Assembly: GCF_001723605.1 (NCBI RefSeq)
Contig: NZ_CP017111.1
Coordinates: 2,666,001-2,730,000 of the forward strand
Source: Sulfurospirillum halorespirans DSM 13726
GTDB lineage: Bacteria > Campylobacterota > Campylobacteria > Campylobacterales > Sulfurospirillaceae
Direction: 5' to 3'
DNA length: 64,000 nucleotides
How positions within the stretch are numbered: position 1 is the stretch's first letter; each line of letters opens with the position of its first letter. A model generated the notes under the pieces. That model had not been told where the DNA came from, did not search any database, and worked only from the letters and a program-made list of their open reading frames with translations. This document shows positions 1 through 64,000 of this stretch, in pieces. Made by a program: the position numbers and the translations under genes.

Positions 1-2432
1 TCTTGCGCACTTTGAACAGAAATATACTTCGTCATAACACGGAAGTGATTTGCTTTATCCGGATACGCTGGGTATTTGAGCGTCAAATCCGTTCGTGGTG
101 AGTGGAGTGGTTCACGGTGCATTGGGATATGGTCTGGGAAGTTCCAAACAATCGCTCTTGCTTTCGCGTTACCATAAGGACAAACGCCCGCTTCCATACA
201 CTTTTGAACTAAAATGTTGCTGTTATCAACTTTCCAGTTTGCGCCACATGCCGCTTTTTCTGCATCCGTTAATGTAATCCCAAGCACTTTTTCGATGTTC
301 TCTTTGCTGATCTCAGGGTAACCCGTCTCAATTTTTGAGCCTTTAGGGAAAGAGCCTTGTTCTGCCAAGAGGTTCACACCGTCTTTTTCCAAACCGAAGT
401 TATTTCTAAAGCCCATACCGCCTGCACTAACAGGAATGCTGGTATCGTAAAGGTTTGGTGAACCACCGTGCGTTTTCGTCCAACACGGCCATGGAAGTCC
501 ATAATATTCGCCCTTCATTGGTCCCATTCCCGCACCCGTTACTTCATCAAACATATGCCAGTTGTCAGTATGTTTTTTAACGCGCTCAGCCGTCCAACCG
601 GTTAATCCGATGGTTTTGATGATACGCGCAATTTCATTGGTCGCATCTTCTGGCCATTGGAATGCTTTTTTCTCAGGAATCATCTCTAACTTACCGTCTG
701 CTGTCTCTTGCATCAACATACCTTTGGTATATTGCTCATAGAAACCTAAACGCTTTGCAAGTTCAAACATGATGTCTTGATCCGCTTTACTCTCATACAA
801 TGGTTCAACGACTTTGTAACGCCACTGCGCACTTCTATTGGTTGCAACCACAAGACCACTGGTCTCAAATTGCGTAGCCGCTGGAAGGATAAAGACGTTG
901 TCTTTTTTATCGGTCAAGATCGCCGCTTCGTTGACGAATGGATCAGCCAAAACGATCATCTCTAAATTATCAAGACCCTCTTTGATTTTTGCTTGTTGAG
1001 CAACAGAGGTGATACCATTTCCCATAACAATGAGGGCTTTTAGGGTTGTGCCTGCATTTTCGATTTTATCATCACTTTTAACACCGGCAACACCTGCCCA
1101 CCAACGTGCCAAAGTAAAGCCATTTTTTTCCATCCATGAAGGATCTTTAAACTGAGAAGCGATGTAGTCATACTCTACGCCCCACTGTTTTGCAAAGTAT
1201 TTCCATGAACCCGCTGCTAGACCATAGTAACCTGGAAGTGAGTCTGCAAGACATCCCATATCAGTCGCACCTTGAACGTTGTCGTGACCTCTTAGAATGT
1301 TTGTACCGCCACCCGCTTTACCCATGTTTCCAAGTGCAAGCTGAAGAATCGGAGCCATACGTGTATTACTCGTACCAATAGTGTGTTGTGTTAGACCCAT
1401 AGCCCAGATTAATGTACCAGGGCGATTTTTTGCATAAATCGTTGTAATTTGAATGAGTTTATCTGCTGCAATTCCAGTGACATCCGCAACAAGTTCTGGT
1501 GTCCACTTGGCAGCTTCTTCTCTAATTTTTTCCATACCAAAAACTCGGTCATGAATATACTCTTTATCTTCCCAACCATTTTTGAAGATGATATTAAGCA
1601 TTCCATACATAAATGGAATGTCAGTACCAGGGCGAATTTGCGCAAAAATATCTGCTTTAGCCGCTGTTTTGGTAAAACGTGGATCAATAACGATTAATTG
1701 AGAGTTATTTCTCTCTTTTGCTTTTAAGAAATGTTGGAAACCAACAGGGTGGTTTACCGCTGGATTTGCGCCAAAAATAATAATTGCTTTAGACTTCTGA
1801 ATATCTCCAAGGGAGTTTGTCATAGCACCATATCCAAATGTGTTCGCCACACCGGCGACTGTGGAAGAGTGTCAGATTCTTGCTTGATGATCTGTGTTAT
1901 TGGTTCCGTAAAATGCAGCGAATTTTCTAAAATAATACGCTTGCTCATTACCCATTTTTGCGGAGCCTAAAAATTGAACAGAATCTGCTCCATCTTTTTT
2001 CTTAAGATCTGCCAATTTGGTTGCAATGCGGTTAAGTGCATCATCCCAACTGAGACGTTTCCATTGACCATTTTCTTTAACCATTGGGTATTTGAGGCGT
2101 ACTTCTGATCTGACCATATCGATCATATCAGCACCTTTACAGCAGTGTCCGCCAAGGCTGATTGGGTGGTCTTGAGCAACTTCTTGACGAACCCATACGC
2201 CGTTTTGAACTTCTGCGATCACACCACATCCAACGGAGCATGATGTACAGATAGTTTTAACTTTCTTAGATCCTGGGAATGGGTTTTTAACCTCTTCCTC
2301 TGTTGCGGCGCGTGTCACATTCTCACCAGCAAAACCCGAAGTTGCGCCAAAGACGCTCGCAACGGCTGCCATTTTGAGGAATGATCTACGACCGACAGTC
2401 GTACTTAAAGCACGTTCTGTTGTTTTTTCCAT
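1..2432 (-). CDS. fdhA: Formate dehydrogenase catalytic subunit, selenocysteine-containing (copy 1, 3' end outside window)
   Basis: Large subunit of a periplasmic formate dehydrogenase: formate to CO2, with a Mo- or W-bis-MGD cofactor. One frame runs from the ATG at 2432 through an internal TGA at 1874-1872 to the window edge (810 codons visible). The N-terminus has a twin-arginine signal (GRRSFLK, residues 14-20) and a 4Fe-4S motif C62-x2-C65-x3-C69. The TGA is codon 187 and is followed by HSSTVAGVANTFGYGAMT, the conserved surroundings of the metal-ligating Sec, so it is read as selenocysteine. Homology to copy 2 (26495-29332) continues to the edge, for example KYPAYPDKANHFRV against KYPTYEDQPKNFRV. 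It follows the small Tat protein gene; fdhB and fdhC of this operon would lie outside the window. No ModE-like site was seen upstream, unlike operon 2. Confidence 0.95.
1833..1874 (-). promoter_or_regulatory. SECIS element of fdhA copy 1
   Basis: The mRNA directly after the UGA at 1874-1872 can fold into a hairpin with stem CGCC/GGCG (1857-1854 with 1848-1845) and apical loop GGUGU. The loop GGU starts at nucleotide 22 counted from the U of UGA. The E. coli fdhF SECIS has GGU at the same distance. SelB binds such loops; selB is in this window. The fold was drawn by eye. Confidence 0.75.
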
Positions 2433-2450
2433 AACGTTATGCCTCCTCGT

Positions 2451-2648
2451 TTATAGGGCAGATTTGTAATAATCTTCCCATGCTTGTGTTTTCTTGTACG
2501 TAATCTCTTTTTTATTCGATTTACCTACAACAACGCCATTTGAACCTTTTGTTCCAGAAGAACTTGCTTGTGCACCAACGACGCCAACGGCAGCGACAGC
2601 ACCGACAAGAGCCGCTTTTGCAACAAAGCCACGTCTACTTTCGTTCAT
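2451..2648 (-). CDS. Small Tat-signal protein of the formate dehydrogenase region (copy 1)
   Basis: Protein of 65 residues made of a twin-arginine-like N-terminus (ESRRGFVAKAALVGAVAAVG) and a short tail ending KKTQAWEDYYKSAL. It belongs to the small 'formate dehydrogenase region TAT target' proteins that sit directly before fdhA in many proteobacteria. Copy 2 at 29342-29557 shares the SRRGF/QRRSF signal and the ITYKKTQAWEDYY / ILYTKTANWDAYY tail. It is 18 bp upstream of fdhA. Function unknown; a structural or assembly role in the periplasmic complex is the usual guess. Confidence 0.8.
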   Translation of the reverse strand: MNESRRGFVAKAALVGAVAAVGVVGAQASSSGTKGSNGVVVGKSNKKEITYKKTQAWEDYYKSAL

Positions 2649-2687
2649 ATTAGCCTCCTAAAAGGGTTAAATCTCTTTTACAAGAGA

Positions 2688-2719
2688 TTGCTCAAAAAAA
2701 CCAAAATTTTCTTGAGCAA
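2688..2719 (-). other. Intercistronic hairpin between torD-like gene and Tat gene (copy 1)
   Basis: Perfect 8-bp inverted repeat TTGCTCAA / TTGAGCAA (2688-2695 and 2712-2719) with an A/T-rich loop. It lies in the 83-bp gap between the chaperone gene and the small Tat gene. Operon 2 has an unrelated strong hairpin at the same gene junction (29591-29629). This fits mRNA processing or partial termination that sets different levels of chaperone and enzyme. Confidence 0.5.
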
Positions 2720-2731
2720 CCTCTTAAGTTG

Positions 2732-3475
2732 CTAGCGAATGGCACGCTCCACTTTTGCTTCAAGCCCTGCCATCTTTTTAGCTTTATTTTCCGCACGTCT
2801 TTTTGCCTCTGCCCCTGAGATAACTTCCACAGGTTTTTGAACTCTAATTTTTTCTTTGAAAGGTGGTTTTGCCTCCTCAAAGTACATGCGCTCAAACGCC
2901 ATAAACGCGTTTAAAACAATTGCGACAGACTGATACGCTTTAGACATCGGGTGTTCGTAAACGTTGATGACAAACTCATCCATGAACGGATTAATCACTT
3001 CGACAAAAAGGCAATGTTGGATAGTTTCATACTCTTTCCCTCCTTGCATAATGAGCTCGATCAGTTCGTGCATAAAGGTAAAGATAAATCCAACGCTGTC
3101 TTCATTCTCTTTGAAATTCGCTTCATCGCGTCTGATTTTGGTTTTGGCTAAGAAATTTTTAACAGCCAGTCGTTGGTGACCGCTCTCAACGCCTTCGTCA
3201 TAGTACGAAGCGGTATTGCGAACGACTTTGTAGGCAGGGTTGTGGAAGATGTCATCGTACTCTTGAATCAAGGCAGTTTGCCCACAGGTGTTTAAAAAAG
3301 CTTGAATTTCTTTGAGCGCTTCGCCTGAATTTTCATCAATAGGATTTTGGATCATCACACGAAGTGCTTCATTAATTCCTAAATAGCGATCCGCATGTGT
3401 TGTAAAAACAAACATTTTGCTCAAAAAGCCATAGTAGAGTGAGCGAGCTTTATTAACCGATTCTTTATTTATCAT
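2732..3475 (-). CDS. TorD/DmsD-family chaperone for formate dehydrogenase (copy 1)
   Basis: All-helical cytoplasmic protein (247 residues from the chosen start) resembling the TorD family, which binds Tat signal peptides of molybdoenzymes and helps cofactor insertion. The start INKESVNKARSLYYGFLSKMF aligns with MNKEAINKARAVYYGLFASLL of the paralogue at 29811-30530. The C-terminus is basic. I prefer the ATG at 3475, which has AGGA 8 nt upstream; an in-frame ATG at 3490 would add five residues. It is the first gene of FDH operon 1 and its likely client is FdhA at 2432. Confidence 0.8.
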   Translation of the reverse strand: MINKESVNKARSLYYGFLSKMFVFTTHADRYLGINEALRVMIQNPIDENSGEALKEIQAFLNTCGQTALIQEYDDIFHNPAYKVVRNTASYYDEGVESGHQRLAVKNFLAKTKIRRDEANFKENEDSVGFIFTFMHELIELIMQGGKEYETIQHCLFVEVINPFMDEFVINVYEHPMSKAYQSVAIVLNAFMAFERMYFEEAKPPFKEKIRVQKPVEVISGAEAKRRAENKAKKMAGLEAKVERAIR

Positions 3476-3721
3476 TTCTTTGTTCCTCATTTCTTAAAGT
3501 CAACTAAACTAGACCAAAAGAGTCTTGTTCAGCATAAATGACTTAAAAAGCTTGAAAACAAGGGATAAACACGGGATCTTGGTGGAAACATTGCCCTTTT
3601 TTTACGCTTCGTTGTCTCATATCAGTAAACAGTTGTTGACCGATTTTTAGAAAATTTACCACAGATTTGCTTAGGTGAGAATGGGTTAAAAAGAGTAGTG
3701 TAAAAACTTAAAAGTAACTTA

Positions 3722-3742
3722 AATATGCAAATTAAGCATATT
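3722..3742 (-). promoter_or_regulatory. Palindrome upstream of FDH operon 1, shared with operon 2
   Basis: Perfect inverted repeat AATATGC-N7-GCATATT. A near copy, TATGC-N7-GCATA, lies at 29766-29782 before the Tat-fdhA part of operon 2; the surrounding 21 bp match at 18 positions. Sharing between two diverged FDH loci suggests an operator, about 230 bp upstream of the first gene here. The regulator is unknown. Confidence 0.45.
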
Positions 3743-3773
3743 ACTCGGAGAGTTAAAGCGGATGTCAAAGTAT

Positions 3774-3803
3774 AGTTCAGAGAACATTAAAGCTCTCTGA
3801 ACT
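3774..3803 (-). terminator. Hairpin downstream of TonB receptor 1
   Basis: Perfect 10-bp inverted repeat AGTTCAGAGA / TCTCTGAACT with a 10-nt loop, 20 bp beyond the stop of the receptor gene. There is no U-tract on either side, so it may be a factor-dependent terminator or an RNA 3' end stabiliser. Confidence 0.45.
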
Positions 3804-3805
3804 GC

Positions 3806-3817
3806 TTTACATGTAAA
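3806..3817. repeat. Highly iterated palindrome TTTACATGTAAA (first of 32 core copies)
   Basis: First copy of a repeated palindrome. Exact core TTACATGTAA starts at 3807, 6038, 6474, 9348, 10943, 13656, 17982, 19784, 23985, 24904, 29745, 31798, 35081, 36680, 36934, 37039, 37510, 42794, 45097, 47099, 47818, 48068, 51563, 51914, 52242, 52700, 53316, 54086, 58525, 59095, 60566 and 62008. Sixteen extend to the 12-mer TTTACATGTAAA. Copies lie inside genes (mostly read as LHVK/LHVN or TCK/TCN) and between genes. With about 40 percent GC, far fewer than one would be expected by chance in 64 kb. Confidence 0.95.
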
Positions 3818-3822
3818 GCGTT

Positions 3823-5835
3823 TTAGAAGCTATAACGCACATTCGCGTAATAGTTTCGACCCTCTTGAACATAGCCATTATTGTAGTAATATAGCTCATC
3901 AAAGAGATTTTTAATACCAACAGCAAGCTCAAGTGCTTTTACAGGCCTATACGCAACTCGTATGTCTGCCACTGTATAGGAGCTGCTCTTTTCACTCCCT
4001 GTTACATTAGAATAACGCTCACCTTCATGTCGAAGGATAGGGGTAATATCAATCGAATGAATCGGCGAATAGGTCATACTTGCATAATAGCTGTGTTTGG
4101 GTGTATCGGTCGTGTACTGTGCATTTGCCGTTTTACTGTCTTCAATTTCTGCGTCAATATAGGTGTAAGAGAGTGTACTTTTAAGCTGACTGCTCCACAG
4201 CGAATCAAAGGTAACTTCAACACCTTTATGCTCTTCTTGATCGAAATTTTGCATCTGTTTACAGTTTGTACCGGTACAACCCAGTGTTGCATCCGTATTG
4301 GTTAAACCACTCACTGAAGCAATATAATCTTTTGTTTTCGTGTAAAAAAGCGCTACTTTAGCATGATGATCGTCCACAAATGCCCAGTCAGTGCCGACTT
4401 CATACGTCGTAGAACGTTCTGCATCCAAGCTAGGATTGAGAATATAATCTCCAAATTTTGAGGAGTAACGATCTTTCAGTGTTGGCATATTGCTCTTTTG
4501 AGAGACACTTCCATAAAACATCAGATCTGTCGTCGCATGAAACGTCAGAATGGTTTGAGGATTGAACGCATCGGAGTCATATTTGGGGAACTCTCCAGCG
4601 ATGAGTGTTCCTGCACTGTTACGATACTCCGCTTTGGTAATCTCATTTTTATCGTAACTACCACCTAATGTCCACGTCAATGCGTCAGTGAGTTGCCATG
4701 AATATTCAGCGCCTAACGACAACGTTTTACTCTCATCTTTAAGATCTGCATTAGGAGATTTTGAGCTGATGTCTTTATGGTTATCATATTTTTGGGAAAC
4801 AGAAAGTTTTAAAAGATGGTTATCAGCGATTTTAATATCCCCTTCGACAATGCCACCAAAGGTATTATCATCGTATTCTGAAATCTCGCTCACAACATCT
4901 TGCGCCCCAGATTGTGGTGTTCCTTTAAAAAGAATTTTGTTGTAAAACTCATCGTAATACAAACGCGTTTTAAGATAATGTTCCCCAATAGCCGTTTTGG
5001 TAATCAAATAATAACTTGTCTTATCCCAGTCTTTCCAATCCCAGTTGCGATTATAGGCAGTGTTATTCGTAGTACCTTGCGCCATCGCAAACCACGGTTG
5101 CTCTTTTTCACCACGTTGAGCGATATAATTGAGTGAATATTCATCTGTCAAATTGGGCGTATAGCCGACTTTGATGTTTATTTTTTTATCGCCGTACTCT
5201 GAATTGGAACGTTTGCGCCCTTCTTGATGCCCCGCTGAATCGTAATCGCTTGGAAGTTTATAATAGTCTCTTTGCATATTTGAAACGGAGAGTAAGCCGT
5301 AGTAAAGCTCTTGCTTTGTTCCGATGGTTGCATACTCTTCATAGCCATTGCCACTAAATACGCCAGCTCCAACTTCGCCCTCAAGCTCTTTGGTCGGTTT
5401 TTTAGTAATAAGGTTAATTGCCCCACCCATTGTATTCGCCCCGTACATCGGAGAAACATACCCTTTGGAAACGTCTATTTCGCCAATATCATAGGTTTTG
5501 AACCGCGCCAAATCGATATTGTGATCATACGGAACGTAAATGGGAATACCGTCGATATAAATAGGCACGCGTGTACTCGAAAAGCCACGCACACGCACTT
5601 TTGACTCACCTCGAGCCCCTGTATAATCCGCATAAACACTCGGTACACTTTGAAGCGCTTCAACAACGGTTTTTGCTTCGCTCTCTTTAATTGTTTCCGT
5701 TGACACCACCTCAACGCTCGGATTTTGACTGATATCTTTCTCCGACGTTACCTCGATTTTTCCTAATTCATACGTCTCACCCATCAACACGGATGCTGTG
5801 ATCAACGAGAGCGCCACGCCAATTTTAAATTTCAT
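3823..5835 (-). CDS. TonB-dependent outer-membrane receptor 1
   Basis: Outer-membrane gated channel of 670 residues: a cleavable signal peptide (about residues 1-19, ending VLMGE), an N-terminal plug (about 35-150, with VRVRGFSSTRVPIYIDGIP and MYGANTMGGAINLITKKP), and a 22-strand-type barrel ending NVRYSF with the C-terminal Phe needed for barrel assembly. It takes up a scarce ligand using TonB-ExbBD energy. It lies downstream of the ABC importer and exbBD-tonB genes, with its own ModE-like site at 5864-5887, so a molybdenum or tungsten complex is the likely ligand. An iron chelate or haem cannot be excluded from the sequence. It differs strongly from receptor 2. Confidence 0.9.
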   Translation of the reverse strand: MKFKIGVALSLITASVLMGETYELGKIEVTSEKDISQNPSVEVVSTETIKESEAKTVVEALQSVPSVYADYTGARGESKVRVRGFSSTRVPIYIDGIPIYVPYDHNIDLARFKTYDIGEIDVSKGYVSPMYGANTMGGAINLITKKPTKELEGEVGAGVFSGNGYEEYATIGTKQELYYGLLSVSNMQRDYYKLPSDYDSAGHQEGRKRSNSEYGDKKINIKVGYTPNLTDEYSLNYIAQRGEKEQPWFAMAQGTTNNTAYNRNWDWKDWDKTSYYLITKTAIGEHYLKTRLYYDEFYNKILFKGTPQSGAQDVVSEISEYDDNTFGGIVEGDIKIADNHLLKLSVSQKYDNHKDISSKSPNADLKDESKTLSLGAEYSWQLTDALTWTLGGSYDKNEITKAEYRNSAGTLIAGEFPKYDSDAFNPQTILTFHATTDLMFYGSVSQKSNMPTLKDRYSSKFGDYILNPSLDAERSTTYEVGTDWAFVDDHHAKVALFYTKTKDYIASVSGLTNTDATLGCTGTNCKQMQNFDQEEHKGVEVTFDSLWSSQLKSTLSYTYIDAEIEDSKTANAQYTTDTPKHSYYASMTYSPIHSIDITPILRHEGERYSNVTGSEKSSSYTVADIRVAYRPVKALELAVGIKNLFDELYYYNNGYVQEGRNYYANVRYSF

Positions 5836-5863
5836 TTTTTCTCCTTTTGTATGTTTACCAAGA

Positions 5864-5887
5864 CATAATATTTTATTTTATACAACG
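5864..5887 (-). promoter_or_regulatory. ModE-like operator upstream of TonB receptor 1
   Basis: CATAATA-N10-TACAACG, two half-sites with the spacing of the E. coli ModE consensus (CGTTATA-N10-TATAACG); each half matches CATTATA or TATAACG at 6 of 7 positions. It lies 29-52 bp before the receptor ATG at 5835. Its downstream half overlaps an AT-rich promoter-like stretch on the minus strand. Confidence 0.6.
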
Positions 5888-5922
5888 CTATCTCTAACTT
5901 TTCAAAAAATCCGACCGACCTC

Positions 5923-6711
5923 CTACACTTTAGTGGAATGAACAAAAGAAGGAATGCAGACAGGATAGCCGCAAACCGTCTGTTTAAGCTCGATGTTTGT
6001 GTGGTAAAGCTCGTTAATAAGCTCCTGCGTAATCGTTTTACATGTAAGCCCATGAGCCAAGATATGCCCGTTTTTCAGCGCATAAGTGTAACCGCCTAGC
6101 ATCAGCGCATGTTCAGGAAAATGGGTTGATTTTAAAAAGGTGTAGCCCTCTTTGGAGAGCTTCATAATTGTCTCCAAAAGGCGCAGTTGATTGCCATAAT
6201 CGAGCCCCGAAACGGGCTCATCCATGACCAAGATTTTTGCCCCTTGCGCCAAGGAACGAGCGATTAAAACCAGCTGTTTTTCACCGCCACTCAGCGTTTG
6301 AAAAGTGCGCTTTTCCAGATGCCCAATGCCCAGTCGCTCCATCGCCACACGCGCTAAATCCCTGTCTGTTTTACTTGGTTTTTGAAACCATGACTCAAAA
6401 GCGATGCGCCCCATAACGACAATGTCGAGTGCGCAAAACGCAAACGCAACTTGCGTACTTTGCGGAACATAGCTTACATGTAAAGCGCGTTCTTTAATGG
6501 AATAGCTCTGTAATGTTTTGCCTTTTAAAAACACTTCGCCACTTTTGGGGCTTAAAAGTCCTAAAAAAAGCTTCATCAGCGTACTTTTTCCCGTGCCATT
6601 GGGTCCTAGAAGTGAGACGATGGAACCCTCATCAATGTGAAGATCCACCCCTTGCAAAATCGGCGTGCTGTTGTAGGAAAAATAAAGATTTTCAGCGCTG
6701 TAAAAACTCAT
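5923..6711 (-). CDS. ABC importer ATP-binding protein, FecE/BtuD type
   Basis: Cytoplasmic ATPase of 262 residues for a metal-chelate-type importer. Walker A GPNGTGKST (36-44), Q-loop near Q84, signature LSGGE (140-144), Walker B ILVMDEP (160-166) and H-loop His197 are all present. The start is the ATG at 6711, which overlaps the stop of the permease gene (ATGA). The open frame continues 50 codons upstream but has no homology there. With the permease (6708-7724) and binding protein (7721-8737) it makes one complete importer. The family includes haem, B12, siderophore and the molybdate/tungstate MolC systems; context favours the last. Confidence 0.92.
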   Translation of the reverse strand: MSFYSAENLYFSYNSTPILQGVDLHIDEGSIVSLLGPNGTGKSTLMKLFLGLLSPKSGEVFLKGKTLQSYSIKERALHVSYVPQSTQVAFAFCALDIVVMGRIAFESWFQKPSKTDRDLARVAMERLGIGHLEKRTFQTLSGGEKQLVLIARSLAQGAKILVMDEPVSGLDYGNQLRLLETIMKLSKEGYTFLKSTHFPEHALMLGGYTYALKNGHILAHGLTCKTITQELINELYHTNIELKQTVCGYPVCIPSFVHSTKV

Positions 6712-7724
6712 GCAAACCCTTTTTTCGCATTTTTCAACGCAAAAACAAAGATAGGAATACCAATAAGCGAAGTCGCAATACCGATGGGAATCTCCACGCT
6801 CATCGACGTACGGCACAAGGTATCGACGATGATGAGAAAGGTCGCTCCCAAAAGTGCGCACATCGGAAGCAGAACGCGGTTATCTGCTCCCACTAAAAAG
6901 CGCGCAATATGCGGTATGATAAGCCCCACCCAGCCGATCATTCCAGCAACGACAACGGTGAGCGTACTCAGCAAAGTAGCGAGTAAAATTGCACTGTTGC
7001 GCACCCACACCACACGCACTCCCAGCGCCTTCGCATCTTCATCGCCCAGACTTAAAACATTGAGGTATTTGCCCATTAAAGAGAGCGCAATGGTGCTAAA
7101 AATCAGAGGAATGGCAACGCCAGAGAGTGTTTTCATATCGACCGCGCTGAAAGAGCCCATCAACCAATAAACAATCGTCGGAAGTTTGTTGTACGGGTCG
7201 GCGACATACTTCACCGTTGAAAGCAGTGCAGAGAAAAGCGAGCTGGAGATGACGCCACCAAGGACTAAAAGAATCGTCTGCGAGCCGCTTCTGCCATAAA
7301 TCTTCGCCACACCAAGGGCGACTAAAACGGCTACAAACCCAAAAGCAAAGGAAAAAAGTTGCACCCCAAACCAACTCTCAGAGATCATAATGCCAAGTGC
7401 TGCGCCAAACGAAGCACCGGCAAGCACGCCCAAAATACCAGGCGAAACTAGAGGGTTGACAAACATCGCTTGAAACGCACCACCCGAAACCGAGAGTGCT
7501 GCGCCGACTAAAATGACCGCTAAAATGCGTGGTAAGCGAATGTCAAAGACAATGTTGGAAAGCAGCATTACCTCATTGGGAGCCGTGCCAATGTTCAGCA
7601 GTTTCCATAACAGCAGTTGCGTAAGCGTGCTAAGGTCGATCTCATAGCGACCAAGGGCTAGGGAAATGAGCAAACTTAACCCAAGCAATACAGCCATCAT
7701 GCCAAAAAGAAACGAGTTTTTCAT
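6708..7724 (-). CDS. ABC importer permease, FecCD/BtuC family
   Basis: Polytopic inner-membrane protein (338 residues) of the FecCD family, about ten membrane segments expected. Family signatures are visible: IRLPRILAVILVGAALSVSG, then NPLVSPGILGVLAGASFG, WVGLIIPHIARFLVGADNR and a C-terminal EIPIGIATSLIGIPIFVFAL. It works as a homodimer with the ATPase encoded at 5923-6711. It overlaps both neighbours by 4 bp (ATGA), so the three importer genes are translationally coupled. Haemophilus MolB, a molybdate/tungstate permease, belongs to the same family; substrate cannot be read from the sequence alone. Confidence 0.92.
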   Translation of the reverse strand: MKNSFLFGMMAVLLGLSLLISLALGRYEIDLSTLTQLLLWKLLNIGTAPNEVMLLSNIVFDIRLPRILAVILVGAALSVSGGAFQAMFVNPLVSPGILGVLAGASFGAALGIMISESWFGVQLFSFAFGFVAVLVALGVAKIYGRSGSQTILLVLGGVISSSLFSALLSTVKYVADPYNKLPTIVYWLMGSFSAVDMKTLSGVAIPLIFSTIALSLMGKYLNVLSLGDEDAKALGVRVVWVRNSAILLATLLSTLTVVVAGMIGWVGLIIPHIARFLVGADNRVLLPMCALLGATFLIIVDTLCRTSMSVEIPIGIATSLIGIPIFVFALKNAKKGFA

Positions 7725-8737
7725 AGCACGCCCGAGATGTGATGGATATGCTCATCGGTTAGATCAATGTTCAAAAAGAGTTTGTAAAACTCACGCATCT
7801 CTTGCGCAAATTGCTCCGAATTGGGCGTATTGTAAAAGATATGCGTCAGCCATCGCACGCCCAAAAGCCGCATAAACGAAGGCGGTCGATCGATCCAGTT
7901 AAACGGCACTTTAGGTACGAGAAAGATTTTGCCCTCATGAACCGCTTTGATGGAATTCCACCTCGCATCGCTTTTGACTTTCTCAAAAAATTCTCTCTCT
8001 TGCGCGATGATGACATCGGGATTGTATAAAATAACTTGTTCTAAAGAGACCTTTTCAAGCCCAAGTCCGCTTTTGGTCGGGCAGAGATGCGGATTAATCC
8101 CCCCTGTAAATTTGATCGCTTCGTAGTGAAATGACTGGTCACACTCGGTTGCAAGCCCATCTGCACCCTCAGCATAATAGACAACAGGGCGTTTTGTCGC
8201 GTTTTGTTGCACAACCCTTTTGGTTTTTTCCAGTACGGCACTGGCATAGTCTGAAAGCACTTTCGCACGAGCTTGCCTGTTTAAAACTTCGCCAAAGAAA
8301 AGGTAGGCTTTGGACAGACTCTCAACACTCTCTAAATCCACATTTATACTAGGTATCTTGCTGCTCTCAAACAGGTACTGCGCTAACTGACTCGAAGCAT
8401 CGTTATTCCATAAAAAGACCACATCGGGATGCAACGAGAGCAAGGTTTCCCTGTTCATACTGTTCCCTCCTCCTTGAAGACCTCCCACAACGGGAAGTGC
8501 CATAAAACGAGGATCGAGCATATTGGAGGATTCGTTATTGCCACGCGCATGGTTAAAGTTCAGCCCTACGATCAAAGAAGCATCAATCGTATAGATCATA
8601 TACGTTGATGGTGGTGAAGTCCCAAATACTTTGGTGATGACATCAGGGATTTCAACTTTTTTACCGCCCATATCGACGATCTCACGAGCACTCAAACTTA
8701 CGAGTAACCCCAAAAGTACTAAAATGATTTTTTTCAT
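7721..8737 (-). CDS. Periplasmic substrate-binding protein 1, FecB/BtuF/MolA-like
   Basis: Class III binding protein of 338 residues delivering ligand to the neighbouring FecCD permease. A signal peptide (MKKIILVLLGLLVSLSA) precedes the mature start REIVDMGGKKVEIPD. I start at the ATG at 8737, which overlaps the stop of the flavoprotein gene; the frame is open for 8 codons more. The C-lobe shows FLVPKVPFNWIDRPPSFMRLLG, closely matched in binding protein 2 (15779-16801) as LIPKSPFNWTDRPPSFMRIIG. The two paralogues are served by only one permease/ATPase set in this window. Ligand proposed to be a Mo/W complex from the ModE context. Confidence 0.88.
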   Translation of the reverse strand: MKKIILVLLGLLVSLSAREIVDMGGKKVEIPDVITKVFGTSPPSTYMIYTIDASLIVGLNFNHARGNNESSNMLDPRFMALPVVGGLQGGGNSMNRETLLSLHPDVVFLWNNDASSQLAQYLFESSKIPSINVDLESVESLSKAYLFFGEVLNRQARAKVLSDYASAVLEKTKRVVQQNATKRPVVYYAEGADGLATECDQSFHYEAIKFTGGINPHLCPTKSGLGLEKVSLEQVILYNPDVIIAQEREFFEKVKSDARWNSIKAVHEGKIFLVPKVPFNWIDRPPSFMRLLGVRWLTHIFYNTPNSEQFAQEMREFYKLFLNIDLTDEHIHHISGVL

Positions 8738-9768
8738 ACCAATTCCTTTGTTACTTCGCAATACGGTCGCACTTTTTCATTAAAGGTTCGCAATAAACTC
8801 ACATTTTCAAGCAGATCAACCCCAAGCGGTTTGAGCGTTATCGTGACGTGGCTCAAACGTGCTTGAATGGCTTTGATTTTTTCAATACACGTTTTAGCAT
8901 CGCCAATGATGCCACAGTCAAAAAACTTCTGCCCATCAAAAAAGGTGTTGCGCTCCACGATCAGTTTTTCATAATGGGTTTTATTGAAATGAGGTGATTT
9001 GTGAAACGAAGAAGCGGCACGCATCGACTTGGCAAAATGGTCAATCGCAGGACGTGCTTTATACACTGCCTCTTCGATGCTAGGGGCAACATAAAACGTA
9101 CGTAACAGCACGATCTGTGGCTTAAACCCAGCGATCGTTTCGTACGCGTGGCTCACCCGTTCGCACTCGTCTAAATCAACCCCTTGCGAGAGCATCAGTC
9201 CAAACCCTTTTTGGGCAGCAAACGCAATGGTTTCATCCGAGGCAAAGGTTGCGATGTACGTTGGTATAGCGGTTTGAAATGGTTTGGGCTCGATATCTAC
9301 TTCTGCAAAATTGATGTATTCACCCTTAAAACCCACGGGATTTTCGTTTACATGTAAAAGCTGCGTTACCGCGTCCACACACTCAAACATCATTGGACGA
9401 AGATTTTCAACAGTGACATTGAAATGCTTAGAATCGGGCGCAAACGCGCCTTTGGCAAAGCCTAAATTCATCCGTCCTTTGGTGAGATGATCCAGCGTCG
9501 CAACCTCTTCTGCTAAACGAATTGCATCGTAAAAAGGGGCTAAAAACCCTGCACAGCCAAGCCTTGCGTACTTTGTTCTTGCCGCGACATACGCTAAGAG
9601 TAACGTGGGTGATGGGCAGATGCTAAAGTCGTTAAAGTGATGTTCACCCACCCAGATTTCATCAAAACGCATCGCATCGGCAAGCTCGATCAACTTGAGC
9701 TGATTTTCAATCGCTTGGTTGGCATTGACATTAAAGCGCTCAAAAAGGCAAAAAATTCCCCATTTCAT
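8734..9768 (-). CDS. LLM-class flavin-dependent oxidoreductase (luciferase-like)
   Basis: TIM-barrel FMN/F420-type oxidoreductase of 344 residues related to bacterial luciferase monooxygenases. Visible family features include ELADAMRFDEIWVGEHHF near the N-terminus, LAEEVATLDHLTKGRMNLGF and PIPTYIA-like PTYIATFASDE. It is locked inside the uptake operon by 4-bp overlaps with the globin-like gene upstream and the binding-protein gene downstream. Typical members oxidise small organic molecules using reduced flavin and O2. Here it could modify or break the imported ligand to free the metal; that role is a guess from context only. Confidence 0.8.
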   Translation of the reverse strand: MKWGIFCLFERFNVNANQAIENQLKLIELADAMRFDEIWVGEHHFNDFSICPSPTLLLAYVAARTKYARLGCAGFLAPFYDAIRLAEEVATLDHLTKGRMNLGFAKGAFAPDSKHFNVTVENLRPMMFECVDAVTQLLHVNENPVGFKGEYINFAEVDIEPKPFQTAIPTYIATFASDETIAFAAQKGFGLMLSQGVDLDECERVSHAYETIAGFKPQIVLLRTFYVAPSIEEAVYKARPAIDHFAKSMRAASSFHKSPHFNKTHYEKLIVERNTFFDGQKFFDCGIIGDAKTCIEKIKAIQARLSHVTITLKPLGVDLLENVSLLRTFNEKVRPYCEVTKELV

Positions 9769-10310
9769 AGAATGCCAAACTCCTCTTTCATGTCTTCATA
9801 CAAAAAACGTTTCATCGGTACGCTTGTGCTTCGGCGGTTGACCATTCGCATCGAAAAAGGCTCGATCCAGTTCCAAAACTCCCCGATCAACTCTTTGGGA
9901 AAATCAAGATCGTGCAGGGTCTGTTTATACGCCATCAACCACACAACCCTTGCCTCATCATCGATGGCAAAAGGGGCATGCGTGCGACACAAAGAAGGTG
10001 GACCGTAACTAAACGTATAGGTTTTTTCACCACCCAACGCTTGAATAAGAAAATGGCTCGCTTTGGTCACGCCTTCCATAAAATGAGCCTCATCACTCGG
10101 GTACATCTGCGCAACAGCGCTTTTTTGAAGCAAGCGGTGATGATGCAACACAATTTTATGAATCGTTTCTGCACCTATTTTTGCTAAAAAGTCAGGTTTT
10201 GGCAAAATAATCGAAGGCAGCGGCGCTTTTAAGTTGATAGGGCTCCATTGAAGGCTTTCGCTCTTTTTAGCGACTGAAGGTTTATGAAGAAAATGATGAC
10301 CATTGCACAT
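9765..10310 (-). CDS. Truncated-hemoglobin-like protein (globin-like 1)
   Basis: Cytoplasmic protein of 181 residues whose core matches group II truncated hemoglobins: a G-G-x3-Y-T-F stretch (GGEKTYTFSYGPPSL), the proximal-His motif THAPFAI and the G8-Trp context ARVVWLMAY. The B10 region reads LHHHRLL, with His where many members have Tyr. About 55 N-terminal residues have no match I know. The paralogue at 13080-13652 shares FWNWIEPFSMRMVNRR / IWNWVESISIRMINRR. It lies between tonB and the flavoprotein gene, overlapping the latter. Haem binding is likely from the conserved His; the function in metal uptake is unknown. Confidence 0.6.
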   Translation of the reverse strand: MCNGHHFLHKPSVAKKSESLQWSPINLKAPLPSIILPKPDFLAKIGAETIHKIVLHHHRLLQKSAVAQMYPSDEAHFMEGVTKASHFLIQALGGEKTYTFSYGPPSLCRTHAPFAIDDEARVVWLMAYKQTLHDLDFPKELIGEFWNWIEPFSMRMVNRRSTSVPMKRFLYEDMKEEFGIL

Positions 10311-10319
10311 GAAATTTCC

Positions 10320-10997
10320 TTAAGATTTGAGCTTAAAAACAACGGGAATTGCGATCTCTAACGCCTCTTTGGGTGGAAACTCAAACGGAGTCGCATCCAA
10401 AACGGCATCGATGGCATTACGATCTAAAACCACTTTGCCACTGGACTTTGCAATCTTAATAGACGAGGCATCAACCGTTCCATTGGCATGAATCAAAAAT
10501 TGTACGACCGCCTCGCCCTCCACGCCCATCTTTTTAGCCATGGAAGGGTAACGAAGACTCTCTTGGATTTTTTGCCTCACTTTGGCAAGATAGATGGAGA
10601 GCAGATCGTCGCTTTGGCGCGCAGCAGGTGCGCTAATCGCTTGTTCTTGTGCTTTTGCAGGTGCTACTGCTTCGACACGTTGTTCGACAAAAGGCTCAGG
10701 CGAAGGAGTAGATGTGACAACCTGTTTTGGCGTTGGCACGGTTTTAACGATCTCTTTTGGTACTTTTTTTTCAGGCTTTTTCGCTACGATTGGCTCTGGT
10801 GGTGGCGTTACATCGTGTTTGATTTCTTCCGTTACAGGCATAGGTTTTGGCTCATCCAAAAAACTCACTTGCGTGACGATAAACTCGCGCATAGCAGGCT
10901 TTGGTATCATCATACTTCCCATAAAAAGCGCATACGCAATCATTACATGTAAAAAGAGTGTTCCAAATGAAGCGGCGAAAAAATGCGATGCTTTCAC
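10320..10997 (-). CDS. tonB: TonB energy-transducing protein
   Basis: Inner-membrane anchored periplasm-spanning protein that carries proton-motive energy from ExbBD to TonB-dependent receptors. One N-terminal membrane helix (near FGTLFLHVMIAYALFMGSM), a Pro/Lys/Glu-rich spacer (PPPEPIVAKKPEKKVPKE) and a C-terminal domain with SLRYPSMAKKMGVEGEAVVQF, the usual YP motif. I choose the GTG at 10997, which overlaps the exbD stop (GTGA) and follows AAGGGTGG; a GTG at 11051 would overlap exbD by 58 bp and has no good ribosome site. Length 225 residues is normal for the family. Confidence 0.9.
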   Translation of the reverse strand: MKASHFFAASFGTLFLHVMIAYALFMGSMMIPKPAMREFIVTQVSFLDEPKPMPVTEEIKHDVTPPPEPIVAKKPEKKVPKEIVKTVPTPKQVVTSTPSPEPFVEQRVEAVAPAKAQEQAISAPAARQSDDLLSIYLAKVRQKIQESLRYPSMAKKMGVEGEAVVQFLIHANGTVDASSIKIAKSSGKVVLDRNAIDAVLDATPFEFPPKEALEIAIPVVFKLKS

Positions 10998-11401
10998 GCG
11001 CCACCCTTTGTTGTCTGAATCGCAAAGGTGCTGATGCGGTGTTTTTTGCACAGATCGATCACTTTGACCACATATTCAAACGGTGTTTTCGCGTCACTTC
11101 GCAGTAAAATATGAGGCTCAGACGCACTGATCTGGGCGATTTTGGCATCCAAATCTTCGAGCGAAACCGCTACATCATCATAATAAAGCTCACCTGATTC
11201 GCTCAATGAAAGTGTAATCGGTTTTTGCTCATCTTTGCGGTTTTCAGCATTGGAGGCTTGGGGAAGAGTGAGCGGAATTTTACCTTGGGTCACAAAGGTA
11301 GCCGTGACCATAAAAATGACCAAGATGACCAGTACAATGTCCACAAAAGGGGTCATATTGATCTCGGCAATATCGCTCTCATACACAAATTTACGCTTCA
11401 T
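10994..11401 (-). CDS. exbD: Biopolymer transport protein ExbD
   Basis: Inner-membrane protein of 135 residues with one N-terminal membrane helix and a periplasmic domain. The helix carries the essential aspartate in INMTPFVDIVLVILVIFMV (Asp21), which takes part in proton flow with ExbB. It overlaps exbB by 11 bp upstream and tonB by 4 bp downstream, so the three are one unit. The position inside the ModE-linked block suggests a dedicated TonB system for receptors 1 and 2. Confidence 0.93.
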   Translation of the reverse strand: MKRKFVYESDIAEINMTPFVDIVLVILVIFMVTATFVTQGKIPLTLPQASNAENRKDEQKPITLSLSESGELYYDDVAVSLEDLDAKIAQISASEPHILLRSDAKTPFEYVVKVIDLCKKHRISTFAIQTTKGGA

Positions 11402-11837
11402 CGAGCTGCGCTTCTTTGTATGTTAAAATGACTTTGACCCGTCTGATGAAATAGTTGTACGCGATAACGCAAGGAATCGCGACAAAAAGCCCCGTCGCAG
11501 TGGCGATCAACGCTTCAGAGATACCTTGCATAATAGGTTGCACATCAAACGCATTAGAAGCACCAATCGTATGAAACGCTTGGATAATGCCCAAAACGGT
11601 TCCAAAAAGTCCTATAAAAGGGGCATTATTGCCAAAGGTAGCTAAAATGCCCAAACGCGCCTCAAGGCTAAGACGCAACGTATAATAATCCATATTTTGA
11701 TACTTTTTTTCAATCACACTAAACGCTAAAAGACGCTCTATCATCACCCCAACCGCTATCACACTCATGGTGACCAACACCCACAGTACAGGGTCGATCC
11801 CTAACAGGGCAAACGATAAAAGTTTTTCACTCAACAT
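11391..11837 (-). CDS. exbB: Biopolymer transport protein ExbB
   Basis: Inner-membrane proton-channel subunit of the TonB motor, 148 residues, the short form common in Campylobacterota. Three membrane segments: PVLWVLVTMSVIAVGVMIER, the PFIGLFGTVLGIIQAF segment and ISEALIATATGLFVAIPCVI. It is the first gene of a run of eight overlapping or closely packed leftward genes ending with the importer ATPase. Upstream are a structured leader (11876-11914) and a ModE-like site (11944-11967), suggesting that molybdate availability controls the whole operon. Confidence 0.92.
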   Translation of the reverse strand: MLSEKLLSFALLGIDPVLWVLVTMSVIAVGVMIERLLAFSVIEKKYQNMDYYTLRLSLEARLGILATFGNNAPFIGLFGTVLGIIQAFHTIGASNAFDVQPIMQGISEALIATATGLFVAIPCVIAYNYFIRRVKVILTYKEAQLDEA

Positions 11838-11875
11838 CTCTTCTCCTTAAAATAGCCATTTCCAAAACCCTTTAG

Positions 11876-11914
11876 GCTCAACCGATATGTACTGCACATA
11901 AATAACGGTTGAGC
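11876..11914 (-). other. Structured leader hairpin before exbB
   Basis: Perfect 9-bp inverted repeat GCTCAACCG / CGGTTGAGC (11876-11884, 11906-11914). Its 21-nt loop contains a second 5-bp inverted repeat (TATGT / ACATA). It lies 39 bp before the exbB ATG and downstream of the ModE-like site, so it would be in the mRNA leader. It could be a regulatory RNA element, an mRNA stabiliser or a second operator. I do not recognise it as a known riboswitch. Confidence 0.5.
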
Positions 11915-11943
11915 GAAAAAGAGCTGACAACAAGAAACGAGAC

Positions 11944-11967
11944 CATTATAACGTAATATATATGACA
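11944..11967 (-). promoter_or_regulatory. ModE-like operator and promoter of the exbB operon
   Basis: CATTATA-N10-TATGACA, one strong and one weaker half-site (5 of 7) with the ModE spacing. On the minus strand it contains a TATAAT -10 hexamer (11949-11944) with TTGTAT 17 bp upstream as a possible -35. Binding here would block RNA polymerase, as expected for ModE repression when molybdate is plentiful. Confidence 0.55.
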
Positions 11968-12116
11968 ATACAACGGTAAAGTATACACCCACCACCTACT
12001 TAAGTGTTTAAAAAATAAGCAATCCCTTTTCTAAAAGGCTTTCCAAAAGCGCTTCACACGACTTTTGTGCTATACTTATTTTTAAATTACTCCTTCCTAG
12101 GATACAGAGGACACCC

Positions 12117-12890
12117 ATGTTAGAAGCACGACTTTGGATGAAAAAAAGCGATAAAAATTTTCTTGGCAAAGGGCGCATTGAGCTTTTAGAGAACATTCGA
12201 GAGTTTGGCTCAATCCACGCAGCCGCCAAAGCCATGAAGATGAGTTACAAAGCCGCATGGGATTCGGTAGATGCCATGAACAATCTCTCAGAGATTCCTT
12301 TGGTGCTAAAAACAAGTGGCGGCAAAGGTGGTGGTGGGACGATTATCACCCCAAAAGGCGAAGAGGTTATCGCGGCATTTCATAACTTGCAAGCTAAACA
12401 TCAGCAATTTTTAGATCTTTTTGCCAACAGTGACGACCTGCTTACCATCGTTCAAACCCTAAGCCGACTCTCATTGAAACTGAGTGCGCGCAACCAACTT
12501 ATCGGAACTATCAGCGCGATTAGCGAAGATGCCGTCAATGTTGCGATTGAGCTGACTATCAAAGCTGCTGATAAAATTTATTCCAGTATTACCAAAAACA
12601 GTTACCAAGAGCTTGGTCTTCATCTTGGAGAGAGTGCCATTGCGATCATCAAAGCAAGCTCTGTGCTTCTTTCAAAAACAAAACCGACTATTGCGTGTGA
12701 AAACCTCCTCAAAGGCACAATCATCCAAATCCTCAGTGACACATCCAACACCGAAGTGACGCTGGAATTGGAGAGTAAAAGCACCATCACAGCGACCATT
12801 ACCAACGATGCATTTGAGCCACTTAATCTCAAAATAAACGAAGAAGCGTATGCTTTTTTCAAAGCTTCCAATGTTATTTTAGGCGTTTGA
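12117..12890 (+). CDS. modE: Molybdate-responsive transcription regulator ModE
   Basis: Cytoplasmic dimeric DNA-binding protein of 257 residues, the full-length ModE layout. The N-terminal winged helix includes GSIHAAAKAMKMSYKAAWDS (31-50) and the typical KTSGGKGGGGTIITP wing (65-79). Two Mop/TOBE molybdate-binding domains follow (about 122-187 and 193-257, each with a SARNQLIGTI- or CENLLKGTI-like start). It is divergent from exbB and upstream of the second receptor operon. Five matching operator-like sites lie in this window, all in front of other genes; none was seen before modE itself, where a TATACT -10 is visible near 12071. Confidence 0.92.
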   Translation: MLEARLWMKKSDKNFLGKGRIELLENIREFGSIHAAAKAMKMSYKAAWDSVDAMNNLSEIPLVLKTSGGKGGGGTIITPKGEEVIAAFHNLQAKHQQFLDLFANSDDLLTIVQTLSRLSLKLSARNQLIGTISAISEDAVNVAIELTIKAADKIYSSITKNSYQELGLHLGESAIAIIKASSVLLSKTKPTIACENLLKGTIIQILSDTSNTEVTLELESKSTITATITNDAFEPLNLKINEEAYAFFKASNVILGV

Positions 12891-12919
12891 TACTATCTTG
12901 AACGCCTTTCCCCTCTCTT
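12881..12919 (+). terminator. Probable terminator of modE
   Basis: Inverted repeat AGGCGTT / AACGCCT (12881-12887, 12901-12907) spanning the modE stop codon, followed by a pyrimidine-rich run with TTTT. A modest stem, so efficiency is uncertain. Confidence 0.45.
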
Positions 12920-13008
12920 TTAAAATGCTTAAATAGTAACCATTTTGGTGCATATAAAATAACACCTCAGCTATTTTTACTCTTGCCATACACTTTTTTT
13001 CCTGCTAC

Positions 13009-13032
13009 CATTATATTTTAATTTATATAACG
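13009..13032 (+). promoter_or_regulatory. ModE-like operator upstream of globin 2 / TonB receptor 2 operon
   Basis: CATTATA-N10-TATAACG, matching the ModE consensus at 13 of 14 half-site positions with exact spacing. It lies 48 bp before the ATG at 13080. A direct repeat ACGTATT (13030-13036, 13052-13058) follows, possibly a second protein site. Confidence 0.7.
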
Positions 13033-13079
13033 TATTAGCGTAAAAATTATTACGTATTCTAATGCACTAAGGAGACACT

Positions 13080-13652
13080 ATGCCTGTCATGATCGATGGA
13101 ATTAAAGTTCAGTTATTCAGTGAGTGCGATACAAACGCCCCTTTCCCCACTGCCGATGAGACGCCAAGGCGTGCACACCCCAAGATCGATATGATCTTCC
13201 CCGAAGTCTTTTTCCCTTCCAATAGAACCTATTTAGCTCTTGGTGAAGCCAAAATTCGTGAAGTGGTCAAAGTCCACCATGAGCTTGTGCGTCACAGTAA
13301 GATCGGGCATCTCTATCCGCAAGAGGAAGCTGATTTTATCGCAGCTACAAGTAAAATCGAAGACTTTTTTGTGCAGATGCTAGGCGGCAAAGACCTCTAC
13401 ACGAGCGTGCAAGGGCATCCCAAACTTCGCGATCGCCATTTTCCCTTTGAAGTGACCGAAACAGGGCGCGATATTTGGCTGATGAGTTTTCGAAAAGCCC
13501 TCAAACAATGCGCCGTTCCTAAAGAATTTTTGCCTGAAATTTGGAATTGGGTTGAGTCCATCTCGATTCGTATGATTAACAGGCGGACGAGTATGGAGAT
13601 GGTCAAGCGCTACCCATATGAGAGTATCCGCTCCTATTTTGATGCTGAATAA
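13080..13652 (+). CDS. Truncated-hemoglobin-like protein (globin-like 2)
   Basis: Protein of 190 residues, paralogous to the one at 9765-10310. Shared core: HLYPQEEADF, then GGKDLYTSVQGHPKLRDRHFPFEV with the proximal His, and RDIWLMSFRKAL with the G8-type Trp. These match group II truncated hemoglobins. The N-terminal 50 residues (with DETPRRAHPKIDMIFP) are unlike normal globins. It is the first gene of the receptor 2 operon, behind a ModE-like operator and an AAGGAG ribosome site. That each of the two receptor operons carries one such protein argues for a real link to uptake, for example handling of ligand, redox state or O2. Confidence 0.6.
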   Translation: MPVMIDGIKVQLFSECDTNAPFPTADETPRRAHPKIDMIFPEVFFPSNRTYLALGEAKIREVVKVHHELVRHSKIGHLYPQEEADFIAATSKIEDFFVQMLGGKDLYTSVQGHPKLRDRHFPFEVTETGRDIWLMSFRKALKQCAVPKEFLPEIWNWVESISIRMINRRTSMEMVKRYPYESIRSYFDAE

Positions 13653-13688
13653 TCTTTACATGTAAACCAAAATCTCAAGGAAATTAGA

Positions 13689-15767
13689 ATGAAGAAAACC
13701 TCGCTTTCATGGATCGTTGCTATGAGTTTGTGTTCTGCGTGTGCGGCACAAAGTGTTACCTTAGAGCCCGTTGCTGTTGAAGGAGAACAAGAGGCTTCCA
13801 CACCCATTCGTTTAAGTGACGCAAAGACCGCTCTTCTTTTAGAAGATCAAACTTCTCAGCCGTCCACGCTTAATGAAGCACTGAGCGATACCTTTTTTGT
13901 CAACTACAAAAAAGCGGGTGAATACAACTCGGAGCCTTACATCAGAGGGCGTTCGGTTGCAGGTGTTCCCATTTATATCGAAGGAATGCGTCTTAATGCA
14001 GCCCATAATGACGCCACCAATCTCTTTAATATGAGTGATGTGGCAGAAGTGGACGTTTACAGAGGTGCGAATGGTGCGACGCTTGGTATGGGCGCTATGA
14101 GCGGTGGCGTGGTCGTGAAATTTAAAGAACCACAGTTTAGCACGAGTGATGAATTTCAAACATCAAGTTTTATCAATGCCAAAACCTCTCTGTTCTCAAC
14201 CACAGGCTATGCGACAACGCTTGGTACGACGCTGTATAATCAATGGCTCAATGTCTCCTTTAGCGGCGGGGTGAATGAGTATAATGCTTACGAAAATGGC
14301 AGTGGCGATGAAGTGCCTCATTCGGACTCGGAAGCCTCACATTACAACCTTTCCGCAGCCATTAAAACGGGTGATGACAGCTATATTTACGGTCGTTTTA
14401 TGAAAGATAAAAGCAGCTCTGCCGATCCACTTTCACGCTACCAACAAAGTGGCATTTGGTACTATACCGATCATCCCGATGACGATGCCAAAACCTACTT
14501 TTTTGGCTTTAAAAAAGGCGAATGGAATGGGTTCAGTGACATTGACCTCCAATTCTTTGGCAATGACCTTCACTATGATGTCAATACCAAAAAAGAGTCT
14601 TCGGTGCCTTACGCCACAGAACTTTTCAGGGAGAGTGAGACCAGAGGTGTTAAACTCTCTGCTAAAAAAGAGCTAGACGCACACCAAACACTTTCATTGG
14701 CGATGACTTATTCTAAGATGGAGATCACCAATGGTGTGAGACAATGGAGCACCAGTACGAATTCATGGGGTGATTGGAGCAGTGCCTTTGGAATTAAAGG
14801 AGGCGATATTACTACGATGGGGGTTCAAATTGCCGATGATATTAAATTCGATAAGGCATTTTACACGCTTGCGCTTGGCTATGAAAACGTCAAACGCAAC
14901 GTCACTTCCAATGTCAATACAACCAAACTAGACTCCCTAATCCCCGAAGCGCTTGATACACTGATTCAAAAAACCAACACCGATGAACGCGACAATCTTC
15001 TCTCCATGAGTGCCAAAGCAGGCTATGAATTTTCACCCGCTTTTGTACCCTATATCAAACTCTCTAATGCAGAGCGAACCCCTTATTTTAACGAAGCGTA
15101 TGGCAATAATCCAAGTAATGGAAGTCAAATTCCCAATCAAACGCTTGAAAATGAAAAAGTATGGGACATCGATGTAGGCATGGATGGTAAATACGAGCGT
15201 TTTTACTACACCTCAGCGCTTTACTACCAACGCTACTCGGATTACATCGAGCTTGTTAAAACAGGCTACCTGACCACGGGTGGACTTCCTATCAAACGTT
15301 ACATCAACCTAGATGAAGCGATCATTTACGGTGCTGAAGCGATGGCAGGCTATGGACTAGGGAATGATCTTTTTGTGGAAGCGGCGTATCTGTACACACA
15401 CGGTCAAAATGAAGATGATGACACACCTTTAGCCTTTATCGCCCCTCAAAAACTCACTCTCTCTTTGGCACAAAAACGCTCAAAAGGGCTCAGTTGGAAA
15501 CTCGAAGAAGTCTTTGTTGACAATCAAGACCGTATCTCCAGCGTCAATGGCGAAATCGCAACACCGGGGTATTCTTTGACAAACGCTTCGATGAGTTATG
15601 GATTTTCAAAACTAGGCATTCTTAAAAATGCTGTGGTCAGTTTTGAACTCAATAATATCTTTGATAAATCGTATCGTGAACACCTCGATAAAATCTCTTC
15701 AACAGCATGGTATTTACCTGACAACGCTGGTATCAACGGTGTTTTATCGCTTAAAGCGGCATTTTAA
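13689..15767 (+). CDS. TonB-dependent outer-membrane receptor 2
   Basis: Outer-membrane receptor of 692 residues: signal peptide (MKKTSLSWIVAMSLCSACA), short TonB-box region (VTLEPVAVEGEQ), plug with PYIRGRSVAGVPIYIEGMRL and RGANGATLGMGAMSGGVVVKF, and a long barrel ending LSLKAAF with terminal Phe. It lies 36 bp after the globin-like gene and 11 bp before binding protein 2. Receptor 1 (3823-5835) is only distantly related, so the two may recognise different complexes or different metals (for example Mo and W). No ABC permease accompanies it, so it probably shares the importer at 5923-8737. Confidence 0.9.
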   Translation: MKKTSLSWIVAMSLCSACAAQSVTLEPVAVEGEQEASTPIRLSDAKTALLLEDQTSQPSTLNEALSDTFFVNYKKAGEYNSEPYIRGRSVAGVPIYIEGMRLNAAHNDATNLFNMSDVAEVDVYRGANGATLGMGAMSGGVVVKFKEPQFSTSDEFQTSSFINAKTSLFSTTGYATTLGTTLYNQWLNVSFSGGVNEYNAYENGSGDEVPHSDSEASHYNLSAAIKTGDDSYIYGRFMKDKSSSADPLSRYQQSGIWYYTDHPDDDAKTYFFGFKKGEWNGFSDIDLQFFGNDLHYDVNTKKESSVPYATELFRESETRGVKLSAKKELDAHQTLSLAMTYSKMEITNGVRQWSTSTNSWGDWSSAFGIKGGDITTMGVQIADDIKFDKAFYTLALGYENVKRNVTSNVNTTKLDSLIPEALDTLIQKTNTDERDNLLSMSAKAGYEFSPAFVPYIKLSNAERTPYFNEAYGNNPSNGSQIPNQTLENEKVWDIDVGMDGKYERFYYTSALYYQRYSDYIELVKTGYLTTGGLPIKRYINLDEAIIYGAEAMAGYGLGNDLFVEAAYLYTHGQNEDDDTPLAFIAPQKLTLSLAQKRSKGLSWKLEEVFVDNQDRISSVNGEIATPGYSLTNASMSYGFSKLGILKNAVVSFELNNIFDKSYREHLDKISSTAWYLPDNAGINGVLSLKAAF

Positions 15768-15778
15768 AAGGAGTTCTG

Positions 15779-16801
15779 ATGCGTTTTACTCTTGCTTTTT
15801 TACTGATGTTTGTTTCGCTTTTTGCCAATGAAGCGCGCACCTTTGTCGATATTTCAGGCAAATCGATCACGTTGCCTGAACCTATCACGCGTATTTATGG
15901 CTCGGCGCCACCGATTAGTTTTATGATTTACGTCATTGATGATGCACCTCTCATTGGTGTGAATTTTCCACAAACCAACCAAGATAACGCCAATGGCGAC
16001 ACATTTTTGTCCAAACATTTTATGAGCCTTCCGATTTTAGGCGGTTGGCATGGCAATAACACACCCAACCTTGAAGCCATTATCGCCGCAAAACCCGACG
16101 TGATCATCACATGGGATACGCCGCTTCTGAATGAAAAAACGGCGAAAGATATAGCGCGCATCAACATTCCTGCACTGAAAGTGAACATCGATGATTCGCG
16201 TAACTATCCTGAAGTGTTTCGCTATCTTGGTAAAGTCATGCACAAAGAGGAGCGCGCCAATGCGCTTGCATCCATGGCTCAAACCTATTTGGATGAGCTG
16301 AAAACCTTTGTGGCAAGCGTTCCTCTAAGTGAGCGTACCAAAGTCTATTATGCCGAAGGTTCTTTTGGCTTGCAAACCGAGTGCGATGTCTCGTTTCACT
16401 CCGAACCTTTGATGCTTGCAGGGGGAAATTTAGTCCATAAATGCGTTCAAAACAGCGTCATCGGCATGCAAGAGGTTAGTTTTGAGCAGGTTTTGAGTTA
16501 TGAGCCTGAGGTGATTATCGTTCAAAGTCCTGCCTTTTACAAAACAATCTTTGAAGATAAGAAATGGGCGTTGCTTAAAGCGGTACAAGCCAAACATGTT
16601 TATCTTATTCCAAAATCGCCTTTCAACTGGACAGATCGTCCGCCTTCTTTTATGCGCATCATTGGCGCACACTGGATCGCAAGCAAGCTCTATCCTACCC
16701 GTTATCCGTACAAAATTCAAGAAAAAGTCAGAGCGTTTTACCAACTCTTTTTTGGTGTCTCGCTCAGTGATAAAGAGCTTAAAACCTATTTTGATCTTTA
16801 A
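15779..16801 (+). CDS. Periplasmic substrate-binding protein 2, FecB/BtuF/MolA-like
   Basis: Binding protein of 340 residues with signal peptide MRFTLAFLLMFVSLFA, paralogous to the protein at 7721-8737. Shared signatures include VYYAEGSFGLQTECD against VYYAEGADGLATECD and FNWTDRPPSFMR. These conserved Cys/Asp residues in both copies might be ligand contacts. It follows receptor 2 by 11 bp and precedes the radical SAM fusion gene by 46 bp. It would hand the ligand to the single FecCD-type permease at 6708-7724. Ligand identity is not visible. Confidence 0.85.
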   Translation: MRFTLAFLLMFVSLFANEARTFVDISGKSITLPEPITRIYGSAPPISFMIYVIDDAPLIGVNFPQTNQDNANGDTFLSKHFMSLPILGGWHGNNTPNLEAIIAAKPDVIITWDTPLLNEKTAKDIARINIPALKVNIDDSRNYPEVFRYLGKVMHKEERANALASMAQTYLDELKTFVASVPLSERTKVYYAEGSFGLQTECDVSFHSEPLMLAGGNLVHKCVQNSVIGMQEVSFEQVLSYEPEVIIVQSPAFYKTIFEDKKWALLKAVQAKHVYLIPKSPFNWTDRPPSFMRIIGAHWIASKLYPTRYPYKIQEKVRAFYQLFFGVSLSDKELKTYFDL

Positions 16802-16847
16802 CAGCGATTGCTTCCTAAAGAAGCTTTTTAAGAGAAGGAAATGCCTT

Positions 16848-18629
16848 ATGATTTGCCCAATTTGCGAACGAAGATGCCGTGTGGAAGACAACGGCATAGG
16901 TGCATGTGGACGTTACCAATGCCAAAATGAGACGATGATAGAACGCTTTGCTAATTCGTATCTTGTCGTAGCACCCATCTCTGCTGAGACGATGCCCGTG
17001 CTTCATTTTCATCCCCGTGCCAAATTTTTGCAAATTAGCACCACAGGGTGTAATTTTGACTGTTTGGGGTGCATCTCAACCGTTGTTGCCAAAGAGATGA
17101 ATGTACAAAGCCCAGCGCTTAAACAGTTATCGCCGATGCAAATTATCAACAAAGCATTAGAGCAAAAATGCGATGGAATCGCCTTTTTAATGAATGATCC
17201 CCTCGCCTCGTTTTACACGTTTCTTGAAATTTGCACCCTTGCCAAAGAGTATGGTCTGTTGACAGGGTGTTCCACCAATGGCTATTTCACACCCGAATCT
17301 CTTGATCTACTCGCCCCTCATTTAGATTTTGTCAACATTGGGCTTAAAGGTTTGTGCAATGACGTCTACAAAAGTTGTGGCGCAAACAGCTACAAACCCG
17401 TTTTGCGCAATATTGAACTTTTTTACCGAAAAGGCGTTCATGTCGAAGTAGCATATATTCATAAAAAAGATAACGAAGAAGAGGTCTTAGCGATAGCGGA
17501 GACTTTATCACACATCTCTAAAGAGATTCCCCTTCAAATCATGCGGTTTATCCCTATTGATGATGCGAGCATTAGCCTTGAGCCTTCCATATTAGCCTCT
17601 GAGATGCTTTATAAAAAACTCATATCACATCTTGATTATGTCTATCTTTTCAACTCCCCAGGATCGGAATGCCTCAATACCTACTGTCCTGAATGTGGTG
17701 CACTGATTTTTGAGAGAGATTTTTACGGTCCAATGGGTTCAAAATTAAGAACGATTAGCCTTAACTATCAGAATAACACCTGCGCACACTGCCATCATCT
17801 TCTTCCCATCATAGGAGAACCGTGTCAAAAAGTATTTGATGAAGATGGTTTTGAAGGCGGCTATCCACTCACCAGAGCCTTAGAAATTGTCGAAGGAACA
17901 CTCGTAACTTTGGGTGTTACAGAGCAAAAAGATGTCACAACGTGTTGGGAAGAACTTTTACGAGGTGACGGGCTGAAACGTTTACATGTAAACATTCAAA
18001 ACTTTGACGATTATGCCAAAACGATTGAATATCTTGCCACACTGACCCATAGAGAAGATACTGCCAAAAAGCTTTTAACCTATATGCGAGAGAAGATTGC
18101 TGTCATTGCGCAAGAACTCCCCAACATACAAACCAAACCACGCGTCTATTACGTGATGGGGAAGCCCCTGTTTGCACTTGAAGAGGAGCGTCTTGAAAAT
18201 CAATTGGTAGAGATGGCAGGAGGTATTAGTGTCAACAAAACGCTCAGTTTAAAAGGAAGACCCGGACGAAAAATATCAGCTCAAAAACTCAACGAGCTCA
18301 ATCCTGATGTTATTTTTATTTCGTCATTTTTGGATTGTCCGCTAGATGAGTTTTACGCGTATTGTGAAAAACAAGGCATTGTTGTCAATGCAACGAAACA
18401 CAAACGCATCTATACGCACCTTGCCCCTTGCTTTGATTTTGGTAGTCCTCGTTGGATTTTAGGCTTGATGCACATTGCCAATATGCTGCATCCCGAACGG
18501 TATCATTTCGATGTTTTAAAAGAAGCAACCCTCTTTTATCGGGAGTTTTACGAAAGTGACTTTACGATTGCTTCGGTTAATCGCTCCTTTGCAAAACCAA
18601 GCAAATACCACACAATGATGCAAATTTAA
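16848..18629 (+). CDS. Radical SAM protein fused to a cytoplasmic binding-protein-like domain
   Basis: Protein of 593 residues with two parts. The N-terminal part (about 1-310) resembles activase-type radical SAM proteins: an MICPICERRC...GAC cysteine set (C3, C6, C10, C20), then the SAM-cluster motif C68-x3-C72-x2-C75 (TTGCNFDCLGC), and a third Cys group further on (CPECG, CAHCH). The C-terminal part (about 330-570) resembles the FecB/BtuF fold (RVYYVMGKP, LNELNPDVIFISSF, PRWILGLMHIANMLHPERY), like binding proteins 1 and 2. There is no signal peptide, so this part would be cytoplasmic. The ATG at 16848 has AAGGA upstream; the frame stays open for 99 codons more but these overlap binding protein 2. 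A fusion of this kind is unfamiliar to me; it may sense or process the imported ligand. Confidence 0.8.
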   Translation: MICPICERRCRVEDNGIGACGRYQCQNETMIERFANSYLVVAPISAETMPVLHFHPRAKFLQISTTGCNFDCLGCISTVVAKEMNVQSPALKQLSPMQIINKALEQKCDGIAFLMNDPLASFYTFLEICTLAKEYGLLTGCSTNGYFTPESLDLLAPHLDFVNIGLKGLCNDVYKSCGANSYKPVLRNIELFYRKGVHVEVAYIHKKDNEEEVLAIAETLSHISKEIPLQIMRFIPIDDASISLEPSILASEMLYKKLISHLDYVYLFNSPGSECLNTYCPECGALIFERDFYGPMGSKLRTISLNYQNNTCAHCHHLLPIIGEPCQKVFDEDGFEGGYPLTRALEIVEGTLVTLGVTEQKDVTTCWEELLRGDGLKRLHVNIQNFDDYAKTIEYLATLTHREDTAKKLLTYMREKIAVIAQELPNIQTKPRVYYVMGKPLFALEEERLENQLVEMAGGISVNKTLSLKGRPGRKISAQKLNELNPDVIFISSFLDCPLDEFYAYCEKQGIVVNATKHKRIYTHLAPCFDFGSPRWILGLMHIANMLHPERYHFDVLKEATLFYREFYESDFTIASVNRSFAKPSKYHTMMQI

Positions 18630-18660
18630 GCACTGCCCTCTTGTACTTAGAGGTAAATTT

Positions 18661-18684
18661 CGTTATAGTTGCATGTATATAACG
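18661..18684 (+). promoter_or_regulatory. ModE operator (perfect half-sites) upstream of the methyltransferase gene
   Basis: CGTTATA-N10-TATAACG, a perfect palindrome in its half-sites and identical to the E. coli ModE half-site consensus and spacing. It overlaps a promoter: TTGTAC (18641-18646), 17-bp spacer, TATAGT (18664-18669). It ends 16 bp before the ATG at 18701. Confidence 0.8.
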
Positions 18685-18700
18685 TTGCAAAGGACAGAGC

Positions 18701-19468
18701 ATGGAACCCAATTTCAATTTTTGGGATAATATGGCAAAGCGCTACCCGCGTTTTAATGATATTTCAATGAGTAAAGATGTCAATCACATCATCAACTGGT
18801 GTCAAAACAGAAATGTCTCATTTGAAGGTGCTTCTATTTTAGATATTGGTGCAGGTACGGGAACCATTGCCATTCCTTTAGCCCAAAAAGGTGCACACGT
18901 CACGGCTATGGACATTTCTGAGGGTATGTTAGCCGCACTCAATGAAGATGCCAAAGAGCAAGGCGTTAGCTTACAAATGCACACGCACCAAAGCGATTGG
19001 GATTCGTTTCCTCTGAGTCAACAGTACGACATCGTGATCGCGTCCATGACACCTGCGATTAGCGATCTTCAAAAAATTGACAAAATGCTAGGTGCGACCA
19101 AAGGACTTGGCATTTACGTAGGCTGGGGAAAATATCGCATCAATAAACTGGTCGAAGCCTTGGTCAAGGCGCATATCATCGAAGAAGAGGAAGATTGCGC
19201 ATCGGCAGGTTGCATTAAAGCGGCGCAATTTATTGACATCTTAGATGAGCGAAACATTCCTTATGAGAGCAGTTTTTTTGAAACCTCTTGGAGTGAAACG
19301 TATAGTTTTGAAGAGGCAAAAGAGTACGCCTACGATCAACTCAAACGCAAAGAAATCGTACCCAACGAAGCAATCGTTGAATCCATTTTGTCCGAAAATC
19401 TTGATGGCGATAAAGTCCAAGTAACCACGGAAGCTGAAAAAGGGATTATTTTATGGAGAGTTGCGTAA
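18701..19468 (+). CDS. Class I SAM-dependent methyltransferase
   Basis: Cytoplasmic methyltransferase of 255 residues with the SAM-binding motif ILDIGAGTGTIAIPLA (about 47-62) followed by the acidic VTAMDIS strand end and a motif IV-like YDIVIASMTP. The C-terminal half (about 150-255) is acidic and of unknown specificity. It has its own ModE operator and promoter, the best one in the window, so it is a predicted member of the molybdenum regulon. It could modify a metal-chelating small molecule or the pterin cofactor pathway; substrate unknown. Confidence 0.8.
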   Translation: MEPNFNFWDNMAKRYPRFNDISMSKDVNHIINWCQNRNVSFEGASILDIGAGTGTIAIPLAQKGAHVTAMDISEGMLAALNEDAKEQGVSLQMHTHQSDWDSFPLSQQYDIVIASMTPAISDLQKIDKMLGATKGLGIYVGWGKYRINKLVEALVKAHIIEEEEDCASAGCIKAAQFIDILDERNIPYESSFFETSWSETYSFEEAKEYAYDQLKRKEIVPNEAIVESILSENLDGDKVQVTTEAEKGIILWRVA

Positions 19469-19474
19469 GAAGAT

Positions 19475-19496
19475 GAAGATGCCAAAAGGCATCTTC
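19475..19496. terminator. Bidirectional terminator between methyltransferase and mop
   Basis: Perfect inverted repeat GAAGATGCC / GGCATCTTC with an AAAA loop (19475-19483, 19488-19496), between two convergent genes, followed by a T-rich stretch on the plus strand. Confidence 0.75.
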
Positions 19497-19504
19497 TCGT
19501 AATT

Positions 19505-19714
19505 TTATTCTTTAATCAATAAAACGCTAACTGCTTTAACCACGACTTTAACTTTGTCACCCTCTTTAAGACCCATCTCTTCAATCGATTCCATCGTCAT
19601 CACTGAGCTCATTTTATTGGCAATAATGTCGCCTACATCGACTTGGCACATCACTTCGCCTTTTTTAATCTTTGTAACCGTTGCAGTGATCTCATTTCTA
19701 GCGCCGTATTTCAT
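19505..19714 (-). CDS. mop: Molybdenum-pterin/molybdate-binding protein (molbindin)
   Basis: Single Mop/TOBE domain of 69 residues (MKYGARNEITATVTKIKKGE, then VDVGDIIANKMSSVMT). The family forms hexamers that bind and buffer molybdate or tungstate in the cytoplasm. SARNQ-like start GARNE matches the Mop domains of ModE at 12117-12890. It is convergent with the methyltransferase. An inverted repeat GTAGGA-AAA-TCCTAC lies at 19735-19749, about 20 bp before its start, a possible operator. Its presence here supports the reading of the whole block as molybdenum-related. Confidence 0.93.
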   Translation of the reverse strand: MKYGARNEITATVTKIKKGEVMCQVDVGDIIANKMSSVMTMESIEEMGLKEGDKVKVVVKAVSVLLIKE

Positions 19715-19734
19715 CTCAGACTCCTTGGGTTAAT

Positions 19735-19749
19735 GTAGGAAAATCCTAC
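19735..19749 (-). promoter_or_regulatory. Inverted repeat upstream of mop
   Basis: Perfect 6-bp inverted repeat GTAGGA / TCCTAC with a 3-bp centre, 21 bp before the mop start codon. It does not fit the ModE pattern. Possible operator or leader hairpin. Confidence 0.35.
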
Positions 19750-19883
19750 TCCAAAGCCTTATAACCTGTCAATTCCAAACGCTTTACATGTAAAGATGTT
19801 TAGAGCCATTCCAAGCGCTTATTTTCAAGAGGCAAAGCTCCTTTATGTTATACTTGCATCAAATTCTACTAAAGGTTTTGGGG

Positions 19884-20273
19884 ATGTTCTACACCGTTTT
19901 GGCTATTTTCTCAGGTGCTGGTTTTGGTGCACTTTTACGCTGGTTTTTAGGTACTAAACTCAACAGCTACACCCCTTCTATTCCCTTAGGAACACTCAGT
20001 GCCAATTTAATTGGCGGATATTTGATTGGATTATTTATCGCTTTCTTCGCCTCCAACACAGCCATTGCACCCGAATGGCGGCTTTTCATCATTACAGGAT
20101 TTTTAGGTGGACTCACCACCTTTAGCACCTTTAGCGCCGAGATCGTCGCCCTCATTCAAGAAGGACGTTTTAGTATGAGCGTTGTCGCAGTTTTTTTACA
20201 TGTCATGGGTTCAATTACGATGACGCTGCTGGGCATTGCCAGTTACACCCTACTTCACAAAGGAAGCTTATGA
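19884..20273 (+). CDS. crcB: Fluoride exporter CrcB/Fluc
   Basis: Small membrane protein of 129 residues with four membrane segments, forming a dual-topology dimeric fluoride channel. Family motifs are visible: [27 protein letters not shown] and [18 protein letters not shown] start at the ATG at 19884 with GGTTTTGGGG upstream; an in-frame ATG at 19845 would add 13 residues without homology. It overlaps the DUF190 gene by 4 bp (ATGA). A TATACT -10 is visible near 19850. No fluoride-riboswitch consensus was found in the leader. Confidence 0.9.
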
Positions 20274-20581
20274 AAGGTTTTCAACTCGTTTTTTTAACCC
20301 TACAAAGTCGCAAACACCCCAATGGTGAGCACATCAGCCAGTGGCTTATGGATGTTTCTGAAAAAATTGGCATCAAAGGCGTAACGATTTTAAAGGCATC
20401 CCAAGGTATTGGAAGAGATGGAAAACTGCACTCTTCAAACTTTTTTGAACTGGCGGATGAGCCCCTTGAGATTATGATGAATGTGAATGAAGCAGAGTGT
20501 GAAAAACTCTTTACACTTCTAAGTGAAGAGAAGCTGGGACTTTTTTACACCAAAACTGCGATCGAATTTGGGACAATTTAG
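20270..20581 (+). CDS. DUF190 family protein
   Basis: Small soluble protein of 103 residues of the DUF190/UPF0166 family, a ferredoxin-like fold related to PII-type proteins. Features: [20 protein letters not shown], then [14 protein letters not shown] and a C-terminal beta strand set. Genes of this family are often coupled to crcB, as here by a 4-bp overlap. A regulatory or nucleotide-binding role in fluoride resistance is plausible; function is not established from sequence. Confidence 0.8.
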
Positions 20582-20586
20582 TTCAG

Positions 20587-20631
20587 GAGCGTTCGTGCCC
20601 AGTCAGTTTTAAGAACGCTCATCTTTTTTTT
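20587..20631 (+). terminator. Rho-independent terminator of crcB-DUF190
   Basis: Inverted repeat GAGCGTTC / GAACGCTC (20587-20594, 20613-20620) followed by ATC and eight T residues. Classic intrinsic terminator 6 bp after the stop. Confidence 0.85.
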
Positions 20632-21083
20632 CAAAAACTCCACTCTCTTGCACCTTTTTTTATGACACAACGATACATGACTCTAAAAATAAGTCACGCA
20701 AAAATAGACGAATTAATTTTACAAAATTTAATGATATTTGTATACAACTTTACTAAGGTATCAAAATTTATTTTATTTTTAAAATTTTATCACATATCAC
20801 TTATCAAATAATCATCATTTATGAGTCTAATTCTCAAAAGTACATTTTTTATTGAAAAACACCATAAAAAGGCATCAAAGTGAATCTTTATGCCACAAAA
20901 AAGACACTTTTACTACATAATAGGGCTTAAAAGTACTATCATTTCTCCTAAAAATCCATTTATATACAACTGATCTATCTGATATACTTCATAAAAATAT
21001 GGAAGTATTAAGGTTAATCTTTCTTCCCACTCATGAAAAGATGACGAAAAAATAATAACCATTTCTTTATAAAGGAGGAAATG
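20632..21083. other. AT-rich intergenic region before AraC regulator 1
   Basis: About 450 bp without a convincing gene, unusually AT-rich compared with its surroundings. It ends in a strong AAAGGAGG ribosome site for the regulator gene. I see no clear repeats, RNA gene or ModE-like site. The low GC suggests a regulatory region bound by nucleoid proteins or the scar of a lost gene. Confidence 0.5.
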
Positions 21084-21896
21084 ATGACACTACCTCATTA
21101 TAGTATTACAGAAGAGCATTTTAGAATCGATAAAATCGAATATCTAACGCCTGTTCCTCGGCATAAACATGATTGCTATGAGCTTTTTTTTATTCTTGAA
21201 GGCGAAGGAACATTTTACGTGGATTGTCAGAGTTATGAAATTCACAAACACTCCTTTTTTCTCGTCTCTCCCAATCAAATCCATGGCTGGGAACACACGC
21301 GCAATCTTCATGGGTATCTTTTGAAATTCGATGCCTCTTTCTTCTCTGAGCGATCGTTCATCGAATACATCTCTCTTTTTCATTTTGATACGGTGAATGT
21401 CAGCGAGTCTGAATTTTTATCCTTTGAGTCTGTTCTGAAAAGCTTACATGTAGAATACCGCACATCCAAATCATTTAAAGATTGCACGATTACCAATCTA
21501 CTTCAAATTTTGCTCATTTATGTCAAACGTGCGTTACCTGCAAAACCTGCATCGTTTATGACCAATGCGCTTTTTACAAAACTCAATGATCTTATGCATG
21601 AGAACAACTACCAAATCACACCTGTCACCTACTACGCTAAAAAATTAAAAACCAGTGTCAAGCTTCTCAATCAAGCTATTAAAGAGAGTTCAGGCTTTAA
21701 CTGCGGTGAATTTATTCGCACGAAGACGATGCAAGAAGCCAAAAGACTTCTCAAATACGACACCATGTCTTGCAATGAAATTGCTGATCGTTTAGGCTTT
21801 ATAGACCCCTCGTACTTCAGTCGATTCTTTAAACGTGAAGTGGGTGTTTCTCCCAAAAATTTTCGTAACGCATTGGAACAAAAGTACAATTTTTAA
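21084..21896 (+). CDS. AraC family transcription regulator 1
   Basis: Protein of 270 residues: an N-terminal cupin-like sensor domain (with PVPRHKHDCYELFFILEGEGTF-type HxHxxYE metal/ligand motif in the first 50 residues) and a C-terminal double helix-turn-helix (about 170-265, ending AYFSRFFKRE-like DPSYFSRFFKREVGVSPK). Of two adjacent ATGs the one at 21084 has the better spacing to GGAGG. A paralogue lies at 24032-24874. Between them are an outer-membrane protein and a YceI gene, which this regulator may control. Confidence 0.88.
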   Translation: MTLPHYSITEEHFRIDKIEYLTPVPRHKHDCYELFFILEGEGTFYVDCQSYEIHKHSFFLVSPNQIHGWEHTRNLHGYLLKFDASFFSERSFIEYISLFHFDTVNVSESEFLSFESVLKSLHVEYRTSKSFKDCTITNLLQILLIYVKRALPAKPASFMTNALFTKLNDLMHENNYQITPVTYYAKKLKTSVKLLNQAIKESSGFNCGEFIRTKTMQEAKRLLKYDTMSCNEIADRLGFIDPSYFSRFFKREVGVSPKNFRNALEQKYNF

Positions 21897-21970
21897 TAAT
21901 GAAAATCCATTTTAAAAAGAAAAGTTAATCGTTATAATTTATCTGAAATTTAACTTTCGGAGGAATTACA

Positions 21971-23254
21971 ATGAAAAAAATCGCTATCGTACTTTTAAGT
22001 ACTGTTGTCTGTGGCACTTTGGCGAGTGCTAAGATTGTTCAACAATTTGAACCAGAAAAAGATACTTCTGCTTTCAGTGGAAAACCAGAAGTCAGTTTTG
22101 CCGTTGACTTGTCTTTTTACTATCAAGGATTAAGTCAAGACTGGCAAGGTACTACGACAAATGGCACAACCTATACCACCAACAGTGGTATTGAAGAAGC
22201 GCTTATTTTGCCAACGGCAAACTTTGATATTTACGGAAAAATCATGAGTGGTTTTAATGTTAAGTTACAAACCATGCTAGCAAGTCACCACCACAATGAA
22301 ACCTATGTTAAAGGTGGTTATGCAACCATCGATAACTTGGATTTTATAGCGCCTGGTTTTCTCTCAAACATTATGCACGATACAACGATTAAAATCGGTG
22401 TCAATGACATTAACTATGGTGATGATCAGTACAGAAGAACGGATAACGCGAATGTGATGCGAAACCCCTTTATCAATAACTTAGCCGTTGATGGTTACAC
22501 ACAAGGTACGCATATTGAAGTGCTTTACCGTATTCCGGCTATCAGTTCATTTGCGATGGTGGGTATCACGAACGGTCAAGCTAACCCTCAAGATACAACC
22601 ATTGTTGAGACATCAAGTACAAGCAGTAACCGTTATGCGCTTTATGGTAAACTTGGATTCGATCACGAATTCAGTGATGATTTACGCTTTAGAATTAGCG
22701 AATCTGTCTATTATATCGAAGGTGTCAACAGAGTTGATTTATACAATGGCGATAAAGCAGGTAATGTTATTCGAAACGTTTATGGTACAGCAAATACCGA
22801 TGTTTTCTCTTCAGGATGGCAACCAACATCGGTTTACACTTCTGTGGGTACAGCGACCATAACACCGGATGTTCTTGCCGCTAAAACAAACCTTTTCTTA
22901 AAATACAAAGATACCGAATTTTACGCTATGTATGAAGTCATCAATGCAGAAGACATTAACGGTAAATCTGCCGATACAAAACACTACGCAGTCGATCTTG
23001 TCCAACGTTTTTACAATGACAAATTCTGGCTAGCAGCACGCTATGAAAATGCTGTTCAAGAATATCAAGATGCCTTCAATGACTTTGGTGATGCAGAATT
23101 AACCCAATGGCAATTAGCAGCAGGTTGGTTCCTCTCTAAAAATGCTGTTGCAAAAATCGAATACATCGATCAAGAGCGTGAGAAATTTTCTATCTATAGA
23201 AACGGCAACGCAAGCTTCAACGGCTTTATGGTCAACGCAGCGCTTAGCTTCTAA
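21971..23254 (+). CDS. Outer-membrane beta-barrel protein, porin-like
   Basis: Secreted protein of 427 residues with signal peptide MKKIAIVLLSTVVCGTLASA and a long beta-rich region of alternating hydrophobic residues ending FNGFMVNAALSF, with a C-terminal Phe typical of outer-membrane barrels. It resembles porin-type proteins of Campylobacterota but I cannot name a family with certainty. It lies 74 bp after AraC regulator 1 and 17 bp before the YceI gene. A channel for a small solute under control of the AraC proteins is plausible. Confidence 0.65.
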   Translation: MKKIAIVLLSTVVCGTLASAKIVQQFEPEKDTSAFSGKPEVSFAVDLSFYYQGLSQDWQGTTTNGTTYTTNSGIEEALILPTANFDIYGKIMSGFNVKLQTMLASHHHNETYVKGGYATIDNLDFIAPGFLSNIMHDTTIKIGVNDINYGDDQYRRTDNANVMRNPFINNLAVDGYTQGTHIEVLYRIPAISSFAMVGITNGQANPQDTTIVETSSTSSNRYALYGKLGFDHEFSDDLRFRISESVYYIEGVNRVDLYNGDKAGNVIRNVYGTANTDVFSSGWQPTSVYTSVGTATITPDVLAAKTNLFLKYKDTEFYAMYEVINAEDINGKSADTKHYAVDLVQRFYNDKFWLAARYENAVQEYQDAFNDFGDAELTQWQLAAGWFLSKNAVAKIEYIDQEREKFSIYRNGNASFNGFMVNAALSF

Positions 23255-23271
23255 TTTTACAAGGATTTAAC

Positions 23272-23754
23272 GTGAAAAAATTGATTTGCAGCCTTTTACT
23301 TTTATCTGGTTTGGTTTACGCTGAGAACATTGAGATTCATGGAACATCGACACTCCATGATTGGAAAATGGTCTCAAACAAAACCGATGTTGCTTTTGAA
23401 AACGATGGTTCTAAAATCACAAAACTGAACGTTTCCGTTCAAATTAAAACACTGAAAAGTGGTGATGAAGGACTCGATGAGAAAGCTTATGAGACACTCA
23501 AAATTGATCGCAACAATGTGATTACCTTTAAGCTTCTTGAAGCTGATTTAGCAGCAGGCACGGTTAAAGGTGTTTTCAAAGTGCTTGATAAAGAGCGAAC
23601 CGAAACACTGAAGCCTGAAGTTTTAACGCTCGATCATGTTGCGGGTAACTTTAAAGTCAAAATGACAGAGTTTGGTCTTGAAATCCCATCTGTTATGTTT
23701 GGTGCAATTAAATCAGGTGATGAAGTAACCGTTAAATACGACATCAAGAAATAA
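23272..23754 (+). CDS. YceI-like periplasmic protein 1
   Basis: Exported lipocalin-like protein of 160 residues; signal peptide MKKLICSLLLLSGLVYA and GTG start at 23272 after AAGGA. IEIHGTSTLHDWKMVSN and VTFKLLEADL-type strands match the YceI fold, which binds polyisoprenoid or other lipids in its barrel. It is shorter and diverged from YceI protein 2 (44435-45001). Cotranscribed with the porin-like gene; terminators follow at 23777-23866. Confidence 0.75.
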   Translation: MKKLICSLLLLSGLVYAENIEIHGTSTLHDWKMVSNKTDVAFENDGSKITKLNVSVQIKTLKSGDEGLDEKAYETLKIDRNNVITFKLLEADLAAGTVKGVFKVLDKERTETLKPEVLTLDHVAGNFKVKMTEFGLEIPSVMFGAIKSGDEVTVKYDIKK

Positions 23755-23776
23755 GATCCTTAAACCCATATTCTAA

Positions 23777-23866
23777 GAAGAGAGGTCATGACCGCCAAGC
23801 TTCCTCTCTTCTAAAACTCCTTAAATAGTCTCTTTGCTACAGCTTTTTTATAAGAGCTGTAGCAAA
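23777..23866 (+). terminator. Two tandem hairpins after the YceI-like gene
   Basis: First hairpin GAAGAGAGG / CCTCTCTTC (23777-23785, 23803-23811). Second, stronger one TTTGCTACAGCT / AGCTGTAGCAAA (23833-23844, 23855-23866), a perfect 12-bp stem followed by an AT-rich stretch. Likely end of the porin-YceI transcript. Confidence 0.7.
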
Positions 23867-24031
23867 AATTGTGTCCTATTTTAGAGGTGAGTCAGTCCAT
23901 TAAATTAAGTATTTCATGTTAGAGTACACGCGTATGAACATTGCTATACTTATTGAAGTGTATCGTTTCATTTCACAGCCTCGTTTACATGTAACGATGC
24001 GAATACCATACAAATTTTAGCAGGAAATCTA

Positions 24032-24874
24032 ATGCACACGGAAGTCAAGCTTTTTTACGATATTGACCCAAACAGCCCCAATGAGGAGCGAAATTTTTTT
24101 ATCGGACAAGCTAAGCATGCACCTTTGCCAGAAGGAACGCCTCCTCCACTCCCGCACCGTCACCCTTTTTATGAAATTATTTTTGTTGAAAAAGGCAATG
24201 GCATTATGCGCATTGACTTTACCGATAGACCGATGCAAAAAGGCTCTTTGTACCTGATGCTCCCTTCTCAAATCCATTTACCTCTTTACACGGGAGAATT
24301 TCAAGGCTTTTTGCTCCGTTTTGACATCTCCATTTTTGCAGACAAGACATTTTTGGAAAATCTCTCTATCTTTAATTTTGATTATCTGCTGGTTGAAGAG
24401 CCCGCTTACAGTGCCTTAGAGGGGTTGTTACTCAGTTTACATGAAGAGTTTAAAAGCGAAAAAGCACTGAAACAGTGTACGATCAACAACTTACTCAAAC
24501 TCTTTTTGATTCAAGTACAAAGGCTTCTGCCCAATGTCGTCAATGAAAACACCCAAACGACTATTTTTGGCTCACTCAACACTCTTTTAGAGAGCAATAA
24601 TTATAAAATTCAAACGCCCGCTTTTTATGCCAAAAAACTCAAAATTTCACTCAAAGTGCTCAATCAAGCCGTCAAAGAGTACACAAGCATTCCTTGTGGT
24701 GAATACATTCGCTCCAAAACGGTCATAGAGGCCAAACGACTGCTCTGTTATACAGGAATGAATTCCAATGAAATTGCTGCGATGCTAGGCTTTGAAGATG
24801 CGGCCTATTTTAGCCGCTTTTTTAAACGAGAGACGGGATTTACCCCATTGGTATTTCGAAAGCAATCACTTTAA
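24032..24874 (+). CDS. AraC family transcription regulator 2
   Basis: Protein of 280 residues, paralogous to the regulator at 21084. The N-terminal cupin-like domain contains LPHRHPFYEIIFVEKGNGIM, and the C-terminal HTH pair contains LNQAVKEYTSIPCGEYIRS and DAAYFSRFFKRETGFTPL, almost the same as in regulator 1. Tandem-type duplication around the porin-YceI pair suggests two regulators reading different or opposing signals for the same target. A strong intrinsic terminator follows directly. Confidence 0.88.
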   Translation: MHTEVKLFYDIDPNSPNEERNFFIGQAKHAPLPEGTPPPLPHRHPFYEIIFVEKGNGIMRIDFTDRPMQKGSLYLMLPSQIHLPLYTGEFQGFLLRFDISIFADKTFLENLSIFNFDYLLVEEPAYSALEGLLLSLHEEFKSEKALKQCTINNLLKLFLIQVQRLLPNVVNENTQTTIFGSLNTLLESNNYKIQTPAFYAKKLKISLKVLNQAVKEYTSIPCGEYIRSKTVIEAKRLLCYTGMNSNEIAAMLGFEDAAYFSRFFKRETGFTPLVFRKQSL

Positions 24875-24875
24875 A

Positions 24876-24902
24876 AAAAGCCCCATTTCTGGGGCTTTTA
24901 TC
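24876..24902 (+). terminator. Intrinsic terminator of AraC regulator 2
   Basis: AAAAGCCCC / GGGGCTTTT stem (24876-24884, 24891-24899) with a 6-nt loop and T-rich tail. It immediately follows the stop codon. Confidence 0.85.
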
Positions 24903-24928
24903 TTTACATGTAAGCCTACATGTAAAAC

Positions 24929-24952
24929 AATTTTTCTGCCTCACAAGAGGCA
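24929..24952 (-). terminator. Intrinsic terminator of FDH operon 2
   Basis: Stem TGCCTC / GAGGCA with an ACAA loop (24937-24952); read leftward it is followed by AGAAAAATTGTTTT. It lies about 55 bp beyond the fdhC stop. Confidence 0.65.
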
Positions 24953-25006
24953 AGCTTCAGTGACTCCTACGTAGTTTTTCAAGCTTGGCTTGGAAAGCGT
25001 GTAAAG

Positions 25007-25906
25007 TTAAAACTTGCCTTTTTCTTTCAGCTTCTTATACCACGCATTGTGAAGGATCTTCACTTCCTCTTCTTCGACGTAGCCTGTGATAATGCTATGC
25101 ACAGCGCCTTTAATCGCAAACATAGACATATACACATGGGTAATGAAGAGTGCAACGACGGCAAATCCCATAACGTTATGCAAAATCGCTGCAACGCGCA
25201 GTAAATCAATCTGGCTAAGACCTGTGATATTATGTAACATTTCCATCTTGAAGTCCAAGAAAAACATAAAAGCACCACTTAAAATCATCGTGATGCCACC
25301 AAGGATTGCGACCCAGTACCACATCTTTTGACCGGCGTTAAATTGGGTTGCATTAATGATCTGTTTCTCTTTAGAAAGGTAGCCTCCGAGAATCATAAAC
25401 CACTTCACATCTTCCAGATTAAACAGTGCCTCTTTAAGCCACATCAACGCCATTGGAATGACCACAATCGCAAAAGGAATGGTAAAGAGTCCATGAAGGT
25501 TCTTTGCCATTCTCACGAGCGTTCCACCCCCAAAGAAGTCACCAAACACGATGATGAATCCTGTGGGAAGCAGCACCAAAAAGCTAACCGCCGCAATTTG
25601 ATGGACGGTTCGATGAAACAGATTAAAGGCATAATGTTTGTTATGACTGTGTGGGAATACTTTAGGCCCTACGATTTTATAGTGTAAGAAAAACACCAAA
25701 GGAACGCCTAACAAGACGCCTAGGAAGATCCATGCAAAGTATTTGCTTTGCAACAGGGTAAACAAGGGTCCTAATTTCCATGACTCTTCTTGTCCGTATC
25801 CTAGAATATTTTGGATGCGCATCTCACCCCAGATTTGGCTATCAGTGGCGTATGCCACTGATGCCAAACACAGAGCTGCAATGAACAGTGTCATATACTT
25901 TCTCAT
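25007..25906 (-). CDS. fdhC: Formate dehydrogenase cytochrome b subunit
   Basis: Integral membrane subunit (299 residues) that passes electrons from FdhB to the quinone pool through b-type haems. An N-terminal signal sequence (MRKYMTLFIAALCLASVAYA) is followed by a periplasmic stretch and four membrane segments, with conserved histidines in NLFHRTVHQIAA, NLHGLF and ILHNVMGFAVVALFITHVYM. The ATG at 25906 has GGAGC upstream; one at 25924 would overlap fdhB. It is the last gene of operon 2. Similar in layout to Wolinella FdhC. Confidence 0.92.
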   Translation of the reverse strand: MRKYMTLFIAALCLASVAYATDSQIWGEMRIQNILGYGQEESWKLGPLFTLLQSKYFAWIFLGVLLGVPLVFFLHYKIVGPKVFPHSHNKHYAFNLFHRTVHQIAAVSFLVLLPTGFIIVFGDFFGGGTLVRMAKNLHGLFTIPFAIVVIPMALMWLKEALFNLEDVKWFMILGGYLSKEKQIINATQFNAGQKMWYWVAILGGITMILSGAFMFFLDFKMEMLHNITGLSQIDLLRVAAILHNVMGFAVVALFITHVYMSMFAIKGAVHSIITGYVEEEEVKILHNAWYKKLKEKGKF

Positions 25907-25916
25907 TGCTGCTCCT

Positions 25917-26483
25917 TTATGCACCTTTACCTCGACCCGCTACCCTTTTGCGGTAAATGGTTGAGACACTCTCCGCATCGCCAACAAGAAGCGCATTGGT
26001 AGAACACACCGCCGCACACATCGGTACACGTCCCTCAGCGATACGGTTTTGACCGTAAAGATGTCGCTCTTTTTCAGAGTTCGTCTCAAGTGGTCCTCCT
26101 GCACACATCGTACATTTATCCATCGCTCCCTTAGCACCAAAAGCACCATCTCGTGGGAATTGTGGAGCACCAAACGGACATGCGTACAAGCAGTAACCAC
26201 AACCGATACACTTCTCTTTATCATGAAGGACGATGCCGTCTTCACGAATGTAGAAACAATCCACTGGGCAAACTTGCTCGCATGGTGCGTCTGTACAGTG
26301 CATACATGCAATCGATGTTGAGACTTCTTTACCTTCAATACCATCAAACAGCGTAATGACTTTACGACGACTAATACCCGTTGGAAGTTCATGCGCCTCA
26401 GCACATGCGACTGAACACGCAAAACACTCGATACATCTGTTATCATCACAGTAAAATTTCATTCTTGACATTTCATTACTCAT
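25917..26483 (-). CDS. fdhB: Formate dehydrogenase iron-sulfur subunit
   Basis: Electron-transfer subunit of 188 residues with four ferredoxin-type cysteine groups: CIECFACSVAC (C17-C27), CMHCTDAPCEQVCP, CIGCGYCLYACP and a final CTMCAGG / CAAVC pair. It carries electrons from FdhA to the FdhC haems on the periplasmic side and is carried across with FdhA by its Tat signal. I start at the ATG at 26483 (preceded by GGGGGTGG), 11 bp after the fdhA stop; the frame remains open to 26516 inside fdhA. Confidence 0.94.
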   Translation of the reverse strand: MSNEMSRMKFYCDDNRCIECFACSVACAEAHELPTGISRRKVITLFDGIEGKEVSTSIACMHCTDAPCEQVCPVDCFYIREDGIVLHDKEKCIGCGYCLYACPFGAPQFPRDGAFGAKGAMDKCTMCAGGPLETNSEKERHLYGQNRIAEGRVPMCAAVCSTNALLVGDAESVSTIYRKRVAGRGKGA

Positions 26484-26494
26484 TGTCCACCCCC

Positions 26495-29332
26495 CTATGC
26501 TTTCTCGACACGGCATAGACCCGCGTTGAATTCTGAAATTTGTGTGATTACGTCAAAACCATAGTTTGTGATGGTGTTTGAGCTCTCACCGATAGCATAC
26601 GGTTTCGTACCTTCTGGGTAATTCGCACTCAAATCGATCCCTTGGAAAACACCTGCAAAGTTGTATGGCATACAGATACGGTCCGCGGTAACACTGTGAT
26701 TATGGTACGCTTTAACCTTGATCTTTGTGCCATGCGGCGCATGAATCCACATCATGTCACGATCTTTAATGCCATGTTTAAGCGCCAAGTCTGGGTGAAT
26801 GTTACAGAACATCTCTGGCGTAATCGCTGAGAGGTATTTGCTCGTTCGCTCTAACATACCAGCACCTGAAAGGTTAACAACCCTCATGCTGACCAACATG
26901 GTTGGGAACTCTTTTGACCAATCTTGCTTTTGTTGCTCAGACTTAAATTTCGTCTCAACACGGAAGTTTTTAGGCTGATCTTCATAGGTTGGGTATTTCG
27001 CAACCAAATCCCATCTTGGTGAGTGAATAGGCTCTCTATGCAATGGCACTGGATCTGGGAATTCCCAAACAATCGTACGTGCTCTTGCGTTTCCATAAAC
27101 ACAAACCCCTGCTTCGCGTGCTTTTTGCTGAATGAGTCCACTAAAGTCCATCGCCCAGCTTCCGCCCATTTGCGCTTTTTCTTCCTCGGTCAATGTAATG
27201 CCAAGCACTTTTTCGATGTTCTCTTTCGTGAGTTGTGGGTAACCACCCTCGATTTTTGAGCCTTTAACCGTAACAGATTTATCGGCGAGTTGGCTTACAC
27301 CATTGTGCTCTAAACCAAAACGATTTCTAAAGCCCATACCGCCTTCAGCCACTGGAACATCACGACGATAAAGAATAGGAGAACCCGGATGTTTATCATC
27401 CCAACATGGCCATGGAAGCCCATAGTACTGACCTTTCATTGGTCCTTTTCCCTCTAGGGTTACAGGATCAAACATATGCCAGTTCTCTTGATGGCTGCGA
27501 AGTCTCTCAGGAGTCCATCCGCTTAAGCCAATGGATTTGATAGTTCTTGCAATTTCCGTGACTGCGTCATCTGGCCATTTGAAGTCATTTTTCACTTGAA
27601 CGACTTTGCCATCTTTAACGCCCATCTTCATACCCTGAACAAACTGATCGTAGAAGCCAAATTTCTTCGCAAAAAGGAACATAACCTCTTCGTCTGTTTT
27701 GCTCTCATAAAGAGGCTCAACGACTTTACTTCTCCACTGATTTGATCTATTGGTAGCCGTTACCGTTCCTTCACACTCAAACTGAGTTGCAACAGGTAAG
27801 ATATAAATGCCATCTTTGCGACTCGTTAGAACAGCTGCTTCGTTGACAAATGGCTCTGCAATAACCACAAGGTCGAGCTTGTCCAATGCTTCTTTTATTT
27901 TCGCTTGTTGAGACATGGAAGTAATACCCGTTCCTTGAATCCAAACGGCACGAACCGGTGCTGAAGAGTATGTTTTCACCTCTTGAAGAACACCTTGCCA
28001 CCATTGAGAAAGTGAGTAACCTTTTTCATTCATCCATTTTTTCTCAAAGAATCTGCCTTTGAGCCATTCATAATCCACACCCCAAGACTGCGCGAAGTAT
28101 TTCCAAGCACCATCTTCAAGACCATAATAGCCTGAAAGTGAGTCTGCAAGGTTACCCATATCGGTTGCACCTTGAACGTTGTCATGTCCACGAATGATGT
28201 AAAGTCCACCACCTTTTTTACCCATGTTGCCAAGAGCAATTTGAAGGACTGGAAGGATTCTGGTGTTAGATGAGCCCACACTGTGCTGTGTAATACCCAG
28301 TGACCATGCAATAGCGCTTGGTGTATTTTTAGCAAAAAGTGTTGTTGCTTGAATGATTTGATCGACTGGGATGCCTGTAACATCAGAAGTGAGTTCTGGT
28401 GTCCACTTCGCAGCCTCCGCACGGATTTGATCCATCGCGTAAGAACGTGTGTCGATAAATTCTTTATCTTCCCAACCATTTTTGAAGATGATGTGAAGCA
28501 TTCCGTAGACAAATGCAATGTCTGTACCTGAACGAATACGTAGGTAAAGATCTGCTTTTGCCGCACTTCTGGTGTAAATTGGATCAACAACGATCAATTT
28601 TGTACCATTACGGTCTTTTGCTTGTAAGAAGTGTTTAAATCCAATAGGGTTTGCAACGGCTGAGTTTGCACCAATCATCATAATGACTTTTGCATTAACA
28701 GCATCGCCGAATTGTTGTGTCATAGCACCGTATCCAAATGTATTCGCAGCACCTGCGACGGAAGCACTATGTCAGATTCTAGCTACGTGGTCAATATTGT
28801 TTGTTCCCCACATTGCAGCAAATTTTCTAAAATAGAAAGATTGTTGCAAGCTGAATTTTGCTGAACCTAAAAACTCGACAATGTCTGGGCCATTTTCGGC
28901 ACGCATTTTAAGCATTTTCTCTGAAATCTCGTTAACAGCTTGATCCCAACTGATTCGTTGCCATTTTCCGTCTACTTTTTTCAGAGGATATTTAATACGT
29001 TGTGTACTCTTCACCAAATCAATCTGGTCAATACCTTTACAACAATGGCTGCCTTCACTGATTGGGTGATCTTGAGCCACATCTTGGCGTACCCACACAC
29101 CGTTTTGAACTTCAGCAATGATTCCGCAACCCGCAGAACAAATGCTACAAATCGTTTTAACTCTCTTGCTACCTGGGAATGGATTTTTCACTTCTTCTTC
29201 AGTGGCTGGTCTGATTGAGTCACTGGATGCAAAGGCTGAACCTGCTCCAAAACTCGCTCCGATCGCTGCCATTTTAAGAAATGATCGTCTTCCCATGTGC
29301 AAAGAGGCGTCTTTTAACATCTCTTTACTCAT
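26495..29332 (-). CDS. fdhA: Formate dehydrogenase catalytic subunit, selenocysteine-containing (copy 2)
   Basis: Complete protein of 945 residues including Sec187, encoded by the TGA at 28774-28772. Before it are a Tat signal (GRRSFLK, 14-20) and a 4Fe-4S motif C62-x2-C65-x3-C69; after it the bis-MGD domains follow to NAGLCRVEKA. A stop-based reading would split it into 186 and 742-residue pieces, yet the homology to copy 1 and to FdhA enzymes crosses the TGA without a break. The operon is chaperone, Tat protein, fdhA, fdhB, fdhC. A ModE-like site at 32306-32329 precedes the operon, which links this copy, not visibly copy 1, to molybdate. Confidence 0.95.
28733..28774 (-). promoter_or_regulatory. 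SECIS element of fdhA copy 2
   Basis: After the UGA (28774-28772) the mRNA has stem CGCA/UGCG (28757-28754 with 28748-28745) around loop GGUGC, GGU at nucleotide 22 from the U of UGA, as in fdhA copy 1 and E. coli fdhF. Compensating differences between the two copies keep the stem paired (C-G in copy 1 is A-U in copy 2). Confidence 0.75.
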
Positions 29333-29341
29333 CTAATCTCC

Positions 29342-29557
29342 TTAGACTGCCGCGTGATAATACGCGTCCCAATTAGCTGTTTTTGTGTAGAGAATCTCTT
29401 TTTTCTTCGATTTTCCCTTAACAACGCCGTTACTGTTACTCCCTGCTGTTTTTGCACCTGTGTCGCTCGCAATGGCTCCGACACTCACGGTTGCAGCGAC
29501 TGCACCCACACTCAGAGTTTTCTTAAGAAAACTCCTTCTTTGATCTTGCATGGTCAT
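29342..29557 (-). CDS. Small Tat-signal protein of the formate dehydrogenase region (copy 2)
   Basis: Protein of 71 residues: Tat signal QRRSFLKKTLSVGAVAAT and a short tail with KGKSKKKEILYTKTANWDAY. Same family and same gene position as the protein at 2451-2648. It is 9 bp upstream of fdhA and has AAGGAG before the ATG. Function unknown. Confidence 0.8.
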   Translation of the reverse strand: MTMQDQRRSFLKKTLSVGAVAATVSVGAIASDTGAKTAGSNSNGVVKGKSKKKEILYTKTANWDAYYHAAV

Positions 29558-29590
29558 TTTCTCCTTGCAGAATTTCTCTTTGACTTCAAA

Positions 29591-29629
29591 GAGAGAGTTA
29601 AAAAAAACAGTGGTTTTTTTAGCTCTCTC
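29591..29629 (-). other. Intercistronic hairpin between torD-like gene and Tat gene (copy 2)
   Basis: Long near-perfect inverted repeat: AGAGAG-T-TAAAAAAA side against TTTTTTTA-G-CTCTCT, with a short AGTG centre. It has T-runs on both flanks and could act as a partial terminator or processing site. A further perfect 8-bp hairpin (TTTAGAGC-AAA-GCTCTAAA) lies at 29656-29674 in the same 253-bp gap. Confidence 0.6.
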
Positions 29630-29765
29630 TTTTTCATTTTTATCTTTAACACGCCTTTAGAGCAAAGCTCTAAAAGCTACGCTAACGCTGAGTTTGATCA
29701 CGCAGAGTGCCCACGCACCCTTGGTGCTTTTACTCATATTATCTTTACATGTAAAGCGTTTACAC

Positions 29766-29785
29766 TATGCAAAATTAGCATATTA
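29766..29785 (-). promoter_or_regulatory. Palindrome upstream of Tat-fdhABC, shared with FDH operon 1
   Basis: TATGC-N7-GCATA followed by TTA, 18 of 21 positions as at 3722-3742. It lies just beyond the stop of the chaperone gene and about 210 bp before the small Tat gene, so it may mark an internal promoter for the structural genes. Confidence 0.45.
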
Positions 29786-29810
29786 AAATGCCTTAAAATA
29801 GTGTAGATAT

Positions 29811-30530
29811 TTAGAGCACGAACTCTTCAAAATTCTTCTTTGGTCTTGGTGTTAATGGTTTACGTGGTTTCTTATGCTCTTTGGTGTAGACTTTTGGCGC
29901 TTGATCTTCTTTTTCGCTAACAGGTTTTTTCACATCCAAATAGAGTCGCTCTAATGCTACAAAAGAGTGCATAATCACAGCTAATTCTTGGTAAAAATGG
30001 CTGTCTTCGTGAATGTAAAGGGCACCAATAAAATCATCCACAAACGGATTGAGAATGTTGACAAACACTTCGCGTGAAAGCTGAGCACTTTTCTCATTAC
30101 CCGCAAGCTCTTCTTCGATCATTTTTTGCATAAACAGCATAATAAACCCAACATGATCTTCCATCTCTTTAAACTTTTCCGTATCGCGTCTGAAGTTAGA
30201 ACTTAGAACATAATTGACCATCTCTAAACGCTTTTTACCATCATCGCGGTTCTCAAGAAAATATGACGCCGTGACAGGAATAAAGGCAGAATAAGGGCTA
30301 AAAAAGACCGTATCACTCTCCTCTTTTAACAGAGTATAGCCTCCGCTAATAAGCAAATTTTGCATATTACTAAACGCGAGTTTACTCTCATCATCGAGAG
30401 GGTTTTGCGCTAAAATATCGATCGTTTTTTGAATCACCTCAAGATCATTCTTGTTTTCAAAAAACATTAAAAGTGAAGCAAAGAGTCCGTAATAAACGGC
30501 TCTTGCTTTATTGATTGCCTCTTTATTCAT
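29811..30530 (-). CDS. TorD/DmsD-family chaperone for formate dehydrogenase (copy 2)
   Basis: Helical cytoplasmic protein of 239 residues, paralogue of the protein at 2732-3475 and likely chaperone of FdhA copy 2. Shared features: MNKEAINKARAVYYGLFASLL at the start, FFSPYSAFIPVTASYFLENRDDGKKRL against NPAYKVVRNTASYYDEG-type stretch, and FVALERLYLD. The C-terminus is a basic, Pro-rich tail (KPRKPLTPRPKKNF). It overlaps the iron-sulfur protein gene by 4 bp. Confidence 0.8.
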   Translation of the reverse strand: MNKEAINKARAVYYGLFASLLMFFENKNDLEVIQKTIDILAQNPLDDESKLAFSNMQNLLISGGYTLLKEESDTVFFSPYSAFIPVTASYFLENRDDGKKRLEMVNYVLSSNFRRDTEKFKEMEDHVGFIMLFMQKMIEEELAGNEKSAQLSREVFVNILNPFVDDFIGALYIHEDSHFYQELAVIMHSFVALERLYLDVKKPVSEKEDQAPKVYTKEHKKPRKPLTPRPKKNFEEFVL

Positions 30531-32209
30531 AGATTGAGTCCTTTGTTTTCATTGTCCATGTGCGCTTGAAACATCACTTTGGGTTTACAGGCGGCACAAC
30601 AGTAGAGTGTTCTAAGCTTCACAGCATCATTGCCAAAAAGCGGCGTCATAATCGCTGCGATTTTCTCAACCGCTTTAACGGTGGCAAAAGGCGTCCCACA
30701 CTCAATACAGGTAAAAAGCTCATCTTTCGCCATAATGCGTTGCGAAAACCAACTTGGTTTTAAGCGCATCTCATCTTTAATGACGCTCAGACAATCCTTC
30801 TCAGGACAGGTCACTTCACAATAGCCACAATTCGTACAAATCGATGCGTTAAAACGAAGGGAATTATCTTCAGGATGCGCAGTCAAGGCGCGTACATTAC
30901 AGGCTCCCACACAACTCAAACACAGCGTACATTTACTCTCATCGATAATGATGTCGCCATAATGCACATGTTCCCCAGTCTTCACCACACCCAAATCTTC
31001 ACCATCCACTAAATGCGAAAGGCGTGCTGAGAAGATCTCGCGTTTGCGAAGACCGTCTTCATTGATACCGTACATACACTCAGGAAAGCTTTCCATACTT
31101 TCAAAAATACGCGCCAAATCAGCGCTATCTTCACAAACGTAAATCGCTTTTTTATGGTACTTTTTCTCAAAAATTTCGTTGATGATGCGAATCACATCCC
31201 CCGTACCTTTGGAGATAAAATCGGTGTAGAAGATGATCGGATTGCCACTGGTTTGAAGCAGATTTAACAAATGCGCCTCATGCAAATACTTCTCACCCTC
31301 AATCATCAAAGGTAAAACACCCTCACGTAAGGGAATATCAATCAAACCTAAATCCATTTTATTCGGAATAATCAGTGCCGTTGCACCTTTAAAAGACTCA
31401 CTCAAATGGGCAAAAGCAATACGTGGCATCTGCGTATAATCAAGTGCTCCACTCGGACATACGCTCACACAACCACCACAGCCATGACAGTCAATGTGTG
31501 AAAAGGCTAAGTGCTTGGTTTCATCCTCTTTCAAAATCGCAACCGTTGGGCAGACCTCAGCACATTTACCGCAAATCTCTGTGCGTCTTTCATGGTACTG
31601 ACAGATGGATGGATCGTAGTTGATAAAATTTTTATAGTGGTACTCACCTTTATTGTCACGAAGCTTTTTAAGCGCGCCTTCCAGTCCAAGAAGGGCTGGA
31701 TCATACACGCCACTTTGCTTCATCGCAAAAAGGGGAGCATTCCACCAGATGATCTGATCGCACTCTAATTCGAGGAGTTCATCCTCTTTTTTGAGCGTTA
31801 CATGTAAAGAACCAATGTGACCGTTCACATCTAAAATCGTTGAGGGAGAAAGAAGCATCACGGTAAAATCTTCATCTCTTAGTTCTGCTTTAAGGGCTTC
31901 AAGACTTTCATCGTCGGTAACGATAAGCACTTTGTTGCCGACCTCTTGCGCGTAGTCCATATCTTGCGCAAAATCAAAGCCAAGGGCACGTATGGCATAG
32001 AGTTTAGTGATCGTGGAAATTTTATTTGCAATGCTATCGCGTGAGTGTTGGAGGTAAAAATTGATCTCTGGTGCGTAAATAATTGCCTCTGCCTCAGGGT
32101 CGTTCGAGACTAAAAAATCACCATGACAAGGGCTTTTAACCAGTTCTATCGCTTCGTCAAGAGGGAAATCAATACCAACGGTATCGTAGAAAACGTACTC
32201 TTTTTGCAT
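30527..32209 (-). CDS. Multi-cluster 4Fe-4S ferredoxin-like protein of FDH operon 2
   Basis: Cytoplasmic protein of 560 residues, first gene of operon 2. It has two pairs of ferredoxin motifs: CGKCAEVCP with CHGCGGCVSVCP in the middle, and CTLCLSCVGAC with CTNCGYCEVTCP near the C-terminus, plus a final CIECGTPF / CCAAC group. The first 200 residues lack cysteine motifs and look like a separate domain. There is no signal peptide. Proteins of this kind accompany fdh genes in many Campylobacterota; a role in electron supply or enzyme maturation is likely but the partner is not visible. FDH operon 1 has no copy in this window. Confidence 0.8.
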   Translation of the reverse strand: MQKEYVFYDTVGIDFPLDEAIELVKSPCHGDFLVSNDPEAEAIIYAPEINFYLQHSRDSIANKISTITKLYAIRALGFDFAQDMDYAQEVGNKVLIVTDDESLEALKAELRDEDFTVMLLSPSTILDVNGHIGSLHVTLKKEDELLELECDQIIWWNAPLFAMKQSGVYDPALLGLEGALKKLRDNKGEYHYKNFINYDPSICQYHERRTEICGKCAEVCPTVAILKEDETKHLAFSHIDCHGCGGCVSVCPSGALDYTQMPRIAFAHLSESFKGATALIIPNKMDLGLIDIPLREGVLPLMIEGEKYLHEAHLLNLLQTSGNPIIFYTDFISKGTGDVIRIINEIFEKKYHKKAIYVCEDSADLARIFESMESFPECMYGINEDGLRKREIFSARLSHLVDGEDLGVVKTGEHVHYGDIIIDESKCTLCLSCVGACNVRALTAHPEDNSLRFNASICTNCGYCEVTCPEKDCLSVIKDEMRLKPSWFSQRIMAKDELFTCIECGTPFATVKAVEKIAAIMTPLFGNDAVKLRTLYCCAACKPKVMFQAHMDNENKGLNL

Positions 32210-32305
32210 TTTACATCCATTAAGTGGTAAATAAGAATTTACCGAATTGTAAAATGAATTGGATTAAATCGTTCTTAACAAGAGTATATTTATCCGCTTA
32301 GTAAG

Positions 32306-32329
32306 CATTATATATTTAATTATATAACG
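32306..32329. promoter_or_regulatory. ModE-like operator between FDH operon 2 and the sensor-selAB operon
   Basis: CATTATA-N10-TATAACG, identical in its half-sites to the site at 13009-13032. It is 97 bp from the start of FDH operon 2 (leftward) and 86 bp from the binding-protein gene (rightward). On the minus strand it holds TATAAT-like hexamers, so it probably governs the FDH operon 2 promoter. Confidence 0.7.
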
Positions 32330-32414
32330 TAGTAGTGGTGTTTTTTCACTATTATCTTGCGTTAATCTTCTTCCGTTATAATAATAGGTATGAAATGACA
32401 AAGGTGTTACAATT

Positions 32415-33578
32415 TTGGTAAACAAAAACTTTCTAATCACAAGCTTTTTAGCCTTAATCGTGCTGGTACTCCTCTTTTCTTTCGCCACTTCGTATAAAAG
32501 TGTGGAAAAAAACACCATTGTCCTAGGTGCCTCGCTACCGCTCACTGGCATTAACAGCCATTTGGGTCGCGATGTCGTTGTGGGGGCAAATGCCTACTTC
32601 AGCCACACCAATGCCAGAGGTGGCGTGCAAGGTAAAAAGATTGAATTTATCCAATATGACGACAAATACGAACCTGAAAACACCTACAGCAATACCATCA
32701 AACTCATCACCAAAGATGACGTTTTTGCCCTTTTTGGCTTTGTAGGAACACCTACGGTCAAACGTGTGTTACCGCTCATCACGGAAAGCCAGATCCCTTT
32801 TATCGCTCCTTACACTGGCGCTTCGTTTCTTCGCACCAAAGAGACACCGAACATCATCAACTTTCGAAGTGCTTACACCGAAGAGCTTGATGCGTTAGTA
32901 GAGTACCTCACGAAGCAAAAAAACATTACGCGCTTTGCAATTTTCTACCAAAACGATGACTACGGCGAAGAGGGGTATATCGCGCTCTCAACCGCCCTTG
33001 GTAAACGCAACCTGCAACTAATGGCAGAGGGAACCTATAAACGCAACACGCTCTCCATTCGCCATGCGATTCATGAGATTGAGGCGGCAAAACCTGAAGC
33101 CATCATCTTGGTGGGCTCGTATAAACCTACGGCTCGTTTTATCGAAAAAGTGAAAGAGTGTTGCCCACAACAGATCATCTTTTGTCCCATCTCTTTTGTC
33201 AATGCAGACGCCCTTATGGGGGAACTGCACGGTAACGGTGAGAACATTCTCTTTTCTCAAACCGTTCCCTCTTACGATGATTTTTACTCCAAAGAGGCGG
33301 TGGAGTACATCAAAAATCTTGCCTTTTACTACCCAGAGGAGAAACCCTCATTGGTCTCTTACGAATCGTATTTGGCAGCCAAAGCTGTGGTCACGGCGCT
33401 TAAGGCGATCAATGGAGCGATCACACCGGGTAAGTTTTTGGATCACCTCAAACATGTTCCCACCCAAACGCTTGATAACATTCCTTTAAAATACCACAAT
33501 GCCCAACTGCTCAATCAAGTCTACCTCTCAAACTATGCTAACGGCAAATTTGAGATTATTCAAAAGTACGAGTACTAA
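32415..33578 (+). CDS. Periplasmic Leu/Ile/Val-binding-like sensor protein
   Basis: Protein of 387 residues with an uncleaved-looking N-terminal membrane segment (FLITSFLALIVLVLLFSFA) and a type I binding-protein fold (TIVLGASLPLTGINSHLG, NARGGVQGKKIEFIQYDD). No ABC transporter genes follow; a kinase gene starts 1 bp after its stop, so it probably feeds a ligand signal to that kinase. Start is TTG at 32415 with AAAGGTG upstream. Ligand unknown; formate or a related small acid is possible given the gene neighbours. Confidence 0.8.
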   Translation: MVNKNFLITSFLALIVLVLLFSFATSYKSVEKNTIVLGASLPLTGINSHLGRDVVVGANAYFSHTNARGGVQGKKIEFIQYDDKYEPENTYSNTIKLITKDDVFALFGFVGTPTVKRVLPLITESQIPFIAPYTGASFLRTKETPNIINFRSAYTEELDALVEYLTKQKNITRFAIFYQNDDYGEEGYIALSTALGKRNLQLMAEGTYKRNTLSIRHAIHEIEAAKPEAIILVGSYKPTARFIEKVKECCPQQIIFCPISFVNADALMGELHGNGENILFSQTVPSYDDFYSKEAVEYIKNLAFYYPEEKPSLVSYESYLAAKAVVTALKAINGAITPGKFLDHLKHVPTQTLDNIPLKYHNAQLLNQVYLSNYANGKFEIIQKYEY

Positions 33579-33579
33579 G

Positions 33580-35211
33580 ATGACGTTTGTAGAGTTTATT
33601 AACCAAAAACTAGAGACCATCAAGTTTTCCAATAAAACCAAAATTCTCATTTTTATCATCTTAAGTGGAACGATGACCATTGGTTTTTTGATGTTTGTCT
33701 CCATTTTTGCGCTTAAATACGACTACGAAACTCTGTTTCAAAAGCACACCCAACCCCAAGTCGATCTTGAAGAGATCAAAGACAATTACCGTGTCAATAT
33801 CGCCGAAACGCTTCGAGACATCAAAGAGCGTCAAATCAGCAATGACGACGCCATCGAAGTGATCTATCTAGCACAACAGATCATCCACAAACAGTGGAAC
33901 AGCTACCAATTTGCAACCAACCGCCAAATCGGAGGACTTCCTTATCTTGCGAGTCGTTGGTTGAGCCTCTTTTTAGTCATGCCTGACATTCCTGAAAAGA
34001 CCATTTTTCAAAAAGGAATTGTGGATAAGATCAGCGTGAAAATGCAAAGCATTGATAGTAAAATCAACACGATGTTAGAACTCTTAAAATACTCCAAAAC
34101 CGAGCAAGCGAGTTTTTTGATTGATGACATTATGCTCGAAGCGAACTCGCTGAACATTTATCTCTCAAGCCTCATTACCACGCATCTCAAGCAGGCAATT
34201 ACCGAAAAACAGGTCAACGACAGCCTCTTTCAGACCAGTACGATCATGCTTATTCTGCTCATCGGTATGATCTTCTTTTTTATCACGATGGTGCTTTTTA
34301 TTATCATTAACCATTTTAAAAATTTGCATAACTATCTTGAGGAAAATATTCTTATCAAGACCAAAGAGCTTCGCGATCTTAACGATTCGCTGGAACTTCG
34401 CATTAAACGAGAAGTCGAAAACAGTCGTAAAAAAGACAACATCATGTTCCAACAAGCCAGACTTGCGAGTTTGGGAGAGATGCTTCAAAACATCGCGCAC
34501 CAATGGCGACAACCGCTGGGCTCACTGATGATGATTATTCAAAGTTTTGAGAGTAAGTTTTTAGCAGGCAAACTGGACGAACCCTTCATCGCTTCACGTG
34601 TCAAAGATGCCCAACTGCTCTCTTCCAATATGTCGGACACCTTGGAGGATTTTCGCACCTTCTTTAACCCCAACAAAAGCAAAAAAGCGTTTCGCATCAA
34701 AGAGGTGATCCAAAAAGCGGTTGACCTCTCCAAATACCAGTTGGAGCGCGAAGAGATCACGTTAGCACTTTTTATCAAAGATGACCTCGAAGTGTTTGGT
34801 TTTAAAAATGAGCTGATTCACGTGCTTCTCAATCTTATTGGCAATTCCAAGGATATTTTGGCGAGTAAGAGTGAGCAAATGGACAAGATTATTCACATCA
34901 TCGCCAAGCAAAATGAAGAGCGCATTTTTATCAATGTCATCGACAATGGTGGCGGAATAAAAAGTGATATAATACCCAAAGTGTTTGACCCCTATTTTAC
35001 GACCAAACACAAGAGTGTGGGCACAGGAATCGGGCTTTACATGTCCAAACAGATGGTGGAAAAACACATGCACGGAAAGATTACATGTAAGAATATTCGC
35101 CACAAATTAAGCACAAAATTTCTGTGGGCATGTACGATGTTTACGATAGAAATTCCAAAAAATTACATCAATACAAACGAGGGTGATGACGATGAACAAG
35201 CGCAATTTTGA
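33580..35211 (+). CDS. Sensor histidine kinase linked to selAB
   Basis: Membrane kinase of 543 residues: membrane segments near residues 22-45 and about 220-245, a periplasmic helical region between, a coiled coil, then the H-box LGEMLQNIAHQWRQPLGS, N-box NLIGNSKD, G1 DNGGGI, F-box FDPYFTTK and G2 GTGIGLYMS. The HQWRQP form is frequent in Campylobacterota. ATG at 33580 chosen because homology and the binding-protein stop both end there. Its partner regulator is the next gene, which it overlaps by 20 bp. Confidence 0.88.
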   Translation: MTFVEFINQKLETIKFSNKTKILIFIILSGTMTIGFLMFVSIFALKYDYETLFQKHTQPQVDLEEIKDNYRVNIAETLRDIKERQISNDDAIEVIYLAQQIIHKQWNSYQFATNRQIGGLPYLASRWLSLFLVMPDIPEKTIFQKGIVDKISVKMQSIDSKINTMLELLKYSKTEQASFLIDDIMLEANSLNIYLSSLITTHLKQAITEKQVNDSLFQTSTIMLILLIGMIFFFITMVLFIIINHFKNLHNYLEENILIKTKELRDLNDSLELRIKREVENSRKKDNIMFQQARLASLGEMLQNIAHQWRQPLGSLMMIIQSFESKFLAGKLDEPFIASRVKDAQLLSSNMSDTLEDFRTFFNPNKSKKAFRIKEVIQKAVDLSKYQLEREEITLALFIKDDLEVFGFKNELIHVLLNLIGNSKDILASKSEQMDKIIHIIAKQNEERIFINVIDNGGGIKSDIIPKVFDPYFTTKHKSVGTGIGLYMSKQMVEKHMHGKITCKNIRHKLSTKFLWACTMFTIEIPKNYINTNEGDDDEQAQF

Positions 35212-35866
35212 GTTACTCGGAAGCTTTACGATTCTTTACATCGAAGATGAAGCGGATTTGCTGAAACACACCACATCTGTTTTAGAAGATTTTGTGAAAA
35301 AAATCTACCCCGTACAAACGATCGAAGAAGCTTTGGAGATCATCAAAACTGAAAAAATTGACGTCATTGTCGCGGACATTCACCTCAAATACAGCAATGG
35401 TTTAGATTTTTTACGAACCCTCAAACATGACTTAGAGATCGAACTTCCCTCCATCGTCACCACCGCATTTACCGACACAGAGTATCTGCTCGATGCGATA
35501 AAACTTCATGTGGATAACTACCTCATTAAGCCTGTCAACATCAAAGAGCTCTTAAACTCACTGCACGATGTATTGCTTCCAAAAATTCAAGCCAAAGAGA
35601 TCGTGCGCTCGTATAACATCATCAAAACCATCTCCGCCGTGACCGATAGCAAGCAAGTCGAGATCATCCGTTTTATCATCAAAAATTTGGACAATGACAA
35701 TATGCTCAACTACTCCTACAGCGAGATTATGGAGCAAGTGGATGTCAGCAAACCTACTGTTATCAAGCTGTTTAAACAACTTGGAGACCAAGGGATTTTG
35801 ACAAAGATTCAAAACAAAAAATACCTTTTTGACGAGACCCAATTGCCGCTTCCGGAGAACGCATGA
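35192..35866 (+). CDS. Response regulator with C-terminal winged-helix-like domain
   Basis: Protein of 224 residues: receiver domain (about 5-120, ILYIEDEADLL acidic pocket, VIVADIHLKYSNG phospho-Asp, VTTAFTDTEYL, NYLIKPV Lys) and a DNA-binding C-terminus (SYSEIMEQVDVSKPTVIKLF) like the CitB/DcuR group. ATG at 35192 has GAGG at suitable distance; GTG 35183 and ATG 35186 are alternatives. It overlaps selA by 4 bp. Likely targets are its own operon and the divergent FDH operon 2. Confidence 0.85.
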   Translation: MNKRNFELLGSFTILYIEDEADLLKHTTSVLEDFVKKIYPVQTIEEALEIIKTEKIDVIVADIHLKYSNGLDFLRTLKHDLEIELPSIVTTAFTDTEYLLDAIKLHVDNYLIKPVNIKELLNSLHDVLLPKIQAKEIVRSYNIIKTISAVTDSKQVEIIRFIIKNLDNDNMLNYSYSEIMEQVDVSKPTVIKLFKQLGDQGILTKIQNKKYLFDETQLPLPENA

Positions 35867-37200
35867 ACGCTTTAAAAACGCTTCCCAAAGTTGACAAATG
35901 CCTTACACATACGCTTTTTGAAGGCTGTAATGCAACCTTAGTGATGAAAATCGCCAGAATAAAAATCGAAGCGCTGCGCCAAGCACTTCTCAACAAAGAG
36001 ATCGAGAGTTTTGATGAAGAGGCGTTAATGCACGAGATCAAAAAAGCCTACGACGCGCTTTTTGAGCCTTCACTCAAACCCCTCATCAACGCCACAGGGG
36101 TCATTTTGCACACCAATATGGGCAGAAGTTTGATCTCCAAAACCTTGTTGGATCGCGCCAGTGATGTCATCTGCAACTACTCCAATTTGGAATATAACCT
36201 AGAACTAGGAAGCCGAGGCGAACGCTATGAGCATGTTAGCACGCATCTTAAAGAGCTTTTAGGTGTCGAAGATGTTTTGGTTGTCAACAACAACGCTTCC
36301 GCCGTTTTTTTGATCTTAAACACCTTTGCCAAAAACCAAGAAGTTGTGGTTTCCAGAGGTGAATTGGTTGAGATCGGTGGCAGTTTTCGCATTCCTGAAG
36401 TGATGAAACAAAGTGGCGCCATTTTGAACGAAGTCGGAGCGACCAATAAAACCAAAATCACCGACTACGAGAGTGCCATCAACGAAAACACCGCGATGCT
36501 GATGAAAGTGCATCAGTCCAACTTTAGCATCGAAGGGTTTAGCGAAGCCGTAGCGTATGAAGATCTCAAGCAGCTCGCCACCCAAAACAATCTTTTGGAC
36601 TACTACGACCTTGGAAGCGGCTATGTGCCCAAACTGCCGTACAACCTTGGAAACCGCGAACATTCCCTTTCAGAAATTCTTACATGTAACCCTTCACTGA
36701 TCAGTTTCAGTGGCGACAAACTCTTTGGAAGCGTGCAAGCAGGCATTATCGCAGGGTGCGCAGATTTAATCGCGAAGCTGAAAAAGAACCAACTTCTTCG
36801 TATGTTACGGGTCGATAAAATCACCCTGAGTCTTTTAGAAGAGAGCATTAAAGCCTATCTGGCAGAAGAGTACGAGCAAATTCCAACCCTTTGGCTGCTG
36901 TTTCGAAGCGTCGAAGAGCTTGCGCAAAGAGCGTTACATGTAAAAGAGTCTGTTGGCGAAAATGCGTGCGAAATTGTAGAGAGTGAAACCTATATGGGTG
37001 GCGGTACTTTGCCCAATCGTCGCTTTCCCACGATTGCTTTACATGTAAAAGGAAAAGCGATGGTTTTAGAGCGAAAATTCCGCGAAAATTATGTTATAGG
37101 ACGCATTGAAAATGACCACTTTTTACTCGACTTTCGCACGATTCTTCCTAATGTGGAAGAAAAACTGAGTGAAATTATTAAACGCATTGTAGGGAATTAA
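35863..37200 (+). CDS. selA: L-seryl-tRNA(Sec) selenium transferase
   Basis: PLP enzyme of 445 residues that converts Ser-tRNA(Sec) to Sec-tRNA(Sec) with selenophosphate. Family marks: NATGVILHTNMGRS, YEHVSTHLKELLGVEDVLVV, GGSFRIPEVM and the PLP-lysine motif FSGDKLFGSVQAGIIAG. The start overlaps the response regulator stop (ATGA) and its stop adjoins the selB ATG. Needed for both FdhA proteins here. selD and selC (tRNA-Sec) were not found in the window. Confidence 0.95.
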   Translation: MNALKTLPKVDKCLTHTLFEGCNATLVMKIARIKIEALRQALLNKEIESFDEEALMHEIKKAYDALFEPSLKPLINATGVILHTNMGRSLISKTLLDRASDVICNYSNLEYNLELGSRGERYEHVSTHLKELLGVEDVLVVNNNASAVFLILNTFAKNQEVVVSRGELVEIGGSFRIPEVMKQSGAILNEVGATNKTKITDYESAINENTAMLMKVHQSNFSIEGFSEAVAYEDLKQLATQNNLLDYYDLGSGYVPKLPYNLGNREHSLSEILTCNPSLISFSGDKLFGSVQAGIIAGCADLIAKLKKNQLLRMLRVDKITLSLLEESIKAYLAEEYEQIPTLWLLFRSVEELAQRALHVKESVGENACEIVESETYMGGGTLPNRRFPTIALHVKGKAMVLERKFRENYVIGRIENDHFLLDFRTILPNVEEKLSEIIKRIVGN

Positions 37201-39036
37201 ATGGAGTATAGTATCGTTGGAACCGCAGGACACGTTGATCATGGTAAAACGGCTCTTATTACAGCACTCACAGGCTTTGAGGGAGACAGTTTAGAAGAGG
37301 AAAAACGCCGAGGCATTACCATCAACCTCAGTTTTTCGAGCATGCAAAATGAGGCAAAAAACGTCGCGTTTATCGACGTTCCAGGGCATGAAAAACTGTT
37401 AAAAAACATGATCTCAGGTGCCTTTGGATTTGATGCCAGCTTGGTGGTTGTCGATGCGAATGAGGGCATTATGCCACAAACCAAAGAGCATTTGGAGATC
37501 TTAAATCTTTTACATGTAAAGAACATTATCGTAGCCCTCACCAAAAAAGACCTTGCAACACCTGACGTCATCGAGCAGAGAACCTACGAAATCACCGAGT
37601 ATCTTAAAACACTTCAAAACCTCCATTTGGTCGAGATTATTCCTGTCAGTATTTACGAGCCTTCCACGATTCAAACGCTCAAAAATGCCCTCTTTGCACT
37701 ACCCGTAACGCCTAAAAAAAGCAACGGTCTTTTTCGCTACTACGTCGACCGCTCTTTCTCGATTGCAGGAGCGGGCACGGTTGTGACAGGAACCGTACTG
37801 GATGGCACTATCAAAGTCGGAGAAAAACTCTTTGCACCAGAGCTTGAAAAAGAGTTTGTTATCCGCAATCTTCAAGTGCATGATCATGACGTCGAAGCTG
37901 CGTTTTCGTCTCAGCGAACCGCGATCAACCTTCAAAATGCCCAAAAAACATCGTTTGAAAAAGGGGTATTGCTGTGCAAAAAAGGGTTTATTCGCGGTTT
38001 TGACTGCGCCGATGTCTGGATAGAGAGCATTGGTGGACATGTCCTGAAACACAACGCCAAAGTCATTTTATACGTCGGCACCAAGCAAGTTGAAGCGCGC
38101 ATTTTGTTTTACGAAACCGAAGAGAGTCTTGAGCGAGGTTTTGCCAAACTACAGTTCAATCACAAGCTCTTTTTAGTCCACGATGAACCGTTCATTATCA
38201 CAGCAAGCGGTCGCACCATTGGCGGTGGACGCGTACTTAATCCCATCAATGACCCGATGAAAAAAAAGGTGAAATTAGAGCTTCTTAAAGCACTGGACGC
38301 CAAGGATTTTAAAAGTGCTTTTACCCTTTTGGTGGAGATGCACAAACACGGTTTTGGGCTGATCTCCTCCAACCAACGCTTTGGATTGAACCATGAAGAA
38401 GCGATACTCATCGCTCATGAAATGAGTGACGTTTTTGTCGATGAAAAAGGCTTAGTCCTCTACCCGATTTCGATGAAAAACGAGTTGGAGCGCATCATTC
38501 AAGCCATTTACGCTAAAAATGCCTATGCCCTCCTCTCCGCCAATTCGCTCTCCCTCAAACTCAAATGGGCGAGCGTTGCGTTGGTGGAGAGTGTGCTACA
38601 AAAACTCTGCGATGAAGGCATGCTAGATTTGGTGAATGGCATCTACAAAAATGCGCAAATCGACATCGACAATATCGAAGCGCTTATCGAAGATAGACTC
38701 TATGCCATCTTACTGGGAGCAGAATTTACCCCAGACGCTCCGTACAACATCTACGATGAACTCGACATCGACCGCAAAATGGGTGATAACGCACTTAAAA
38801 ACCTCACGCGCGCTAAAAAGATCGTCCGATTGGAGCACAACCTCTTTGTCACAACCCTTGCGCTCAGTGCCATGATGGCGCATCTACGAGAGATTATGCG
38901 CAAAGAAAATGGCGTTGACATCAAATCGTACAAAGAGCACTTCGACATCAGCCGAAAATACCTCGTTGCGTATCTTGACTATCTTGATAATTTTGATGAT
39001 GTGAAAAAAGAGGAAAATAGAAGAGTTTTAGTGTAG
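37201..39036 (+). CDS. selB: Selenocysteine-specific elongation factor
   Basis: GTPase of 611 residues that brings Sec-tRNA to UGA codons marked by SECIS hairpins. Motifs: GHVDHGKT (G1), DVPGHEKLLKNM (G3), TKKD (G4), then EF-Tu-like domains II/III (GAGTVVTGTVLDG) and C-terminal winged helices that bind SECIS RNA. Directly follows selA with no gap. Length is normal. Confidence 0.96.
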   Translation: MEYSIVGTAGHVDHGKTALITALTGFEGDSLEEEKRRGITINLSFSSMQNEAKNVAFIDVPGHEKLLKNMISGAFGFDASLVVVDANEGIMPQTKEHLEILNLLHVKNIIVALTKKDLATPDVIEQRTYEITEYLKTLQNLHLVEIIPVSIYEPSTIQTLKNALFALPVTPKKSNGLFRYYVDRSFSIAGAGTVVTGTVLDGTIKVGEKLFAPELEKEFVIRNLQVHDHDVEAAFSSQRTAINLQNAQKTSFEKGVLLCKKGFIRGFDCADVWIESIGGHVLKHNAKVILYVGTKQVEARILFYETEESLERGFAKLQFNHKLFLVHDEPFIITASGRTIGGGRVLNPINDPMKKKVKLELLKALDAKDFKSAFTLLVEMHKHGFGLISSNQRFGLNHEEAILIAHEMSDVFVDEKGLVLYPISMKNELERIIQAIYAKNAYALLSANSLSLKLKWASVALVESVLQKLCDEGMLDLVNGIYKNAQIDIDNIEALIEDRLYAILLGAEFTPDAPYNIYDELDIDRKMGDNALKNLTRAKKIVRLEHNLFVTTLALSAMMAHLREIMRKENGVDIKSYKEHFDISRKYLVAYLDYLDNFDDVKKEENRRVLV

Positions 39037-39059
39037 AAACGACGCCTAAGCGCCGTTTC
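39036..39059. terminator. Hairpin between convergent selB and mfrE
   Basis: Inverted repeat GAAACG-A-CGC / GCG-C-CGTTTC with CTAA loop and one mismatch. No U-tract, so weak evidence for intrinsic termination; position between convergent genes supports it. Confidence 0.5.
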
Positions 39060-39077
39060 TAGTTGAGTTAACGAAGA

Positions 39078-39932
39078 TTATGCAAGTTTGCTCGCATCAA
39101 TCACGTTGTAATCAAGTCCTAATTTCTTAGCATCAATACCAAGCGCTAAACCTACCAATTGAGAAAGGTGAAGAACGGGTACACGTGCTTTTGATTTTGC
39201 AATACTTTGTGCATCATCTTGATAAATGTCTAATTGCATTTGGCAAAGAGGACATGGCGTTACTACACAGTCTGCTTTAGACGCAGCAGCACTGCTAACA
39301 ATACCACTGGTCATTTTCATAACCGATTTCTCAGCAGGATAAACCGCGTGGAAACCACAACAATCCAAACGTTTTTCAAATGGAACAACCTCTGCTCCGA
39401 GTGCTTTCACAACGGTTTCAAAACTGGTAGGATTCACAGAACTCTCAAAGCCTAAATCTTTTTCAGGTCTGACACTATGGCAACCGTAAAAGACAGCGAC
39501 TTTAAGATTTGAAAGTGGTTTTTTCACTTTCGCTTTAATCTCTTCAGCATTTTGAGCGAGTAACCAAAGAAGACTTGTCACTTCACTCGTCCCTTTGTAG
39601 TTCATCTTTCCTTCAGCAAGGAAGGTGTTGATACGCTCTTTTTGACCGTTATCCAGTTGTGTTTTAGCACGTGTGAGCATCAATAAACAGGTACTGCATG
39701 TTGTCAACATCGGTAGATTCATTTGCTCAGCAAGGGCAAGGTTACGTGCATTGGCAACCAACGTTGCTAATGGATCAACATCTTGTGCTTGAGAAGCACC
39801 ACAACAACTCCATCCTTTAATCTCTTTAAGGGTAATTCCCAAAATTGGAGCGATGGCTTCAATAGCCATTTTAGCTTCAATCGCGGCTTGAGTAAGCACG
39901 CAACCAGGGAAAAAAGCGAATTCTTTTTGCAT
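39078..39932 (-). CDS. mfrE: Methylmenaquinol:fumarate reductase subunit E (HdrB-like)
   Basis: Subunit of 284 residues with two CCG-domain motifs (GWSCCGASQ and RLDCCGFHAVYP) plus FFPGCVL, CSTCLLM and PCPLCQM cysteines, the layout of heterodisulfide-reductase B type proteins. In Wolinella MfrE binds the complex to the membrane and takes electrons from 8-methylmenaquinol. It lies 3 bp after mfrB. The lack of a signal peptide is normal, since export occurs with the Tat-targeted MfrA partner or is by other means. Confidence 0.88.
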   Translation of the reverse strand: MQKEFAFFPGCVLTQAAIEAKMAIEAIAPILGITLKEIKGWSCCGASQAQDVDPLATLVANARNLALAEQMNLPMLTTCSTCLLMLTRAKTQLDNGQKERINTFLAEGKMNYKGTSEVTSLLWLLAQNAEEIKAKVKKPLSNLKVAVFYGCHSVRPEKDLGFESSVNPTSFETVVKALGAEVVPFEKRLDCCGFHAVYPAEKSVMKMTSGIVSSAAASKADCVVTPCPLCQMQLDIYQDDAQSIAKSKARVPVLHLSQLVGLALGIDAKKLGLDYNVIDASKLA

Positions 39933-39935
39933 ACG

Positions 39936-40895
39936 TTACTCCTTGTTAGCAGCTTGTGCTGCTTTAATCATTTTTACTAAGTCTTTATGACCTTCGATCG
40001 TATGACCACCAAATACCTCTAACGGATTCATTTTGCCTGCACTCATTAACGTAACGGCTGTTCCAGCACGCATAACAGTGCTAACACCTTCGGTTCTAAG
40101 CGCAAGTCGAATCTCATTAAGACGACCTGAGTCTTCAACTAAGTCGGTATAGAAAGACTTAGCATGTGCTGGGCCTACGCCACTGTTTAAACCTTTTCGC
40201 ATTGCAAGAGCACGTAACCCTGCGATGTCATCGGCGGAGCTGATATGTTTGGGGCAACGATTTGCACACTCTTGGCAGTGAACACAGTTCCACAAACCAT
40301 TGGTTACGGACGGTTTAACATGAATCATTGGGTCTTTTGAACGTGAATCATTCGCAGCACGCCACGCATGGGTAAAGACAAATGGTTCCATATAGTCTGT
40401 ATGATCTGCTGTGAGTTTATTACACTCAGATGCACAACAACCGCAGAGGATACAATCCCATTGTTTAATAATGCGATCAAACTCTTCTTGATTTTGGCGA
40501 CAACCCTCTTTTTCTGAGAATTCAGATTTTGCCACAAGTGCGGGTTTGATTTTGCGTAGGTTTTCCATCGCAGGTTCCCAATCAACGACAAGATCGGAAA
40601 TCACTTTGAAGTTTGCCAAAGGAGCAATGCGGAAGGCATCGGTGTCGCCATACTCTTCAAAAAGTTCTGTCATCTTACTATCACAAGCAATATACGCATG
40701 TCCATTGACACGCACACCACAGGCGCCACAAATCGCACAACGACAAGATGCTGTAAAGTTGAGTGTTACATCTTGTGTCTGCTTAATTAAAAGCAATACA
40801 CTTAATAAGGTTAATGCTTCAATATCTTTTTTTTCTACCGTATAGGTTTGCTCATAGCTTTTTTTGCCATCAAAGCGTTCAATGATAAATTTCAT
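39936..40895 (-). CDS. mfrB: Methylmenaquinol:fumarate reductase iron-sulfur subunit
   Basis: Subunit of 319 residues with a 2Fe-2S motif (CRCAICGACGVRVNG then CDS), a 4Fe-4S motif (CILCGCCASEC) and a third group (CVHCQECANRCP). It passes electrons from MfrE to MfrA. The start overlaps the mfrA stop by 1 bp. Longer than classical FrdB by a C-terminal extension, as in Mfr enzymes. Confidence 0.9.
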   Translation of the reverse strand: MKFIIERFDGKKSYEQTYTVEKKDIEALTLLSVLLLIKQTQDVTLNFTASCRCAICGACGVRVNGHAYIACDSKMTELFEEYGDTDAFRIAPLANFKVISDLVVDWEPAMENLRKIKPALVAKSEFSEKEGCRQNQEEFDRIIKQWDCILCGCCASECNKLTADHTDYMEPFVFTHAWRAANDSRSKDPMIHVKPSVTNGLWNCVHCQECANRCPKHISSADDIAGLRALAMRKGLNSGVGPAHAKSFYTDLVEDSGRLNEIRLALRTEGVSTVMRAGTAVTLMSAGKMNPLEVFGGHTIEGHKDLVKMIKAAQAANKE

Positions 40896-42739
40896 TAGTA
40901 TTTCCTCTCCTCAACTTTAAACTGGGTGATTTCGACATCTCTCCAGCCCATTTGCAACTTACCGCTCTCATTCATCGTGACCATCGAGTGTTTTAGGAAG
41001 TTCGCATCATCGCGTTTCAAGAAGTCTTCTCTGGTATGTGCACCACGAGACTCTTTACGCTCGCTTGCAGCCAAACACGCCGCTTGAGATAAAAGCAACA
41101 AGTTACCCAGCTCAACATACTCCGTAAACGCGGTGTTATACACTGGATTTGGGTTTGGAATGCGTAACGCAGAATAGCGTGCTTGAAGCTCTTCTAAACC
41201 ACTTGATAACGAGGTAAGTTTAGCTTGTGTACGGAAAATTCCCATATTGTCCCAGTTTTGAGCACCGAGTTCTTCGCGAATCGCATACATCGCTTTGGCA
41301 TCGCCACTGCCACTGGTCACCTCTTTGAAACGGCTATTCCATTGGAGTGCGACATCATGAAGGCGTTTACCAGCACTGAAGTCTGCTTTACTGGCATACG
41401 CCGCTGCACCTTCGCCTGCAATTTTTCCTGTCACAACCGCGTCTGAGAGTGAGTTACCACCCAAACGGTTTGCACCATGAATCGAAACACATGAAGCTTC
41501 ACCTGCGCTAAAGAGTCCAGGAATCGGTGTTGACATATCATCAAATTTCGCAACATCAATACCACCCATAGAGTAGTGCGCCGTTGGTCTGATAATCATC
41601 GGCTGATCGACAAGATCGATGTTCTCAAAAAGCTTGCCTACGTGACGAATTTGTGGTAAATCTTTAATAATTTTTTCACGTCCAAGATGTCTCACATCGA
41701 GTAAAACATACGCCTCAAGTCCTTGACCAAACGCACGTCCTTCACGGATTTCAGTCTCAATAGCACGCGCAACGATATCGCGAGGTCCTAACTCCATTTT
41801 GCTTGGAGCGTAACGTTTCATAAAACGCTCACCTTGGTTATTGAGCAAGTAACCACCTTCACCACGTGCTGCTTCAGTAATAAGTGTACCACCGTGAACA
41901 ACACCGGTTGGATGGAACTGAACCATTTCTGGGTCTTTAAAGGCAACACCTGCACGAAGCGCTGCTGCAACACCATCACCTGTTGAGATGTAAGGAGTCG
42001 ATGTACGATTCCAGAAAATGCGGGTATAACCACCCGTTGCTAAAATAACCGATTTTGCACGAACCGGAGCAATGACACCGGTACGAATGTTACGTAATAC
42101 AGCACCTTCACAATGACCGTTGTCAACACCAATGTCAAGAAGTTCATGATCCATCAAAAATTTCACACCATTGCTGATGGCGTCATCCAAACAGGTGTGC
42201 GCCACAATATGGCCTGTTTTATCGGCAGAGAAGTTACAGCGCACTTTTGAAGCACCACCAAAAGGTCTCGCTTTGACTTTGCCCTCTTTAGTACGAGAAA
42301 AAGGCATCCCTAAATAATCTAATTCATTAATCGCTTCACCCGCGGCTTTACAGAATTTGATCGAAGAGTCTTGATCGACAAGAAAGTCACCACCTTTAAC
42401 GGTATCGTAAGCGTGGAGTTCATACGAATCACCCTTACTAAAATCAACAACACCGTTGATACCACCCTCAGCCATCGTCGTTGCACTGCGTGAAGGCATT
42501 GTCTTGCTCACGACAACCACGCTAAGCTTTGGATTTTTTTTCATTGCAGCAACAGCAGCACGAAGCCCTGCGCCACCCGAACCAATAATCAAAATATCGC
42601 ACGTTGGCATTTGCGTATCGGATGTTGCCGAAGATGTGGCAGCATACGCTTTTTCAACACCACCCGTACCAACCATTAATGCACCCATGGTAATACAAGC
42701 TGACTGCAGAAATTCTCTGCGGTTAAACTGTTCAGTCAT
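40895..42739 (-). CDS. mfrA: Periplasmic methylmenaquinol:fumarate reductase flavoprotein
   Basis: Flavoprotein of 614 residues related to SdhA/FrdA but with a Tat signal (NRREFLQSACITMGALMVGT), so it works in the periplasm. FAD-binding motif CDILIIGSGGAGLRAAVAA (about 47-65), catalytic HPTGV region and a C-terminal FrdA-like helical domain. The position of the FAD-attaching His in SdhA/FrdA (RSHT) reads RSAT here (Ala86), which would leave FAD non-covalent. Fumarate reduction (or methacrylate and similar acids) with methylmenaquinol is the assigned role. Confidence 0.9.
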   Translation of the reverse strand: MTEQFNRREFLQSACITMGALMVGTGGVEKAYAATSSATSDTQMPTCDILIIGSGGAGLRAAVAAMKKNPKLSVVVVSKTMPSRSATTMAEGGINGVVDFSKGDSYELHAYDTVKGGDFLVDQDSSIKFCKAAGEAINELDYLGMPFSRTKEGKVKARPFGGASKVRCNFSADKTGHIVAHTCLDDAISNGVKFLMDHELLDIGVDNGHCEGAVLRNIRTGVIAPVRAKSVILATGGYTRIFWNRTSTPYISTGDGVAAALRAGVAFKDPEMVQFHPTGVVHGGTLITEAARGEGGYLLNNQGERFMKRYAPSKMELGPRDIVARAIETEIREGRAFGQGLEAYVLLDVRHLGREKIIKDLPQIRHVGKLFENIDLVDQPMIIRPTAHYSMGGIDVAKFDDMSTPIPGLFSAGEASCVSIHGANRLGGNSLSDAVVTGKIAGEGAAAYASKADFSAGKRLHDVALQWNSRFKEVTSGSGDAKAMYAIREELGAQNWDNMGIFRTQAKLTSLSSGLEELQARYSALRIPNPNPVYNTAFTEYVELGNLLLLSQAACLAASERKESRGAHTREDFLKRDDANFLKHSMVTMNESGKLQMGWRDVEITQFKVEERKY

Positions 42740-43252
42740 AAAGATTTCCTCAGAATTAAATAGATGTCGTTAGAAAGATAGCTCCATACTCTTTTACATG
42801 TAACCTCTCTTTAAAAAGGTCATGCTTCAGAAATCTCACTTTTTCACTAACGTTAACGCGTTTGATAGCGTCACTCAATCCCCATAGAACAAGGCACACT
42901 TTGTAGTATGTCAAGCACTATGACCATCACCAAATAAGCTTTCACGAATGCAAACATTATTTTCACTTGAATTTTAACATCTAGCTTGGGATTAAAATGG
43001 GATTTTTCTTAAAATAATTCATTATATTTTTTTTATTATAAAGTTGTTTAAAGCCTGTGGGTAGGACTTTTGAGCGGAATAATGCCATCGAACAATTATA
43101 ATGACAGTTTATAGACATAATTCACTATTTTGACATTTTATAGACATAACTTTAATAATGACAGCTTATATACATAAGTTTATTTTTAGTTTATGAGACT
43201 TCTTGCAAAACTCAATTTGCAAGAAGTTTATGGATGCCCTTTTGTGAGTAGG
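42740..43252. other. Intergenic region upstream of mfrA
   Basis: About 510 bp without a gene between mfrA and the PsiE-like gene. It holds one TTACATGTAA copy (42794-42803) and three direct repeats (43102-43177). The mfr promoter is expected in the first 250 bp; the rest is AT-rich and may be a scar of a mobile element. Confidence 0.55.
43102..43177. repeat. Three 19-bp direct repeats
   Basis: TGACAGTTTATAGACATAA (43102-43120), TGACATTTTATAGACATAA (43131-43149) and TGACAGCTTATATACATAA (43159-43177), differing at one to three positions, with 10- and 9-bp gaps, giving a 28-29 bp period. The regular period of under three helical turns resembles arrays of protein-binding sites, as at ends of Tn7/Mu-type transposons or an operator array. 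The spacers are too short for CRISPR. Confidence 0.7.
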
Positions 43253-43771
43253 TTACTTCTCTAATGCTTTCATACATTGCTCGCATTTTTCTCTCTCCCA
43301 TTTATGCTTCATCCCTTTGATATAGACAATTAAGATAAAGAAAAGTGCAGAAGTCACGCCAAGTACAAGCAAAAGTAACGTCTCAGATGGATCGGTCTCC
43401 AATAAGATAAGCTTTCGTACCAACACAACAAACGAGATCTCAAGAAAGGTCACCGCATAATCAAACCCATCTTGAATAAAAAGCGTTTTAACAATCGCCA
43501 AAACAATCAAGACAAACAAACCATCGGTCAAAATGATCTTAATCGAGTTAAAATCAAGTGCACCTTGTGAAATGGTAAAGGCGATCATCTTATAACCAAG
43601 GCTGATAAAACACTGCCCCAAGTAGACAATCATCATGCAGATAAAGATATAACGCGCGATATTAAGTAGTTTTAGTAGCGAATTTTCAACTTTAACTTCT
43701 AAAAATTGGTTGAAGGCGGAAACTTTACCTGCGATATTTTCACTGCCTTGTTCATTATTTTTTTCTTCCAT
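43253..43771 (-). CDS. PsiE-like membrane protein
   Basis: Inner-membrane protein of 172 residues with four hydrophobic segments (IFICMMIVYLGQCFISLGY, GLFVLIVLAIVKTLF, YAVTFLEISFVVLVRKLIL, LLLLVLGVTSALFFILIVYI). This matches the PsiE (phosphate-starvation-inducible) family, function unknown. ATG at 43771 has GGAG at 6 bp; the ATG at 43777 lies on that site. Isolated between mfrA and the MarR gene. Confidence 0.65.
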   Translation of the reverse strand: MEEKNNEQGSENIAGKVSAFNQFLEVKVENSLLKLLNIARYIFICMMIVYLGQCFISLGYKMIAFTISQGALDFNSIKIILTDGLFVLIVLAIVKTLFIQDGFDYAVTFLEISFVVLVRKLILLETDPSETLLLLVLGVTSALFFILIVYIKGMKHKWEREKCEQCMKALEK

Positions 43772-43888
43772 AAACATCTCCTAACCATTTTACTCTGTAA
43801 AAGGCGGCGCCATTATAGTACAATTTATGAAAGAAATCGCCATTTTTAGGCTCTAAAATGACTTTTTTGTTTCATTTTCAAAAAAGAC

Positions 43889-43917
43889 TTGACATTATTA
43901 CTAATTAGTACTATAAT
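43889..43917 (+). promoter_or_regulatory. Promoter and MarR operator of the marR gene
   Basis: TTGACA (43889-43894), 17-bp spacer, TATAAT (43912-43917): a near-ideal sigma-70 promoter. The spacer contains the palindrome TACTAATTAGTA (43899-43910), repeated at 44409-44420 before the next gene. The MarR protein encoded next is the likely binder, giving autorepression. Confidence 0.85.
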
Positions 43918-43937
43918 TTCGGCAAAGGAAGGAAAAG

Positions 43938-44393
43938 ATGAAACTGAGATCAAACGTTAAAAGTTATGGTGAACGCACCGATAGAAGTATGCAAGTCTGG
44001 ATTCAAATCCTACGCGCATTTCAAAAAATCCGTGCCAAAGAGTTGAAATACATCAACGCATCAGGCCTTAGCATGAATCAATTTGAAATCTTAGAAGTCC
44101 TTTACCATCGTGGCGATTTACAAATAGGCGCGATCACAAAATTGATTGAGAGCACGCCTGGCAATGTCACCGTGGTTGTGAAAAATCTCGTCAGAGATGG
44201 GTTTATACAAACACTGCCCTGCTCTGAAGATAGCCGTGTGCGCATTGTAAGCATTACTGAGAGCGGACGTGAACTCATCGAGAGTATGTTCCCTCAGCAT
44301 GCAAGCAATCTGCAAAGCTATTTTGAGGTGTTGAGCGATGAAGAGTTGATCGTGTTGTACGATCTGTTACGAAAATTGCAAAAAGCGCAATAA
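43938..44393 (+). CDS. MarR family transcription regulator
   Basis: Dimeric winged-helix repressor of 151 residues: LSMNQFEILEVLYHRGDLQIGA, recognition region STPGNVTVVVKNLVRDGFI, and wing PCSEDSRVRIVSITESG. It precedes the YceI gene at 44435 and both carry the same TACTAATTAGTA site upstream. Likely controls that gene and itself, perhaps with pirin. Ligand unknown. Confidence 0.88.
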   Translation: MKLRSNVKSYGERTDRSMQVWIQILRAFQKIRAKELKYINASGLSMNQFEILEVLYHRGDLQIGAITKLIESTPGNVTVVVKNLVRDGFIQTLPCSEDSRVRIVSITESGRELIESMFPQHASNLQSYFEVLSDEELIVLYDLLRKLQKAQ

Positions 44394-44408
44394 TTTTTGC
44401 TCAAATAT

Positions 44409-44420
44409 TACTAATTAGTA
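44409..44420 (+). promoter_or_regulatory. Second MarR operator, before the YceI gene
   Basis: TACTAATTAGTA, identical 12-bp palindrome to the one in the marR promoter, 15 bp before the YceI start codon. Confidence 0.75.
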
Positions 44421-44434
44421 AAAAAGGAAACATC

Positions 44435-45001
44435 ATGAAAATTAAAACATTACTCGCAACATCCCTGTTGGCAGGAACTGCCCTCTTTGCTGGAAACTAC
44501 AACGTTGACCCAACACATTCAAGCGCAGACTTCAGCGTTAAACACGCGATGATCTCAACGGTTAAAGGAAATTTTGCAACATTTAGCGGTAATTTTGTAT
44601 ACGATGAAGCAACCAAAACGCTTAAATCTCTCAATGGAACGATTCAAGCCGCCACCATCGATACAGGCATTAAAGACAGAGACGATCATTTACGTTCTGC
44701 CGATCTTTTCGATGTTGCAAAGTATCCAACGATTACGTTTGTTCTTGATGAAATCAAAGGCGACAAAGCGTATGGCAAGCTAACGATGAAAGGTGTGACC
44801 AAACCCGTTGTATTAGCTTTTGAGAACGGTGGCGCGGCTACAGATCCATACGGCAACAAACGTGTAGGACTTGGACTGACTGGGAAAATCAATCGAACAG
44901 ATTTTGGTATCTCATGGAATAAAGCCCTTGAAACCGGCGGCGTGATCGTAGGTGAAGAGGTTAAAATCGACGTAGCCTTAGAGGGAATTTTACAAAAATA
45001 A
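44435..45001 (+). CDS. YceI family periplasmic protein 2
   Basis: Exported lipocalin-like protein of 188 residues, typical YceI: signal peptide MKIKTLLATSLLAGTALFA, then YNVDPTHSSADFSVKHAMIS, DRDDHLRSADLFDVAKYP and VGLGLTGKINRTDFGI. Binds polyisoprenoid-type lipids in the family. Controlled by the adjacent MarR operator. A hairpin GCTTGCA / TGCAAGC (45058-45082) follows before the pirin gene. Confidence 0.92.
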   Translation: MKIKTLLATSLLAGTALFAGNYNVDPTHSSADFSVKHAMISTVKGNFATFSGNFVYDEATKTLKSLNGTIQAATIDTGIKDRDDHLRSADLFDVAKYPTITFVLDEIKGDKAYGKLTMKGVTKPVVLAFENGGAATDPYGNKRVGLGLTGKINRTDFGISWNKALETGGVIVGEEVKIDVALEGILQK

Positions 45002-45117
45002 ATTAAAGCACTCAAAGTGCGTGGACTCTCTGCCGAAGAGAACCTAGTGTTAACGTAGCTTGCAGAGCTTTGCTTTGCAAGCGTGTCAAAATAGTTTTAC
45101 ATGTAAAGGAGTCAATC

Positions 45118-45825
45118 ATGTCATTTACACTTCATAAAGCCAACCAAAGAGGCATCGCAGAGCATGGTTGGCTTCATAGTCATTTTAGTTTTTCATTTGC
45201 CGAGTATTACAATCCTTCCCGCATGGGATTTGGTGCACTGCGTGTTATCAATGATGACATCGTAGAGGCAGGAGAGGGTTTTGGAATGCACCCGCATCGC
45301 GATATGGAGATCATCTCCATCGTGACCAAAGGAGTTTTGATTCACAAAGACTCGTTTGGCAATCACGGCGAAGTTCATGCCGGTGAAATTCAGTATATGA
45401 GTGCAGGAGAAGGGGTTTTACACTCTGAATTTGCCTCAAAAGAGGAGTCAGCTGCGCTGTTTCAAATCTGGATACACCCGAATCAAAAAGGTGGAAAACC
45501 ACTCTATAACCAACGCGATTTTAGAGATGTCACCAAGAGCAATCAATGGGTAACACTCGTTTCACCCGATGGCAGAGACCATTCGATTGCAATCAAACAA
45601 GAGGCATTCATTTTGACCACCGAATTGGACGAGGGTAAAATAATTTCTTTAGCTCCCACACCTTCCAATCGTGGTAAACTCGTACTCGTTGTCGAAGGCG
45701 AAATAGAAATCGATGGTGTCACACTTGAAGAGCGAGATGAAGTACAGATCACCGAAGAAAAAGCCTATGAGATCAAAGCGTTGAAACCCTCTTGGGTTTT
45801 AGTATTTGATGTGCCAATGCACTAA
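45118..45825 (+). CDS. Pirin family protein
   Basis: Bicupin protein of 235 residues. Metal-ligand motif GFGMHPHRDMEIISIVTKG and HKDSFGNHGEVHAGEIQYMSAGEGVLHSE are typical for pirins, of which some have quercetin dioxygenase activity. The ATG at 45118 is preceded by AAAGGAG, which is partly formed by a TTTACATGTAAA copy. CDGSH gene follows 18 bp later. Confidence 0.9.
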   Translation: MSFTLHKANQRGIAEHGWLHSHFSFSFAEYYNPSRMGFGALRVINDDIVEAGEGFGMHPHRDMEIISIVTKGVLIHKDSFGNHGEVHAGEIQYMSAGEGVLHSEFASKEESAALFQIWIHPNQKGGKPLYNQRDFRDVTKSNQWVTLVSPDGRDHSIAIKQEAFILTTELDEGKIISLAPTPSNRGKLVLVVEGEIEIDGVTLEERDEVQITEEKAYEIKALKPSWVLVFDVPMH

Positions 45826-45843
45826 ACGTATAAAGGAAATACC

Positions 45844-46056
45844 ATGTCACCTGTTAAAATGTCACTCGAAGCCAATAAAGAGTACCACTTCTGCACCTGT
45901 GGTAAAAGTGCTACGACTGTTTTATGCGATGGTAGCCATAAAGGTTCAGGTCTTGCTCCTAAAACATTTTTTGTTCCTGAGAGCAAAGAGTATTATCTTT
46001 GCGCCTGTAAAAAGAGCGCTAATGCTCCTTTTTGTGATGGAAGTCACGCAAAATAA
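45844..46056 (+). CDS. CDGSH iron-sulfur domain protein (two motifs)
   Basis: Small protein of 70 residues with two CDGSH-type motifs: C-x-C-x9-CDGSH (CTCGKSATTVLCDGSH) and CACKKSANAPFCDGSH. Each can bind a 2Fe-2S cluster through three Cys and one His, as in mitoNEET-like and bacterial CDGSH proteins. Likely cotranscribed with pirin; intrinsic terminator follows. Redox or cluster-transfer role by family. Confidence 0.92.
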   Translation: MSPVKMSLEANKEYHFCTCGKSATTVLCDGSHKGSGLAPKTFFVPESKEYYLCACKKSANAPFCDGSHAK

Positions 46057-46068
46057 CCAAATGTCTTT

Positions 46069-46100
46069 ACAGGAGTGAAAAGAGTTTCACTCCTGTTTTT
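46069..46100 (+). terminator. Intrinsic terminator after the CDGSH gene
   Basis: Perfect 12-bp stem ACAGGAGTGAAA / TTTCACTCCTGT with AGAG loop and TTTT tail. Confidence 0.9.
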
Positions 46101-46139
46101 CGTGTATAATGACGAAAAACAATCAAAGGCTCTTTTTCT

Positions 46140-47054
46140 ATGTCACACCACCCTACTCTTTTAGCGCAATTCCGCTCATTTTACCTTCAAAACAAACTAA
46201 ACGATCTTGAAGTTGCCATCGAATACTTCAGCGTTTTTGGAGGTACCAGTTGGAATGTCGATACCACCAAACCTCTTTTTGATCTGATCGCACATAAGAT
46301 TTTAAAAAACTACACCTACATTCATGCCGACATCACCAAACTGACCTACAGCAATAAACAGAGCCATGCGCTTCTTTTTGCGTGTGCTACGGGTGATCGT
46401 CGGGTTTACTCTTCGTACAAAAAAGCGCGTTTGAGTCGAGAAGAGGGCAATGAAGCGCTCCATGCACTTTTGCGCAGTGAGATCATCGAGCTGGAATATT
46501 CATTGGAGCGCCCCGTACGCGAAGAAGATGACAACTCCGATAAACTAAACTTCATCAGCCCCTTTATGCGCTTTTGGTTTGCCTTTGTCTCCCCTTTTTA
46601 CAAAACCATCAAAGAGAATGATTTTAGCGAAGTTGAAAAAGCGTTTACCAACCGTGAACAAGGCTTTAATGATCTTATTTTTGAAAAACTCTCTTGTGAA
46701 TTATTGAAAAAAAGTTTGATCGAAGATCCGATTGTGGAGATAGGCAGTTATTGGGATAAAAACGCTGAGATCGACATTTTGGCAAAGACACAATCGGGCA
46801 AACTGATCGCAGGTGCGTGCAAATACACCAACACCAAAGTGAAAAAAACCGAGCTTTCTAAACTCAAAGAGCAGTGCGCCAAAGCTGAACTTGAGCCTGA
46901 TATATTCGTGATTTTTAGTAAAAGTGGCTTTAGCTCGGAACTGAAAACATTGAAGGGTGATGATCTTAAACTCTTTACGCTAAAAAGTTTGAAACCGCTC
47001 GTCGAAGAAATTGGTGAAAAAGAGTTGATCCCGTGTGAGGGAAAGAAATACTAA
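46140..47054 (+). CDS. DUF234-type protein with PD-(D/E)XK-like fold, no ATPase domain
   Basis: Protein of 304 residues resembling the C-terminal half of archaeal-type ATPases (DUF234): winged-helix part first, then YRISPFMRFWFAF-like FISPFMRFWFAFVSPFY (about 137-155) and a nuclease-like core with EIDILAKTQSGKLIAGACKY (Asp, then x-K). The AAA+ domain usually found before it is missing. No neighbour supplies one. Function unknown; possible DNA-binding or nuclease remnant protein. Confidence 0.65.
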   Translation: MSHHPTLLAQFRSFYLQNKLNDLEVAIEYFSVFGGTSWNVDTTKPLFDLIAHKILKNYTYIHADITKLTYSNKQSHALLFACATGDRRVYSSYKKARLSREEGNEALHALLRSEIIELEYSLERPVREEDDNSDKLNFISPFMRFWFAFVSPFYKTIKENDFSEVEKAFTNREQGFNDLIFEKLSCELLKKSLIEDPIVEIGSYWDKNAEIDILAKTQSGKLIAGACKYTNTKVKKTELSKLKEQCAKAELEPDIFVIFSKSGFSSELKTLKGDDLKLFTLKSLKPLVEEIGEKELIPCEGKKY

Positions 47055-47063
47055 CACAATGAG

Positions 47064-47083
47064 GGAGAGAAATCTCCTTTTTT
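47064..47083. terminator. Terminator between DUF234 gene and HD gene
   Basis: GGAGA / TCTCC with GAAA loop followed by six T residues (plus strand), between convergent genes. Confidence 0.7.
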
Positions 47084-47098
47084 GATTCCACCATGCTT

Positions 47099-48058
47099 TT
47101 ACATGTAAAGCTGATATGCCTCAATTTTTTCGCTTAATTTGGTAGCGAGAGAGTGATGCGCGTAGCCAAGTTCACTCAAAATCACCTTTGCTTCTTCCAA
47201 ATATGCTCTTTTTTTTGCTTCATCCCACTGCTTTGGAGGATCCCCAAGATTCGTGATGCGATCGGCAAGTTTGACCATTGCCACACAGTTTTGACGCTTT
47301 TTGAGTCGCTCTAAACTATCGCGCATTTGCGTTTCTTTGGAGGGCAAATTTTTGTCTTTCGTGAGTGCCAAAACACCTTTAGCGATCACCTCTTTGTTGC
47401 CTGCGATGGGGCTCTCTTTGGTAATTTTAGTCGTTGTATCTTCATTGACATCGTGCAAAAGGGCGCACGCTATGGCGACATTAGCTTCATCGTAACTGAG
47501 GGGTTCACACGTCAAAGCGTTGATGACTTCAGCAGTGACACTTAAGAGGTGCATCGAGTAAGGCAAACCGTGTGGCGTCTTTTGTTCACCATGTGCCAAC
47601 AGAGCGAAGGCGAGATTTTCTTTGAAACATTCGACGCTAAAAAGCTCTTTGGGTAAGCTTGCTTCTACATGAGGTAGTTTGGGAAGACTTGGTGCGCGCT
47701 CTTTTTCGATGGTGGCATAAGACTCGCCATCACTAAAATAAAGAAGATAACTGGCTTTTTCGCAAACCAGTTCAAGCTCTTCGTAGCACTCCCAGCCGTT
47801 ATCGCTTCCATAAAGGTTTACATGTAAAATCTTTTGAAGCTCAAAACGATGGTGCTCCTTTACAGGAGGAAGTGGGATCGAATCAAACTCAAAACACTCC
47901 ACATAGCCCATCGCACCGCCTGCGACATGAAAATTGATCGTCAGACTTCGCTGTTTGCCCTCTTTGAGGTACACAATTTCTATAAGATTATGAAGCGTGT
48001 AAAGTGCTACGACGTCACAGCCCTCAATATCGTTTAAATACGCCCATTTTTCACGCAT
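47099..48058 (-). CDS. HD-domain hydrolase related to (p)ppGpp hydrolases, with an extra N-terminal domain
   Basis: Protein of 319 residues. The C-terminal part (about 150-319) has AHGEQKTPHGLPYSMHLLSV, LLHDVNEDTTTKIT and VKLADRITNLGDPP, matching the metal-binding HD motifs of RelA/SpoT and small alarmone hydrolases. The first 145 residues (EGCDVVALYTLHNLIEIVYL etc.) are not recognised and are beta-rich. There is no synthetase domain. The last codons read LYM-stop inside a TTTACATGTAAA palindrome. A 68-residue gene lies upstream. ppGpp hydrolysis is likely, not proven. Confidence 0.75.
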   Translation of the reverse strand: MREKWAYLNDIEGCDVVALYTLHNLIEIVYLKEGKQRSLTINFHVAGGAMGYVECFEFDSIPLPPVKEHHRFELQKILHVNLYGSDNGWECYEELELVCEKASYLLYFSDGESYATIEKERAPSLPKLPHVEASLPKELFSVECFKENLAFALLAHGEQKTPHGLPYSMHLLSVTAEVINALTCEPLSYDEANVAIACALLHDVNEDTTTKITKESPIAGNKEVIAKGVLALTKDKNLPSKETQMRDSLERLKKRQNCVAMVKLADRITNLGDPPKQWDEAKKRAYLEEAKVILSELGYAHHSLATKLSEKIEAYQLYM

Positions 48059-48086
48059 GATTGACCTTTACATGTAAAGAGGATAA

Positions 48087-48293
48087 CTACTTTTTACACA
48101 GCTCATCAAACCACTTCTCATTCTCCGCCGAACGGTTCGCTTTGGAGCGTAAAAGTGCGTCGCGCATCGAAACCAAATCGTCCAATTCCAAGAACTCTAA
48201 CATCGAAAATGAAGAAATGGGAGCATTTGGATCAGATTCTATGAGCAGTTCTATCTCGTGTATAAGTGCCATTTTATCGGCATTCTCTAGCAT
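48087..48293 (-). CDS. Small acidic protein, function unknown
   Basis: Protein of 68 residues, mostly helical and acidic (MALIHEIELLIESDPN, FLELDDLVSMRDALLRSK). No family recognised. It is 28 bp before the HD hydrolase gene, same strand, with a TTTACATGTAAA copy between them, and could be cotranscribed with it. Codon use looks normal for the window. Confidence 0.6.
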   Translation of the reverse strand: MLENADKMALIHEIELLIESDPNAPISSFSMLEFLELDDLVSMRDALLRSKANRSAENEKWFDELCKK

Positions 48294-48387
48294 TCATTGA
48301 CCTTTGATTAACAAACTATGATTGGTTTTATTGTATAATACCTTACATTTCATGCAGATTAGTTTCTGCAACTTATAAGGAAAATGA

Positions 48388-49107
48388 ATGAAAAAATATC
48401 TTTTAACGCTTGTTGCACTTTTCTCAACCACTCTTTTTGCAGCAACCGACGCACAAATTGTTGAACACTTTAAATCAACCGTGCAAGTCCCCAACATTAC
48501 CATTGAAATTGTCTCTCGCAAAGCCGTTGAAGGCATTGATGGTATGGATTTCGTGACCCTGAGTCTTAGCGATGGAACACGTTCACAAAAACTGAGCATC
48601 TTCACCAAAGATGACCTCATCTTCCCTGATGTAATTAGCATCAAACAAGGTGGAAGCATCAAAGAGATGATGGAGATGGCAGAGCTTCAGAAAAAACTCT
48701 CAGCGATCTACAAAAAAGAAGAGAAGAAAAATGTGATCTCTTTGGGTAATGACCCTAAAAAAGAGACCTTAGTTGTCTTCACTGATCCTGAATGTCCTTA
48801 CTGTAGACAAGAGCTTGCCCAAATCGAGCAACGCCTTACCACCAACAATCTTAAGTTGATTTTCACACCGGTTCATGAGCGAAGTTCCCTTGAAAAATCG
48901 GTGATCATTTACAACGAAACATCCAAAGTCAAAACCGATGCAGATAAGATCAAAATCTTGAAAAAATACTACGATGAAAACGTCAAATATGAGCAAAAAA
49001 TCAGCGATGCTGATGTCGCGCATATTGATGCACTTAAACTCAAATACTTTGGTGCTGGCATCAAAGGAGTACCGTTTATCGTGAAAGAAAAAGAGCTTTT
49101 AAAGTAA
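48388..49107 (+). CDS. Periplasmic thioredoxin-fold protein (DsbC/DsbA-like)
   Basis: Exported protein of 239 residues with signal peptide MKKYLLTLVALFSTTLFA. An N-terminal domain (20-110) precedes a thioredoxin fold with active site ECPYCRQE (CPYC) and a cis-Pro loop GVPFIV. The layout is like DsbC/DsbG disulfide isomerases. Substrates unknown. A stand-alone gene with a hairpin (49124-49145) after it. Confidence 0.82.
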   Translation: MKKYLLTLVALFSTTLFAATDAQIVEHFKSTVQVPNITIEIVSRKAVEGIDGMDFVTLSLSDGTRSQKLSIFTKDDLIFPDVISIKQGGSIKEMMEMAELQKKLSAIYKKEEKKNVISLGNDPKKETLVVFTDPECPYCRQELAQIEQRLTTNNLKLIFTPVHERSSLEKSVIIYNETSKVKTDADKIKILKKYYDENVKYEQKISDADVAHIDALKLKYFGAGIKGVPFIVKEKELLK

Positions 49108-49123
49108 CGCTCTTTGCCTTTGT

Positions 49124-49145
49124 ATCCCGCTCTTAAGGGCGGGAT
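49124..49145 (+). terminator. Hairpin after the thioredoxin-fold gene
   Basis: ATCCCGC / GCGGGAT 7-bp GC-rich stem with an 8-nt loop; no T-tract after it. Confidence 0.5.
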
Positions 49146-49169
49146 AAACTCCACTTCAAAGAGGTTGGT

Positions 49170-50306
49170 ATGTTGCAGATCGTCCTTTTTGCCACCATTG
49201 CCGCTTTAGTTTTCATTATTCTCTACCTTTACGCAAGCCTTCAAAAACTCCAGAGTGAACCTCGCTCGTCGCACCAAACGCTCTTAGACAGTGAAACGAT
49301 TCTTCAAGCACTCCCTCTTCCGCTTTGTTACAAAATAAATGCCAAATGGGTTACCAATAAAGCCTTTACGCATGCGTTTGGAACGATGAGCAAAGAGACG
49401 GCAGAGCTTTTAAACACGCTTCCAAGAAGTGGCGAACATACCCACAAAATGCTGTTTGATAACGACATTACCAAACAAACACTGATCTACACGGCACCGC
49501 TTTTAGGCTCATCCACTGATTTTGTCGCCATCATTGTTGACATTGCACATCTGCATAAAAGCAAAGCCTTGTTGATGCAGCAAAAAGAGCGTTTAGAGCT
49601 CGCCCTTGAGGGAAGTGATGAGGCATTGTGGGACTGGGATATGAAAAATGAGATCATCTTCTACTCCTCAAAATGGAAACACTTGATGGGCTATGAAGCC
49701 AAAGATCACCCCTCAACTCTCTCGTCATGGCTCAATTTAGTTCACTCTAAAGATATGGCGCTCGTGAATGAACGCTTAAAAGCGCATCTGGATGGCAAAA
49801 GCGATCTGTTTGTGGTCGATCATCGCGTGCGCGGAAGCGATCCTTTGCGCTGGGTCAATGTACGAGGCAAAGTGATTGTGGGCAAAAATGAGCAACCTAT
49901 TCGCATGGTTGGCACGATTCGAGACATCAGCAACCGTAAAAGCGAAGAGGTGCTAGAACACGCGGAACATGAACGCTTTATCGCTTTTGTGGAGCATATT
50001 CCCGCACTTTGTTTTATTAAAAATGCGCAAGGGCATTATCTGTACATGAATCAAGCCTATCAAAAATTCTTGGGCTTTAAAACATGGAAAAACAAAACAG
50101 CGATGAGCCTTTTTAATGAAAGAACAGCGGCAGATATTGCTGAAACCGATCGTTTGAGCCTTTATGAAGGCGTCCTTGAGCACGATATTACACTCCCCAC
50201 AGCAGAAGGATTTAACACCCATTTTCATCTGTATCAATTTGTCATTGATGAAGAAAATGAAAAATTATTGTGTGGATTTTGCATTAACAAACCGTTCAAA
50301 GAGTAG
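49170..50306 (+). CDS. Membrane-anchored PAS-domain protein without output domain
   Basis: Protein of 378 residues: one N-terminal membrane segment (IVLFATIAALVFIILYLYA), a region of unknown fold, a PAS domain with PAC end (LALEGSDEALWDWDMKNE to RMVGTIRDISNRK) and a second PAS domain (AFVEHIPALCFIKNAQGHYL). No kinase, GGDEF or HTH follows. It is 38 bp before a response regulator and kinase pair, so it may sense for them. Confidence 0.75.
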   Translation: MLQIVLFATIAALVFIILYLYASLQKLQSEPRSSHQTLLDSETILQALPLPLCYKINAKWVTNKAFTHAFGTMSKETAELLNTLPRSGEHTHKMLFDNDITKQTLIYTAPLLGSSTDFVAIIVDIAHLHKSKALLMQQKERLELALEGSDEALWDWDMKNEIIFYSSKWKHLMGYEAKDHPSTLSSWLNLVHSKDMALVNERLKAHLDGKSDLFVVDHRVRGSDPLRWVNVRGKVIVGKNEQPIRMVGTIRDISNRKSEEVLEHAEHERFIAFVEHIPALCFIKNAQGHYLYMNQAYQKFLGFKTWKNKTAMSLFNERTAADIAETDRLSLYEGVLEHDITLPTAEGFNTHFHLYQFVIDEENEKLLCGFCINKPFKE

Positions 50307-50344
50307 GGGTATGATTGTTTAAGACAAATTTTCAGGATAAAACC

Positions 50345-51025
50345 ATGCAACCGAACCTCATAATGATCGAGGATGATGTCGAACTTGCCGAAATCTTATG
50401 CAATTTTTTAAAACGCTATAACATCACCGTCACCAACTACGACGACCCCTATCTTGGCATCAGTGCGCTAAGCCTTATCAAATACGACCTGCTCATTTTA
50501 GACCTCTCTTTGCCTGGTATGGACGGGCTGGAGATATGCAAAGAGGTACGCGCCAAAAGCGATATTCCCATTATCATCTCCTCCGCACGAAGCGATTTGG
50601 AAGATAAAATCGTAGGCTTGGAACTCGGAGCAGACGACTACTTGCCAAAACCTTATGAGCCTAAAGAGCTTTACGCGCGCATCATCAGTGTGCTCAGACG
50701 CTACAAAAAAAGCAACTCGGTGAGCGAAGAGGTCAGTCATTCAACGCTGATTCTCAAAGAAGAGAGCCACACCATCTTCTTTCAAGGTACACCGCTCACA
50801 CTCACCCCAGCCGAATACGACGTGTTAACCCATCTCATCAAAAAAAACAACTGCGTGGTCTCGCGAACGGAGCTTCTTAACAGCGCGCTGAGTCTCAATG
50901 AAGAGAATGAAAGCCGAAGCCTTGATGTGCTTATCAGCCGTATTCGCACCAAATTAGGCGAGAGTTCTAAAGAGCCAAAACTCATTCATTCGGTCAGAGG
51001 CATCGGGTACAGGCTCCAAGCATGA
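50345..51025 (+). CDS. OmpR-family response regulator
   Basis: Regulator of 226 residues: receiver (MIEDDVELAEIL, LLILDLSLPGMDG, SSARSD, YLPKPYEP) and a C-terminal winged helix (LTPAEYDVLTHLIKKNNCVVSR to HSVRGIGYRLQA). Start at ATG 50345; the frame opens further to 50315. The stop overlaps the kinase ATG. Close to acid-response ArsR-type regulators of Campylobacterota by layout. Confidence 0.88.
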   Translation: MQPNLIMIEDDVELAEILCNFLKRYNITVTNYDDPYLGISALSLIKYDLLILDLSLPGMDGLEICKEVRAKSDIPIIISSARSDLEDKIVGLELGADDYLPKPYEPKELYARIISVLRRYKKSNSVSEEVSHSTLILKEESHTIFFQGTPLTLTPAEYDVLTHLIKKNNCVVSRTELLNSALSLNEENESRSLDVLISRIRTKLGESSKEPKLIHSVRGIGYRLQA

Positions 51026-52251
51026 GGTGGTACCACTCCATTATCACGCGTATTTCGCTCATTTTCGCTCTCTCGTTGTTTGGCATTACCGCGATTTTCT
51101 TTTCTATCGCGCAATATGAAACGAGCAGAGAGCTTCAAACGATGTTTGACTACTCGCAAATTGCTCTGCGCTCTTCGTTTGATCGTGCCACAAAAACGAT
51201 CGACTTTGACAAAATGGAAGATATTGGGTTTAAACTCATTACCGATGAAGCGCTTAAACAAAAAATTCTCGAACGCCCTCGTCCTCTCAAACCGTTTCCG
51301 ATGAAACGTATGGAAGAGCGGTTTCACTTTATGATTGATGCCGTACCCTACCGCATGCACATTTACACCATTTTAGTGGCACGCGACGCACCCCCTATCG
51401 TCTTTGAAACCCCTTTAAAAAAAGAGATGATGCCCCGTCTCATTTTGCCCCTTATCAGCCTTGCGTTTGTCATCTTTTTGTACATTGGCATTATTCGAAG
51501 TATTCTGCCTCTTAAAACACTCAGAGAGAAGATCAAACATTTTGCCAACGGGGATTATGACATTACATGTAAAAGCAGTAAAAAAGATGAAATCGCCGCC
51601 CTTGCCAATGAATTTGACAGTGCCGTTTTTAAAATCAAATCGCTTCGAGACTCCAGACAGCTCTTTTTGCGCAACATCATGCACGAGCTCAAAACGCCCA
51701 TTACCAAGGGAAAACTCGCCGCTGAAATGATCGAAGATGCCGCATATGCGAGGATCTTGCAAAACGTTTTCAACCGCCAAGAAGCACTTTTGGAAGAGTT
51801 CTCGCGCATTGAAAAGCTGAGTGCCGATGAGCTGAAATTGGAGATCAATCGTTATCATATTGAAGACGTGGTGGATTTTGCCCTTGACATCTTAGATGAC
51901 AAACGAGAAAGCATTACATGTAAACTGGTACCGATGGAACTAGAGGTGGACTTTGAGCTGTTTGGCGTGGCGCTGAAAAACCTTTTGGACAATGGCATCA
52001 ACTACTCTGACGACCACCACGTCAGCCTTCGCAATGATCTTAAAACCATCACCATTTCCAACCACGCCCCCGCGTTGGAGTTTCCCATTGAGCGCTACTC
52101 TGAGCCCTATTTTCTAGAGGGCAAAAAACAAAAAAGCTCGCGCGGTCTTGGCTTTGGACTCTTTATCACATGGCACGTGATTCGTCTACACGGTATGCGA
52201 CTCGACTACAAACACGAAGCAGGTATGAACTGTTTTACGATTTACATGTAA
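51022..52251 (+). CDS. Sensor histidine kinase (ArsS/OmpR partner type)
   Basis: Membrane kinase of 409 residues: two membrane segments (SLIFALSLFGITAIFFSIA; ILPLISLAFVIFLYIGIIR), HAMP region, H-box FLRNIMHELKTPITKG, N-box LKNLLDNGINYSDD and a short catalytic end with RGLGFGLFITWHVI. Overlaps the regulator gene by 4 bp. Ends YM-stop in a TTTACATGTAAA copy. Signal unknown. Confidence 0.87.
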   Translation: MRWYHSIITRISLIFALSLFGITAIFFSIAQYETSRELQTMFDYSQIALRSSFDRATKTIDFDKMEDIGFKLITDEALKQKILERPRPLKPFPMKRMEERFHFMIDAVPYRMHIYTILVARDAPPIVFETPLKKEMMPRLILPLISLAFVIFLYIGIIRSILPLKTLREKIKHFANGDYDITCKSSKKDEIAALANEFDSAVFKIKSLRDSRQLFLRNIMHELKTPITKGKLAAEMIEDAAYARILQNVFNRQEALLEEFSRIEKLSADELKLEINRYHIEDVVDFALDILDDKRESITCKLVPMELEVDFELFGVALKNLLDNGINYSDDHHVSLRNDLKTITISNHAPALEFPIERYSEPYFLEGKKQKSSRGLGFGLFITWHVIRLHGMRLDYKHEAGMNCFTIYM

Positions 52252-52261
52252 AGGAAAATTT

Positions 52262-52870
52262 ATGGCATATTCGGTGGGGATTTATATTTTTGACAATGTG
52301 GAAGTGCTTGATTTTGCAGGCCCATATGAAGTTTTTACAACCGCGTCACGCGTCTTTAACAAAACCGCTTCATCCCTCGCCCATCCTCCCTTTGAGGTCT
52401 TTACCATTGGCAAAACGAAACAGTCCATTTACGCCAGAGCAGGGCTCAAACTGCATCCTGATTATTCGATGACGACGCATCCCTCACTTGATCTTTTGAT
52501 CATTCCTGGTGGCGTGGTCACCAAAGAACTGGAAGATGACGATGTGATCGCGTGGATCAAAAGTACCGCATCTTCCACTCCCATCACCGCATCCATCTGC
52601 ACGGGTGCCTTTTTGCTCGCAAAAGCAGGACTCTTAGAAGGAAAAGCTTCAACAACCCATTGGGAAGACATTGACGAACTGCACGCCCTATTTCCAAGCT
52701 TACATGTAAAAGAAAACATGCGCTGGGTCGATGAAGGTTCCATCGTCACCTCCGCAGGCATTTCGGCTGGCATTGACATGAGTTTACACCTTGTTGAGCG
52801 CCTTATGGGGAAAGAGTTAGCCGTTAATACCGCTAGACAGATGGAGTTTGACTGGACGCAAAACGGTTAG
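52262..52870 (+). CDS. DJ-1/PfpI family protein
   Basis: Protein of 202 residues with a class I glutamine amidotransferase-like fold: VGIYIFDNVEVLDFAGPYEV, LIIPGGVVT, nucleophile-elbow Cys in ITASICTGAFLLAKAG and TTHWEDI. This matches the N-terminal domain of GlxA-type regulators but without HTH. Cotranscribed with the kinase (10 bp gap). It overlaps the convergent methyltransferase gene by 4 bp. Confidence 0.85.
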   Translation: MAYSVGIYIFDNVEVLDFAGPYEVFTTASRVFNKTASSLAHPPFEVFTIGKTKQSIYARAGLKLHPDYSMTTHPSLDLLIIPGGVVTKELEDDDVIAWIKSTASSTPITASICTGAFLLAKAGLLEGKASTTHWEDIDELHALFPSLHVKENMRWVDEGSIVTSAGISAGIDMSLHLVERLMGKELAVNTARQMEFDWTQNG

Positions 52871-53937
52871 GCTTTTTGAATCTGAATAATGCTCTGACAA
52901 ACGCCTAAATGGTCGATGATCGTTTCGACCTTTAGTCCTGCCATTTCGATCAGTTTGATAAAATCTTTGGAGTGGTACATCTTACTGCAACCGTTTGCAA
53001 TCGCGGTAAAATAAGGCGAGGTGTTGATGATGCAAAATGCCGATGTTTCAAAGCGTTGCCTGTCCCAAAAGGGTTCCATGATGCAGAGTTTTGTCTGCTC
53101 ATCCATCGCCTCTTTGGCTTTGCTCAAAATGGAGACGATGTCCTCTTCGCTAAAACAGTCTAAAAATTGACTCATCCAGATGATGTCAAACCCTTTTGGG
53201 AAAACATGCATTGGCGCTAAAACATTGGCAGGCAGAAGAGCAATCTGTTCACTCAACCCCTCTTTTTCGATGTTTTCGCGCGCCAATGTGAGTTGCTCTG
53301 GCAAATCCATAATGCTTACATGTAAAGCTTTATCGCGCTTTGCGATGAGCATTGAAAACTTGCCCGTATTGCCTCCCACATCGAGAATTTTGGTTGGATT
53401 GAGACTCAAAAGGTGTTCCACTGCTTCAGGAAATGCGCTGTCCGAATAGAAATGATCAAACGTAAACCAACTCTGTTTCGCCTTTTCAGGCAAGATGGAG
53501 AGTGCGGGGTAGATGGTCTCCCACTCGCCAAAGACTTTAAGCCCTGTCGGCTTGCCACTTTTGATCGCCTCATCAAGCGAAAAAAGCCCTTGGTAGTTGA
53601 CGTGATGGTTGTAGTTCATATTGGCGATGGTCATCGGATCGTTCAGTAAAAAGTAGCCCGTTTTCGTGATGAAATACAGCTCGCCTTTTTGCTTTACGAT
53701 GTCCGCACTGAGACTCGTTTCAATGAGTGTCGTTATGCCATACTCGCTTAGATTGGTCTCTTTTGCCAACGCTTCGATGCTCAGACCTTCTTTATGCTCA
53801 TAGAGCGCCTTTAGGACGCCTAGATCGCGCATAGAGCGTGCGACTTGAAAAATTATCGGCGCGAAAGCGATGCGTTGGGCATTGTACTGAGCCTCTAGGG
53901 CAGAGACACTGTCGTTATCGTTAAAAAAAGGATTCAT
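52867..53937 (-). CDS. O-methyltransferase-like SAM enzyme
   Basis: Protein of 356 residues with an N-terminal winged-helix dimerisation domain (about 20-100, ALAKETNLSEYGITTLIE) and a SAM-binding domain (KILDVGGNTGKFSMLIAKR at about 190). It belongs to the methyltransferase_2 group (acetylserotonin and plant O-methyltransferase type). Divergent from the aryl-polyene-like operon at 54061, it could methylate the aryl head group, as in known clusters; that link is inference. Confidence 0.78.
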   Translation of the reverse strand: MNPFFNDNDSVSALEAQYNAQRIAFAPIIFQVARSMRDLGVLKALYEHKEGLSIEALAKETNLSEYGITTLIETSLSADIVKQKGELYFITKTGYFLLNDPMTIANMNYNHHVNYQGLFSLDEAIKSGKPTGLKVFGEWETIYPALSILPEKAKQSWFTFDHFYSDSAFPEAVEHLLSLNPTKILDVGGNTGKFSMLIAKRDKALHVSIMDLPEQLTLARENIEKEGLSEQIALLPANVLAPMHVFPKGFDIIWMSQFLDCFSEEDIVSILSKAKEAMDEQTKLCIMEPFWDRQRFETSAFCIINTSPYFTAIANGCSKMYHSKDFIKLIEMAGLKVETIIDHLGVCQSIIQIQKA

Positions 53938-54019
53938 CCAAATATTCCTTATTTTCTAAAAAAGTAAACAAAACCTTAACAGAAAGAGCAATTTTAAGCT
54001 CTTATTTTAGCTAGATTTA

Positions 54020-54025
54020 TATAAT
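54020..54025 (+). promoter_or_regulatory. -10 hexamer of the aryl-polyene-like operon
   Basis: TATAAT 35 bp before the ATG at 54061, in the 123-bp divergent region. No clear -35. Confidence 0.5.
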
Positions 54026-54060
54026 ACACCTGTTTATTTAAGAACTTTTGTCAGGATTGT

Positions 54061-54375
54061 ATGATTTTAAATAATTTTTATACGCTTACATGTAAAGAAG
54101 AAACGCGCTTTTGTGTGAGACTCAGCGATGCGACCCATCCTCTCTTTCAAGCACATTTTCCAAGCAATCCTATCGTGGCAGGATTTCTTTTACTGGATCT
54201 AAGCGCAGAGATTTTGGACATCGAGATTGTTAAAATCATCAAAGCAAAATTTTTAAAAAATATCGCCCCTTTGAGTGTACTGTGGTTTGATCACCAAACG
54301 ACGGGCAACACACTCAAAATTCGTGTCAGTCAAAATGAGCAGAAAGTAGCAGAACTCACTTATGAAAAAAGATGA
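54061..54375 (+). CDS. Hotdog-fold 3-hydroxyacyl-ACP dehydratase-like protein
   Basis: Small protein of 104 residues with HPLFQAHFPSNPIVAGFLLL, the FabZ/FabA/ApeI-type segment in which His lies before FPxxPIxPG. The hotdog family removes water in polyene chain building. First gene of a rightward operon with glycosyltransferase, acyltransferase, ammonia-lyase, ketoreductase, LolA-like and MMPL genes. Overlaps the next gene by 14 bp. Confidence 0.75.
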   Translation: MILNNFYTLTCKEETRFCVRLSDATHPLFQAHFPSNPIVAGFLLLDLSAEILDIEIVKIIKAKFLKNIAPLSVLWFDHQTTGNTLKIRVSQNEQKVAELTYEKR

Positions 54376-55069
54376 AATGATCGTTGTCGTTCCGACCTAT
54401 AACAATCCGCTTACAATTAATGCTGTTGCCAATGATGTCCTGAGTCATGGGTACAGGCTGATTATCGTTGATGATGGCTCTGACACTCCTGTAGCGGACA
54501 TTATCCCAGCACAAAGTGAAAACCTTACCATTCTAAGGCACACGGTCAATCAAGGCAAAGGCGAAGCGATCATCACAGGTGCTCATGAAGCGCAAAGACT
54601 GGGCTTTTCCTATTTTATAAGTCTTGATGGCGATGGACAACATCTGGCTTCTCAAATTGAAAAAATAAGTGACGCCTGTGATGGAGCCGATCAAATCATC
54701 ATCGGTGCGCGCAATTTTGACATTAACAACGTTCCCAATGGCTCCAAATTTGGACGCTGGTTTAGCAACTTTTGGGCGTGTTGGGACACTGAACAGACCA
54801 TCACCGATTCGCTCTCTGGCTTTAGGCTTTATCCGACCTCCATTCTAGACCTCATCATCAAAACCAAACGCTTTGACTGGGAGATGGAAGTGCTCGTCAA
54901 ACACGCATGGAAAGGTCGCCTCATCAAAGAGGTGAGCATCGAGTGCTACTACCCAACCCCCGAAGAGCGTGTGAGTCACTTTAAAAAATTTTGGGATACC
55001 GCCGCCATCGTCATGGTGCATGTCAAACTCCTACCATGGAAATTTTTCCTGAAAAAAAGGTACCAATGA
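54362..55069 (+). CDS. Family 2 glycosyltransferase
   Basis: Protein of 235 residues with a GT-A fold: VVVPTYNNPLTINAVANDV, IIVDDGSD, GKGEAIITGAHEA and the metal motif SLDGDGQH. No membrane segment, like dolichol-phosphate-type transferases. In aryl polyene and flexirubin-type clusters such enzymes add the sugar or lipid-anchor part. Start at ATG 54362; ATG 54377 is also possible. Overlaps the acyltransferase gene (ATGA). Confidence 0.85.
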   Translation: MKKDEMIVVVPTYNNPLTINAVANDVLSHGYRLIIVDDGSDTPVADIIPAQSENLTILRHTVNQGKGEAIITGAHEAQRLGFSYFISLDGDGQHLASQIEKISDACDGADQIIIGARNFDINNVPNGSKFGRWFSNFWACWDTEQTITDSLSGFRLYPTSILDLIIKTKRFDWEMEVLVKHAWKGRLIKEVSIECYYPTPEERVSHFKKFWDTAAIVMVHVKLLPWKFFLKKRYQ

Positions 55070-55926
55070 GCACGAAACAGCGGGGTAGCGGTTGGAGTAT
55101 CAAACTCGTTTACACCTTTTACAGACTTTTTGGCTATACCTTTATCTATTACCTGATGTATCCTGTAACGTTTTTTTATTTTTTAGTGGCAGGCAATGTC
55201 AAAGAAGCCCTACGTGACTACTACAAACATATCAATAAACCTTTTAATAACTGGGTCTATTTTGAACATTTACGACACTTCGCGATCACGATGTGCGACC
55301 GTTTTGTCTCTAAAATGAGCCCCAAAGATTATACCTTTGAGATCAAAAATGAAGCAGAACTGATGCGCCATCTTCATAACGGTGGCATCTTGCTTTTATC
55401 GCATTTTGGGGGCTGGGCGAGTGCTGGTAACTGTTTTAGCGATCTTAAAATCAACATTGTGATGCAAGAATCTCTCATCGCGCCCATTAAATGTATCGAA
55501 GAGAATATTGAAACAAAAAATCAGCATTTATCCATCATCGATCTCTCCAAAGGCGGTGTGGATGTCACAATGAAAATCGCCTCAGCACTTTTGAATAACG
55601 AAATTGTAGCGATGATGGCAGACCGTGCAACCGATCCAAAGCATAAAGAGATCGTCACCTTTTTTGGCAAAAAAGCAGAATTCAATAAAAACCCTTTTAG
55701 CATCGCCTATAAAACCGAAAAACCACTGATGGGCATTGCTTTTAGCTATCAAAAGCCTCAACATTACCGCATTGAATTTATCGAAATTATTATGGATAAA
55801 AACAACCACGCAAACGAAGAGATCTACAAAGCGATGCAAACCTACGCTGATTTTTTTGCGTCGCATGTCGTTTCTCATCCTGAGCAATGGTTCAATCTAT
55901 ACCCCTTTTGGAAAGAAAAAGCATGA
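55066..55926 (+). CDS. LpxL/HtrB-like acyltransferase with altered catalytic motif
   Basis: Membrane-associated protein of 286 residues similar to lauroyl acyltransferases: FYRLFGYTFIYYLMYPVTFF near the N-terminus, LLLSHFGGWASAG (about 105-117), NEIVAMMADRATD and FPFSIAYKT-like NPFSIAYKT. The usual HX4(D/E) pair reads HFGGWA, so the acidic residue is not at the expected place. It may act with another residue or bind lipid without catalysis. Start at ATG 55066 overlapping the glycosyltransferase stop. Confidence 0.75.
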   Translation: MSTKQRGSGWSIKLVYTFYRLFGYTFIYYLMYPVTFFYFLVAGNVKEALRDYYKHINKPFNNWVYFEHLRHFAITMCDRFVSKMSPKDYTFEIKNEAELMRHLHNGGILLLSHFGGWASAGNCFSDLKINIVMQESLIAPIKCIEENIETKNQHLSIIDLSKGGVDVTMKIASALLNNEIVAMMADRATDPKHKEIVTFFGKKAEFNKNPFSIAYKTEKPLMGIAFSYQKPQHYRIEFIEIIMDKNNHANEEIYKAMQTYADFFASHVVSHPEQWFNLYPFWKEKA

Positions 55927-57443
55927 CATTAATCATAGACGATCGCTACATCCGCCTAGAAGAGATATGCAACGCCAGCAGTGTTCAGGTCTCAAACGAT
56001 GCTCATTTTGAAGAGAATTTTTTGCTCGGTCACACCTTTTTGATGAATGAAATCAAAAAAGGCAAACCCATTTACGGCGTCACCACAGGCTATGGTGCGA
56101 GTGGCAAAAATTACCTCACGTATGAGCAAAGCGCCATTTTGCAACAAAACCTTTACCGCTTTCATGGTTGTGGCGTTGGTGCATCGCTCTCTCCTAAAAC
56201 ATCGCGTTACGCGCTGATTTGCAGACTGATTTCACTTTCCAAAGGCAAATCGGGCATCTCATACGAGCTTTTACAACGCCTTGAGCTTTTGCTTGAAAAA
56301 GAGATCAATCCTGTTATTCCTTCCCTTGGTTCTGTGGGGGCAAGTGGTGATTTGACACCGCTTTCATACATTGCCGCGGTCATTGCAGGTGAGAGAGAAG
56401 TGTGGTATGAAGGTGTTATAGTACCAACCAGTGAAGTCTATGCAAAATTGGGTATCACCCCTTACGTCTTTAAACCTAAAGAGGCACTTGCCATTATGAA
56501 TGGTACGACCATTATGAGTGCGATTGCTCTTTCTTCTTTGGAAAGCTTTGAAGTTATACTCTCAAGTATGGAGTCCTTTGTGGCTGGCATGTTTGAAGTG
56601 CTTTTGGGCGATACCACGCCACTGGATGAATTTGTGCATGAGGCGAAACCTTTTATAGGACAGATTCAAAGTGCTTTCAACATCAAAGCTAAAATCGAAG
56701 GCTCAAAACTCACCCACGGGCGCGATGACAGATACGATAAATTCTTTGAAGACAATGATCTGAACATCCAAGATACCTACTCAATGCGTTGTGCGCCCCA
56801 AGTTTTAGGCGTGATTCGCGATAATTTAGAGATTTCCAAAAAATGGGTCGAACAAGAGATCAACTCGGTCAATGACAACCCGCTCATTGATGGCAAAAAC
56901 CAAAAAATCTATACTTCGGGTAATTTCTACGGTAGTTACGTCGCTCACGCGATGGACACACTCAAAATCTGCGCGGCAAACCTTGCGGATCTGCTCGATA
57001 AAGAGTTTGCGCTTCTGGTCGATCATAAATTTAACCGAGGGCTTGGTGAAAACCTCAAGCTCTCGAAAGAGCACTATTTCCATGGTTTTAAAGCAATGCA
57101 AATTACGCTGAGTTCTCTGAGTGCTGATGTCATTAAAAACACCACAGCCGCTTCCATTCACTCTCGCCCCACCGAATCACTCAATCAAGACAAAGTGAGC
57201 ATGGGAACAACGGCGGCACTGGACTTTAAAAAGATGACGGAACCTCTCGAACTGATGCTGAGCATCGCATTTATGGGTATGGCACAAGCCGTGGACATCA
57301 GGGGCAAAGCGAACGTTTCGCCAACACTTCTTAACTACTATGAGGCTATCAGAGAACACGCCAAGCCACTGTTGGAAGACAGACGCATGGACATCGACAT
57401 TAAAGAAATACATAAAATTATACGCAAAGGAGCTCTTGCATGA
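55923..57443 (+). CDS. Aromatic amino acid ammonia-lyase (HAL/TAL/PAL family)
   Basis: MIO enzyme of 506 residues: catalytic Tyr51 in IYGVTTGYGASG, MIO triad Ala140-Ser-Gly142 in GSVGASGDLTPLSY, and conserved NDNPL and QDKVSMGTTA stretches. The selectivity pair by eye is Phe80-His81 (QNLYRFHG), unlike Ser-His of histidine lyases, so an aromatic substrate (Tyr or Phe, giving a cinnamate-type starter) is likely. The ATG at 55923 overlaps the acyltransferase stop. The context of polyene genes agrees. Confidence 0.88.
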   Translation: MTLIIDDRYIRLEEICNASSVQVSNDAHFEENFLLGHTFLMNEIKKGKPIYGVTTGYGASGKNYLTYEQSAILQQNLYRFHGCGVGASLSPKTSRYALICRLISLSKGKSGISYELLQRLELLLEKEINPVIPSLGSVGASGDLTPLSYIAAVIAGEREVWYEGVIVPTSEVYAKLGITPYVFKPKEALAIMNGTTIMSAIALSSLESFEVILSSMESFVAGMFEVLLGDTTPLDEFVHEAKPFIGQIQSAFNIKAKIEGSKLTHGRDDRYDKFFEDNDLNIQDTYSMRCAPQVLGVIRDNLEISKKWVEQEINSVNDNPLIDGKNQKIYTSGNFYGSYVAHAMDTLKICAANLADLLDKEFALLVDHKFNRGLGENLKLSKEHYFHGFKAMQITLSSLSADVIKNTTAASIHSRPTESLNQDKVSMGTTAALDFKKMTEPLELMLSIAFMGMAQAVDIRGKANVSPTLLNYYEAIREHAKPLLEDRRMDIDIKEIHKIIRKGALA

Positions 57444-58129
57444 AAAAAGTGCTGGTCACGGGAGCGACTGGGAGCATTGGAGCAGCCATTGTGCGCTGCT
57501 TTGCCAAAGAGGGCTACTTTGTGTATATCCACTACAAAAGCCAAAAAGACAAAGCGTTAGCCCTTTTGGAAGAGATTCAACAAGGCGAGATGATTCAGTG
57601 TGATTTGACCCAAAAAGAAGAGGTGAAAAAAGCATTTGAATCTTTATATGTAAACGTTTTAGTCAACAATGCGGGCATCACCAAAGACAAGCTTTTTTTC
57701 TTTATGGAAGAGGAAGAGTGGCGTGATGTGATGGACGCGAATCTTAACAGCCTTTTTTATGTTACCAAACAAATACTGCCTAACATGATCAAAGAAAAAG
57801 CAGGTTCCATCGTCAATGTCTCTTCCATCTCAGGTCTGGTTGGCAATGGTGGGCAAGTCAACTATTCGACCACCAAAGGGGGCATCATCGCGTTTACGAA
57901 AGCGCTTTGTGTGGAAGTGGCACGCTATAATATCAGAGTTAATGCAGTAGCCCCTGGGGTCATAGAATCGGAGATGATCCAAAATGTCGATAAAAATATC
58001 ACCAACATCATCCCCTGCAAACGCCTAGGCAAGCCTGAAGAGGTCGCTGAAGTGGTCTTCTTTTTAGGCGATAAGGCAACGTACGTGAATGGTGAAGTGA
58101 TCAATATTAGCGGTGGGATGGTGAGATAA
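57440..58129 (+). CDS. 3-ketoacyl-ACP reductase-like SDR (FabG type)
   Basis: Short-chain dehydrogenase of 229 residues: VLVTGATGSIGAAIV cofactor motif, NNAGIT, and the catalytic Ser-Tyr-Lys set in SSISGLVGNGGQVNYSTTKGG. C-terminal YVNGEVINISGGMVR is FabG-like. It reduces the keto step in chain elongation. Overlaps both neighbours. Confidence 0.9.
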   Translation: MKKVLVTGATGSIGAAIVRCFAKEGYFVYIHYKSQKDKALALLEEIQQGEMIQCDLTQKEEVKKAFESLYVNVLVNNAGITKDKLFFFMEEEEWRDVMDANLNSLFYVTKQILPNMIKEKAGSIVNVSSISGLVGNGGQVNYSTTKGGIIAFTKALCVEVARYNIRVNAVAPGVIESEMIQNVDKNITNIIPCKRLGKPEEVAEVVFFLGDKATYVNGEVINISGGMVR

Positions 58130-58662
58130 TGCACATACTTTTTTCGTTTTTATACGCGCCCGTTGTGGTAGTGTTGCTGAGTTATTTTGACATTAAAACC
58201 GTCTCGATGGGACTTTTTGGCTTTGGACTGCTGTGGCTTTTGAGTTTGAAAAAAAGAGAGATCAAAACCACCCTCTTCCCTCTTTTTTACATTGCCGTGG
58301 CGATTGGAGCCTTTGTTTTAGATGACTTTTTGGTACTCAAATTTTTACCACTTTTGATCTCTTTGGCGTTTATCTTTTTCTTGATGGCGAGCTATTTTGA
58401 CAATGATTCTATCATTGTGCACTTTGCGCGTAAGATCCATAAACGCTCTCTTAGCGAAAAAGAAGAGGCGTATATCAACCGATCGACGCTTTTTTGGATA
58501 GCACTCGCGTGCGTCAACATTGTTTTACATGTAAGCATATTGCTGCTCAAAAATGACCACTATTGGATCATCTACTCTTCGTTTGGCTGGTACTTGGTCT
58601 TTATCTTGGGTGGGATAGTGCAGTTTTTGCACCGTCGCTTTATCTTCTTAAAACGGATGTAA
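58129..58662 (+). CDS. Membrane protein of the aryl-polyene-like operon
   Basis: Protein of 177 residues with about six hydrophobic segments (SFLYAPVVVVLLSYFDI, MGLFGFGLLWLLSL, LFPLFYIAVAIGAFVL and others). It resembles the small membrane proteins (COG4648 type) of aryl polyene clusters. Starts in the stop of the reductase gene (TAATG). Function unknown. Confidence 0.7.
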   Translation: MHILFSFLYAPVVVVLLSYFDIKTVSMGLFGFGLLWLLSLKKREIKTTLFPLFYIAVAIGAFVLDDFLVLKFLPLLISLAFIFFLMASYFDNDSIIVHFARKIHKRSLSEKEEAYINRSTLFWIALACVNIVLHVSILLLKNDHYWIIYSSFGWYLVFILGGIVQFLHRRFIFLKRM

Positions 58663-58665
58663 CGC

Positions 58666-59148
58666 ATGAAAATTATCGTTTTGTGTCTGCTTTCACTGCT
58701 TTGCCTTTTTGCCAATGACGCTTCTTCTTTTAAAGAGACGCGTTACCTCTATGCACTTGATAAGACCATTGAGTTAGAGGGTTTTATCACGTTTGGAGAG
58801 CACAACATCGTCATCGAATATACCAAACCCGAAGCCAAAGTCTTGACCTATTTTGAAGAAAAACTGACCATTCAAGACCAAAATGGCTACAACGTCATCG
58901 ATGCGCAAAGTATGCCTTCAATGAACTATTTTTTTATGATTATCAAAGCGGTGCATAATGAAAACAGTGTCTTGTTGGACTCTTTTTTTGAGGCAAAAAC
59001 GCAGGGTGATGAGACACTTTTAAGCCCCAAAGGTGTCGCAGCGGAAGTGCTTGAAGAAGTGCGCATTTCACGGCAAGCAGCGAAGCTAAAATCTTTACAT
59101 GTAAAGATTAAAAACGGCGATAGGATCACCATTGAAATTAGGAACTAG
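58666..59148 (+). CDS. LolA-like periplasmic carrier
   Basis: Exported protein of 160 residues, signal peptide MKIIVLCLLSLLCLFA, and a beta-rich body similar to outer-membrane lipoprotein carriers (FEEKLTIQDQNGYNVIDA). In aryl polyene clusters a LolA-like protein is paired with an MMPL exporter, as here. Overlaps the exporter gene by 17 bp. Confidence 0.75.
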   Translation: MKIIVLCLLSLLCLFANDASSFKETRYLYALDKTIELEGFITFGEHNIVIEYTKPEAKVLTYFEEKLTIQDQNGYNVIDAQSMPSMNYFFMIIKAVHNENSVLLDSFFEAKTQGDETLLSPKGVAAEVLEEVRISRQAAKLKSLHVKIKNGDRITIEIRN

Positions 59149-61249
59149 AACCCTCAATATCGTTCTCTTTGCCATCGTCGGCATACTCTTTTTCTTCTAC
59201 CAAAACTCCGTGCATGTCTCCACCAACTTGCTCTCTTTTTTACCAGAAGGGAAGAGTAAAGAGGCGTTTGAGATCTATTCGCATTTCAAAAATTCAAAAG
59301 AGGTGCTCATCGCTACCGAAGGATTCGATAAAGAGTCTCTTGCCAAAATCAAAACGATCGAAGAAAAACTGCTCGCAACTGAGCTTTTAAAGTTCGAAAG
59401 TAGCATTGCCCCGAATGCAAAGCTGATTGAATATACTAAAAGCAATGCTTTTTATCTGAAAAACCTCAATAAAGAGAGCTCCGTAAACATCCATGAAAAG
59501 CTAAAATCACTTTATGAAAAAATGACACATAATCCCTACTATACCGCGATAGACGCCTCTGATCCGCTGGGCTATTTTAGTCCAAAAGAGCAAACAATTC
59601 CTATTAATATTCGAGATGGACATTTAGCGCTAGGCGACTTCGGGTATCTGTGTGTTTTTAGCATCAAAGACACTTCCAATGCCATTGAGAGTTATGAAAC
59701 CATCTATAATTTCGTGCATCAAACGCTTGAAGGCGTGCAAAATGTCCGTGTCTTTAGCCCGACCTTTTACTTTGTAGAAAACTCGCAAAAAATACAAGAT
59801 GATGTCACCTTTTTGATTGTCCTCTCAACGGTACTTCTTCTTGTACTTTATATTTTTATCATCAAAAACATCTACCTTCTTATCAATACCATTGCCACCC
59901 TTGCGACCTCTGCTCTGCTTTCCTTTTTGCTCATTGGCATGATTTGGAGTGAAGTCTCTGTCTTTGTGTTGGCTTTTGGAAACGCCATTGGAACGTTGGC
60001 GATTGACTATATGTTCCACTACTATTTTTACGGACATTACGAGAATAAAAAGAGGTTTAACACCTCTGTTTTTTACGGCTTTCTTACCACCTTTGGCGGC
60101 TTTTTGATCTTCGCTTGGGTTGATTTTCCCCTCATTCAACAAGTGTGTGTCTTTGCGATGATTTCGCTCATACTCTCTTACTTCCAATTTGTTTTTCTCT
60201 TCCCACTGATTGGATTTAAAAAAGCACAGCCTTATGCCAGATTTCACGTCTCCATACCATTGCCTTACCGTGCCATCGCCCTACTTTCTCTCTTAGCCAT
60301 TGTGTTAAGCATTCCATTTTTGCATCTTGATACCAACATCAAAAACCTTGACTACCAGAATGTCTCCTTGATGAAAGAGGAAAAATTCTTCAAAAATGCG
60401 ATCAAAAAAGAGGGCTTCATACCTCTTCTCATCGAAGCAAACTCCATCGATGAGCTTATAGCGCATAGCAATACCATCCAAAAAAGCTTTAAAAATGCCA
60501 CCGCCCCACTCTCCTACTTTTTTGACAAAGCGTTTTACGAGCAGAGAAAACAAGAGCTTGAAGCTTTACATGTAAACGAGAAAAAGGCGCAGATCGAAGC
60601 AGAAGCGACCAATCTGGGCTTTCGTGAAGGCTTCTTTAAAAACGCCTACAATGAAGCACTGTTACACCCAAACTATCAGGAACTTTCCTTAGACACGCTG
60701 CGCGAGATGGGATTTGATGTCGTCTTTCATGAGGGGAAATACTACACCTACGCTTTGGTAAAAAACAGCGATCGAAATCTAGTGGCAAAATTTACCTTTG
60801 CCTCTTCCATCGACGCCAAAGAGATGTTCTTTAACGCGTTAGAAAAAATTGCGCATCAACTCCTTCTTGGAGGCATTGTAGCGATTGCCTTCATCTTTTT
60901 CATGCTTTGGATGGTGTGTCGCAAAACCATCGCACTCAGTTCTAGTTTTGTACTTTTGCCAACAGCGCTTATTTTACTCTTTGCATTGACGGGAGATTTC
61001 ACCATTGCGCATATTTTTATGCTGTTTATCATGATGCTCTTTGGCATTGATTATGGTATTTATATGAGCAGTGAAGAGAGCTTCAAAGATGGTACCAGAA
61101 GTGCGATTTTCTTCTCCATCATTGACACGTTCGCGGGCTTTGGCGTGCTCATTTTCAGTGACATTGGTGCACTTCATGCGATGGGGCTTGTTTCGTGCAT
61201 TGCCACTGGGGCTATTTTAGTTTTATTGATGGGGAGGAAAAGTCATTGA
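59132..61249 (+). CDS. MMPL/RND-type lipid exporter
   Basis: Inner-membrane protein of 705 residues with two repeats of one plus five membrane segments and large periplasmic loops. First block FLIVLSTVLLLVLYIFIIK to FGNAIGTLAIDYMFHYYF; second near LLLGGIVAIAFIFFMLWMV to MLFGIDYGIYMS. Start is TTG at 59132, overlapping the LolA gene. It probably moves the polyene lipid to the outer membrane with the LolA-like partner. Confidence 0.88.
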   Translation: MKLGTRTLNIVLFAIVGILFFFYQNSVHVSTNLLSFLPEGKSKEAFEIYSHFKNSKEVLIATEGFDKESLAKIKTIEEKLLATELLKFESSIAPNAKLIEYTKSNAFYLKNLNKESSVNIHEKLKSLYEKMTHNPYYTAIDASDPLGYFSPKEQTIPINIRDGHLALGDFGYLCVFSIKDTSNAIESYETIYNFVHQTLEGVQNVRVFSPTFYFVENSQKIQDDVTFLIVLSTVLLLVLYIFIIKNIYLLINTIATLATSALLSFLLIGMIWSEVSVFVLAFGNAIGTLAIDYMFHYYFYGHYENKKRFNTSVFYGFLTTFGGFLIFAWVDFPLIQQVCVFAMISLILSYFQFVFLFPLIGFKKAQPYARFHVSIPLPYRAIALLSLLAIVLSIPFLHLDTNIKNLDYQNVSLMKEEKFFKNAIKKEGFIPLLIEANSIDELIAHSNTIQKSFKNATAPLSYFFDKAFYEQRKQELEALHVNEKKAQIEAEATNLGFREGFFKNAYNEALLHPNYQELSLDTLREMGFDVVFHEGKYYTYALVKNSDRNLVAKFTFASSIDAKEMFFNALEKIAHQLLLGGIVAIAFIFFMLWMVCRKTIALSSSFVLLPTALILLFALTGDFTIAHIFMLFIMMLFGIDYGIYMSSEESFKDGTRSAIFFSIIDTFAGFGVLIFSDIGALHAMGLVSCIATGAILVLLMGRKSH

Positions 61250-62424
61250 GAGTTGTCATAATTAACGATGATGGCAGTGAAAATGTTTATGAGAGTTCCA
61301 AGCTCGTCGACCGAGCACTCAAAAACCACGTCATTCTAGTCCCTTCCAAAACCAAAGAAGAGAATGCCATCGAGATTTTACGAGCTTACCTCTCAGGTGC
61401 AAAGCCTATTTTGTACGACCAAGAAAACCTCTCGTTAAAAGAGAAAATCGAGTCACTTGGCGTTGAAACGTTTAAGGACATTGACTTTGCTGCCATGTTT
61501 TTTACCTCTGGCAGTACAGGCTTTCCCACAGGAGCGTTTAAAAGCAAAGAAAACATCGAAACCGACATGGAAGCCCTGCTTTTAGAATTTGGCAATTTTC
61601 ACATTAAAAAAGTCGTTGCAACCGTTCCATTTATCCATATCTACGGTTTTTTAGCCGCACTTTTACTGCCGCTTAAACTGGATGTTGATTTGCTCTTTAA
61701 AGAGCATTTTTTACCCCACGATCTGTTGGAGCATGCAAAGCCTCATCATCTTGTCGTCACCACGCCGCTTTACATCAAATCGCTCTTGAGGTTGGATGAA
61801 GCAAAAGACCTGAGTCAAACGATTTTTATTAGCTCAACAGGGCCTTTGTCCGCCGAGATTGCTAAAGAATTTACCGACACATTTAACACCACACTCATTC
61901 AACTCTTTGGCTCCACCGAATGTGGAAGCATCGCGTTTAAAAAACAAGATGATACGTTTTGGAGTCCGTTTCAAGGTGTTGAGGCAACACTCAATGCCGA
62001 AGGACTTTTACATGTAAAGTCGCCTTTTATCTCGAAAACCTTATGGCAAGAGGGTTTGGTGCAAACAAATGGGGAGATTCAGAGCTTTGATTATGCGATT
62101 ATTGAAAAAGGGAAATTTCAGCTTATCGGACGAAGCAGTAACATCGTTAAAATTGCAGGCAAACGCTATTCCACCACACAAATTGAAGAGATTTTAGAAG
62201 CGATGGAAGGCATCTCTAAAGCACTGGTGCATGTCAAACATAACAATGCTGAGCTAAAAGACGAAGTCTTGCAAATTTTTCTCGAAGCCATGCGCCCCAT
62301 CACCGTAAAAGAGATCAAAAGTGCCATCAAACACACATTGGGGAAAATCAATCTGCCGATTGAGCTCAAAGTGGTCGATAAAATCTCTACTACTTTGATG
62401 GGTAAAAAGTGTATGCCACTTTAA
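61246..62424 (+). CDS. AMP-forming acyl/aryl ligase
   Basis: ANL-type adenylating enzyme of 392 residues, shorter than usual. AMP-binding loop FTSGSTGFPTGAFKSK, LFGSTECG and hinge region IIEKGKFQLIGRSSNIVKIAGKRY followed by a small C-terminal domain. It likely activates the arylic acid from the ammonia-lyase. Start is TTG at 61246 with GGGGAGG upstream, overlapping the exporter stop (TTGA). Confidence 0.85.
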   Translation: MRVVIINDDGSENVYESSKLVDRALKNHVILVPSKTKEENAIEILRAYLSGAKPILYDQENLSLKEKIESLGVETFKDIDFAAMFFTSGSTGFPTGAFKSKENIETDMEALLLEFGNFHIKKVVATVPFIHIYGFLAALLLPLKLDVDLLFKEHFLPHDLLEHAKPHHLVVTTPLYIKSLLRLDEAKDLSQTIFISSTGPLSAEIAKEFTDTFNTTLIQLFGSTECGSIAFKKQDDTFWSPFQGVEATLNAEGLLHVKSPFISKTLWQEGLVQTNGEIQSFDYAIIEKGKFQLIGRSSNIVKIAGKRYSTTQIEEILEAMEGISKALVHVKHNNAELKDEVLQIFLEAMRPITVKEIKSAIKHTLGKINLPIELKVVDKISTTLMGKKCMPL

Positions 62425-62455
62425 TAACGACGTATCTTAATTTTAAAGGAATTCT

Positions 62456-63118
62456 ATGAAGAAAATTGCCTTGAGATCTTTTATCACACTCGTCTTTGCC
62501 ACCAGTGCCCTACTTTTCAGTGGTTGTGCTGCCAAACGTGGAGAAGTTGCACTGCAAGTGCCAACCGCTACAGCTGAAACTGCACCATCAAATGGTCAGC
62601 AAATCTACATCAATTCCGTCGTCGACAAGCGTGTTTTTGAAGTAAAACCACCTGAGCCAAATATCCCTTCTTTAGATCCTTCAGAGCCGCAAACGGATGC
62701 GATCAAAGCGCGAGCAGTTGCTCGAAAACGTAATGGCTATGGCATGGCGATGGGAGATATTGTCCTTAATGCAAATCAAACGGTCAATAGTGTCATCAAA
62801 GAGAGCCTCAAAGAAGCTTTCAAAAACAAAGGCTATCACGTCATTGAGAACAAAGAGCAAATCACGCCTCAAACGTACATTGCAGATGTTAATATCCTCA
62901 AGTTTTGGGCATGGATGAATCCAGGGGCTTTTGCCATAGCACTTAGTTGTGAAATTGAAACCAATATAAAGATGAAAAAAGAGGGAGACCCCAAAACGTA
63001 CAACGTATCTGTAAAGGCAGCGGATTCATACCAAATGGGAACAGAAAGTAATTATATAGAGATAATGCAAAAAGCTTTACAGAAGTATATTGCGGAAGCA
63101 CAAACAGAGATAAAGTAG
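62456..63118 (+). CDS. Lipoprotein, YajG-like
   Basis: Protein of 220 residues with a lipobox at LLFSGC (Cys24), then a body with QQIYINSVVDKRVFE and VNSVIKESLKEAFKNKGYHVIE, like YajG/DUF799-type lipoproteins that resemble assembly factors. It is 31 bp after the ligase gene and may belong to the same operon or stand apart. Convergent terminator follows. Confidence 0.75.
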   Translation: MKKIALRSFITLVFATSALLFSGCAAKRGEVALQVPTATAETAPSNGQQIYINSVVDKRVFEVKPPEPNIPSLDPSEPQTDAIKARAVARKRNGYGMAMGDIVLNANQTVNSVIKESLKEAFKNKGYHVIENKEQITPQTYIADVNILKFWAWMNPGAFAIALSCEIETNIKMKKEGDPKTYNVSVKAADSYQMGTESNYIEIMQKALQKYIAEAQTEIK

Positions 63119-63125
63119 TCGAAGA

Positions 63126-63156
63126 AAAAGGGTTGAGCGTCGTTGCCAACCCTTTT
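63126..63156. terminator. Bidirectional terminator between convergent lipoprotein genes
   Basis: AAAAGGGTTG / CAACCCTTTT perfect 10-bp stem with an 11-nt loop. Confidence 0.85.
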
Positions 63157-63161
63157 GTGTT

Positions 63162-63560
63162 TTAGATCAAGCTAAGTTGAACGAGGATTGCTTTATTGAG
63201 ATTTTGAATCCATCCGTTGTAGTTACTGTGAATGGTGTTATTTGCTGGATCGTAATTAAGATTGACACTGCTTTCGTAGTTGATGCTGTACGTCTGCGTA
63301 TCGTACGTAATAGCAACCACTGCGGTATGCGTTCGCAAAACAAGTGTTCCTTTGATTAAGCCATCTTTCTCTTTCTTCATAATCCAGCCAAGTCCGCCGC
63401 CCGCGCGCATAATGGCTTTTTCGACATCCGTCATTGTTGCCGTTTTATCCGTAGGGACAACCACTGCATTGTTATTGACATTGTAAATAGGTGGGGTTCC
63501 ACAACCAAAAAATGCGAGACTCAAGACAAAAGCGATCGAAATCATAACGAGTTTTTTCAT
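63162..63560 (-). CDS. Small lipoprotein of unknown function
   Basis: Protein of 132 residues with a lipobox LAFFGC, then TDVEKAIMRAGGGLGWIMKK and beta strands (VVAITYDTQTYSINYESS). Similar short lipoproteins occur in many proteobacteria; function unknown. ATG at 63560 chosen for its distance from AAAGG; 63566 is the alternative. Confidence 0.7.
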   Translation of the reverse strand: MKKLVMISIAFVLSLAFFGCGTPPIYNVNNNAVVVPTDKTATMTDVEKAIMRAGGGLGWIMKKEKDGLIKGTLVLRTHTAVVAITYDTQTYSINYESSVNLNYDPANNTIHSNYNGWIQNLNKAILVQLSLI

Positions 63561-63657
63561 TACCATCCTTTAAAAAAATTTAATTTATTCTAGTGATATT
63601 ACGATTAAATTTTACTGAGTATGTAGTATCTAATAACCTAAACAAGGCGCTATTTAC

Positions 63658-64000
63658 TCAACGTAACCCTAAAATCTCTTTTCCATGAATTAATTTATCA
63701 TTAATTTGACACAAAGAGAAATAAACCATTGACGTTGAAAGCGCTTCGATGGGTTTTCCTAACACATCCATGGTGACGCCCAAAAGATGTAACTTTGTAT
63801 TTTGCAGTTTGATTTTGCCAAAAACATCGCTAGCAACAATCGAAACTTTGGCATTTTGCGCCATAAGTGCTACAGGTTTACCTGATTTTAACGTGCTGTT
63901 GATGATCTCCACATCCGAGTTGAGAACAATGAGCTCGTCAATCACCGCATCTTTGATGGTAATTTTTTGAGAGTTCACCACACTCATACTCTCAATTCGA
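63658..64000 (-). CDS. Beta-helix-like protein, 5' end outside window
   Basis: The frame is open to the window edge and ends at 63658 (about 114 residues visible). Residues read as short beta-strand repeats (KITIKDAVIDELIVLNSDVE, IINSTLKSG, AKVSIVASDVFGKIKL), a pattern of right-handed beta-helix or polymer-forming proteins. A start at the ATG at 63987 is possible but an upstream start cannot be excluded. Function unknown. Confidence 0.5.
   Translation of the reverse strand, partial: RIESMSVVNSQKITIKDAVIDELIVLNSDVEIINSTLKSGKPVALMAQNAKVSIVASDVFGKIKLQNTKLHLLGVTMDVLGKPIEALSTSMVYFSLCQINDKLIHGKEILGLR

Follow-up and report, generated by a model that had tools for sequence, protein, structure and literature searches.

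What would a cytoplasmic radical SAM (RSAM) enzyme do with part of a periplasmic binding protein? The question is raised by a gene of Sulfurospirillum halorespirans DSM 13726 that lies among TonB-dependent uptake genes in the window, the 64,000-nucleotide stretch of DNA analysed here (contig NZ_CP017111.1, 2,666,001 to 2,730,000). The initial annotation had described its product as an RSAM domain with extra cysteine groups joined to a FecB/BtuF-like domain; the latter could hold an imported ligand in the cytoplasm while the former removes or alters the organic part to free the metal. We found no published description of the fusion or of a TonB/ModE system of this kind.

The fusion protein and its two halves

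The focal gene is a single unbroken frame, with these parts:

16848..18629, plus strand: fusion of an RSAM domain and half an SBP, 593 aa (PF04055 and PF01497; in 10 of 24 Sulfurospirillum genomes; dN/dS 0.04-0.12)
16848..17852, plus strand: AmmeMemoRadiSam-type RSAM domain, aa 1-335 (TIGR04337, 6.5e-33; cysteines conserved)
17868..18626, plus strand: one-lobe class III SBP-like domain, aa ~341-593 (phmmer, AF2, Foldseek)

Pfam places Radical_SAM (PF04055) at aa 64-219 (2.9e-20) and Peripla_BP_2 (PF01497) at aa 384-522 (1.4e-6). With a PF04055 score of 73.6 bits (gathering score 29.5) and a CxxxCxxC motif at C68/C72/C75, the protein belongs to the RSAM superfamily, and the added cysteine groups are there as described (C3/C6/C10/C20 and C280/C283/C312/C315). 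In an alignment of 13 sequences nine of these eleven positions (C3, C6, C10, C20, C68, C72, C75, C280, C283) never vary, and the other two, C312 and C315, hardly do (one row ends before both). The absence of a signal peptide is likewise confirmed: the most hydrophobic 12-residue stretch within the first 40 aa has a hydropathy of 0.33, whereas values of 2.7 and 3.25 are reached in the two periplasmic paralogues (PBP1 and PBP2). A longer gene starting at a TTG (16551) would run into PBP2. In most orthologues the frames span 597-601 aa for 593-aa proteins, leaving almost no open frame 5' of the ATG, and the ATG start was therefore kept.

Apart from the unusual architecture, nothing suggests that the gene is an artefact, either two real genes joined by a frameshift, which the initial annotation had named as the finding that would overturn it, or a decaying pseudogene. 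Ten of the 24 Sulfurospirillum genomes carry the same frame unbroken (G000, G235, G206, G379, G056, G400, G123, G209, G398, G404), some only ~68% identical and in separately assembled records, and dN/dS is about 0.04-0.12 in both halves and the linker in comparisons with unsaturated synonymous sites. Frameshift, assembly error and decay are thereby ruled out, an artefact being almost certainly the wrong reading; the fusion is one protein under purifying selection.

The best NCBIfam model for the RSAM half is by far TIGR04337 (AmrS), the next family reaching only 7.6e-8. The entire half can be aligned with AmrS, and the family's set of 11 cysteines is complete (four N-terminal, three of the SAM cluster, four C-terminal). 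However, the score of 114 bits is below the cut-off of 220, the YTYNEP of AmrS is replaced by FLMNDP and three residues are deleted near aa 204. By the NCBIfam cut-off the fusion is a superfamily member outside AmrS. Its neighbours are an SBP, a methyltransferase and ModE rather than AMMECR1 or Memo, and a separate AMMECR1-AmrS-Memo set is found elsewhere in the same genome (L056). A tree of RSAM relatives sets it on a separate long branch, distinct from both AmrS and a 341-aa subfamily; the program cautions about long branches. We know of no established reaction for AmrS.

This 341-aa subfamily is a second, stand-alone AmrS-like group in Campylobacterota (L044-L055) with no apparent AMMECR1 or Memo neighbours; it outscores true AmrS against the fusion. 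Frames of ~600 aa in other Campylobacterota families were considered as the same fusion and rejected, as they are RSAM-Memo fusions. In four such loci (L036, L037, L038 and L039; e.g. L036 9458-11239) AmrS appears to be fused C-terminally to Memo, which Pfam confirms in L036 and L038, with AMMECR1-like genes adjoining. Memo thus occupies the same end as the lobe of our fusion, a parallel architecture. That AmrS-type RSAM domains gained a C-terminal partner more than once favours a substrate-module role for the lobe.

The C-terminal half derives from a binding protein, as proposed (PF01497, Foldseek), but it is not the whole fold. phmmer matches it to 4ovk (2.4e-10) and 4pag (3.3e-9) from about residue 114 of the mature SBPs onward (4pag 114-313, 4ovk 119-329), and residues 1-113 of the 4pag chain have no counterpart. 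After misaligned SBP N-termini had been trimmed from the alignment (A3), an AF2 model of aa 332-593 (11-row alignment; pLDDT 77.7, pTM 0.80) has helices, a long hinge helix and a C-lobe, and its top Foldseek ranks are 4ovk, 4pag (Sulfurospirillum deleyianum) and MolA (3psa). The structure prediction that had been suggested as a check thus returns the C-lobe and hinge of the binding-protein fold and lacks the N-lobe strands. Since the full-length AF2 model is weak (pLDDT 61), no packing of the lobe against the RSAM barrel is claimed. The PF01497 score is marginal (28.4 against a gathering score of 27.5 bits); with one lobe and hinge only, and an N-terminus of low hydropathy in place of an export signal, the fused domain is not a functional two-lobed exported class III SBP.

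Fusion orthologues share the motifs FALE(E/D)xRLENQ, GRPG(R/K)K and FDFGSPRW, where PBP1 and PBP2 carry TECDxSFH, HKC and NWxDRPPS, and the C-terminal part is accordingly modelled as one lobe with a conserved surface of its own. The proposal that this domain holds the imported ligand is not supported as it was worded: a single lobe without the PBP1/PBP2 motifs gives no ground for assuming an identical ligand bound in an identical manner.

The lobe might instead be a docking or sensing module directed at the permease/ATPase or at a Mo/W enzyme, with the RSAM half modifying a protein as activases do. Its RSAM fold is PFL-activase-like (8fo0, 3cb8), a single lobe has no usual inter-lobe pocket, and the regulator Btr (NF049932) offers a precedent for a cytoplasmic SBP domain used as a sensor. 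We consider this unlikely, as the cluster contains no glycyl-radical enzyme or other obvious protein target and the conserved lobe motifs suggest a small ligand.

Gene neighbourhood and ModE-type boxes

The fusion gene is surrounded by these features (boxes have no strand):

3823..5835, minus strand: TonB-dependent receptor 1 (PF00593, 1.4e-46)
5864..5887: ModE box upstream of TonB receptor 1, kept in relatives
5923..8761, minus strand: PBP1, FecCD permease and ATPase (PF01497, 2.1e-16; PF01032, 1e-76; PF00005, 1.3e-31)
8734..10310, minus strand: luciferase-like monooxygenase and globin A (PF00296, 8.2e-49; PF01152, 7e-11)
10320..11837, minus strand: TonB-ExbD-ExbB (PF03544, PF02472, PF01618)
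11952..11975: ModE box between divergent exbB and modE, kept in relatives
12117..12890, plus strand: ModE, HTH and two Mop/TOBE domains (NF007957, 167 bits, cut-off 369)
13009..13032: ModE box upstream of globin B-TonB receptor 2-PBP2-fusion, same position in relatives
13080..13652, plus strand: bacterial-like globin B (PF01152, 8.8e-18)
13689..15767, plus strand: TonB-dependent receptor 2 (PF00593, 7.2e-28; PF07715, 5.6e-11)
15779..16801, plus strand: PBP2, periplasmic binding protein with signal peptide, orthologue of PDB 4pag (PF01497, 5.5e-15)
18661..18684: ModE box between fusion and methyltransferase, one mismatch, kept in relatives
18701..19468, plus strand: class I SAM-dependent methyltransferase with its own ModE box (PF13649, 2.1e-15)
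25007..32209, minus strand: formate dehydrogenase cluster, alpha subunit with in-frame TGA (DHVARI-TGA-HSA)
32306..32329: ModE box upstream of the formate dehydrogenase cluster, pattern match

The plus-strand order is ModE, globin B, TonB receptor 2, PBP2, fusion and methyltransferase; on the minus strand ExbB, ExbD, TonB, globin A and the monooxygenase are followed by PBP1, FecCD, ATPase and TonB receptor 1. PBP2, 46 bp upstream of the fusion, is the true periplasmic paralogue that had been placed in the same operon. ModE scores 116 bits with the Mop model TIGR00638 (cut-off 55). The formate dehydrogenase is of the selenocysteine type, and SelA/SelB-like frames, named by inspection, lie at 35863-39036. 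Two molybdopterin-oxidoreductase (formate dehydrogenase-like) N-terminal frames end in TGA, at 28772-29332 and 1872-2432; for the former, in-frame readthrough into the catalytic part was verified in the sequence.

The box pattern was found by eye on comparing modE-linked intergenic regions of three relatives. It is an 8-N8-8 palindrome, C[AG]T[AT]ATAT-N8-ATA[CT]AA[CT]G, whose half-sites and spacing equal the published ModE consensus ATCGCTATATA-N6-TATATAACGAT (PMC2700814). The window holds 12 strand-matches at six places, the sixth weak (43020), against 0.41 expected; because some of these sequences helped to define the pattern, the window and genus counts carry a degree of circularity, and those from outside the genus do not. 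Allowing up to one mismatch, the rest of the genome adds three sites: two fall within genes, and one, ~0.27 kb upstream of a molybdopterin oxidoreductase operon, is in a plausible promoter position. There is no box between PBP2 and the fusion, nor at the modABC locus, where another ModE paralogue is encoded. Box positions are kept across Sulfurospirillum loci, also in genomes without the fusion. A separate box stands 12-18 bp ahead of the methyltransferase start in nearly all loci, and one locus that lacks the importer (L103) still pairs ModE with the methyltransferase.

A ModE-type regulator with Mop domains and palindromes at the promoters together make this a predicted ModE regulon. With ModE as the adjacent regulator and its boxes in front of both TonB-receptor operons, exbB/modE, the methyltransferase and the formate dehydrogenase cluster, the metal is most likely molybdenum or tungsten; the metal-uptake setting that had been proposed fits this regulation, with the metal narrowed to these two. 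MolA (HI1472, 3psa), a relative of PBP2, is the only characterised close relative, and MolBC-A transports molybdate (PMC4031551), a role that fits ModE control of this cluster. The C-lobe and hinge helix of MolA and of the S. deleyianum protein (4pag), both class III SBPs, can be aligned to the fused lobe; unlike them, the fused domain is cytoplasmic, is missing roughly the first 113 residues of a mature SBP and does not have the PBP1/PBP2 ligand motifs. ModA is present in every Sulfurospirillum genome by family search, so the importer is not the sole Mo route.

An enzyme for anaerobic release of iron or cobalt from heme, a siderophore or a corrinoid, as for ChuW-type RSAM proteins, would make the ModE link incidental. 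ChuW/HutW, the RSAM enzyme of anaerobic heme breakdown, resembles our case in lying beside a TonB/SBP uptake system, the receptors come closest to TonB-hemin among NCBIfam subfamilies, and BtuF and IsdE models hit the SBP domain. These scores are far below cut-off, however (141 and 185 of 317 bits for TonB-hemin; 26-27 bits of 234 and 299 for BtuF and IsdE), the absence of any Rfam match in 1-45000 leaves no cobalamin riboswitch, and ModE-type boxes occur within and beyond the genus. ChuW/HutW also differs in RSAM family, in its Fur-type rather than ModE context and in having no fused lobe. We regard iron or cobalt release as very unlikely.

Distribution and possible role of the fusion

Among 397 Campylobacterota genomes the whole fusion protein is confined to Sulfurospirillum. 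A scan with one genome per species, which detects close relatives only, returned S. diekertiae and two MAGs; no fusion was found on plasmids, and viral contigs yielded one distant RSAM protein and no SBP. PBP2 is present in 14 of the 24 Sulfurospirillum genomes, and all ten fusions occur with it (a count uncorrected for relatedness), which upholds the description of a cytoplasmic RSAM domain fused to a binding-protein-derived domain in an operon with a TonB receptor and a periplasmic paralogue. Its place is downstream of PBP2 and ahead of the final methyltransferase, whether or not TonB receptor 2 is present. The expectation that it would recur beside TonB receptors in other genomes is not borne out, given its restriction to one genus and several species without TonB receptor 2 at that place. 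Three relatives (G109, G397, G182) keep the TonB receptor 2-PBP2-methyltransferase operon with the fusion gene cleanly absent, and the fusion is therefore dispensable; in G405 the operon stops at a contig edge. G209 and G398 have an extra methyltransferase between PBP2 and the fusion, which is thus flanked by two different methyltransferase copies (L040 9213-12596, L105 10280-13663). A strict alternation of the fusion with the luciferase-like monooxygenase, as O2-independent and O2-dependent routes, was rejected, since the two coexist in some genomes and are both missing from others.

Because the fusion never occurs without PBP2, yet is missing from some relatives that contain PBP2, it is best read as an accessory step for the ligand of PBP2, outside transport proper. 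Regulation, location and architecture were computed, and from them we infer a ligand and a reaction: with a probability of roughly 40%, the cytoplasmic enzyme processes a Mo/W-ligand complex delivered by the PBP2-route importer. It would be an AmrS-type RSAM enzyme with a single MolA/4PAG-like class III SBP lobe as C-terminal substrate module, comparable to RSAM enzymes that depend on a substrate-presenting partner. On Mo/W limitation ModE would permit synthesis of the TonB/FecBCD importer, which would bring in Mo or W bound to an organic ligand. Either this complex or the ligand once emptied of metal may dock on the lobe against the RSAM barrel; radical chemistry, then perhaps the neighbouring methyltransferase, would alter the ligand, and the released metal would reach molybdopterin enzymes such as formate dehydrogenase. 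Against this stand the fact that MolA binds bare molybdate, an organic ligand being assumed, the lack of PBP1/PBP2 ligand motifs in the lobe, the three relatives without the fusion and the ubiquity of ModA in the genus.

Biosynthesis rather than breakdown is somewhat unlikely, though not without support: the RSAM half and the methyltransferase would make or tailor a small Mo/W chelator or cofactor, with the lobe as scaffold. The two adjoin under Mo/W-type boxes, the lobe has its own motifs (basic GRPGRK, FDFGSPRW), and ModE-methyltransferase pairs exist without PBP2 or fusion (L101-L103). NifB, an RSAM enzyme, works with NifEN, whose lobes share a helical-backbone metal-receptor fold, and NifN-NifB fusions join the two in Mo metabolism; the lobe described here, in contrast, is of SBP type in sequence, and domain order and RSAM type differ. 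Weighing against biosynthesis, the cluster has no evident synthetase, ligase or exporter, sequence matches to nitrogenase-type proteins are lacking, and the fusion tracks an import protein. No nitrogenase genes were found in the neighbourhood examined.

Bacterial Mo/W uptake is usually described through ModABC, TupABC or WtpABC; if a TonB route and its attendant enzymes are under ModE control, Mo/W chelates would be expected to serve as nutrients. More tentatively, the cluster may represent a novel TonB-dependent Mo/W metallophore pathway of Campylobacterota, with the fusion as the first enzyme to free or insert Mo/W by radical chemistry on a lobe-held ligand. In the fusion a lobe recycled from a transporter would handle the substrate of a radical enzyme, and relatives with and without it in otherwise equal operons offer a genetic handle for finding the ligand.

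The importer module outside the genus

Of the 397 Campylobacterota genomes, 71 encode relatives of PBP2 at a threshold of 1e-40. Most of 15 sampled non-Sulfurospirillum loci have a receptor/SBP/FecCD/ATPase module, often with a monooxygenase, methyltransferase and globin added. ModE boxes with at most one mismatch are present in nine of the 15: 17 boxes in 242 kb, mostly directly before module genes, against about 0.17 expected from six Markov resamples. Boxed loci adjoin modE in five cases (L115, L116, L119, L120, L126), ModA-type genes, named by inspection, occur in L115 and L120, and a QRPTase of ModD type in L119 and L126. None of the 15 loci contains the RSAM gene. The module's link to Mo/W thus appears to extend outside Sulfurospirillum, with the fusion added in this one genus.

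Clusters of this type resemble iron/heme uptake; the regulatory evidence nevertheless points to Mo/W, and by its boxes the recurring TonB/FecBCD module looks like Mo/W rather than iron uptake. It is a larger new lead than the fusion itself. The module of TonB/FecBCD, monooxygenase, methyltransferase and globin genes with ModE boxes (window 3823-11837 and 12117-19468; L113-L127) recurs across Campylobacterota. A ~244-aa protein starting with an IDDTDE motif also recurs adjacent to such modules (L109 2124-2855, L120 4070-4804, L122 4143-4874), its L120 and L122 copies being without a Pfam match.
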